64,000 nt of DNA from Crambe crambe (Eukaryota > Porifera > Demospongiae > Poecilosclerida > Crambeidae), in contig OZ004597.1 in the NCBI GenBank assembly GCA_963924555.1, forward strand, positions 3,428,404 through 3,492,403, given 5' to 3'. The position numbers and the translations under genes are program-made. Every line of letters starts with the position of its first letter. Position 1 is the stretch's first letter. Under the pieces are notes generated by a model. That model ran no database searches and was not told where the DNA came from. It saw nothing but the letters and a program-made list of their open reading frames with translations. This document shows, piece by piece, positions 1-64,000 of the stretch.

Positions 1-365
1 TGACCTTGAAAATGTAAGCCAAAGTACTCAAAAAGATATCTTTGAAGTGACACATGCATGCAAGGTCACAGGTGTGATCGTTAAGGAAATCACAGTTAGT
101 ATGCACTGAGTTATCCAGCGTGTGACTCTGAAAGTGCAAGCCAAAATGGATGTGTCATGTATACACAATAGCCTTAGATGATGGCTGTAGTAGCCACATT
201 AGTTAATTACCTGTAGCAGAACACAAAGTTGTTCAAGAAAAATAGACACGGCTATATAAGCAAGTAGGCTTGGTCAAATTGTATCATTTTATCTACAGGC
301 TTAGCTTGGGAAGAAAAGGTGGGGGTTGCAACCCCCTCAACCCCACCCCTGGATCCAGCCCTGCT
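1..365 (+). mobile_element. Dispersed repeat ending in CAGGGCTGGATCCAGGGG
   Basis: This stretch matches, in inverted orientation, the segment 27840 to about 28205. Shared blocks include the text around the Gly/Cys-like run at 322-350 and the blocks at 60-120, 160-230 and 230-300. On the minus strand the element begins with the terminus CAGGGCTGGATCCAGGGG near 365, followed by a short palindromic G-run/C-run (gggttgcaacccc). The left end lies outside the window. A second copy plus a defined terminus points to a non-autonomous DNA transposon or MITE. No coding capacity is seen. The superfamily is not certain. It abuts the GPCR start codon by only about 75 bp, so the GPCR promoter may lie within or beside it. 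Confidence 0.7.
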
Positions 366-440
366 GGTATAAATTGGTCTCTAGTTCTAGTCCCTGTCAT
401 GAGTCTGTCTTGCTAATAACTGCTAGCTGAAACAGATATC

Positions 441-1454
441 ATGAGTCGTTGTCTTGTGAATGTTAGTGACACTAATTTGTCACAGTATGCATGGATGGTT
501 GATAATCCCTTTGAAGAATCAGACTATGACTTTGTTAGCAATGGATATGCTATCTCTGTGATCATGCTTCTCTACCTTATGCTGGGACTACCATTGAATG
601 CTTTCATCATAGTTGTGATAATCAAAAAGCACCTCTACAGGCAGCCAATTGAAATCCTCCTACTGAATCTTGCCATCGCTTATTTTTTGCTCTGTGTACT
701 GATAATGCCATTAATGATTATTCCAGGCTTTACGGGAGAATACATCTTTGGTAGAAATGATCACACTCGCTGTATAATCTGCCAACTGCAAGGAGTACTG
801 TTGATGATCTTTTTCATGACCTCTATTTGCACCATTGCGGTGATGTCTGTTGATAGATTCATATACCTCAAATGTCCTTTGCGGTACAATGTTATTGCAA
901 CTCCAAAGAGAATGATTGTGGCTGTAATCATACTGTGGTTAGTGTGTATCGTATTCACCATTTCTCCTCTTTTTGGATTAAGTATGGTCAGATTTACAAG
1001 AGTATTTGCCACATGCTACTACCAATTTTCACTAGCAGTTCATGCTGTCATATGTTTAATACCTGTGCTGACACTCTTTGTCATGTACATATGGATATTA
1101 TGCATTGCAAGAAAAACCTTAGCAAGACAAAGTAAAAGATTGGATTGTGACAATGCTGATCATGAAGAAGCAAAGAAGAATCTGAGCAAGAAACGGCTTC
1201 GTCTAGTTCAAGTTTTTGGTGCCATTTTCACAGCCCACATAGTGCTGTTACTTTTTCCAGCATTAATAGCAAGTGTTGTAGTAGGAACAGGGAAGAATTC
1301 TTTTGGTGGTTTCATGATATCTTACTTACTTCTTCATTCAGGAATCGTGCTTCATCCCATACTGCAAGTGATTTTCATAGAAGAGATGAGAACTGTCTTT
1401 TTGAAGTATTTCAAAAAAGTTAATGGTGTAGCTATGACATGTTGTAAGAAGTAG
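441..1454 (+). CDS. Rhodopsin-like G-protein-coupled receptor, single exon
   Basis: A 337-residue seven-transmembrane protein in one exon. TM1 holds the LPLNA motif with the conserved Asn. TM2 reads LLNLAIAYFLL, with Tyr where most class A receptors have the sodium-site Asp. TM3 starts with a Cys and ends in DRF (usual DRY). TM4 has the conserved Trp (ILWLV). A second-loop Cys (ATCYY) can pair with the TM3 Cys. TM5 has Pro (LIPVLTLF) and TM6 has Pro (LLFPALI). TM7 has HPILQVIF instead of NPxxY. A basic third loop carries a KKRLRL motif. The extracellular N terminus has potential N-glycosylation sites (NVS, NLS). The first Met gives a full receptor. The ligand cannot be assigned. Intronless lineage-expanded GPCRs are common in non-bilaterian animals. 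A decayed relative lies at 2569-2720. Confidence 0.9.
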   Translation: MSRCLVNVSDTNLSQYAWMVDNPFEESDYDFVSNGYAISVIMLLYLMLGLPLNAFIIVVIIKKHLYRQPIEILLLNLAIAYFLLCVLIMPLMIIPGFTGEYIFGRNDHTRCIICQLQGVLLMIFFMTSICTIAVMSVDRFIYLKCPLRYNVIATPKRMIVAVIILWLVCIVFTISPLFGLSMVRFTRVFATCYYQFSLAVHAVICLIPVLTLFVMYIWILCIARKTLARQSKRLDCDNADHEEAKKNLSKKRLRLVQVFGAIFTAHIVLLLFPALIASVVVGTGKNSFGGFMISYLLLHSGIVLHPILQVIFIEEMRTVFLKYFKKVNGVAMTCCKK

Positions 1455-2568
1455 ATTCTCATCTTATGTAATGACTGTAAGTGTTGTAACAAATATTTGT
1501 AACTGTGGAGTGTATGCAGCTACTATTGTATTGTATTTAACATCGTAGGTTACGAACAGTCCAGAGTGATTTGTGCGCCCTACCTCCCTCCACTCAATCA
1601 AATTTTTGTAGTTGTTTTGAACTTTATTATTCTGGATAACTAAGCTACCATAATTACAAGATCGTATATTATATTATTATAGCCAGTTGCTTGTGGTTAA
1701 GACAACCCGCTCAGGCAGTATACTACTTTCAATCATTAAAGTTTGTGTGTTATATGAAATTTGTGCATGTGACCATGTGTTTCTGATCAGCTCGTGTCAG
1801 TTGGTTACCAGAAAAGCTTCATATTAGTAGCTAGCACAGTTGAGAGAATATGTTTGTGGAAAAGAATTACTGCAATGTCACATACTGTACTTGAGCTGAT
1901 ATGATCATGTGCAGTTCATTTCTGTGACTTTCAAGTTATTGTCAGTATGTATATTCATAATACATCATGTACCTGCAGCGCAGATAATTGACTCTATTTT
2001 CTATGGAGCCTGTAGGCTATAATGATGACAGATCCAGTTACTATCAGTTGAATAATTATAATCTTACAAAATTTCATAGTTTTGGAAGTTTCATGGTTCG
2101 ACACAACTATTTATTAATAAATACTATCAGCAAATGCCTGTCTTTTAATAGGCCTGGGAATCACTACACATGTAATGTAACATTTATTTCTTCCACCTAT
2201 ATATGTCCAGTGGGAGTGGGATAGGAAGACGAGGGGGATAATGGCTGCTGGGACGGGAAAGAACACTGGGGGGAGGGAGGGGGGGGAGGAGGGGATAAGG
2301 GCAGGGGACAATGGCTCACAATAGGGTTCTCAGCTACTTAGATACTGTTATATGCTGTTATACAATAGTTTAGTGCCAGCATTTATTATAGTCGAGAATG
2401 ATGCAATCAGGTGTGCTCTATGAATAAGCAATATAGAGGTGAGCCACCACACTGGCACCACACTCATTAAATCCATAGACAATTTTATTATGGGGTATGG
2501 TGTTAAATAGTGAGGGAGTTATGCTTCTTCTCAACCCATTTGCCAGTATTAATATTAATTTTGGCTTG
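1455..2568. other. Intergenic, no gene seen; holds a duplicated GPCR 3' flank
   Basis: No convincing coding sequence. The block at about 1797-1960 (starting ggttaccagaaaagcttcat) recurs in direct orientation at about 5570-5720 with moderate divergence. A G/A-rich stretch lies at 2211-2310. The short reading frames here lack any recognisable domain. Confidence 0.6.
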
Positions 2569-2722
2569 GGAATAGGTATAGGGTTAGCAACACATTAAGA
2601 ACCTTTGTGGCTGTAAGCATAGTGTTCATTGAATTCACCATTCCTCCACTTTGTGGATTTGGTGAAGTCAGCTTTCTTGTCATATGTTACTATGTTCCTT
2701 CACTAACATATATTTCTCTCTT
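2569..2722 (+). pseudogene. Decayed GPCR fragment (TM4 to start of TM5)
   Basis: Translation of this stretch lines up with the TM4-ECL2 part of the intact receptor. RYRV...FVAVSIVF matches RYNV...IVAVIILW, FTIPPLCGFGEVSF matches FTISPLFGLSMVRF, and ICYY matches ATCYY, including the second-loop Cys. There is no flanking transmembrane sequence, no start codon and no continuous frame across a receptor length, and the similarity stops at the satellite array. It is best read as the remnant of a tandemly duplicated receptor gene. The assignment rests on about 40 aligned codons, so it is likely but not certain. Confidence 0.65.
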
Positions 2723-2765
2723 AGAATGCTTGTAGTGATTTGTATGTATATAGTAATTCAGTAAA

Positions 2766-4800
2766 TTGTTAACTGTAGTACATACTGTTACATTGCACAC
2801 ATGTAGTTTAACTGTAGTACATACTGTTACATTGCACACATGTAGTTTAACTGTAGTACATACTGTTACATTGCATACATGTAGTTTAACTGTAGTACAT
2901 ACTGTTACATTGCACACATGTAGTTTAACTGTAGTACATACTGTTACATTGCACACATGTAGTTTAACTGTAGTACATACTGTTACATTGCACACATGTA
3001 GTTTAACTGTAGTACATACTGTTACATTGCACACATGTAGTTTAACTGTAGTACATACTGTTACATTGCACACATGTAGTTTAACTGTAGTACATACTGT
3101 TACATTGCACACATGTAGTTTAACTGTAGTACATACTGTTACATTGCACACATGTAGTTTAACTGTAGTACATACTGTTACATTGCACACATGTAGTTTA
3201 ACTGTAGTACATACTGTTACATTGCACACATGTAGTTTAACTGTAGTACATACTGTTACATTGCACACATGTAGTTTAACTGTAGTACATACTGTTACAT
3301 TGCACACATGTAGTTTAGCATGTAGTTTAACTGTAGTACATACTGTTACATTGCACACATGTAGTTTAACTGTAGTACATACTGTTACATTGCACACATG
3401 TAGTTTAACTGTAGTACATACTGTTACATTGCATACATGTAGTTTAACTGTAGTACATACTGTTACATTGCACGCATGTAGTTTAACTGTAGTACATACT
3501 GTTACATTGCACACATGTAGTTTAACTGTAGTACATACTGTTACATTGCACACATGTGGTTTAACTGTAGTACATACTGTTACATTGCACACATGTAGTT
3601 TAACTGTAGTACATACTGTTACATTGCACACATGTAGTTTAACTGTAGTACATACTGTTACATTGCATACATGTAGTTTAACTGTAGTACATACTGTTAC
3701 ATTGCACGCATGTAGTTTAACTGTAGTACATACTGTTACATTGCACACATGTAGTTTAACTGTAGTACATACTGTTACATTGCACACATGTAGTTTAACT
3801 GTAGTACATACTGTTACATTGCACACATGTAGTTTAACTGTAGTACATACTGTTACATTGCACACATGTAGTTTAACTGTAGTACATACTGTTACATTGC
3901 ACACATGTAGTTTAACTGTAGTACATACTGTTACATTGCATACATGTAGTTTAACTGTAGTACATACTGTTACATTGCACACATGTAGTTTAACTGTAGT
4001 ACATACTGTTACATTGCACACATGTAGTTTAACTGTAGTACATACTGTTACATTGCACACATGTAGTTTAGCATGTAGTTTAACTGTAGTACATACTGTT
4101 ACATTGCACACATGTAGTTTAACTGTAGTACATACTGTTACATTGCATACATGTAGTTTAACTGTAGTACATACTGTTACATTGCACGCATGTAGTTTAA
4201 CTGTAGTACATACTGTTACATTGCACACATGTAGTTTAACTGTAGTACATACTGTTACATTGCACACATGTGGTTTAACTGTAGTACATACTGTTACATT
4301 GCACACATGTAGTTTAACTGTAGTACATACTGTTACATTGCACACATGTAGTTTAACTGTAGTACATACTGTTACATTGCATACATGTAGTTTAACTGTA
4401 GTACATACTGTTACATTGCACGCATGTAGTTTAACTGTAGTACATACTGTTACATTGCACACATGTAGTTTAACTGTAGTACATACTGTTACATTGCACA
4501 CATGTGGTTTAACTGTAGTACATACTGTTACATTGCACACATGTAGTTTAACTGTAGTACATACTGTTACATTGCACACATGTAGTTTAACTGTAGTACA
4601 TACTGTTACATTGCACACATGTGGTTTAACTGTAGTACATACTGTTACATTGCATACATGTAGTTTAACTGTAGTACATACTGTTACATTGCACACATGT
4701 AGTTTAACTGTAGTACATACTGTTACATTGCACACATGTAGTTTAACTGTAGTACATACTGTTACATTGCACACATGTAGTTTAACTGTAGTTTAACTGT
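2766..4800. repeat. 39-bp tandem satellite array, about 52 copies
   Basis: The monomer reads gtttaactgtagtacatact followed by gttacattgcacacatgta, 39 bp. Because 39 is a multiple of three and no stop arises, both strands show long artificial open frames of almost 700 codons (13-residue repeat). Variants are limited to a few sites (cacaca, cataca or cacgca, and tagt or tggt). Two identical 12-bp interruptions (tagtttagca context) at 3311 and 4064 are 753 bp apart, which equals 19 monomers plus the 12 bp, so a block of about 19 monomers was itself duplicated. A decayed monomer with its flank recurs at 5143-5200. Confidence 0.97.
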
Positions 4801-4813
4801 TACATTACACTGT

Positions 4814-5137
4814 CAGGGTTTCATCTACTGGGGGGTGCAGGGGGGAAGCTTCCCCCCAAAGTAATTCATGAAAAATATTAGTTACAATTAGCAGCCATAC
4901 ATGTTATATCATTAGTTTTAGAGTTTTTCTCTCCTTCCAATACTGAGTACAATCTAAATCTTCTGAATTCAGTTTCTTCACCAAGTCTGTACACATTATT
5001 CTTAGCTGCCATTAACCAATATCCCCCCAAAGTAGTACAGAATAAATTAATAACATGCAGTACCTACAAAAGTGAGCATGGTCAAGGATTCCAAGGAGCT
5101 CTTCCCCCCCAAATAAAAAATCCTATATGAAACCCTG
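4814..5137. mobile_element. MITE with CAGGGTTTCAT termini and 5-bp target duplication
   Basis: The element starts CAGGGTTTCATCTA and ends TATATGAAACCCTG, an inverted terminal repeat, and is flanked on both sides by ACTGT (4809-4813 and 5138-5142), a 5-bp target-site duplication. Poly-G/poly-C blocks (ggggggaagcttcccccc) sit just inside the ends. It is 324 bp with no coding capacity. It is inserted at the right margin of the satellite: satellite-like sequence resumes just after it. Termini and duplication length resemble hAT-like elements with 5-bp duplications; the class is an inference. Confidence 0.85.
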
Positions 5138-5142
5138 ACTGT

Positions 5143-6190
5143 AGTGATTTGCATGTAGTAATAATTGTTAACTGTATGTACATACTGTTACATTGCACTG
5201 TGTAGTGATTAATACAATAAGGGAAAAACATCTTGTTTCCTTACTTTTTTGAGCAGACATCTTTTTTCAATTCACGAAATGTTTTTTTCCCTTACTTGTT
5301 CCTGGTCTTTTTTCCCTCTCTCTTATGGTTTTAGCCAGGCCCGTACACAGGGGGGGGGGGGTATATAGTGGATGGGGATTTAAATATGTCGGCAAAAATT
5401 CAATATGAGCACAGAATCACCATGTCACACATTCATCTAGTATTACATGTTCTTTGAAGAACACTCTATTCTTGCTACTGTCGAAGCAGTTCTATAAAGT
5501 TTCTTCATCTTCTCAATCAGAATGCAAAGCACACGCACACAATGACATGATCTGACGTGCGGTGACACATGGTTACCAGAAAAGCTTCATAGATAGCTAG
5601 CGCAGTTAAGAGAACATGTTCGTGGAAAAAAAGTACTGCAACATCACATATTTGAGCATCTGCAGTTCCACCTTTCAGGTTCTTGTCAATATGTACACAT
5701 AATAATACATGACCAGGCTCTACTTTCTGATATAATCATCTCACTATCATTATGTGTCCAGATTTAATAGTCTTTGGAGTGACTGAGTGAAGATTTAATT
5801 AATGTCATATGCTGCATGGGTAGATTCCAACCACTACTAAAAGTATAGCCATTAATTATTATTATTATATGTACAATTTCCTGTTACCAGATTACCTTGT
5901 CTGTGATGAAAGTTAACTCCCATGAAGTTCTGAACTGCATCTGATTTAGTACAGCCATCCAACACCAGTTGCTTAAGTACCTCACTGCTGCCAAAGCTGA
6001 GAGCTAGAGATCAGAGTTCACAACTCAGTATGTGAATAAGCCACATACATAACACTAGCCATTATGAGTGCACATCATAGTGTGACAATCTGCCAATCCC
6101 AGGAAGAACCTTTAAATAACAAGTCATTCTCAAATGCTTTATTGTCATGATTGACTGTGTTATTAATTTGAGCATATTATAGAGACTACT
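5143..6190. other. Intergenic: satellite remnant, hairpin-element copy, duplicated flank
   Basis: About 5143-5200 is a diverged satellite monomer with its unit-flanking sequence. About 5219-5337 is a collapsed copy of the palindromic element at 40311-40630 (shared blocks ccttacttttttgagcag and cttgttcctggtctttttt). A poly-G run follows at 5350. About 5570-5720 is the second copy of the receptor 3' flank. A possible minus-strand exon (about 6010 down to 5904, ending in a GTAATC donor) is open but has no recognised similarity. It could be a downstream exon of the dynein gene. Confidence 0.5.
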
Positions 6191-6197
6191 AGGAGTT

Positions 6198-7259
6198 TTA
6201 TGGAGAGCCAAGCTGGCCAAAATTAATGTTATACATTACTATTGATTTCTCCCCTGGATTGTTGTGTTTATACCTACCTCTACTCTGTAAAAAGTGCTTG
6301 CTAACAGTTGTTTTTCCACAACCATGGGGTCCAACTAGCAACGTGTGTCTCCTTGCCACCAGTGCCAATTCCAAAAGGACTTCCACACGGATCTGTTTAT
6401 AGTGTAACAATGGTCAGGTCATCAGAGAATAGAGTAGTAAAAGAGTACAAATGAGGTCACAATGGGGTCATAATAGGGTATTCACAGTAGCTAGCTAGTA
6501 ATTTTGCTGAATTGAAAAAAAAAAAAAACTGAGCAAAAACAAATGAGTAGCTATGGATGTCTCACAATGTGGTATTGGAACTCAATGTTTGTATGATACA
6601 ATTGTACACTTTGATTCGTTACTTAAAGGGACATACTCTCTCTCTCTCTCTAATAACAGAATCTGTCTAATCTGACAACTCACAGTTTCTACAGTGTCCA
6701 CAAACACAGAGCCAAACATGTCGACTTGAAGTTCAGGATCCAAAGGAATTCTGAGAGTGGCATAAAAATATTAATATGAGCTTCATCTAATGAGAATATA
6801 TAGCATAAAGGGTTCAAAGGTTCATAACTTCTCACTACTAATTAAAGGAGTCTCCTCACTTCAACGTTCACCTTGGGGGCATTCAATTAAATTATAGGCC
6901 TATTAATAAGGGGTCCAAGGGGCAACTAATAAGGGGTCTATTATAGAAGACCCACTAACAAGGCATGACTATGATGGCTTTTCAAACTTATCTGCTATCA
7001 TACACACTTGGACTGCCACACGTCCCACTCTCCTGACTCATCAACGTAGTAATCAAACACAGAGTATTGTGAATCATCATCAGGAAGACTATTGGTGAGT
7101 GTCTTGAGCAGCTGACTAAACCTCATCTGCTCCTTTTCTCCAACCAGAATCCCACCATAGCTCCAGATGACTCCAAACAGAAGCAGGCGCTCGATATGGA
7201 TCTCACTAAACACTTCAGCAGTCTCATTATAGTTCTGAGTGATTATAGGAGAGATATAA

Positions 7260-7329
<70 letters not shown>

Positions 7330-7360
7330 GTAGGCAGACAGGCAGACAGACAGTCAAACT

Positions 7361-7400
<40 letters not shown>

Positions 7401-8320
7401 TCCCAAAAAGCAACTAAGTTAAACATAGACTTACATTGAGAAGTGTGGAGAGGTAAGCCAAACATGTTTCGATGAGACCAACTTCACTGTACATCTTTGT
7501 TTGCCTAAAAATAACAACATCAGCAGCAACAGATTATGGGTAAATAAAGGGTCTACATAAAGCATGCATACCCTAACTTGTGCATGACAAACTCCACGAC
7601 ACTATCCATGATTTGCTCAAAGTACTTCAGCAAACACTTAGCCTCTCGGGGATTTCTGCCGGCCAGCCATGCCTGCACTACAGGTCTCCAGCCCAACACA
7701 TTGGCATCAAAGTACACAATACCCTGTGTAATGAAACACTCACATAACTATACCTGTATACAATTTTTGTGGTTGGGGGGGGGGGATTTTCGTAAAAGAA
7801 AATTATTATGGTAAACATTTTCTTCCAATAAAAAATTTGCACTTTTTAATTGAGGGTTTATATATTATTTACCGTATTCAGGACACTGCTTGGAGATGCC
7901 TGGTCCAAATCCCCAGTTTCAAAAATCAGTTTCAGGCTGGAGTCATTCATCAAAAGATGTTCTCCATTGCTCAAGGTGAGAGTTCTACCCTTTCCAAGTA
8001 GTTCTGGTATGTACTGTACCCAGGATGTGTCCATTGGGCCATCCATACACAACCACATCACAGATTGGGTGGCCTGGGAAGTTAGAATAATTGCAAGTCA
8101 TCTAGTGCTCAAGAAGCTTGGTGCATATGGTTTAACATCCTAGTCATGGAAGGAGAAGTGTGTATGTGTGTGGGGGACAGGGAGGGGAAGGAGTGGAACT
8201 TGGTGGGGGAAGGGAGGGGTGACAAAGGGAGAAGTGGGTCCTTTCATATTGGTACTTCCAGCAAACATTAGAGCTTGGGAAGAGGAGAAAGGGTTCCTTC
8301 ATAATTATTTGGTAGGGTTC

Positions 8321-8355
<35 letters not shown>

Positions 8356-11300
8356 AGGAGGGAATAAGTAAGAGAAAGAGATACTTAGTGCATAAGAGAA
8401 ATATCACACTATGTAAGACAGAATGATACTATGACATGGCAACACACACCTTGTGTGCTTTCCTGAAAATGCTAGTGAAGATTCCATCTTCCCAGTCACC
8501 AGTGTTCAGATTGACACAACCAAAGACATCAGAGATGTCATCCATTGCTTTAGGGAACAGTCTCATCAATTTGATGGTAGCTGAGTTATCTGGATTTGCA
8601 TTCAGTGCTGAGATGACAGTGTTTAGTGCAGCTGTCTTTCCAGTAGCAGGTCGGCCAGCAATAATTACAGCTGTCATGGTGATATAATCAATGTGATGAA
8701 ACATGAAAAAGAAGAAAAAATTTTCACCACTCCATCTAAACCTTCATAATATGATCCGCACAGTTCCCATCAAACACTAAAACTGTGCCACAACCAGTGA
8801 CTGAGCTGTGATCTTAAAATAACAACAAATAAACAAACCAACAAAAAAAAAAAACAACCGAATCTGCTACCCCCAAAAATAGATCGAAGAGAGTCAACAC
8901 AATAGTAAGTTCAGTAGTCAATTCAGTTTTAATTAAAATCACCAGGGACTGAATTTCCTATGCAGGAGTTTCTTGTACTCACCATGCTTTAGGTGTGTCA
9001 TGGCAAAGAGATGTTCCACCTTGGAGAGCCATGGCTTAGAAGGAACCAGACCAGCCTTGCTTGCTTCTTCCTTGAGCTGCTCTGAGATGTTTTGATGAGA
9101 TGTGATGGTAAGAGATGGGTTTTTGTACACCATGTTGAATCCAGCAGGTGATATTAGATGTTGGATTTGGATATTAGGCATTTCTGGACTCCCTGCAAAT
9201 ACTCTCTTCACTACTGTTGTGAAGAGATTCAGCTCCTATCAAATCAACAGCAATAATAAATGTTATTATAATGATAATAACAGCAGCACCAACAATAATA
9301 ATAACAACAATAGCAACAACAAAAACAAACAAACAATGTAGCTAATGCAACACAATAACAGCAGCAACAATAATGATAATAATAACAGCAGCAGCAACAA
9401 GAATAACAGCAAAGAAAAATTTTGATGGGTTCAGGATAGCTAGCTACCATGTCTATGCTTGTGTGGTTTTCCATGGCCCAGTCACCCCAAACATGAAGGT
9501 AGAAGCATACTTTGTTGTTGTTGTTGTTGTTATTGTTGTTGTTGCTATTGTTATCAATGTACAGTAGTTACCTGGCTTGGAAGTCTAGCTCCAATGATTT
9601 TCAGTACCAGCTGTGCTATGAATGCATGCTCCTTCATGACAGGAGGTGGCAGGGGTTGTCCAGCTGCAGGACTCATAAAAACACTGAGAGTTGAGCCTTT
9701 GCTTCCTTTCCCTTTGGGCTCGTGTGCAGGAGAGGGGCCACTGCTGGTGCTGAGGAGACGGTTCTCATGGAAGAGTGAGGATGAGCGGTGTTCAAGACGG
9801 TTCTTGGCTGTCTGGCTTGCTGTAGCTCCTTTTGACAAGGTTATCAAGTGATTGGCCACTTTTAGGATGTGGCAGATGCTGGGTGTGCTCAAATTGGCTT
9901 GAGGGCAGTTGGTAGAGCTAAAAATGTGGTGGATAAATCTTAATGATCAGCTAATTGTGGAGGAAATTTGTGGCTTTGCAAAAGCTACAAATGTTCCCTT
10001 AAAAATAATCATAGCTGAAATTGAGGTCAGAATTGTTGAATTGTTGTTTGTGGGGATGGTTATCTGTAGTTAACAATCTTACAGCTGCTCTCTGGCCATC
10101 CTTCGCAGTGTGATGAGCTTATTGGCAAGTGCTTTTGGAGCTTTCAACCCCAGAGAAGTGGCATATGCACGTACCACTACAGTGGAGTCAGGCAGGGGGA
10201 AAGAGAAGGTTCGGATGAGGGGAAGAATGGAAGGAGGTGGAGTCCATTGGGGAGAGGATGGGATGGAAGTGTAGGTAAGGAATAAAGCCAGTCCAGGCTG
10301 AAGGGTTACCTACGTACATGCATGTGGATTATAAAATTCCCTCTAGTCCTTCTACAGTGAGTCATGGGTGGGTTAAAGATCAAGGTTCCCCCCCATGCAA
10401 GCACATAATTGTCTTTGCTGCTTAATTAAGCAAGCATGATTCACTGGCTATATACCCCACCTCTGGAAGATGAAGAGTCTAGACTTACTTCAAGTATGTA
10501 TGCTCACTTGTTGCAAATTTCATGCCTTTTTGTGGCAGATAACTCATGTTACGTAACTTAAACTCTTACCTCATTTGTTGATGGAAAAGTGCAGGAGGCC
10601 TTCTTAGACTGCAAGGTAGTGCTAATAATGTGCATCATTTGAGATAACACAGAGAAGGAGGAGGTGGGTAAGTGATCCACGTCAGAGAAGCAAGCCCAGC
10701 TGCCTTCCTGGACAAGGCCTTCAAATACTCTGAGGAGAGGAGCCCCGCTCATGAGGGGTGAACAGTGCAATGTTAGTACATTTCTTCCACTAATCTGACC
10801 TATGCCCTGCGATAATGAAATGATGATAGAACAGAATGTTTTGTATGTAGTTCCTTGCTAGAGAGGGGTTCTGTTCAAACATTAGGTATTTTTACCTTAA
10901 TGAGTCGCACTTTTCCAGAACCTGTTGGTCCAGTTACAAAGCTTGCAAGATGACGAGAATGGGACTGCAAGTAAACATGTAAAGCAAAACCTTCGATAAA
11001 AGACAGTGCACAAATGGAAAGATGACTGAAATGGAGTGAGTGCTTGTTGGCTGAGGCATTTTAAAGTGACACTCCCCCCACGATTCCCTAGTAGACTCAA
11101 GAGAGGATAATCTCTCCATGGTCCAGTGCACATTATAATAATTATGTCTTCTTACCTGTGTGAATGCTATGATATAGTTGTTGGCTCTTGATGTGAAAAC
11201 AGGTATGCTGGCACATCCAAGGTACTCGAAACCATACTCAATCTGGTTGTCCAGACATTGCAGAACAACTGTATTTTCAGGACGAATTTCCTCTTCTTTG

Positions 11301-14300
11301 CTGCTGGGATCATCTCCTTGGTATGTGAGTGTATCTGTACTGTTAAGATCCACTTCTTTGAGATATGGCCGAATAGCTCGTTGCCACTCAAAGTCACCAA
11401 TATCTCTTAATTTATGATGACACAGGTCATCAAGGATGTCCCTCAGCCACAAGGAAAACTGAAAGAGAATAAGTAGTAAAGATAGAACAGCATGTATGCT
11501 TACAAGTAAACACATTATAAGCTCTCTGAAGGAGGATAATCTCTCTATAAAGGACAAAAGGCTGGGTCCCAAATATGTCCATCGTTCAGGAGACCCTTCC
11601 AATATAGTATATGTGCCACCAAACGACCCAATTAGTTTCATAGATGTTTGCATCTTTTCTGCACACAGCAATCTAAGATCCTGTAAAGAGCTATGGATAT
11701 TGCCAGTCATAGATTTCCCAGATGTCTTTTTACTAGCTATACTGTATCACTGCCAGTACTTCTAGACTCACTGAGATACATGATGTCTTGGATATTACTA
11801 TATACTGTACCATTGCAAGTGCTTCTAGATTCATTCGTTTCAGAGGACTCAGCACTTGGTCCACTACTTTCCAGGAGTTCTTCATCAATAGAGTCACCAA
11901 CTTATTCAGTCCCCACATGCTGAACTTTGCTCTTGCTCCAGGCAGGGCTCGGCGATCGTAGCGACACTGAAGCAATGCATGCTCACACTCCTTGCACCAC
12001 TGGAAGAAGAGGGCCATTGTGGTTACCTGTAGGACCTGTGAGTGGGCTACTTCTTCCAGGGGGAGTGATGACCCATCTCCAGCTATGCACACTGGAGAAG
12101 TGATCAGTTGGCGGAGAGTTGAATGGACAGAGGAGAGGATTCTTCCTGCCCAAACTTCAACACCTGAGACCAGAGGAACCTACACAAAGAATGGACGTTA
12201 GTGTGCATATAATAATTTAAGGCATTAAGAGCTGATCTGTTTCATCGTTTGATTGAATGATCTTAATTTGCCAATGACCACTGGCAGGAAGTTAAGATGC
12301 TGGTAGTATATACACAACAATTATGATTAAGACAGGAAATGTGGAGAAGAGCCTGGGGCCATTGGTTGAGTTTTTCCAAAACTCACTGAAGGTATAACAA
12401 GTTGGATGATTGATTAAATATTAACTAGAAATGCTGACTGAAGGTCTGGGTGTGGTTTGATTACAAGCAGAGCAAGACAGAGAAAGCCGTCCTTGCATAT
12501 CTCAGACCATAAGCTGTACAAGGGCAATCTCTACTGAAGACATGAAAGCACTGGAATAGTTTAGGGACGGTGTAGGTATGGCAGTTTCTGGATTGCTGTT
12601 TCTTTCGATGTGCCACAGCTAGCTGGAGCTGTGTGTACAACCTTATGATGTTATCTGTTTGTAACAGATAACTAATGCAACTTACACACATTGACAGTTC
12701 TCAGATAACTAATGGAACAGAAGCATGCAGACACATGGACAATATTATCCATGTGTAGCTGCTTCTGTTCAGTTGCATTAATTATGTTATGAAACAGGAC
12801 ATTCATTCATCCTGCCATCATTTTTAGATTAGATATCCATCATGATGCAAGACATCCAATTTCAGTACCTAAGCAACCTATTATGATCTCTTACAATAAC
12901 TCATGGACAACCCAGACTAGTAGTTAGTTACAAGTCCAGTTTGTCTAGTTCTTCTATCTTCAGCAGGCATCATACTTCATGGAGGTTGAATAAAATTGTG
13001 CGTGATTAGCCATGTATTAATTTTATGACAAGAGTACATGTGACCAAAATGGTTTACCCTTCAGCCTTCAGAATTGTTCATAATTTGGTCAACCTAACCC
13101 TTTTCCTTCAAAGTAGCAGTAATTTTATTGTAGCCATAACAACACACACCATACACATACTTATCACATAGTGTGAAATGGACAATGATTGTGCCATTAA
13201 AGACATGACTAAGTGATTTATAATACTGAAAGCTGTAGGCATAGTGATGCATTCCTTGTACACTGTATGTATAACAGTGTGCTGCCATGCATTGTGATGC
13301 CCTTTTAAGTAAAATAAAAGCCCCTAATTTCAAAATAGGGAAATAAGGGAAAGGCCTACATATATTATTAGAGCCATAATGTACATACATGTCAATAATT
13401 ATAACTCCCACTTGGCAAGTGTAATATCATACAATGTAGCTACTGTGTGCAGTTATATATGATTGTGCAGCAGCTGCAGATAGCCAATTAGCTGAATTGT
13501 ATCGACAAGTAGAGACAGACATTTAAAGATGGGTGCAGCTCTTCGATTTATTTCACGCTCCTTCAGGAGAATCTGCACCTGCCAGCTACTGCAGCAACAA
13601 CATAATGAAGTAGAGCCACCATTACAAACTAGGCCTTCAGAGACAATCTGTGAAGTGGAAAGTACCAGTACTAGACTGGATCTCAGCAAGTGCCAGTTGC
13701 AATGGAACCATGACAATTATGAACCAGTGGGGAAGTGCTCTGTGCTTACAATAAAGGTACTATAACTAGGGAATTATAGCTACTCTGTGCTCTACAATGA
13801 ATGAGCTACCAGAAGAATGCACAGCTTATAATTATAGTGAATCAAATTGATGTAACTGGCATACATGCCCATTCAACATACATGCCCATTCAATTGACAT
13901 GCTTGTTCAGTGCACATGTACATGCCCATTCAATTGACATGCTTGTTCAGTGCACATGTACATGCCCATGCAATTGACATGCTTGTTCAGTGCACATGTA
14001 CATGCCCATGCAATTGACATGCTTGTTCAGTGCATATGTACATGCCCATGCAATTGACATGCATGCCCTTATGTGTGCCTATAATTATGCAAATCGATAG
14101 TCCAGTGGGCAAGTGTATATTGCATGCCCATGTAATTGATATGGCATGTCCATCATGGTATCAGTTACCTTCATACATACACATTCAATAATTAAGTTAT
14201 TATATCATTTCCAAATTTTGCAATTAATGAATTGCAGTCGTGCCTGTGCTAGTGAATCGAGAAGGAATTTGACTAATTATATTACTCATTTCCTCATTTC

Positions 14301-17300
14301 AATGATGTAGTTGATACAAGAAAATGGGAGACCGTATTCCTTCAAGAGTGCTGACACTTTCAGCTGCAACATCACAAATGGCACCAATCCTAACGATACT
14401 GGTCTTCAAATCCAGCATGTAGTTGAGCCCCTTCCACTTGAAGGTCAAACAGAAATACAAGTGACATTTAGGGTCAAGAAAGCTGGGATACACTTAGTGG
14501 ACCTCAGGATCAATGATGGGAAGGTTGGAGGAAGGGTATTCACAAGAACATACACACCAGGTGATGAGTTTGCAATGCTATTTTTTATGACCACATGCAT
14601 GACTACTACAGTGTGATGTCAGTAAATCTTTCACACTAATTTTTACAATCACGAGCAACAACAATAAGAATTAGTGGTCCTTTCCCTAAATGCAGCCCTG
14701 CATTTAAACTTCATTTCATATTATGAGACTAATTTGGGAGTTATCCTTTGATTGGAAAATTTTTTCACTAGTCTGTGCAAGAAATGTGCTGACACCCATG
14801 CTGATTGATAGGTAAAGGGTTCCTAGAAAAGTGCTTGCCCCCTTGGATTTCAGAAATTCTCATGCTCAATGATCTGAAAATACCCAGAAATGATCTCGCA
14901 TGGTAAGAATTTTCTTAGTCAAGGTTCCATGTACGCAGTAATCCATTGGTCACGTGTTCAATCAGCCCTACATATAACTGTATCAATGTATCGTATTTTT
15001 TCTCAACAGGTCCTGTTGATGCTGATAGCACAGAGTTTGAAGGACTCCTGGATCCCTTCATTGTGACTTCAGGTGTATACTCTATGGTAAAGGTTACCTT
15101 TAAGGACTGCTATGGGAACATGGCCAATGTCTCTGGAGATCTCATTCAACTCGATTTAAGAAAGGTATGTGGTTATATGATCTGATCACAGAGTGCATGC
15201 ATGGAACCTTTCACTCTTGGGATCATGCAGTTCTCACCTGTGATTAAGTAAAGCTTTCAGCTTTGGTTTGGGTGGAACCAAGGTTTAGTCTTATGTATAC
15301 AATCAGATAGATGACCTGGGGTTATTTCCATTTATTGGGAGACAAAACCACATTCACCTATACACTTTCATTATGGCTCAGTGCATAATATTATTTTGAA
15401 ATTGTGTATACATATAATGGGAAGTCATAACACTTCTGGTTACAAGCATTACATTGCAGAGGACTGTCTGACTCAGTCATAATACTGCTGATTACAGGCA
15501 TAGTGTGCCATATTTGCAAGTAATCATCCGTAACACTGAGATGCAAACTTAGTTATATAAGCAGTGATGGATCCAGGGGGAGGGGAGAGCAAAGGTTATT
15601 AGCACTGGTTATGTGATGCTTGTGTGCAGAAATTTTTTGAATGACTATGCCCACCTTTGCCTGATCACCACCCACTTGCTGTACATCCAGTATCATAAAT
15701 CTAGCTTAGTCAAGACTAAACAGCTGAAACTTTGCTGAGCACACTATCTACATAGCAAAGTAGGGCAATGCCACACTTTATTCGGGTGGGGGGGAGGCAA
15801 TCGCCCCATTGCCCCCCTCTGGATCTGCCTTTGATAAGTTATCAGAGAGCTCCCAAGTAGAAATGGCCCCTTGGAGTAATAGAAAACATTTTCTTTGGAA
15901 TACATTTCTTATACTGTCAACAACTCCTGACTTGAACACAGTTCAGTATGCTAGGACTCAAGTATGAAGAGCAGGAGACAAAGTAGCATCATTTTACAGC
16001 AATTTCATTTTCATCTGGTCCTTCACTGTCATTATCATCATCATCATCCACAGAGAAATGGTTCATTGAAATGCTATACCACATTACTCAGAAATGACTG
16101 CGCTAGTGCCTTCTATCTTTAACTGAAATTGTACATCATTTTCCAGTCTGCTAACATTCAACCTTCTATGAGGCAGATATTTTTTTTGCAGAGAAACATG
16201 CCACGCCCTCTACGCCTGACTAGCAGCTGGAGCTGACATACTGCAACTACATAGGTTCAACCCTACTAACGTGCGTTGTGCCAGTGAATGGTTCACCAAA
16301 CTACATCTCCACTGTATTTATGGTAGTTATATCATGCCCAGCCTGAAGATTAAATTGTACAACCCGTTCTTTAATTCATGAGGGCACAGTGTAGTGGTTG
16401 GGCATCGACCTAGCTGGCTGGGGCTAGGAACAAGCTGGCATGCAGAATGCCAGCCCAGGCTGTAAGCCAGCTAGGAAGTTCTGTAATTTATGTTTTCATG
16501 CTCTGTAAAGCTTGTAACCAACGATTGAATAGTCTTATTTACAAGTGAGGCTGGTCTCTAGTGGCTCAAGAGTGTTCCAAGTGATTGGCACATGTTACTT
16601 GATGCTCAAAGCCTTGTAAATAAAAAATTTTGGCAAACATTCAGCATGTTACACATTGCACTTGATTTCTGCTATGATATAATAATGTTTCCATAGAATT
16701 GCACAGCAAATGAAAACGCACATTATGAGATTGCGATCTGTAAAGAAGCCATGGTCGACTACTATGAGCTGTTCATCAATGTCCAAGAACAAGGAAACTT
16801 TGTGGGCTGTGTGAACTATGAGGGAAAGAGAGTTGGACCACCCAGTTTTGGACTCATCTCACTCTCAAGTACATATCTACCAGGGTTTAATTCAGAATTT
16901 TACTTTAAGAATATGCTTGTTTTTCCACAACAGAATATGCAGAATATGCAGCTCAATTAAGTGAAAAAAATTAAGGGGGGGGGGCAACTACAAACCAGTA
17001 CATGTATGTGGAATTCTATTACGAAAGCTAGCTAATTCCTAGGGGAGGCAAGCCATCGTTCAGGGGGGGGGGGGCAGAAGCCCCCCCTCACCCCCCTTGA
17101 AATAAACCCTGTCTACAGTACCTACCACTAGTTCTTGACTCTTATCCTGGTATAATCAATATATATACAGTACCTATCCCAAATAGTGAGTGATGCAGAG
17201 ATAGTTGAAGAAAATGTAGAGAAGAAGAGATGTGTTTGTTATAAAGCATGGATGAATAGTGGGAGAAAGAAAAAGGAAGTTTACTGCCATATATCTCCTT

Positions 17301-20300
17301 ATGTACGTGGACATATGCTATGATCATTTCAATAATAATTTTCAAGACTCTATCCTGTACTGTGCAGGGGATCCAGGTACGTAAACACATTCTCAAGTGG
17401 ATGTCCAAGAGACTATATGCTGCAACAATATCTCCTGCTACTAAAGTGAGTCCGCAGTCTCTTAGCAGTAACTAATAATATTTGGCTGTTATGATGGATA
17501 TGCTGTTACTAAAACAGAATATGCAGCTAGTGCAACAAAATTAAGACAATTGTTTAGACCTGTCCTCCTCCTCCTCCTCCCCCTCCCCCCTTCACTTCCC
17601 AAAGGCCTTCAATTCAGCCTCAGAATATTGAGGCTTTTGCGTATTGTTTTTGCACACTCTCAAATGTATGTGAATGGATGCCTGTACAGAGCAGCAAGAA
17701 TTATGTAGCTATAAGGTATGATACTAAATTGATTTTATATGATTGTTTAGATTATCTTCCATCAAGAGTATGATGCGTTTTCACTGGATAATGGTTTCCA
17801 GGAGCCATTTCCTCTCATCTCCCCCCACAGAGATGTTGTAGGTGCTACATTCTTCAAACTGGTGCTGAGAAGCATAGGAGGGTCTCCAACCTTCCAAAGC
17901 AAGCAAAAGCACTTCTATCAGCAGCTCAAGGAGTATCATGGCTTACAAGACAGAGAGGATAGTGTAGTAATTGAAGTGGAGAGAAAGAACTTAATCAAAA
18001 CTGTGAGGAATTCAATAAAAGTTGTGATAATAGCTTTATTCTGCTTGCTCAGTCCAGGAAAGCTCTGAAGGAACTGTCACAGAGAGATTGGTGCAAAAGA
18101 TTCTTTATAAAATTCAAAGGAGAGTCAGGTAAAAACAAAAATAACAACACCTAACACTGAAGATTTCCTTCTCTCTATGATGATACACATGAATCCATAG
18201 TTAGTTAGAACAACAGCCACAGTTCCTGTACCCTGTTAGCTATGTTCATGTATGTTCTTCTTGCTTTCAATAATCTATGAAAGAGCTTCATATTTCACAG
18301 TTCATTTACTAGCAGGTCATATCATCCATTACCTTGATTTTGAAACAATGCTGGAGCTAAATTAATAGTATGACTGTGCATTGACTAGGAATAGACGCTG
18401 GAGGTCCATGTCGCGAATTCTTTGAGCTACTGGCAACTACACTCTTCAGTGAATACTTCACTAAACTACATGAAGATGAGAATCAGCAAGCACCAGTTAG
18501 TAAAACAACTAATAACAGACCTTATAGGTAACACATACACTTTATATTCTGTACATAAGCCATACATGCTGCCTGTCTCTACCTGGTGCATGCCCAATTT
18601 CAAGTTTCTGAAGTTATCCCAATCTCCTATGTCCTTGTAGGTACACCCGAATCACACGAAGACTTCCAAAGAAAGCTTGAAGCTCTTCAAGCTGTGTGGA
18701 AGGATAGTTGGGAAGTGCGTGTTTGAGAGTGCATGGGGTGACCAGCACTTGTTGAACCTCAAGCTCACTTGTTCGTTTTTTGGCCTCCTACTTGGCCTCA
18801 AACCCAATTATAAAGTGAGGTTTGCAAAAACAGAAAAAAAAATTTTCCCCCTCACCACCACCACATAGAGGATACTATTATTGATTGATTTTCCTTCAGT
18901 GCCTACAGCATGATGCACCTGACCTTCACAATACTAAGATTAGGTGCATATTGGAAAATGATGTGAATGGTCACGGTCTCATCTTTGCTATTCCATCCGA
19001 GAATGATCCATCTAAAGTATAACTCTGAAAAAAAATTTTTTTTTCATTAATGTAGCTACTTCTGGTATTGTTAGGTTATTCCATTGACCAAGAAGAGGAA
19101 AAGTACTGATGAAGTCACTGAAGACAATAAGATTGAATATTGCAATGCTTATTCTCGATATTTACTCCAGAAACGAGTCCAAAAACAGACCAAGGCCTTC
19201 TTGAAAGGTACTGTAAATCTATAACACTCTGTATGATATTGTTTACATGTATTTATATCACAGGTCTCAATAAACTTGTCCCACAGAGTTTGTTGATCCA
19301 TTTTACTGCCAGTGAATTGGAGGTATGCTGTCACAGTATATACTACTTCATGTTTGTTGTTACCACTCTCAGCTGGCTGCATATGCTATGTAAAACATCT
19401 CTAGATATAAATTCTTTTCACATCCGACATTTCAGCCTGGTGCTCAGGCCTTCCTCAGGGGATACAATCGCAAAACACACAATTGTGATTGTATCCCCTG
19501 AGTAAGGCCTGAGGACCAGGCCTAATGTGAAAAGAATTTTTTAAGCTAGTATAAAAAATTATTATCTATACATACTTCACATTTGCCTAACTATATCATG
19601 CTTGACAGCTTCTGTTTTGTGGGATGGATCAAATAACGTATGAAGATATGAAGACTCATTCTGTAGAAGAAGGTGCCAGCCACATGCTGGAAAAGACCTC
19701 ATCCTGGTTCTGGGGAGTGGTTCAGAGTTTCACTGAAGAAGAAAGGGCGAAGCTTCTGCAGTTTGTCACTGGCTCTAGTCGTCTTGGACTGGGAGGTTTC
19801 AAGAGTTTGATTCCACGCTTTACCATCACTTCAACTTGTACTAAAGGTGGACTACCTACTGCTCACACCTGGTGGGTAGCTATGCTAGAAAATCGATTTT
19901 CTCTTCTACGTGCAATTTTCTTTCCCTTGATGTAGTCAAAAGAATGTGAATCTCAAATAGTTAGTCTAAAAGCACACACATTGTTAGGTACAGTTCCTGA
20001 TTGGTCAATGTGGCGGTGCCATCTTAATTTTTACATTCATGCAGTTTCAATCAGCTGTTGCTGCCTGACTATGATTCGATGGACCAGCTTCACACAGCAC
20101 TCATGACAGCTCTGAATGAGGGAAGCGAAGGCTTCTATCTTCCTTGATATTATAGCATTAAAGAAAGTGTGTCCACAACTAATCATGATAACTTATTATA
20201 ATTATGTCCAAGCTGGCTCTAAATCATGTGACAGAAAAATTCAACGTGATTTTCCACCCATCCATCATAATATCACATATTTGTTATTATCTCAACAAGA

Positions 20301-23300
20301 GTGTACCTATTCAATTCCAAATGCATGCACACATTGGGTCTGATCATGATCTGTGTAATAAAGGTAGACTCTCATTACTGAGGTAACCTTAGAGGCACCA
20401 GGCTCATATTAGAGAGGTGGTCTGTATTATTTACTATTGAAAGATTATACTTACTGGAATGGCAAGATTCAGCTGTTCCCCTTCTATAGACTCCACTGCA
20501 GTGATGATGGGTGTGTCCTCAACAAGGGAGGTGTCAGCTAGCAAGATGTTGTTCGTGGAACCAAAAAGGGAGAGGAGATGGGGCTGGATGGAGGTGACTG
20601 ATGTGGGGTTGCTCAGAATGCTAAGCAAAGAGTCATCCGAAACATAGAAGAAACGAGGAAAGGCCTACAGGGAAGAGATTCAAGAGAAGCTCATTAGCAA
20701 ACAAACAAAAAACAATAGACAGACAGACAGACACAACAAACAAACAAACAACAGACCTCTCTTTTCGATTGCAGATATGTGCTAAGAGATTTCTTGCATT
20801 CTTCTAGTTCCTGTCTTATTCCACTCAGCATAAGTGAGTGGGCTGTCTCACCCGAACTAAAGCAGCACTGAAAGATGTTCTTGGTTTCGTGTGCTTTCTT
20901 CATCAACTTGATCCAGCGTTTGTGGATGGATGCGAACTTGACTGCTTCCTCAAGGAACTCCTGGGCAGTTCGGGGGGTGTTGAACACGGCCTCCAAATTG
21001 TGCCACAACTTTTGCACAAACAGCCACTATAAATACAGAGAATTCTTTAACAAGTGTATCATCACACACAGATGCATCCTGACATCTGCACTATCTCCCG
21101 TATGTTGAGGGAAACCCTCAATTTGGACCCCTGAAATGGACTCCCCTTAATTAGGACACCTGAAATTGAACCCCCTCAATTTGGACACTGAAATGGAACT
21201 CTTTATTAGGACCCCTGAAATAGAACCTCCTCAATTTGGACACTGAAATGGATGGAACCACTGAAACCACTGAAATGGAGCCCCCTCAATTTGGACCCCT
21301 GAAATAGGATCCTGGAGCTATCATAGTTACAAGTACAGCTAGCCTCATATGTAGGCCCTGCTTTTTCATGGGGCCTGGGTACGAGGCTAGCTACACTCGT
21401 AACTATGATAGTCACATCCCGGGAAAGAAGCGGGGCCTGGGTACGAGGCTACAAATAATAGCTAGCTACTTAATATACCTGTTGAAGTATATCTGAGACA
21501 GATGCAAGCTTGGCAGCCCAGTGTATGGCTTCTTCTCTGAGAGGCTGGATGTGACGAGACACAAGCATGGTCGCTAGTTCTATCTGGGCATGCTCCAGCT
21601 GCTCCAGGAGGGAGTGGGTGTGGTCTTTGTCCAGCAGTGCCGGGCCATGTGACTTGTACTGCTTAAAGTGGAGAGTCTCTTCGGTCCATTTTCCTTCAAT
21701 GGAGAAGAACTTCTCCTCCAGCTGAAGTTCAAGCTGGGCACAGCTAACTATATCTTGGATGGCAGCAACATGGCTATACAATGTAGTAATAACAACACCA
21801 TAACAATTATTATAGTGCAAAAAAAAAAAAAAAGCAACATAGCTAACAATGTCCATCAAAACTTTTCTAATTATAAGGTAAAACAGGGCTATTTCGAACG
21901 GCGGGGCTATTCTGAACGGTCTAATATTTTCAAAACTCCTCGAACTTATGAGCTCTATTTTGAAAGATATATTCTACTATTATAGTAGATTATATCCTCC
22001 AACATTGAGCTCAGAAGTCTAAGTAGTTTCAGAAATATTTGAATAATTCGGAATTACCCGCTGTTCGGAATAGCCTTACTTATCTACACTAAAAAGTACA
22101 CTCATGCAATATTATAATAGTAACTTGGAATATATTCAACTTTGATACACAGCCATGTAGCTTTTTCCTTACCCATAGAAAGTGCAGGCATATTTCAGTA
22201 GTTAATACAATGTTTAGTTCACATAGCTCAAATAATAAGGACAATTCTATTCTTTGTAGCTATCATGGCCATGTGTCATCCAAAATTATCCTCACTGAGT
22301 CAGCTATCAAGCTACTCACAGGAGCAGACCAGCATCCAAAAGATGTGCCATCTTGAAGATACTTCCTTCCAGCTGAAAGGTGCAGTTGGCCACACCCATG
22401 ACTTGGAGCCAGTGTCGGTTGCGTATCTCTCTGGAGTGCAGCTGCTTGAGCAGAGGAAGAATCTCCCTGTACTGCGTGATCTCCGTCCGTAGCTTTCTGG
22501 AAGCATCCCACTCCTGCTGTTCCACCGGGAGACTCTCGTAAGCCAACCAGAAACTCTCCACCTGTATGTGTGTAATAGAAATATACTGCATAACAAGTAA
22601 TCAAATGGAATCACAGTTCAATTATGAGTTCAAAATTCAGTTACATATGTACCTCTTGTTCAGCGGAATCTAAATCAACTTCATTCCAAAGCTCTTGTCG
22701 AAATCTAATGACAAGAAAAGATAGACATTATAGGAGCAGCAGAGTGAGCACAAGAGAGTTAGCTAAGGAATTCTTCTAACTAGCTATAATAATTATGATG
22801 CCAACCAGCCTAAATATAACAGACCCACTTTTTATCAAAGGTGATGAAGTGTTGGTAGTTTTTGTAGAGAGCTCCCAGGTAGGAGAGGTCTCGTTCTGTC
22901 TGATCGAGTTCTGGATAAGGTGTGGGAGGAATGCTCAGAAGCTTCTGCACTGAGTCCAGCAAATCTCTTCTGCACTTCAGGTCTTCACAATGATCAAGAA
23001 ATGTCCCTAAAAGAGAGAGAAAAAAATCATCAATAGAATAATATACCAGACTTAAATTTTATGTAATGATAACTGTTGATGCCTAATCAAACCACCCTGT
23101 ATTGAAGCCATCTTTTTATTAAGACCACTCCACCATGGTTGTAGTAAGCAGGTTTCACCTTATAACTTCATGAAATAGATCAGTAGACATGTCAATTCTT
23201 TCTTGTAGAAAGGTTTGGGAGTTGAAATGATCACAGCTATATATGTATTCCTTGAATGGCAATCTAGCTGACTATCTGCCAACTGACCTAGTCTGGTAAC

Positions 23301-26300
23301 GGCTTCATTGGGAAAGAGTCCTGGCACCAAAGGCCCTTCAGTGTCAAAGCTATTCCGAAACTGAATGGTCTCCACCACGAATCTCTTGACTTGCTTGTCC
23401 ACTTCTCTTTCAAAGAGCAACCTCTGCTCTGAGAGAAGCCTCATCCTCACTTTCTCTGCCAGCTCGGTGAGGGCTGTCCACTGGTCTCTCAGGGAGTCTA
23501 CCATCTGGATCTCACCACGTGCCAGGTGAGGGTTGAACTCTCTGCATGTAGAATCAAATGGTGATAAGTAAGTTAGTCTGTGGAATCTGAGTCATTCAGT
23601 TCCCAGTTAAAGACAATAATCCAGAAACCTGAAAAGCTAGAATTGTAAAAGATTTAAACTTTTTTCCATTTCAAAAACAAAACAGAATAAAAAAAAAAAA
23701 AGAAGTTGGACCATGCAGTTTTCTAGCTCTGAAGTTGGGCATAAAGCCTCCAATTCGACTTAACTCCTACATTACCAGCTACTGAAAGAGCTGCAGTCTG
23801 AAAGAGCTGCTGTAGGCAATACATGCAGTCCAACATACCTGAGCAAGGCATATTGTTTCTCTACAGGCAAGTACATGTCATCCACAACACTCTGCAGGTC
23901 TGTGATATGATGCAGCAGTTGGAGGGTGTCTCTAAGTTGAGAGAGATCCTCCACTGGAGCCTGCAACTGAGTCACCATACCCTCACGTTCAGATACTAGA
24001 GAATCCAAGGAACTCTGGAATCAGGAAATTACTCATAAACTTATAGCTTTATGTATTGCAGCATTTTACCTTTGCTTGTTGGTGGATGAAGGCAGAGTAT
24101 TCCATCTTCCAAGATACAGCAAGAGCCTTTAGCGAGTTCTTAACAGGCTTGGCCGAGAGTTGGAGAGGGCCGGCAGTGAATATAAAAGGAATCGCCTCCA
24201 CTTTCTCCTCCAGATCCAAGAAATTTTGGATGTAAGAAGAACAGTCTTCCAGCTGTGGCTGGGAGGACAGAAAGAGCTGATAGGAAGAGTGCAGGTCTCG
24301 CTGCCACAGGAAATCGTATTGCCTTAGTGACTGCAGGCAGTCCTCTATACTAGGGGAAATTCCTGTAATATGTAATGATCACATGAGCTCAAAGATAGTA
24401 CATTAATACATACTTTGATTGGTAATTAGAATATACTTTTACTTTAAAAGCATTAATATTTGAATGGAAGATTGACCATAAGCATTTTCTATATGTAAGT
24501 GACTGGATCTAGGAAGAAGGACCATGTTTACTAATTGAAAATTGAATTAATAATATCCTCTTCTTCAAAATTTAAATCCAACAGTTCCAAAGTTCAAAGT
24601 TTAAATGGTACCTTTTGCCTGAGATTGTATACTATAAAGATTTAACAGAAACTTGTGAAATTCAGACCTTGGATTGCCTGGAGTATTCCATTCTGCATAG
24701 ACTCAATGACACCATTTAGTTCAAGCATATCATAGAGCTGCTTCCCAGCACTGGGTCCCAGCCACCACCTGGTCTTCCTCAGCACACCCAGCAAAGTGTT
24801 GGAGACATCCACAAGCTGGGTGTAGACTTCATCAAGACTGGGCTCCAACACCACTCGAGGGATGGCAAAGTTGATGTCAACCACCAACTGTAAAGTGACA
24901 TGATCCCTCTGGGACAAACTGGAACAGCAAGAGAAACACATGATACAATATCACTAAAGTCTATTTGCATTCACCTTGCCCCTTGATCACTGCTATAACT
25001 TTCTAGCAAATTTCAGACACCAGCAGAGAGAGAGTGGAGAATCAGCTCTCTGTTGGTGCATTAAACTAGAAATTTGGTTAAGAATTGAGAAAGTTATAGC
25101 AGTTATAGTGAATGATCAAGGGGCAAGGTGAATATAATTATAGTGATTCACATGATCAGTGGAACCTCTCATTGTATTAGAGAGGTGTCCCTATTCTAGG
25201 GGTGAATTCTAATCACAGTGGAACCTGGGTGACTTAGCGGCTGCATGCTATACCGAGGTGGCTGTGATCTCTAATATGCATGGCAGGTTCTCTTTTTTTG
25301 GGACCTTGTCTTATCTTGATGTAGACAGTGCATGACCTGCTAACTTAAGTGACAGCTAAGTCTGGTAGCACCAGGACATAAGCTAGTGTTCTATCTTTTC
25401 ATAAATTTTAGGAGTTCATATTGAGAGGTGCTATATCCAAAAGGGGGTCTAGAAACTCGGAGGAAATAACAGGCCCATATGTAAATACTTGTATCCAACT
25501 AACCTTGAATATAGAGAAGATAAGAGATTACTGAGCTTTGTTTGCACTTCTCCTCCATCTTGTTTAAGGACCTCGGCTAGGGAGTCCACTTTCTCTGGTG
25601 AGTCAGGAAGATTGAAACTAACGACTCGATTCCCTCTCTTGGATTGTTCCGCACCCTCATCCATCACCATACTCGAAGAACACTCATTATTTGTCTTACT
25701 CCACAGGCAACTATTAAACAACTCATGAGAACGAAGAACCATTTTACTGACTTCATCGAACACAAGCTCACAGAAGTGCAATAGGACTGCTTCTCCAGCG
25801 GAATCCAGTTGTGCTGCAGTATCATCATGTATGGGAGTATTAGAGGAAGTGACCAGCGTCCTAACACTACAGGTGTGTTGTCCAGAAGTGATTCTGGAGG
25901 CAGTGTACTCTGGAGTACTGGAAGTATCGGAGTTCTTAAATCTGTGCTTGTCTGGTGTGTTACTGGTAGACTCATCCTGACCTCGATGGCGAGCTTTGAT
26001 GGGGATTGAGAGGAGAGGGTAGAGGTCTGTGCTCTGTTCGTAATGAGACTGAGGGGTGGTGATGGTGATGATGTCGTGGAGACCGGCATGAATAATGGAG
26101 ATGAGATTCATCAGTTTGTTGGATCGCTCGATGATTGATGATGAAACTATCTCAACAAATTGCTGTGGATGCTGCAAGTTATCAGGTAGTGATAATGTAA
26201 TATATTAACAGCAGTGCATTCTCAAGCACATTTATAAGAATAAAACAAGAAAGAAAGAAAGAAAGAAAGGGAAAAGACACGATTCATCTTGTGTATCTGA

Positions 26301-29300
26301 GTGTCTGATACTCACCCATGTCCTTGAAGTGGCTAGTCCCACATCAAAGAGAGTCATTTCTGTGATGAGTGTAATGGTACCGTACACCTTCTCCTTGAGA
26401 ATACTGCTGACTCTGGTGGCCATAACTTCCAGCGTCTTGATGCAACTCTGCACATGATGAAGGAAGGCATCTATGTTCATCGTGTTCCAAGTCAGGGTGG
26501 TCCAGCCAGGCAAGAGACTGCGCAGAACAACTTCCAAGTGAGGGGTCATTAGTGATTGAATTGAAGGGTCAATGGAGGACTTCACTGAATAGTAGTCTCC
26601 AAGAACTAGCTCCAACTGTTGCTTGAACTCTTTTATACGTAATTCCTGCATGTGTGTATGCATTCATGTGTGGTCATCAAATACATCATTAGATAAGGAC
26701 ATGCTGAAATTGATAACCTCCCATGGAGCAAAGATTTCACCAATGATCCCTAGTGGTTTGATGAGTTGGGGGGGGGGGGGGGGGGGGGGGATAATTGTCG
26801 ACTAGTGACCCATATTTGCAAGAACAAGTGACATATGCAATCTTATTGTTATGGAGACCAGCATTATCAGAGAACACATACATAGCTAGGTAGGTAGTTA
26901 CCTGGCTGAGAACAGTCTGTGCTGCCTGAGGGAGGGGCACACCAAGTCTGGCCAGAGCCTTCGACTCAGCAAGTAGTTCTAGCATTCTGTGTGAGGACAG
27001 AGTTAACCATAATTATTGTGACATGGGGAGGAGTGGAGGGGAGGGGGAGGGGAGGGGAGGAGTGGAGGGGAGGGGAAGGGGGAAGGGGAGGAGTGGGGGA
27101 GGGGGAGGGGAAGGGGAGGAGTGGAGGGGAGGGGGAGGGGGAGGGGAAGGGGGGATGGGAGGAGTGGAGGGGAGGGAGAGGGTGAGGGGTGGAGGGGAGG
27201 GAGAGGGTGAGGGGTGGAGGGGAGGGGAAGGGGAGGAGTGGAGGGGAGGGGAAGGTGAGGAGTGGAGGGGAGGGGAAGGGAGGGAGTAATCCTAGGGGTC
27301 ATTGGAAAGAAGGGAGGGAAGAAAAGGGGGAGGGGGACGGAGGGGTGAGGGAGGGAAGGAGGGAGGGAGGGAAGGAGGGAGGGAGGGGAGGGGGGAAGGA
27401 AAGGGAGAGAGAAGGAGGGGGAGGGGGGAGGGGGGACGGAGGGGTGAGGGAGGGAAGGAGAGGGTATAAAAGAAGGTATGGAGGGAGTAAATTCACATGC
27501 AAACTCACTCTTTATTGGAATTGACTCTGATAACAGTGTCTCCTGAGTCATTTTTTTCTTGGATGAGTAGAGGGGTCTTCAGACCTCCCCGTCCTCCTTC
27601 CACCAAACTCTTCCAGCGGTTCAACCATAGGGTCTCGTATTTGAGTAGTGCAGTTGCCAGACGATTGTAAAGCTTGCAGATATGCATTGATTCCTATTTG
27701 AAAGCAAGAGAGAGAGAAATGTAGTTTATGTTCCATTTTCTGTTGGAATATCCTCCCTATCCCCCTGCCTAATATGTTTGAAACCTACACATGATTTACA
27801 GCCAACCAAAGCATTATACTTAGTAATACAGACAGTATTCAGGGCTGGATCCAGGGGTGGGGTTGAGGGGGTTGCAACCCCCCCCCCCCCTTTTGTTCCC
27901 AAGCTAAGCCTGTAGATGAAATGATACAATTTGATCATGCCTACTTGCTTAGCCGTGTCTACTTTTCTTAAACAACTTTGTGTTCTGCTACAGGTAATTA
28001 ACTAATGTGGCTACTACAGCCATCATCTAAGGCTATGGCCAAGAGTCTATGTATACATGATGCATCCATTTTGGCTTGCACTTTCAAAATCACACATTAG
28101 ATAACTCAGTGCATACTAACTGTGATTTCCTTAACGATCACACCTGTGACTTGCATGTGTCACTTCAAAGATATACTTTGGCTTACATTTTAAAGGTCAA
28201 ACATTAGATAACTCTGGTGCATACTAACTGTGATTTCCTTCATGAACACCTGTGATCACATGTGCTTGAGAGTAATAGCTAATTTTTGAGATGCTTCATC
28301 CCTTTGCCTATACTCATGCTGTCATATAATGCACACTGGACTTCTTGGATCATTACAAAATAATTGAAGCAAAAATACTAAGTGATCAAAAAGTGTTGTA
28401 ATTAGAGTGCACCTACCACAGACTGCATTATAGGTTTGCTATTCTTGAAGGCTGCCATGGGTTGCTCCACTTGTCTCAACAACTGTCTTGCCCACTGCAC
28501 TGCTTCCACCACTGGAGGGGCATTGCGGGACACTGTGGGTTGACCCTGTAATCATAGTGCAATCAGTGAGCAATAACACTGTGGGTTGACCCTGTAATCT
28601 TAGTGCAATCAGTGGGCAATAACACTGTGGGTTGAGCCTGTAATCTTAGTGCAATCAGTGGGCAATAACACTGTGGGTTGACCCTGTAATCTTAGTGTAA
28701 TCAGTGACACTGTGACAGTGGAGCCTCTCAATCAAAACCTTTGGGATTGGGAAAAAATATCCTTGCTTCAGGCCATCATTAGAGAGGTGTCATTATTTCA
28801 TATGGCCCTACATACATTAACAGAAAGGCTATCTTTTATTTCAGGGTTGAATTAATACACAGATTGCAATGAAATACAGAAAAATTTCAGCATTTTTGAA
28901 TCAGGGGTTCCATTCATACTGAAATACTCTCAACTTGCCTTGCTCTTTTCGTACTGGAGCTGTATGCCTTCCAGCTCCTGGCCATACTTGTTGAAGGAGA
29001 CGAGCATACACCTTTCCATGACCTCTTTGATGGCAGGACGTGAGGAAATGGGACTCAATTTGGTCAATATATCAAGAGCTTTACTGGATGACATCACCTT
29101 AGAGAACACAGCCTGGGGGGGGAGGGGAACCATTTTTAATTCCGATAAACAGTGATTAGGGGGCATTGAGTGGAACTTCTAAATAATAGATTCTCTGAAT
29201 AATAAAGAACATTTATTGAGGAGCAATAATTTATAGTGATAATGCATTTTTAACTTCTGTATGAAAGACATAGCACAATAGACAAAATACTTTTGCTGTT

Positions 29301-32300
29301 ATCGAGAGGTTCCAATGTACTGTGTGCACTATGACCTTATACCTTAAGGTAGTAGCAGATATTTGTGTCCAACTGGGCCACATGGAGAGTGAATTCTTTG
29401 TAAGCCTTAGTGAAAGCAGCACTGCCTTTTCCTCTTGCCGCACCTAGTATCTCCACTATCCCCCCTCCACAGTCCAGCTGCAGTTGGACCTTGATCGTTT
29501 TGATGCCGACTTGAACCATGACTCCAAGACTATCAGCAGGGTTGTCCGAGCTGCTGAAGGTGATCTGTCTTTGGTGGTGGGATATGGTGGTGGAGGCTGT
29601 AGCAGTGGAAGCTGTGCTTGCAGTACCAGCATCGCCAGGAAGAGCTTCTATGATAACCAAGAGAAACGAAACAGTGAGCTATTTTCCTGAGTCTAAGATA
29701 ATGTCTTATGGCCTCATAGAGTAATGATAGGGGTTGTTATTGCATGAGGGGATTCAGTATTACAATAAGATTCTTCACACTACTTGATGTACAGTGAAAC
29801 CTCAAAAAAATGGACACACTTGAGTCTGACACCCGTTCTTTGTTGAGAAGTTTGTCCTTTTTTATTTCAAAGTACCTCTTGTCAGAGGTTCACTACAATA
29901 CCTTCTCTTAGTGGTGTATGGTTAACTGTCTCCCCTCCTCCTCCTTCCTCACTCCCCACGAAACTGTCCTCCTCCTTCAGTATGGAGAGTCCTCGTGAGT
30001 GAAATCCACTCAAAGCAGTCGGAGCTTCCAAGTGCTCCTCTTCCTCCTCCTGCTGTCCGTGCTGCTGCGATTGAATATTCTTGCCCATGAGCATGTCCAG
30101 ATAATCGGGAGTTGCCAGAGTGATATCTGAGGTACTTCCCATGCCATCAATCAATGTCGTGCCAGCCTTCACAGAGCCCATGTCACTGTAGTTGAAGCTT
30201 TGACTCATGAAGTCACATTCGTTTCTCTCGTCATCTTTGCCATCAGGAAGCTCCAGTTGCCACAATCCTGCAAAACGAGGAAGCCCACCTATTTTCTTCT
30301 CCGAAATGAGTTGCGTGAACTGGCCGAGAGTGGATATCACTTCCAATATCTTTGATACCCGTGAGATGAAGTCAGTCATCCCAGACATAATCACATCTGC
30401 GTTATGCAAAGGGATACCGGAAGGATTGATAGCAGATAGAGACTCTTCATTTTTGATAGGCAAACTTGACTGCTTTGGATTGGTACTTGGTGTTGCTGAC
30501 CCTCTTTTAGATTGGGAGTGAGAAAAACTGACGTGCTGTGTCTGGAGTGAATCCTTGAGCTGGATGAGGAAATCTTTGAAGGCTATGCTGAGTAGCAGGA
30601 AGGATTCCAGCTTTGAAATCAAAACATTCTCTCTTGGTGGTGGATCTTTATCAGAATCTGATGTTGGGGATTTAGCTTTGAACTGTATGGCCTTGAATAA
30701 AAGGGCCCAGGATCCTTGTGGAGAGTCTGCGCTTGTACAGCAGTAGGAGTCAAGATTGGACACACATGCTCTAACAAGAGCATTGGATAACTAGCAAGAC
30801 CATAGAATAAGAGTTAATACCATAGAGAGTGAGTTTTTGTGAGGGGATTTTTCAGGTTTTGAGTGAAAAAAGATATGGTTGTTCTTACTGATAATATTAT
30901 TTGCAAGATCATGAACAACTTTTCCTCCCCACCATACAGCATCATTATGTCCGAGTCAATATTGTAGCAAGCACAGTTCTATTCTATATAGAGCACTGAA
31001 ATCTCACTGAACTGGAAAGACCAACTTACTTTAGTTAGAAGAATACCGAGGTATCCAGAGCGAGCATAGACTCTGGATATATTCTCCATCTGTTTGATGG
31101 TAGCCATCAGAGATGGCAGTATGGTGGATATAACTTGGGCTGGAGATGGGGGGGATGCAGCCTCCAGAATTTCCAAGTGAGGGGAGAGGACTTCCAAGTA
31201 GCGCACACGATCACGAGCATTGTTGAAGGCATCTGTGATCCTAGAAGGAAGAAAGAAAAAAATCAAACTGTGTAGAGCAATGTAAGCAGGTCTGAATATT
31301 TTCATTTCGTTCTTATTATTTTTGTGAGTCTATGTACGTTCAAGAGATTCTGCAAATCTTGAGACCAAGCTTACTGTATATCTATGGATCTCCATTTCTT
31401 GACAAGGCGGGATTTGCTGGCCACTAGAGCAGCAAGCACAGACTTGCACTCCTTGGACTTGAGCTGCTCCACAACTGAACAGATCAGGGTCTGTCTGCGC
31501 TGCCACTTGCTCAGCTCTGATAACAGACTGCCATTTGGATCTTCCAATCTAAACAATAGGAGAAACAAGTGGAACAATAATCATACTAACTAGCTAATAA
31601 TCCCACATTAGAGAGTTGGCTGAGAAATTTCTACAGCTAATTTAATTCTTCTATGTCATAGCCACTTGTTATCAGAAGATTCCTTTATACATACATCAAC
31701 TATGTCTGGTTACCTTTCATCTGTTGTGTCAATGAGCAAGCTCTGAATGGATCCAATCCAGTCACTGACCAATGCATCACATTCCCCAAGAAGATCCTCC
31801 AGTCCCCTCCCACCTCCTCCTCCTCCTCCTCTGTGCAGATGATCCTGTCCATATATCAAATCAGACTTCAAAGTCTGACTAGGCCTCTGAAGAATGGGCT
31901 GATAAACCTGAACTTTGGTGGCTAAATCACAGAGGGCATTAGAAAACTTGTTGAAATTCTGCAAAAAAATAATGACAGTTTCGTCTGAACACTCCTGCCA
32001 ATTCTTCTGAGTGTGTAAGATTGGACCATATGCCTCAGCCAGGAGTGTAGCTAAGCTGGAGAGCACAGAGTGTCTCAACTCCCCACAGTAAAGTTCCCTT
32101 TCCATCATGGAAACGTCTACTTCCACTTCCACATTCGTTCGTAGCACATAGAGACAAACGCAGCCCTGAGCTAGCACATCCTTGGTGAGCTGTGATACAA
32201 CATGGAGCCTACGAGATGCATCAGGTGAGGCCTGAAACTCTCCATGACTCTGAGGAGGGACTGGGGAAGAGTGAGAACTGGGTGGGGCAGCATCGCAGTA

Positions 32301-32462
32301 GAAAAAGAGCTTGCGTGGCTGCCCTGGAGATAGGAATTTGTTGATGAGATCGACTACATCTGGCTCTGAGAGAAAGTCCTCCAAAAGTGTAGGGTTATCG
32401 TAGCCTCCAAAATGGAATGTTTCTTGGAGCTTAGAGGCAAACCACCAATGCCTTTCCTCCAT
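6198..32462 (-). CDS. Axonemal-type dynein heavy chain with degenerate AAA1; 3' part not seen
   Basis: A many-exon gene read from ATG at 32462 downwards. Early exons include 32462-31714, 31548-31375, 31240-31030 and 30978-30889. They encode the DHC_N1 tail (RFGIRS-free, with motifs such as ITDAFNNARDRVRYLEVL near 31240-31160 and PGWTTLTW near 26480). The DHC_N2 linker follows (about 24920-20455), with VDSLRDQWTALTELAEKV, NGP-like TEGPLVPG, LLDKDHTHSL and AFPRFFYVSDDSLLSIL. AAA1 runs from 11458 to about 9560, AAA2 from about 9220 to 7570 (P-loop GRPATGKT, then MDGPMDTSW). The AAA3 P-loop GPHGCGKT lies at about 6340. AAA1 has GPTGSGKV for GPAGTGKT and CFSDVDHL for CFDEFNR. After AAA3 either a frame read straight through ends in a stop at 6198, or a strong donor (AG|GTAGGT, near 6273) leads to exons not identified. 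AAA4-6, stalk and microtubule-binding domain are not found. Long Ser/Thr-rich inserts occur at 30790-29902 and 26177-25504. It may be DNHD1-like; the subfamily is inference. Internal exon limits are approximate in places. Confidence 0.9.
7261..7400. repeat. (GA)n followed by (CAGA)n microsatellite in a dynein intron
   Basis: About 68 bp of pure GA at 7261-7328 is followed by degenerate CAGA/GGCA tetranucleotide repeats to 7400. It lies between two dynein exons, so the transcribed strand is pyrimidine-rich. Confidence 0.95.
9240..9420. repeat. Degenerate trinucleotide (AAC/AAT/CAG) repeat in a dynein intron
   Basis: An imperfect run of aacaac, aataat and cagcag units interrupted by unique bases. 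A related ttgttgttgttg run lies at 9512-9550 next to the following exon. It is intronic in the dynein gene. Confidence 0.85.
13529..20147 (+). CDS. AREL1: AREL1-like HECT E3 ubiquitin ligase, nested in a dynein intron
   Basis: Fifteen exons close in phase and give 756 residues: 13529-13756, 14311-14560, 15010-15164, 16697-16868, 17199-17302, 17368-17445, 17751-18002, 18053-18128, 18389-18495, 18641-18814, 18900-19016, 19075-19207, 19264-19322, 19609-19871, 20045-20147. The N-terminal half has filamin-type immunoglobulin repeats (KCQLQWNHDNYEPVG, VTFRVKKAGIHLV, NFVGCVNYEGK). The linker VYCHISPY and then the HECT domain follow (GIDAGGPCREFFELL, GRIVGKCVFES, LLQFVTGSSRLGLGGF, LPTAHTCFNQL). The AHTC Cys is the thioester-forming residue; its codon is split by the last intron (TG|T). 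The C-terminal tail GSEGFYLP matches the family ending. In mammals AREL1 ubiquitinates SMAC, HtrA2 and septin-4 and opposes apoptosis. Human AREL1 is 823 residues and has an N-terminal hydrophobic segment that is not evident here. The gene lies wholly inside the dynein intron 20454-12180, on the opposite strand. Confidence 0.94.
13880..14066. repeat. 40-bp minisatellite in AREL1 intron 1
   Basis: About 4.5 copies of a 40-bp unit that begins catgcccattcaattgacat. It lies within the first intron (13757-14310). Degraded units continue to about 14155. Confidence 0.9.
15566..15830. mobile_element. MITE with GGATCCAG(G)n inverted ends in AREL1 intron 3
   Basis: The left end GGATCCAGGGGGAGGGG and the right end, read on the minus strand as GATCCAGAGGGGGG, are inverted repeats about 265 bp apart. 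The ends resemble the terminus of the repeats at 1-365 and 27840, so the elements are probably related. No coding capacity and no clear target duplication. Confidence 0.6.
16881..17111. mobile_element. MITE with CAGGGTTTA termini and TCTAC target duplication
   Basis: Starts CAGGGTTTAATTCA and ends TTGAAATAAACCCTG. TCTAC flanks both ends (16876-16880 and 17112-17116), a 5-bp target-site duplication. It is 231 bp with internal poly-G/poly-C blocks. It sits 12 bp after the donor site of AREL1 exon 4. Its structure parallels the element at 4814-5137, including duplication length and terminal CAGGGTTT, which suggests one family. Confidence 0.85.
19409..19540. repeat. Palindromic hairpin element in AREL1 intron 13
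   Basis: The left arm (aaattcttttcaca..., then caggccttcctcaggggata) is inverted in the right arm (tatcccctgagtaaggcctg ... tgtgaaaagaatttt). The loop is only a few bases (cacacaattgtg region). Arms are about 60 bp. A folded MITE is the likeliest origin. Confidence 0.85.
21110..21310. repeat. Degenerate ~30-bp tandem repeat in a dynein intron
   Basis: Repeats of the type cccctgaaatggaaccccct plus caatttgga with variations. It lies between dynein exons at about 21020 and 21480. Confidence 0.85.
21316..21413. repeat. Hairpin element with the GCCTGGGTACGAGGC motif
   Basis: The left arm tatcatagttaca...agctagcctc and the right arm gaggctagctac...gtaactatgata are inverted repeats. The motif gcctgggtacgaggcta is repeated again at about 21435-21451. 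Confidence 0.8.
24969..25134. repeat. Palindromic MITE in a dynein intron
   Basis: The left arm attcaccttgccccttgatc is the exact inverse of the right arm gatcaaggggcaaggtgaat, and the inner parts (tgctataactttct and agaaagttatagca) also pair. A diverged relative lies at about 59118-59236 in SMCR8 (tttgatcattcattataact ... gatcaagg). Confidence 0.9.
26771..26790 (+). repeat. 20-base poly-G run in a dynein intron
   Basis: A run of 20 consecutive G bases on the plus strand (poly-C in the dynein transcript). Confidence 0.95.
27026..27470. repeat. ~445-bp homopurine (GGA-rich) tract in a dynein intron
   Basis: Almost uninterrupted G/A on the plus strand, built from ggagg, ggggaagggg and gaggagtgga units. 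It lies between dynein exons ending at about 26985 and 27509, so the nascent transcript is pyrimidine-rich. Such tracts can form triplex or G-quadruplex structures. The open frames within it are compositional artefacts. Confidence 0.95.
27840..28290 (+). mobile_element. Second copy of the CAGGGCTGGATCCAGGGG repeat
   Basis: Begins CAGGGCTGGATCCAGGGG and runs as the inverse of 1-365. An internal block of about 110 bp (acattagataactc ... tgcatactaactgtgattt ... cacctgtga) is present twice in tandem (about 28086-28160 and 28200-28260). The right end is not clear. It is intronic in the dynein gene. Confidence 0.75.
28531..28712. repeat. 46-bp tandem repeat that includes a splice acceptor
   Basis: Four units start at 28531, 28577, 28623 and 28669, exactly 46 bp apart (cactgtgggttgaccctgta...). 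The first unit overlaps the 5' end of a dynein exon (start 28545 on the minus strand, reading GQPTVSRNAPP). Each further unit carries a copy of the same acceptor context (attacag|ggtcaaccc). Confidence 0.95.
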
Positions 32463-32769
32463 GATAGCAAGCTAAAAACGACAACCAAAATTGAGCACCT
32501 TTGTGATCACCTTTATGACCTTAGGCCATTTCCTGCAGGCAAATCTCCAGGCCAACTTGTAAGATCGATGCACGAAAGGAGATCAGCTTGTCGCCGCTTT
32601 CTTTGATCTTTGCCCACAGGCGGTGTACATTATATCCATTTCCATGGCAACAAAGCGCCTACTTATTTACATGGGCTTTATTTAGAAAATCTTAGAGGAA
32701 TCTTACACCTCCGAAGACTATTAAAAGCGAGAACGGTTGTTCGTGAGGTGCCAAACTGGATCTACCAAC
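32463..32769. promoter_or_regulatory. Bidirectional promoter of dynein and IRAK1BP1-like, with X-box-like site
   Basis: These 307 bp separate the divergent start codons of the dynein heavy chain (32462, minus) and the SIMPL-domain gene (32770, plus). The sequence ATTTCCATGGCAAC at 32638-32651 (minus strand GTTGCCATGGAAAT) has one perfect and one imperfect half-site of the RFX X-box (consensus near GTTGCCATGGCAAC). RFX factors drive ciliary genes in animals, which fits the dynein gene 176 bp away. Motif match only. Confidence 0.6.
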
Positions 32770-33947
32770 ATGGAAAAATCTCAGTCGCCAGTAAAGGTGG
32801 ACTCTGATGGAATAGCAAGCATGCAACATAGTTTATGTGAGCCCAGTAATTCCATCTCAGTACAATCTGCAGGAGAAATCACTCTTTCTCCGGACACTAT
32901 CCAGTTTACCATATCTGTACGGAGCTCTAAAGAGAGTCTGGAGGATGCTCAGGCTAGTGTAAAAAGGAGGGTGGACTATATCACTCAAGTGCTGAGGAAA
33001 AATGAAATCAAGAATAATGATGTGGCTCTATCCACAGAAATTAACAGGAAAAATGCTGTCGGAGTTAGTCAAGGAGAGTCTGAGCTTGTTACTGTGATAA
33101 CGTATGTAGTGGTGAAGTGTGATAGTATCTCCAAGTGTGAAATGGTTAGGAATGTGCTAATCGAGAAAATGGATTCTTCTGTGTTGTTTTCACCAGTCAG
33201 TTTTTGGCATTCCTTAGAGGCCAAAGAAACTGGGAGGTAATATAATGAATAAGTTCTGGTTATAGATTTCACCAGAGTCTTCCATGATTAAATAATTGAT
33301 CTAACTAGTTTAATACATGGGCCAAATGATGCAAGCATCAGATCATAAAACATGTTTATCTTAGTACAATCATGAATAAGTATTGTAATTCAAACAAGTT
33401 GCATTAGCAAGAATGCGAACAACCTTTCAACAAACTCATTTGCCATCTGGTCATAGTTATTATGTACTGGTGCTTCAACTAGATTGGACTTACATTGATT
33501 GTAAGTCATTATGTACTTTCTTTATTTTGACATCCAGTTTAGTCATGAGAATATGTATAACTTATCCAGTCCATTGTAGTTCTACCACATGGCCTTGTAT
33601 AGCCACTTATTTATAGCTACAATTTCTACAAATAATTACTATACAGGCAAGAAGCATTCAAAAGAGCAGTTACAAGTGCCAAGGCTAAAGCTGAGTGCAT
33701 CTCGCTCACAGTTGGAGTCAAGTTGGGATCGGCTGTTGAAGTCAGGGAACTGTCACAGCATTCGTTTGAAACCAGCACTCTCTCCAAGCAGGGAACTGAA
33801 CAGATGGGATCCAATGGAGGTTCCTTTTCTGGCGGTTTATACCAGAGGCATGCCAATGGCTCTCTCACATTCGTTTCTCAAGTCTTTGTCTGTTTTGGTA
33901 CTCTGCCAGTTCAAATCTACAACCACAGGAAGTCCCACAAACATTAA
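32770..33947 (+). CDS. IRAK1BP1: SIMPL-domain protein, IRAK1BP1-like
   Basis: Two exons (32770-33236 and 33647-33947) join in phase (AG|G = Arg) and give 255 residues. The SIMPL (DUF541) fold is indicated by SVQSAGEITLSPDTIQFTIS at the N terminus, the helix SLEDAQASVKRRVDYITQVL, and KNDVALST-type strands. In exon 2 come the helix EAFKRAVTSAKAKAECI and VGVKLGSAVEVRE. In mammals IRAK1BP1 binds IRAK1 and modulates NF-kB signalling. In this animal that partner is only inferred. No signal peptide is evident. The start at MEKSQSPV was chosen because it directly precedes the conserved region; upstream in-frame Mets exist (32737). It shares a promoter region with the dynein gene and converges on Rab39 with 212 bp between stop codons. 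Confidence 0.85.
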
Positions 33948-34159
33948 ACAATCTTGAAATCATCTCATGATTAAAATTATAGTGCCTAGAACACTTATAT
34001 ATACAAACCCTTTTTCATTAAAAAAAAAAAAAATTCACTGCAAAAGAACAGACAAGAAGATTAAGAGATCTGCAAATTAATGATAAACATACAATGTCAT
34101 AATAATAATACCAGTGGCAGTGGCTAAAAAATAGCTTCTATAATTATAGTGTGCATATG

Positions 34160-34864
34160 TCAATCATGTCCGCAACATTTCCTCTCTGAAGATCTATGAC
34201 CAGAATTATCCAATGATACAGTTGTATTGTATGAACTATCACCTCTATATGAAGATATGCCTCGTCTTGAGGCGGGTACTAAAGGCTCCCCTTTCTTTAC
34301 ACCATCCCAACCATCTTCAATTTTAATCCGTCCATCTTGTACCATGTGCAGGATCTTTTGCGACAGGATTTGAAATGTCTCTTCCACATTGTGACCAGAT
34401 TTAGCCGAGGTTTCAACATAATCCATACCGTGACTTGTTGCAAATCTCAAACCATCCTCCCTTGTTACTTGTCTTTGCTTGCTTTGATCATCTTTATTGC
34501 CAACGAGAACAAAAACAGGCTTATGCGGATCAGCTATTTTCATCACTTCATCATACCACTCGTCCAAACTTGCAAAAGACTCTCGGTTTGTGATGTCAAA
34601 AACAAGCAGCCCTCCAACAGCATTGCGGTAATATGCCTTCACTATGGCCCTGAATCTGTCTTGACCTGCAGTATCCCATAGCTGCAGCTTTATGGGGTAG
34701 CCATTAACGGTGATCATCTTTGCATGGAAGTCCACACCCACAGTCAGGCTGATATCTGGAAAATATTCACCTTCTTTGAACTGCCGGAGGAGACTGGATT
34801 TTCCCACGGTGCTTTGGCCAATCATGATGAGCCTGAACTGATAGAGGTAGCCAGCATCTGCCAT
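34160..34864 (-). CDS. RAB39: Rab39-like small GTPase, intronless
   Basis: 234 residues in one exon. The G1 P-loop is GQSTVGKSS and switch I is TVGVDF. G3 is WDTAGQDRF (usual QERF), G4 is NKDD and G5 is ETSAK. Rab39 hallmarks are YRNAVGGLLVFDITNRESF, QRQVTREDG and the C-terminal EDGWDGVKKG. The tail ends KCCGHD, a double-Cys motif suitable for geranylgeranylation, though with three residues after the pair. Mammalian Rab39 acts in endosome, Golgi and autophagy traffic. Lack of introns among intron-rich neighbours suggests a retroposed copy, but no poly-A tract or target duplication was seen. Head-to-head with sestrin. Confidence 0.88.
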   Translation of the reverse strand: MADAGYLYQFRLIMIGQSTVGKSSLLRQFKEGEYFPDISLTVGVDFHAKMITVNGYPIKLQLWDTAGQDRFRAIVKAYYRNAVGGLLVFDITNRESFASLDEWYDEVMKIADPHKPVFVLVGNKDDQSKQRQVTREDGLRFATSHGMDYVETSAKSGHNVEETFQILSQKILHMVQDGRIKIEDGWDGVKKGEPLVPASRRGISSYRGDSSYNTTVSLDNSGHRSSERKCCGHD

Positions 34865-35179
34865 TGTATAGACGAGGTGATCTGGGTAATGACACTCGCT
34901 GGAGCTGCAAACACATCAGTCGAGAAAAAAATAATAATATTCATCAGCTCTGAAAAATAACGCGATCACATGACCATTAGATAGCTCGCGCGGCGCGCGC
35001 GAATCTAGATTATTATCCGGATTATCAATATCCATGGTCATCCGGATATTATTATCATGGCGCGATCGTGATCACGTTGCAGATTATTAGAGCCCGGTGG
35101 CATGGTATGTATGGTATAGGCAGCTAAGAGAGGAACTCTACACCAGTTTGTTGCTACTACGTTGCTATGATCAGTAACT
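34865..35179. promoter_or_regulatory. Bidirectional promoter of Rab39-like and sestrin, CpG palindrome
   Basis: 315 bp between divergent start codons. It contains the alternating CG block cgcgcggcgcgcgcg (about 34987-35001) and paired atccggat motifs about 30 bp apart (near 35015-35050), then gcgcgatcgtgatcacg. This is the most CpG-rich spot in the region. Specific factors cannot be named. Confidence 0.55.
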
Positions 35180-35897
35180 ATGATAGAAAACCACGTAGAG
35201 ATAGATGAAGAAGAAGTCTTTCAGGAGGACGAGACGTGTGAGCAGGAAGAGACACTGCTCTATTTTGGCGGGTTGTTCAGGAGAGAAGAAAACGAGAGGC
35301 TCAAGTTTGTGGAGAATTTTACCAAGAGTGTGAAGGCATGGATCAGCAAACCCGACGACCTCTTGGCACAGAGTATGCTCCATGTCCATCTGCCTACTGC
35401 TCTCCGTTTGTCCATCACTGCTCCTTTTAAAGATGTCAGGGAAACATTTTATGAACTGTTGAAGGAGATCCAGGTGAGGTCTTAACTCTAGGCACAGGAC
35501 ATCATCCAAGGATAATTATGATGCACTAGCATCATGTTATCCCATTGTTACTTATTTTATGGGATTTCAGTAACCACACATTATGTTATTCATAATTATT
35601 TGTAGAACAAATTCTATTTGTATACTGTACTAGTGTAGGGAGTACTTTCAATATTGATTTTGTTCTGCATGTCTGTTAGATTTTGTGTAATAGATTCAAT
35701 CTCCTTTTCAGGAGCAAGGGTATGAAGTCCCCAAGAATGTTTTCTCAGGACCTTCCTCGTTTATTCCCATGAAAGAGGTAAAATCTATCAGCACTATTCA
35801 AAAAAATAATTTCTTCTTTTCTTTCTTTTTGCAGACCGTGCATTATGGCAGTTCTAGACAGACTGCAGTGGTAAGTAGATCTCTCTCTTGCTCAGTA

Positions 35898-35959
<62 letters not shown>

Positions 35960-38900
35960 CCCTCCTTTAGTGAATTTTCTCTATACTCAGGCTGAGGTCC
36001 AATCTCATTATGAAGATGCTTTCATTTACGATGGTCGTCTCTCCAACATGGTCCAACTCTTGGGCTACCATCCCAGTTACCTCTCCCTCTTCATTCGGAC
36101 CCACGACTTCCTCATGCAAGGGAATGGCCCTCTGCCCCTACACATACGTAACTACATAGCTATACTGGTACGTGGTACGTTTCATTTGTTTAGAAGGGAG
36201 CACGGGTGTTCTCTACTCTCTAGGTCCAGTAATAATTGGAAGCCTTCGATGCCAAATGACAGGGATTTCTGAATTTTAGAGGGGCTAGTTCCATTGCTAG
36301 ATCTTAGTTTCTGGGATGTTTTGCCAAGCCAATGTATTTATTCTTGGCCAAAACTTCTCACATGCCATCGTGAAAGGCACTTTGAATTAAGGACATCATG
36401 GACACAATTAGAAGGGATGTAGTAGTGAATGCACAGCCAAAGAATGCTGGTAATGTAGTGGTATGAGCTTCAGTAGACTAAACTATTATCATTCCAACTT
36501 TGACCTCTGGAAAAAAAGTCAGCCTACTTTTAGTGTGGGGGGGATCCAGTGGCACCCAGAGTTGTGATAAATGGCCACAACCACTAGCATTGGGCAAGAC
36601 TGACTCTTACCACAATTGTGATAAATGACCACACCACCAGCTGAAGCACTTGAAAGTGCTCTTGATCAATACTCTGAACTTAGTTAGAAGCCACAGTATC
36701 TCACAGAGGTGAGATTTAATGATGCATCACAATACTTGTGTATGGTTGACTGATGATATGATCATGCATTTTGAATGCTGACTAACAGTTCTATCCACGG
36801 TATAGCTGTTTTATGATTTGTTGCTCACCCTCTGTTTTACTTTAACACATCCATATTCCCTGAATTTTTTTTATTCATGTAGGCTGCAAGCAGACACAAG
36901 TGTTCTTACCTGGTGAGTTCATTGTAGCATGTTATTCTACTATTGATCCTTTCAGTATTATAATAATCTCACAGAATGTCCATTTAAGGCTATTATGATA
37001 ATGATCATAGCACAATACCTCAATGGCAGCTGTGATGTGGACAGGTTATGTGATTTGCTATGCCCATCACACACCCTCAACACACCCTCAACATGTGGAC
37101 AACAGTATCTATAATATATGGCTTTACACCATACAGGGCTTCTCTTGTGTTAGTGGTACAAGTTTATAGTTTATGAATCATGCTGGTGGCTGATGCAATA
37201 CCATGTGGATAGGTCATGTGAATAACACCCACTACACACCCACAGCATGCACACTGCTGGTTTTGTAATACATAACAATGCTTTAATGGAATTTTAGGAT
37301 GAATGAATTCACTATTGTGTCGGCCAACCATGAATGTACTTGATTAGATAAGAATGGTATGTGATTTGTACAATTAATTCAATATGAATGACCTTAATTG
37401 AAGAAAAGAACCCTCGTATGAGTGATTCTGACCTCTGATCCTCTCCCACCTGCGACTGCTGGCACACCAAAAGCTTAAAGATCAAGTCTGATTCGGTCAT
37501 GCATAGCACACAAATTTTATGGTTTTGAAATCACTAATTATGCATGAAAGCATGGGGAATCTATAAAAAATTATTCTACCCCATTGACACACTATACAAT
37601 ACAGGAATGCCACTCATCTTTTGTAGTGACCTTCCACACCTGTTTTTTGTTTCGTTTTTAGTTGTTTTTTTACTGTTGGGAATGTGATAAATGAGGTCAA
37701 TTTATTTTGTATGACCTGCTAAATAATAACTTCACAATTTGTAGAGCACAAAAAATAACATTTATGTTACAGTCAGTCAGTCAGATGTCCCATTGGAACT
37801 ATTCTACTAGTTCCATTGTCCAAATGCTCACACACACTAGCTATAATAGTCCTCGTTTGCTGATTCAATTAGACTCATCAATGCCTTATGTGTATTAACT
37901 GTATTTTCATACTCATGCTAGTGAGGTTGGTACGGGAGTGCAACTTGGGAAGTTGGTTACTCGGTGGAGTCCAATTCTTTTAGCCTGTGTATTGTTCAGC
38001 TGTGTATATCCAATAGTGAAGTTGGTTAGGCATAGCCTTGTACTGTGTAGTCATGTTGTCTCCATGAGCATACTGGCTCAAAGCTGGAGCTCTCTGCAGT
38101 ATTGTTTACATTATATTTGTGCTGTTCTGTTGTTTACATTTGTTGTCTTGTTTACTTTCATTGTTTGCTATACTTTAGTTGTTGTTTACTGTTAGTGTTG
38201 TTTGGCAACCGTAGGTGACCTTGCAAGAAGTGGAGTTTCTGAAGAACCGAGGAGAGAAGCAGTGGTTGCAGGGAATTCAGTTCTTACCCACTAAGATGCG
38301 AAACTTGCTCTTCCTCAACAAAGTCCTGGCTCACCAGCCTTGGTATGTCCAGGCTAAGCACTTGAAGGTTAGTCCAAGAAAGACTTTACATAGTGTTATT
38401 AAGGGAGTGGTTGACATGTTGGGATTGATACTTCATATTATGTGATATGTCTATAGTGAGAGAGAGAGGGTTAATTGACACTCAAATGAAGGGTACCACA
38501 ATGTGGACCCCCTGAAGTGAGAGGGAGGATTGACAGTAGAAAGGAGGGGGCTAAAATGTAATGTGAAGTCCCTCAACAGTATGCAAAATAAGAGTTTCAA
38601 TTTGATAGGACATTTTGTCAGACCAAATCCAATTTGATCAGTCATTTATCTTCTTTGATGAGTATATCTATGATGTGAATTCTTGAATTTATTCTGACAG
38701 AATGTCCAACTAAAGTTGGAATTGTCTGGCCAAAGAGAAAAAATGGCCAGTGGCCGGCAGTAATATTGCATACTGCTCAATATGGACTAGCTCCCTGAAA
38801 GTGGAGATGCCTATAATTGTACTAATTAAGACACAAAAAAAGTATTATTTATAATTTAAGAAAGGCTATTATATTTGTATAGGGAAGAAGGAAAATTTCA

Positions 38901-41900
38901 CCCACTGAATCAAACTACATACATAATTATGTACATTTGACTACAGTAAAACCTTGACTGCCTGACTATTTTTTTTTCTTCTTCTTAACCTGTAGAGTTT
39001 GCTGGTTGGTGCTGATAGTTGGTCCATAGCAGAACTGATCCATGCCATCACCATCATGGCGCACTTTCACTCCCTGGCAGGCTTTTGCTTGGGGTGTGGC
39101 GTTAACCCAGAGATAGACACACCCCTGGGCCACACCACAAAGAACGGAGACAACTTGCATTACAACTGCTGTACCAATCCGTCACTTGGTATGGGAATGA
39201 GGACTCCATCAGATTCCGAGTCTGAGACTGTGTCCCCCACGGCAAGATCTCCACTGGCACGCTCACCCACTCATCCACAGATGGCCCAATCACTTGTACA
39301 ACATTTCATTGAAAGTGAGTTTCGTAGAACTTGAGAAATAAAATCAACTATAAAGTCAATAGTGAAGTATATATATAATGAGCACCTGGCTACACAGACC
39401 ATCTTTCTCTATAGTTATGACAATGTGTCCCTGATTAGAGAGGTATTTTCGTTTTATGATTATATTGTCCTGTCCCCTGCACTGTTAAGAGTTCACTTTT
39501 GTGCAATTATGTTACTGGAACTGAGTGCAAGCATAATTGACCTTGTACAGTCTGGTGGGGATGATGAAACAGAACTATAGTGACTCCTGATAGCGGTATA
39601 ACTTGTGTCTATGATGATCTTTACCATATGAATATACGAAGGATTGCTGACTACATTAATTAGACCCTGCTTTGTGTGACAAAAGGCAGAGTTGCACGTG
39701 CTTGACGATGGAATAACAATTGGCATGTTTGACCTTGAGAGCTAACCACCAGTCACCATATTGGTTGTGTAGACTAGCTGCCAATTAAGCAGCAACAGTA
39801 AATAATAACATATAGTCAGCTTGATGTACAGCATGCAACGTGTTTACAAATTTAGTTGTTGCTAGAACATGTGGACACACTAAACTGCTTGGTGAATTTA
39901 GTTGCGGACACACAGTATTGAGCTGGTTGCTAAGGTAACAGTTTATAAATATTTATTTAGCAGCATCACTCACCAATGATTTGACCCTTTCTGAGGGTTT
40001 CTGTTTATGTTGAGTGCATTTCAACTTCCTTTGGTCCCTGACAATAGGTAGTGTCAATGGTCATACAAGTACAGGAACTTCAATCTCTAAGGTGCAGACA
40101 GTTATCAGTGGATGATGTACAATAGTTGCAGAACAGTTGTCATGCATCAGGTGGTGGCCTGAGCCCTATTGTTCTTAGCCACTAACTAGCTACTCCAGAG
40201 CCACTCTTATGCAAACTGATTTTTTGCTGCATATAAACTTACCCCTTCCTCACAAACAGAAATATTATTAGGTTGGTTGAACTCAAATCATAGCGTATTT
40301 GTACTTTAATAAGGGAAAAAGCATTTCGTGAAATGAAAAAAGATGTAGGGATGACCACTGCTCAAAAAAGTAAGAAAACAAGAAGGATGGAATCTTTGTT
40401 CTGTATATCCAGCCAACAATCCCTACATATACGTCGGGTAGCTTCAGATTATAGTGTAGTAATGTACGTATATGTAGGGATTGTTGGCTGGATATACAGA
40501 ACAAAGATTCCATCCTTCTTGTTTCCTTACTTTTTTGAGCAGTGGTCATCCCTACATCTTTTTTCATTTCACGAAATGCTTTTTCCCTTACTTGTTCCTG
40601 GTCTTTTTTCCTCTCTTTTATGGTTTTAGCTATGTATAGAGTTCATTCTTCTATGTGTATGCAGGGACAGATGAAAGAAGAATAGTTCTCCAATAGCATA
40701 CCAGCCCAATCATTATCAACGAGTCAAGGTGGAGGTAGAAGATGCTGAAATAGAGTCTACCTTGTTGAATCTAAATCCCCGAGTCGATACAGTAGTCTAT
40801 CATCATCATCATTATTCTAGCTACATATACCTATACCTAGCTAGCTAGCTAGCTAGAGGCAGCTGAGTAATATTATAATTTCGAATAATTGGATATCAAA
40901 TACATGCGCATGCGTATTATAGAAAAGATGGCTTCCTAATTGAATTAGTCGAGTGCTGTGCTCCGTAGTGTCTCCTTTTTCATCGACTCTTTCGAGGATC
41001 AACGAGTAGAAAAGATCGTAGTTTGTAGAATTTGGAGTGGATTTGTCCAGAAATCATAGCTGTAGCTTGAGTGGTTCGAGAGATATGGTTGTCTAAGAAG
41101 AATAATAATAAGAATAATAATAGAGAAGAAGAAGAATATAGCGATTTACCTGCTTGCCGTATTTCTGAAACGGTAAGCTCCCTGGTCCTGAAACTTGGTC
41201 TGCACATTGTAGTAGGCTCTAGTAGGCTGGATAATCATTCACAGTAGCTTTTGTTAGGTCTAAGTGGGAGAACTGGAATTTCACTTTTGTATTAGTCTAT
41301 AGGCGGCGCGCGCGGCCGTCCGAGTCATCCCTACATAGAGACACTCTCTGATGATTGGTGTAGCTAATATAATAATAATAATAATATATATATATAATAA
41401 ATTGTGTGTGGGCAAAAGATTGTTGGAGGAGGCTTCCCTAGGAAATGTATAGGCAGAGTATCTATGGGGAACTTCCCTAAGGCAGAACATCACCTTGGAA
41501 AGGTGTAAGCAAATATCAATTGAGTATGCATGCATGCACCTGGTGTGGGAAGAACATACATCAAATAATTTTGAGAGGATCTTGATGATGACTTTTGTCT
41601 TCTTTCATTCTCTTTGTGTTTATTTATCTCTACAGCTACCACCAACAACTTGGAGAATGGTGGTCCAAAGAAACAGCTGTCCCAGTCACTGACAGAAACT
41701 CTAAAAACGATTGAGAATGAAGGATCCTCCAGTGACGAGGAAAGCCCAGAGCAGAACAACATCATGTTTGAGAAGGCACAGTCCTCCCTTGGAAGTAAGA
41801 ATAGATTATTAGAGAGCGATAGCTCTCCCTATGTACATAGGGATGGCAGGTCAAAGACTGTATGTATAAACTCCAAACTCTACAGTGAGTTACTGAGGAA

Positions 41901-44188
41901 GGAACCTTCAAAATATGAAAATTGACTTTTCTTGATGATAAAGATCAACATACTGACTTACTGCTTCATGGTGATATAGATCTTTGTTTTCACTATGGTT
42001 CAGCCAGAGCCCTACATAGCCTTTTTGAATCAGTATGTACATAATAATCTCCATGCTGTAGTGTATCAAGAATATTTTTTTCCATTGCTGTAATCATAAT
42101 ATGGTATTACCTTCAGCATAACGCTTTCCTCTCTAGCACATAACTTTCTCATGGGCTTTCTCAAGCATGCTTTGATAAAATTGTCGGTAATGTCTCCACA
42201 CCAGATTTTGGCCCTAAATCTACTATGAATTTTTCATTAGGTAATAATTCAGTATGTTTATTCGTTGCTACAGCTTACCAGTTGTTGAACATGACCACAA
42301 AAATTCCCACTTTATGGGGGAGTTATAAAAAAATTTTCTGAATGAAATAATAGTCCAACTTCTTGATTTGATTCGCTCAATTGTACTTGTTTTTGCAGTG
42401 GACTCACAGAAGCCCAAGTTTCCAGTGCCGACTCCTATCAGTTTGGTCAAGTACCTGGAGGACCCAGAGTACGAGCATGAAGACTTCACACTCTCAGCTG
42501 CTATCACATTGAGAGCCAGGGTAAGCATATCTATCACCTTGTACTTTCCAGGGATAGGTTCCCTTCTCTCTTCTCCTGTCCTTCTTTTCTCCCTCTTTTC
42601 CTTCCCTTCCCTCCCCTTTCTCCTCTCTCTCTCCTCTCCTCCTTTCTCCTCCCTCTCCTTCCCTTCCCTCCCCTTTCTCCTCTCTCTCCTCTCCTCCTTT
42701 CTCCTCCCTCTCCTTCCCTTCCCTCCCCTTTCTCCTCTCTCTCCTCTCCTCCTTCTTTCCCCTTCTCCTCCCTCTCCCTCCCTCCCCTCCCCTTTCTCCT
42801 CTCCCTCCCCTCCCCTTTCTCCTCTCCCTCCCTCTCCTCCTCCTCTCCCTCCCTCTCCTCCTCCTCTCCCCCTCTCCTCCCTTTCCTTCCTTTTCCCTCT
42901 TGTGTTCAACTCTTGCTTTGTCCACCCTTGTAGGAGTATTCTTGGGAGGATCATGGATATCCTTACCTCAATAGCTTGTATGCTGACATAGGACCTTTCC
43001 TAGATGAAAAGTTCAAAGTGGCTCTCCAAATGACCTACAGAATGTGAGTTGTTTGGTATCCCTTACTCTGATGGAGTGCATGTTTTTTAAACATCCCTTA
43101 CCAAGTTTCAACCAGTCGTTGTTGCATGTGTACTTGGTATCCCTTACCAACCAGTTGTTGCATGCACACACTTGGGACCAGCAATTTTTTTAGGTTGCCA
43201 ACTCTTCAGAGGTTCAATTCATATTAGCAGTATCTCTAATTGGGAGGGTTTTGTATTGCATCCTGAATATAGAGAGCTCATTAAGACTGTACTTGATATC
43301 TCTTACCAACCTTCAAGCTAGTGATATTCGCTCAGACATTCTACTTCTATTATTTTGCAGGATTGGAACTGAGCAGAACATAGACACAGGGCCATTCCGA
43401 GAAGCCACTTGGTATTACATTCATAGTATAAAGGGCATCAGGCATGATGATTACCACTATAGAAGAGTAAGTCCCTAGAATTGAAGTTAATCCTAACCAG
43501 TGCTGTCACTGTATGGTGATGTGTCCACCAGGTGAATCAGGTTCTTGATATCTCGTACAAGACCTACATCAGAATGGTAGCATGTTTCCCTGAGAAAGTG
43601 ACCGGCTATGATTTCCTCAACTGCATTACAGGCTTAGAGTATTCAGAAAGGGTATGTTATCAACAATCACTAGGTTGTCTATATTCACTGTTATCAGGAC
43701 AAGGACCTATGGTCAGGGCTAATAGGTCAAGGATGGTCAAGGCTAATAGGACAAAGACCTGTGGTCAGGGTTAATAGGACAAGGACCTATGGTCAAGGCT
43801 AATAGGACAAGGACATATGGTCAGGACTAATAGGACAAGGACATATGGTCAGGGCTAATAGGTCAAGGCTGTTAGGACAAGGCTGTTAGGACACTAAGGG
43901 TACCGGATACCTATATAATCAACAGGGCATTGTTTCATACATATGAGGCACTTTCATTTTTATTCATAAGCCCTTGGTAGCCTCAATTTGGTACAAACTG
44001 ATCCGTAAGGGACAATGTTTGAGGAATTGTGGGGGGCTGTCACATATTGCTGTCCATTTATACATGATGCCATTGACAGCATAACTTTATCTTGTATGCA
44101 GATACATGTGAATATTTTGGTAATGGAGGCAAGGATTCAAGCTGAACTCATTTATGCTCTTAGAGCAATCATGAATTATATGAAGTGA
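35180..44188 (+). CDS. SESN: Sestrin
   Basis: Thirteen exons close in phase and give 592 residues: 35180-35473, 35712-35777, 35835-35870, 35991-36167, 36883-36912, 38215-38367, 38996-39314, 41636-41794, 42399-42520, 42934-43043, 43361-43466, 43532-43651, 44102-44188. Landmarks are FIPMKE, LGYHPSYLSLFIRTHDFLMQ, AASRHKCSYL, FLNKVLAHQPW, SWSIAELIHAI, FCLGCGVNPEID, SWEDHGYPYLNSLYADIG, HDDYHY and the end HVNILVMEARIQAELIYALR. Sestrins inhibit mTORC1 by binding GATOR2, and in vertebrates SESN2 senses leucine. The peroxidase-like Cys and Tyr (CSY) are present, but the His seven residues after the Cys is Gln. Of leucine-pocket residues, Thr374, Thr386, Arg390, Glu451 and His454 equivalents are kept, while Trp444 is Ile and Leu389 is Phe. 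The middle (exons 7-8) is a long Ser/Pro-rich linker. Confidence 0.95.
35899..35956 (+). repeat. (CT)n abutting the sestrin exon 4 acceptor
   Basis: About 55 bp of CT ends about 35 bp before the acceptor at 35990. It forms or extends the polypyrimidine tract of this short (120 bp) intron. Confidence 0.9.
40311..40630. mobile_element. Large palindromic MITE in sestrin intron 7
   Basis: The arms 40311-40436 and 40464-40589 are near-perfect inverted repeats of about 126 bp around a 27-bp loop. Both begin aagggaaaaagcatttcg when read from the outside. A tail (acttgttcctggtctttttt... atggttttagc) follows and is shared with the collapsed copy at 5219-5337. The mirror-image open frames on both strands are products of the palindrome. 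Confidence 0.92.
42560..42900 (+). repeat. ~340-bp homopyrimidine (TCC/CCT-rich) tract in sestrin intron 9
   Basis: Almost pure C/T on the plus strand, with internal units of cctttctcctctctctcctc type. It ends about 35 bp before the exon 10 acceptor (42933). The long open frames on either strand are compositional. Confidence 0.95.
43697..43890 (+). repeat. Degenerate ~29-bp tandem repeat in sestrin intron 12
   Basis: Units of the type ggacaaggacctatggtcag plus ggctaata repeat about six times with variation. Confidence 0.85.
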
Positions 44189-44676
44189 TATCTATTACCT
44201 CTTTCATTCCATTCCACCCCTCCCTCATTCTATCCTATCCTGTCCCACCCCATCACCTCATCTCTTCCCACTCTTCACCCTTTCCTCCTCCCATCTTCTT
44301 ACTAGGTGATTCATATATATCAGTTCTGGAAAAGTGTACCTTATGTGCATCTACTTAATCAGATCAGATAGCCTAAAATGCTAGATTTACCATGTGGATC
44401 AGGGTTCTTGATTCCACCCCATTATGACATTGTCATTATGCTATTATAGCTGTTTATGTCCATTATCGTGACGTAGAAATTATTTGTGCTGTTAGACGAA
44501 ATATTTCACTTGTTTCTGTAATATCTGGCAAATTTTTGTCATGAAAAATAGTAAACTTTGCTGTGGTATATTATTATTAAAGGAACTTTTGCTGTTGTGT
44601 AACAGTTTATTAAGAGAACTATCCTGTAAAAAAAAAAGATATTGTTACGCGTACCACTTCAGAATTAGATGACACA
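44189..44676. other. Convergent 3' flank between sestrin and FLASH-like genes
   Basis: 488 bp with no coding sequence recognised. It must hold the 3' untranslated regions of both genes. A short C/T-rich stretch with ttcccac, catcccacc and ctcctcc units lies at 44205-44300. An A-run at 44628-44638 is T-rich on the FLASH strand. Confidence 0.6.
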
Positions 44677-47600
44677 TTAGAGCCTATGGTGGTGTCTGGG
44701 TCTTGAGTGTGGACTGTGTGTTCTGTGATGACTATGAATATGTGTTCTCGACTTTGAATTGCTGCCATCATCTCTTGAAGTCCTGCGCTGCCTTCGGTGA
44801 GAAGAATGTGGTGACCTTGAGCGATGGTGAGAAGATGTCCTCCTTCTCCTGTGTTCTTCCCTTTCTATGTACTCGTCGAGTGAAAGAGAGACTCTATGAT
44901 TTCTTTCTCTACTTTTTCCATTCAAACGATGGTGTAGACTGTCTGGAGGGAGAACCCTGCTAATCTTCTTGTCAATATCATTTAGGTCAGTTGGAGGACA
45001 AGCTGTACTAATTCTGTGCTTCATATGACTCCCAGGATCACTAATATTGCCCTCCTTTCTGCTAGGTTCGCTGATTCTCCTTTTTGAAGTCGTTTCACTG
45101 CTTCTGTGTGAGGTGAAATTGACTGTCTCGCCGTGCACATCAAGCGAATTAGTACCACCTTGTTGGATGGACCCAGATTTTGTGTGATCTTCGATTTCAT
45201 CACTGGAGTCCGATATTTCTCCTTCCTCCAATTCTTCATCAAATCTACCATCTCCAGGGACCAGATCGGTGGACACAGGTGGCTTGAGATTAGGTGAGCA
45301 TGAAATAGAATCCAAAGTGGTGAGAGAATCAAATTCTTCTTCACAAGAATCATCGTTGTCTACACATCCAAACTCACAGGAGTGAAAGTGAGCATTAGGG
45401 GTATGATTGGGAGTAGGGCTACTGGAAGGTGTGACTGGATTTTCAGTAGTGCTGATATGGTCAGAGATAAAAGGAAAACTGTAGAAGCTGCCATCATAGA
45501 GCAGTTCTGGGGTGGTGGGCTTGTAGCTGTCTGAAGGAGTATTGCACCTAAGCTGTCTGGGAGAGCTGGTGTGGTCAATGACGCCATTGTCATGATCAAG
45601 TAGTTCTGAGGCGGAAGGTGTATCACACCCAAGTTGTCTGGTGTGGTCAAGAATAGCATTGCCTTGGGAAGTATTAAGTGATTCAGGGATGGTAGGTTCT
45701 GGGGTTTTGATGGAAGCATCGTTGTCGTCATCATCATCATCACAGAAATGGAGTGATTCAGGTTTATTCCTGGTGGACTTGTAGATAATGGAGGAAGTGC
45801 AGTTACCACTGCAAGACTGAAGAGGGTCAGGGTTGGTACCATCATCACAAGAGTCATGAAGTGATGACATACGAGCATCAGGAGTATCAGTGAGCTCATC
45901 ATCATGTGATGATGTAGGAGCAGCTGGAGAAGTGTTGCAGTCATTGCTACAAGACTGAAGAGGGTCAAGAGTGCTGGGAAAAGCATCATCATGTGATGAT
46001 ATAGGAGCAGTTAGAGAAGTGTTGCAGTTATTACTACACGACTGAAGAGGGTCAGGAGTGCTGGGGGAAGCATCATCATGTGATGATATAGGAGCAGCTG
46101 GAGAAATGTTGCAATCATTGCTACAAGACTGAAGAGGGTCAGGAGTGCTGGGGGAAGCATCATCATGTGATGATATAGGAGCAGTTAGAGAAATGTTGCA
46201 GTTATTACTACACGACTGAAGAGGGTCAGGAGCGTTGGTGAGCTCAGGTAAAGCATCATGTGATGATGTAGGGGGTTCAGGGGTGATAGTTTGGTTGGAG
46301 AGATGAAGAGAGATGCCCTTACGTTGAGAAGCATCATCAAAAGGGGAATGAGATTGAGGAGCATTAGGACATACAGGGGTGCCGTCAGAAGATGCATCAT
46401 CTCGAGAATATGACTCGAGGTTAGGAGTAGGAGCAGCATCATCATAGGATTTGAAGGAGTGAAGAGTGTTGGGGGATCCACTAGGAGATGCTCGTGTGGA
46501 ATCATCCTGAGAGTGATTATAAGATTCACAGAAGTTGTTGCTTACTTTATCAGCATAATCATTACATGATGGAGAAGCATTTTCATCACGCACTGAAGAT
46601 ATTTCAGAATCTGAACACTTATCTGAAGAATGCTCCAAATCGGAAAGTAAATCCAGATCACGGATTTCACCATCTTCCAAGGAGCAGAGTTCACCATCTT
46701 CAGGAGAACCAACAGTAACTTCTGAAGATTCTCCAAAGTCACCATCCAAGTCGACATACAGACAAACATTATCCAGACTCCCCAGCGTGATGTCAGATGC
46801 CACCGATACTGTATCGCTCTCTTTGGACTCACTGTGAGGAGCCTCATAGAGTTCCAAGGAGCTTCTGCACCGTACAGATCTTTGCTCCAGTGATTTAAGG
46901 GAGTGAGATGGTTGCTGTTCTTTTGGTTTAAGCAAACGTCTGTTCACAGATTTTCTTTCCAGGGAACTCCTGGACAGTCTCTGTGAAGGGCTGTGGCTTG
47001 CTTGGTGGTTCTTTCTGCTTGACCTTTCTGTGGTTGTACGGTAAGGGGAATGTCGACTTCTCCTTCTCCTCTCTCTGCCATAAGGAGATGAACTGTGTTT
47101 CCTTTTATGAACATTCCTCTTCTCACTTGACTGGAGTTGCAATCTACATGATGATTCAGGAGTCCTTTCTCTCCTACTCCTCTTACTGGTCCCTCTATCT
47201 TTTGAACTTGAGCGAGCCTTCCTACTGGTCTCTCTATCCTTTGAACTTGAGCGAGCCCTCTTACTGGTCCCTCTATCCTTTGAACTTGAGCAAGATGATC
47301 TAGGAGGACAAACATCCTTCAAATGTGATCTCCTATGACGTCTGATTTCTTCTGATCTACTTTGGGAGTGAGATGTCCTGATTCCTCGAACTGCGTCAGT
47401 CAAGAAATTGTCTGTGCCTCTTCTCCTTGAATGTAGTCTTTGTCTCAAGTCCTCAACCTTACCACATTTGAGTTTCTGTCTCAGATCATCTCTCTTGGAT
47501 TGTATGTTGTCATCTTCTACATCAACTGCTGTCATATGAGAGCGTAAATTGTTACTCTTTTCTTTCAATGGTCTTCCCAGGGACCCATTATCCCTTACAA

Positions 47601-49083
47601 CTTGCCCTGTACTATTCTCTTTTGATGAATCAGCTGTATCCTCAGATTGGCTGTTTCCATATTCCATGCAAATTGTTTCATTCCTGGATCTGTGATTGAG
47701 TCCACCAGCAGAAACTATTTCAAGTCCACTTGCAAGAGCCTTTTCAGTTATTTCAGCCACAGAAGAACAGTTTGTGGAGTCATCAGCAAGTGCATCTTCA
47801 CTAGATTCAAGTTTAACTCCTTCACTAGATTCAGGTTTAACTCCTTCACTAAATTCAGGTTTAATTCCTTCACTTTCACTATAAACCTGTAAACCACACC
47901 CATTTGTATTGAACCCAGTGTCTGCTCTGTCTTCCTGACCCTGGACTGCTGCCTGTCCATAGGCATTGACACTATTTTGGGGGTGGAGTTGTTCATAGGA
48001 CTGGTTATGAAGCAGTTCGTACTCGTAATGACTGGTCTGTATCTCGTTCCGTACAGTGAACTCAAGTTTCTTGATCCTAAGAATGAAAATCACTGCAGTC
48101 AAGTGCTCCAGCATACAATAGCATTAGGTTTATTTACCCCACAACTCACTTACCATTATTATAGTGCACAGGGTAAATTTGCTAAAATTGAAGTGAGGTC
48201 ATAGAACTTCAAAGAAAGTGGGCTGGGTCTATGGCACTAATTGAATTATATTCTCATGAATATACTTAAGCACCCTGTTTGAAAGTACACATAATACAGT
48301 GAGTATTATGTGATTTAGTGGTCACCTGTATGTATATACCAGTCAAGATGAAAAGTCCCAAAGATATACATATTAAACCTGACATTAGGCGTTCAGTAAG
48401 AGTGCATGTGGATATAATACTGGCTAGGACACTTGTGCAGATTACAATGCTATTGGTTCCACCGTGGTTTCATGTGGATACAATGCCACTGAAAAGACTG
48501 GATGGCATCACAGTGAAACCTGTGTGTCTAATCGAAGTTCTGATCCCCCTAAAGAGACCACCTCCCATTTAAGGCCACTTGTTCCCTGGACTATGTATAG
48601 GTGTTGAACTGGTCTCAGTAAGCAGATTTCGCTTTATTATTGCTGGGAACTAAGGGTGAACCAACTATCATGAACACACAGATCATAAAGTAGCACCTTT
48701 TCATCAACCACTTTATCATAGAGTCCTTCCTCTCAATTTCAAGGTGAGCAGTTTTATAGAGACATGATATGTTCTTTTTCAGCGCTGCATTTTGAAGAGT
48801 CAATTTTGAGTTCTATAAGAGGAAGAGGTCTAAGATTAAGTGCAACTCTACAGGATTTCTGACCATACATTGTCTTGAAGCTCTCTTAACTCTTCATTAG
48901 AGACAGAAGCATCACAAGTATCACTAGTCTGAGAAAACATCAGTTTAGTACATATAAACACGAATAGAGGGAGGGACATACCTGATTGGTGCTGCTCTCC
49001 TGCTCTACAGGGAAGAAAGGGTTCTCTAAGTCGTCATACAGCTCTACTTCGCCATCAGATACGCCAGCACCAACCTCAGCCAT
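44677..49083 (-). CDS. CASP8AP2: FLASH/CASP8AP2-like, RS-rich protein
   Basis: Four exons close in phase (49083-48982, 48928-48869, 48812-48697, 48076-44677) and give 1225 residues. The N terminus has an acidic LYDDL-type motif (VELYDDLENPFF), like the short acidic motifs near the FLASH N terminus. Exons 3-4 encode a coiled coil, LKKNISCLYKTAHLEIERKD, that closely resembles the FLASH segment [20 protein letters not shown]. The rest is low complexity: 8-residue repeats (EGVKPESS), 15-residue SSSKDRGTSKRAR repeats, acidic Ser-rich blocks, four to five copies of a 29-residue SSHDDASPSTPDPLQSC repeat, and an RS/His-rich C terminus. In mammals FLASH binds Lsm11 and directs histone pre-mRNA 3' processing. 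The C-terminal Myb-like region of vertebrate FLASH is not evident here. Assignment rests mainly on the coiled coil. Confidence 0.75.
45900..46260 (-). repeat. 87-bp in-frame coding minisatellite in FLASH-like exon 4
   Basis: The motif gcatcatcatgtgatgat recurs at 87-bp spacing (about 45985, 46072, 46159, with diverged copies on both sides), encoding a 29-residue unit with paired Cys (SCSNDC). In-frame length keeps the reading frame open. Confidence 0.9.
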
Positions 49084-49264
49084 ACTCACCTAGCTAGCTA
49101 GCTTCGGCGGCAAAATCCCGCCAAAAATGTGAATGGGAGATTACGGAATCTCGTTGTAGTATCCAAGACAAAACTAGTAATCTTCTGATGTGCTGACACA
49201 GCAAACTGAGTTACTTGTCGTACTGCCTAGTGGCTACTTACTGTCAGTATACACTGCCACTTAG
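49084..49264. promoter_or_regulatory. FLASH/SMCR8 bidirectional promoter with E2F site
   Basis: 181 bp between divergent start codons. TCCCGCCAAAAA at 49116-49127 (minus strand TTTTTGGCGGGA) matches the E2F consensus TTTSSCGC. A facing GC box (cggcggcaaaa, 49105-49115) makes a dyad-like arrangement, 33-44 bp upstream of the FLASH start codon. E2F control fits a protein needed for S-phase histone mRNA. The motif is seen; function is inferred. Confidence 0.65.

Positions 49265-64000
<14,736 letters not shown>

What the first reader, a model, noticed from the sequence alone, without database searches (positions are those of the whole stretch)
9560..11458. Dynein heavy chain with a catalytically dead AAA1 site
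Exon 10964-10896 encodes the AAA1 P-loop as GPTGSGKV (family GPAGTGKT), losing the Mg-binding Thr. Exon 10806-10570 has GSWACFSDVDHL where dyneins have GAWACFDEFNR, losing the Walker B Asp-Glu pair. Exon 10297-10083 has LFLTYTSIP where the sensor I FITMNP lies, losing the Asn. Three independent ATPase elements are gone in one module. The surrounding tail, linker, AAA1 fold (LIRTFSFPLPD), AAA2 P-loop (GRPATGKT) and AAA3 P-loop (GPHGCGKT) are conserved, and frames are open. In canonical dyneins AAA1 is the main motor ATPase, so this protein probably cannot walk. It may be an anchor, a regulator or a tail-only subunit.
Basis: partly seen in the sequence, partly recalled or inferred. Interest (0 to 1): 0.88.

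Follow-up and report, generated by a model that had tools for sequence, protein, structure and literature searches.

The report
Dynein relative with disabled main engine
A sponge-like animal genome carries a complete gene for a giant dynein motor protein whose main fuel-burning site has lost its working parts, and it belongs to a widespread animal dynein family in which that site is eroded to different degrees.

Summary
On the minus strand, open exons (11458-9572) encode a dynein AAA1 module reading GPTGSGKV at Walker A, CFSDVD at Walker B and FLTYTS at sensor I; the AAA2 arginine finger is Asn. The gene looks complete, from window 32462 to about 14.9 kb beyond the window's low end, with linker, ring, stalk, microtubule-binding core and C-terminus. 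It is not DNHD1. In three trees it falls in one family (sponges, Trichoplax, Nematostella, a rotifer, molluscs, echinoderms, hemichordate, tunicates, non-teleost fishes, amphibians) next to the outer-arm gamma chains DNAH5/8. Ephydatia has the same Val, Thr and Asn, and AK at Walker B, so error is very unlikely. Across 36 members chosen for counting, AAA2 keeps its Walker residues in all, AAA3 in nearly all, the AAA4 P-loop is gone in all, and AAA1 is eroded by degrees, worst in the two demosponges. Between the two sponges AAA1 is the least conserved of linker-AAA4; in DNAH5/8 it is the most. Best reading: an outer-arm-type heavy chain that cannot make the AAA1-driven power stroke and works as a microtubule-binding strut or brake, possibly gated at AAA3. 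Function is inferred. Whether Kollmar 2016 already classified the family could not be checked.

The parts
1..32462 (-). Window part of the gene: ATG at 32462 to the AAA3 P-loop exons; it continues beyond window base 1 to a stop at window coordinate -14859 (contig C20:about 3413544).
   Evidence: tblastn of family proteins and exon-chaining model; contig sequence fetched.
20455..32462 (-). Tail and N-terminal linker exons; N-terminus MEERHWWFASKLQETFHFGGYDNPTLLEDF
   Evidence: signature M(D/E)ERHWW shared with Ephydatia, Clavelina and Acipenser and with P0171 after MAT
11811..12179 (-). Linker exon after an 8-kb intron that holds a plus-strand gene
11156..11458 (-). End of linker and start of AAA1
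   Evidence: alignment
10908..10931 (-). AAA1 Walker A, GPTGSGKV (Lys kept, Thr to Val); exon 10964-10896
10669..10704 (-). AAA1 Walker B, GSWACFSDVDHL (DNAH8 GSWGCFDEFNRI); exon 10806-10570
10265..10288 (-). AAA1 sensor I, ALFLTYTS (DNAH8 GLFITMNP); exon 10297-10083
9572..9913 (-). AAA1 small domain; the canonical YDFGLR sensor II Arg is not found (alignment here is weak; exon start approximate)
8450..8675 (-). AAA2 P-loop exon (start approximate), GRPATGKT at 8656-8633
7572..8073 (-). AAA2 Walker B (WLCMDGPM) and, across exons 8073-7873 / 7723-7572, the AAA2 arginine-finger place SSVLNTG (DNAH8 ATVSRVG): Arg replaced by Asn
6278..6392 (-). AAA3 P-loop exon, GPHGCGKT; AAA3 Walker B (FIDDLHLP) lies outside the window at -1508..-2017

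Best explanation
The gene encodes the demosponge member of an ancient animal (probably holozoan) dynein heavy-chain family that is sister to the outer-arm gamma chains DNAH5/8. Shown here: a full-length, conserved predicted protein; AAA1 lacks the Walker A Thr, Walker B Asp/Glu, sensor I Asn and the AAA2 arginine finger; the AAA4 P-loop is lost in all 36 members examined; AAA2 and AAA3 nucleotide sites are kept; stalk and microtubule-binding core are kept, with acidic and Ser-rich inserts. Inferred: AAA1 cannot coordinate Mg or hydrolyse ATP, so ring closure, linker swing and release from the microtubule are not driven through AAA1. The protein most likely sits in a ciliary outer-arm-like assembly, its tail pairing like a gamma chain, as a passive or AAA3-gated microtubule-binding strut or brake beside active heavy chains.
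For: Motifs and splice sites; family motif table and counts: AAA1 Thr/Ser 33 of 36 family v 21 of 21 canonical, Walker B Glu 12 of 36 v 21 of 21, sensor I Asn 11 of 36 v 21 of 21, AAA2 Arg finger 19 of 36 v 21 of 21, AAA4 P-loop Lys/Arg 0 of 36 v 21 of 21; AAA2 Lys 36 of 36, AAA3 Lys 35 of 36. Motor trees and a tail tree. Regional identity: coral DNAH5/fish DNAH8 AAA1 88%, above every other region; window/Ephydatia AAA1 41%, below linker 54, AAA2 48, AAA3 45, AAA4 51. One place only in the genome for the N-terminal exon. Stalk alignment. Best solved-structure matches of the Ephydatia protein are outer-arm gamma-type chains (Chlamydomonas gamma 1012 bits, DNAH5 937), well above DNAH10 (600), DNAH2 (545) and DNAH9 (535). 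Roles of the AAA1 residues: PMC4879348 (passages).
Against: No expression, protein, localisation or biochemical data. Walker A Lys and the AAA2/AAA3 sites are kept, so some nucleotide-driven movement is possible. In the hemichordate, sea star, sea cucumber, most molluscs and Nematostella AAA1 keeps GKT and a DE pair, so the family as a whole may not be inactive. The stretches around the dead motifs are more alike between the two sponges (52% of 73 columns) than AAA1 as a whole (41%), and measured against DNAH8 the AAA1 of the window gene (26%) is not the most diverged module (AAA3 24%): relaxed constraint is not shown evenly. Outer-arm placement rests on phylogeny only, and the trees hold no DNAH2 or DNAH14 row and no certain DNAH10 row. 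No dN/dS could be run.
Confidence: 0.62

Rival explanations
1. It is the sponge DNHD1 orthologue, the known orphan dynein-like gene.
For: DNHD1 also has broken AAA1 motifs and was the natural lead.
Against: Named DNHD1 proteins match far more weakly (E 2.8e-16, 9.5e-14, 2.6e-10) than the best family member (3.7e-219); trees put DNHD1 elsewhere; holding it with the sponge pair costs 76 log-likelihood units, p-AU 3.7e-07; another locus in this genome is best matched by DNHD1 (L045: 180 bits DNHD1, 148 DNAH1).
Confidence: 0.03
2. A still active motor with a shifted engine: AAA3 (P-loop GPHGCGKT, Walker B IDD) has taken over as the power-giving ATPase.
For: AAA3 P-loop Lys 35 of 36 and acidic pair 35 and 36 of 36; most family AAA3 P-loops are closer to the G-x-GKT consensus than those of DNAH5/8 (GEQGTAKT).
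Against: The AAA3 sensor I stretch PGGGRND is not kept (loosely aligned columns); [quoted passage not shown]
Confidence: 0.17
3. A decaying gene: AAA1 erosion is the first sign of pseudogenisation in sponges.
For: AAA1 is the least conserved of linker-AAA4 between the two sponge proteins; DNHD1 has been said to be possibly becoming a pseudogene (PMC8754002, passage).
Against: One open chain of about 62 exons over 47 kb; 41-54% identity to Ephydatia in linker-AAA4, 52% around the AAA1 motifs; AAA2/AAA3 P-loops untouched; the same Val, Thr and Asn in two sponge genera.
Confidence: 0.08
4. Assembly, base-call or gene-model error at AAA1.
For: Gene model is computed, not from cDNA.
Against: Matching losses in Ephydatia from another genome; no unsplit alternative motif nearby; 16 of 18 other dynein-like places in this assembly show a normal AAA1 P-loop.
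Confidence: 0.02
5. A non-ciliary scaffold: the AAA ring is used as a structural hub away from the axoneme.
For: Sister position does not prove the same location; stalk inserts are unusual.
Against: The tail tree also places it beside gamma-type chains, though few other classes were in it; the organisms found bear motile cilia (recalled knowledge).
Confidence: 0.12

Closest known systems
DNAH5/DNAH8 (outer-arm dynein gamma-type heavy chains)
   Same: Sister in the motor trees and nearest group in the tail tree among the rows used; same order of tail, linker, ring, stalk, C-terminal region; best PDB match of the Ephydatia relative is the Chlamydomonas gamma chain.
   Different: DNAH5/8 rows keep the full AAA1 set and the AAA4 P-loop; the family erodes AAA1, loses the AAA4 P-loop, has inserts in stalk and microtubule-binding domain, and shows no PF12777 in the precomputed Pfam lists.
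DNHD1 (dynein heavy chain domain-containing 1)
   Same: Dynein-like protein with degenerate AAA1 motifs.
   Different: Different branch; AAA4 keeps a GTGR-type P-loop remnant; weak sequence match only.
Family proteins under mixed database labels (e.g. Ephydatia EMCRGX_G034572, Xenopus 'dynein gamma chain, flagellar outer arm', Nematostella 'dynein axonemal heavy chain 8')
   Same: Same clade and AAA4 loss.
   Different: Outside the two demosponges and the rotifer, the Walker A Thr/Ser is kept.
Additional dynein classes of restricted distribution reported by Kollmar 2016 (recalled; the paper is not held)
   Same: May include this family.
   Different: Could not be compared.

Membership tests
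Dynein heavy chain superfamily | Tail, linker, ring of AAA modules, stalk with microtubule-binding core, C-terminal region | tested here: met
Catalytically competent dynein | Complete AAA1 catalytic set (Walker A GKT, Walker B DE, sensor I N, sensor II R, AAA2 Arg finger) | tested here: not met
   Walker A Lys kept; Thr, Asp, Glu, Asn and Arg finger replaced; sensor II Arg not found but alignment weak
DNAH5/8 outer-arm gamma heavy chains | Falls inside the DNAH5/8 clade | tested here: not met
   Sister to it; a Micromonas-labelled row lies on the DNAH5/8 side
DNAH5/8 outer-arm gamma heavy chains | Assembles in outer dynein arms with a beta chain | not testable with these tools
   No protein data
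DNHD1 | Groups with DNHD1 sequences | tested here: not met
   (p-AU 3.7e-07)
The animal gamma-like family described here | Sponge, placozoan, cnidarian and bilaterian members form one group | tested here: met
   SH-aLRT 100 in both motor trees; in the tail tree the 11 rows plus Sycon group with 99
The animal gamma-like family described here | N-terminus M(D/E)ERHWW and AAA4 P-loop lost | tested here: met
   (N-terminus compared by eye in five proteins)
Kollmar 2016 additional dynein classes | Assignment to one of those classes | not tested
   Paper not held

The most novel reading that the evidence does not exclude
A dynein heavy-chain family older than animals' common ancestor, sister to DNAH5/8 and lost in amniotes and teleosts, in which the main motor ATPase has been released from constraint and, in demosponges, fully dismantled while AAA2, AAA3, linker and stalk stay conserved: a 'pseudo-motor' outer-arm head that tunes cilia by holding rather than pulling.
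Probability: 0.45. Interest if true: 0.8.

Novelty: new variant of a known kind. Interest (0 to 1): 0.66.

Why it matters
A 2016 review states that AAA1 holds the complete catalytic set in all dynein isoforms (PMC4879348, passage). This family is an exception, with natural variants from near-intact to fully lost AAA1 on one conserved scaffold. That offers a way to test what a dynein ring, linker and stalk do without AAA1 hydrolysis, and whether axonemes use inactive heads as brakes or spacers. It also warns that dynein inventories built on human genes can miss a heavy-chain class found in Xenopus, sturgeon and several invertebrate phyla.

Tried and rejected
DNHD1 identity: rejected. Alternative intact motif nearby: none unsplit. 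My early guess that window 5063-4881 was AAA3 sensor I was wrong: the exon model goes from 5888 to -1508. The guess stands in note 1 and in the pasted query; that query also held one exon in a wrong frame (31548-31375) and a guessed piece (5720-5640), of which only the last 9 residues of the scored region 2009-2960 were part. Stalkless family: suggested by missing PF12777 in the Pfam lists, rejected by the stalk alignment. Sensor II and AAA4 Walker B counts sit in weakly aligned columns and are not relied on. In the cleaned exon model I left out 4 of 66 predicted exons as spurious (30978-30889, 28828-28816, 18073-17947, 15704-15655) and trimmed 5 by hand, three of them AAA1 exons; other exon ends are approximate. 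dN/dS, cDNA and structure prediction were not run: no related DNA was at hand, and the structure tool names no spliced sequence among what it takes. Literature: nine answered text searches, whose listings were capped, showed no title about this family. Of five papers I saw: PMC12338079 abstract and passages; passages only of PMC8754002, PMC9671500, PMC2239267 and PMC4879348.
Full report
The observation. Exons 11458-11156, 10964-10896, 10806-10570 and 10297-10083 on the minus strand have AG/GT borders and open frames. Their product matches the Pfam dynein AAA1 model with E 2e-28 and aligns along DNAH5 in the PDB set (E 1.4e-25). The three motifs read GPTGSGKV, GSWACFSDVDHL and ALFLTYTS, where DNAH8 reads GPAGTGKT, GSWGCFDEFNRI and GLFITMNP. 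Six-frame patterns for intact versions found nothing in 10000-11500; a motif split by an intron would be missed.

The gene. The window is contig C20:3428404-3492403 of a 143-Mb, 119-contig assembly. The closest protein found is from the sponge Ephydatia muelleri; that the genome is a demosponge is my inference. Family proteins align to exons from window 32462 down to about -14.9 kb, and an exon-chaining script ends there with a stop after CTLRPF. It gave 66 exons; I judged 4 spurious and trimmed 5, leaving 62 pieces and about 5.5 thousand residues, with approximate borders. A search with the N-terminal exon finds only this place in the genome. Two plus-strand genes lie inside introns: a rhodopsin-type GPCR and a gene with a weak HECT match below the Pfam cut-off.

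Control in the same genome. I looked at 38 loci of DHC_N2 and AAA_6 matches and four further stretches. By position these cover 18 other dynein-like places. Sixteen show an intact AAA1 P-loop (15 GKT, one GKS), and 15 of these also showed CFDEFNR in the fetched stretch. Two loci (L007, L027) showed no motif but belong to places covered by other loci. Two places remain: C20:1.61 Mb (L045), with no P-loop match and best matched by DNHD1, and C14:1.18 Mb (L044), whose only P-loop match looks like AAA2; both are divergent dynein-like genes. Three places (L013, L015, L016) are best matched by DNAH5, so the window gene does not replace the normal gamma chain.

The family. I searched with the sponge motor part (121 hits, 120 listed, mostly canonical dyneins), the sturgeon tail (51 hits; 50 show no PF12777, one list being cut, and the other, P0168, is a canonical DNAH5) and the Ephydatia tail (10 hits, 5 of them family members). 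Members come from sponges (Ephydatia; a protein with 'scpid' label, taken from recall as Sycon), Trichoplax, Nematostella, the rotifer Adineta, molluscs, echinoderms, a hemichordate, tunicates, reedfish, sturgeon, gar, bowfin, coelacanth and amphibians. No amniote, teleost or shark member was listed. That suggests loss there, but searches scored only the candidates sharing most words, so it is not proof.

Phylogeny. A quick motor tree of 41 rows and 1608 columns joins the 17 family rows and the Sycon protein with SH-aLRT 100, then an ichthyosporean-type protein (P0170, label Nk52, taken from recall as Chromosphaera), and makes the whole sister to the DNAH5/8 side (100). A mixture-model tree of 21 rows agrees (100, 99, 100), and forcing the sponge pair with DNHD1 is rejected at p-AU 3.7e-07. 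A tree of the tail alone keeps the family plus Sycon together (99) near DNAH5/8, with the ichthyosporean row unresolved. Limits: long branches (DNHD1, Sycon), and no DNAH2 or DNAH14 row and no certain DNAH10 row. Against solved structures the Ephydatia protein scores highest with gamma-type chains (1012 and 937 bits) and lower with DNAH10 (600), DNAH2 (545) and DNAH9 (535).

What is lost. Counts used 36 family rows (the window gene, P0001, P0002, 31 of the 51 proteins, P0169, P0171) and 21 canonical rows picked. The other 20, mostly frogs, were left out before counting, one of them (P0168) being a canonical row; three DNHD1 rows, P0170 and P0110 (whose AAA1 is intact) were left out of the canonical count. 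Family v canonical: Walker A Lys 36/36 v 21/21; Thr/Ser 33/36 v 21/21 (window and Ephydatia Val, Adineta Met); Walker B Asp 29/36 v 21/21; Walker B Glu 12/36 v 21/21 (two family rows have gaps at Walker B); sensor I Asn 11/36 v 21/21; AAA2 arginine finger 19/36 v 21/21; sensor II Arg 1/36 v 21/21 (weak alignment); AAA2 P-loop Lys and Walker B Asp 36/36 each; AAA3 P-loop Lys 35/36; AAA3 acidic pair 35/36 and 36/36 (19/21 each in canonical rows); AAA4 P-loop Lys/Arg 0/36 v 21/21. On a tree built without the AAA1 columns these need at least 2 (Thr/Ser), 3 (Asp), 3 (Glu), 4 (Asn) and 3 (finger) changes, and one for AAA4. Erosion is graded: hemichordate, sea star and oyster keep GKT and DE; the tunicates and the vertebrates with an aligned Walker B have DD; the two demosponges have lost Thr, Asp/Glu, Asn and the finger.

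Constraint. In coral DNAH5 v fish DNAH8, AAA1 is the best conserved region (88%; linker 66, AAA2 71, AAA3 74, AAA4 75). In the window gene v Ephydatia, AAA1 is the worst of the five (41%; linker 54, AAA2 48, AAA3 45, AAA4 51), and v Nematostella 26% against 43, 39, 34 and 42. Other family pairs go the same way among these five: hemichordate/Xenopus 37 v 48-50, oyster/abalone 62 v 67-81, sturgeon/Xenopus 49 v 53-62. Results that cut the other way: the stretches right around the AAA1 motifs are 52% alike between the two sponges, and measured against DNAH8 the family's most diverged module is AAA3 (window 24%, hemichordate 29%), not AAA1 (26%, 34%). So AAA1 has lost its special status, but it is still constrained. 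The stalk keeps the microtubule-binding core with acidic inserts in the coils and a Ser-rich insert in the binding domain.

Mechanism. In studied dyneins the Walker A Thr and Walker B Asp hold Mg, the Walker B Glu and sensor I Asn set up the attacking water, and the AAA2 arginine finger stabilises the transition state; AAA1 alone is strictly required for motility (PMC4879348, passages). With these gone, hydrolysis at AAA1 is very unlikely in the sponge protein. ATP binding without Mg ligands is doubtful but not excluded, since the Lys stays. I therefore propose a gamma-type outer-arm chain acting as a static or AAA3-gated strut or brake. The axonemal place and partners are inferred from phylogeny only.

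Novelty. The JCB nomenclature paper counts 15 human heavy chains plus the orphan DNHD1 (PMC8754002, passages). No mammal turned up among the family members found. Wickstead and Gull 2007 placed the sequences they used into nine families and set a threshold against extremely divergent ones (PMC2239267, passages). Kollmar 2016 reported additional classes (recalled) and could not be read, so a prior class label is possible. The capped listings of my searches showed no paper on a dead-AAA1 dynein of this kind.

Noticed in passing
window 420-1454 (+): Rhodopsin-family GPCR in one open frame (7tm_1 E 4.4e-26) lying inside a large intron of the dynein gene between exons 6003-5888 and -1508.
   Followed up: partly
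window 2769-4810: 39-bp minisatellite with about 52 copies, open in both strands (700 and 679 aa frames), inside the same intron.
   Followed up: no
window 14311-19935 (+): Plus-strand gene with a weak HECT match (E 6e-4, below the Pfam cut-off) nested in the 8-kb linker intron; AREL1-like by eye only.
   Followed up: partly
L045 (G000:C20:1606001-1616000): Possible DNHD1 orthologue on the same contig; of ten queries DNHD1 gives the best tblastn total (180 bits, DNAH1 148), and no AAA1 P-loop match was found.
   Followed up: partly
L044 (G000:C14:1180001-1190000): Very divergent dynein-like locus with an AAA2-like GPSNCGKTAA P-loop and FILDG stretch, below the AAA_6 cut-off; class unknown.
   Followed up: no
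P0170: Ichthyosporean-type protein, sister to the animal family in the motor trees, already has CFDAIQ at AAA1 Walker B but keeps Asn at sensor I, sensor II Arg and an AAA4 P-loop remnant: erosion may predate animals.
   Followed up: partly
window 32764-33237 (+) and 34163-34861 (-): SIMPL/DUF541 protein (E 2e-10) next to the dynein start, and a small GTPase of the Ras family (E 2.3e-53).
   Followed up: no
window 44677-48123 (-): 1148-aa open frame, Arg/Ser-rich in parts, no Pfam match, with an internal 87-bp tandem repeat.
   Followed up: no
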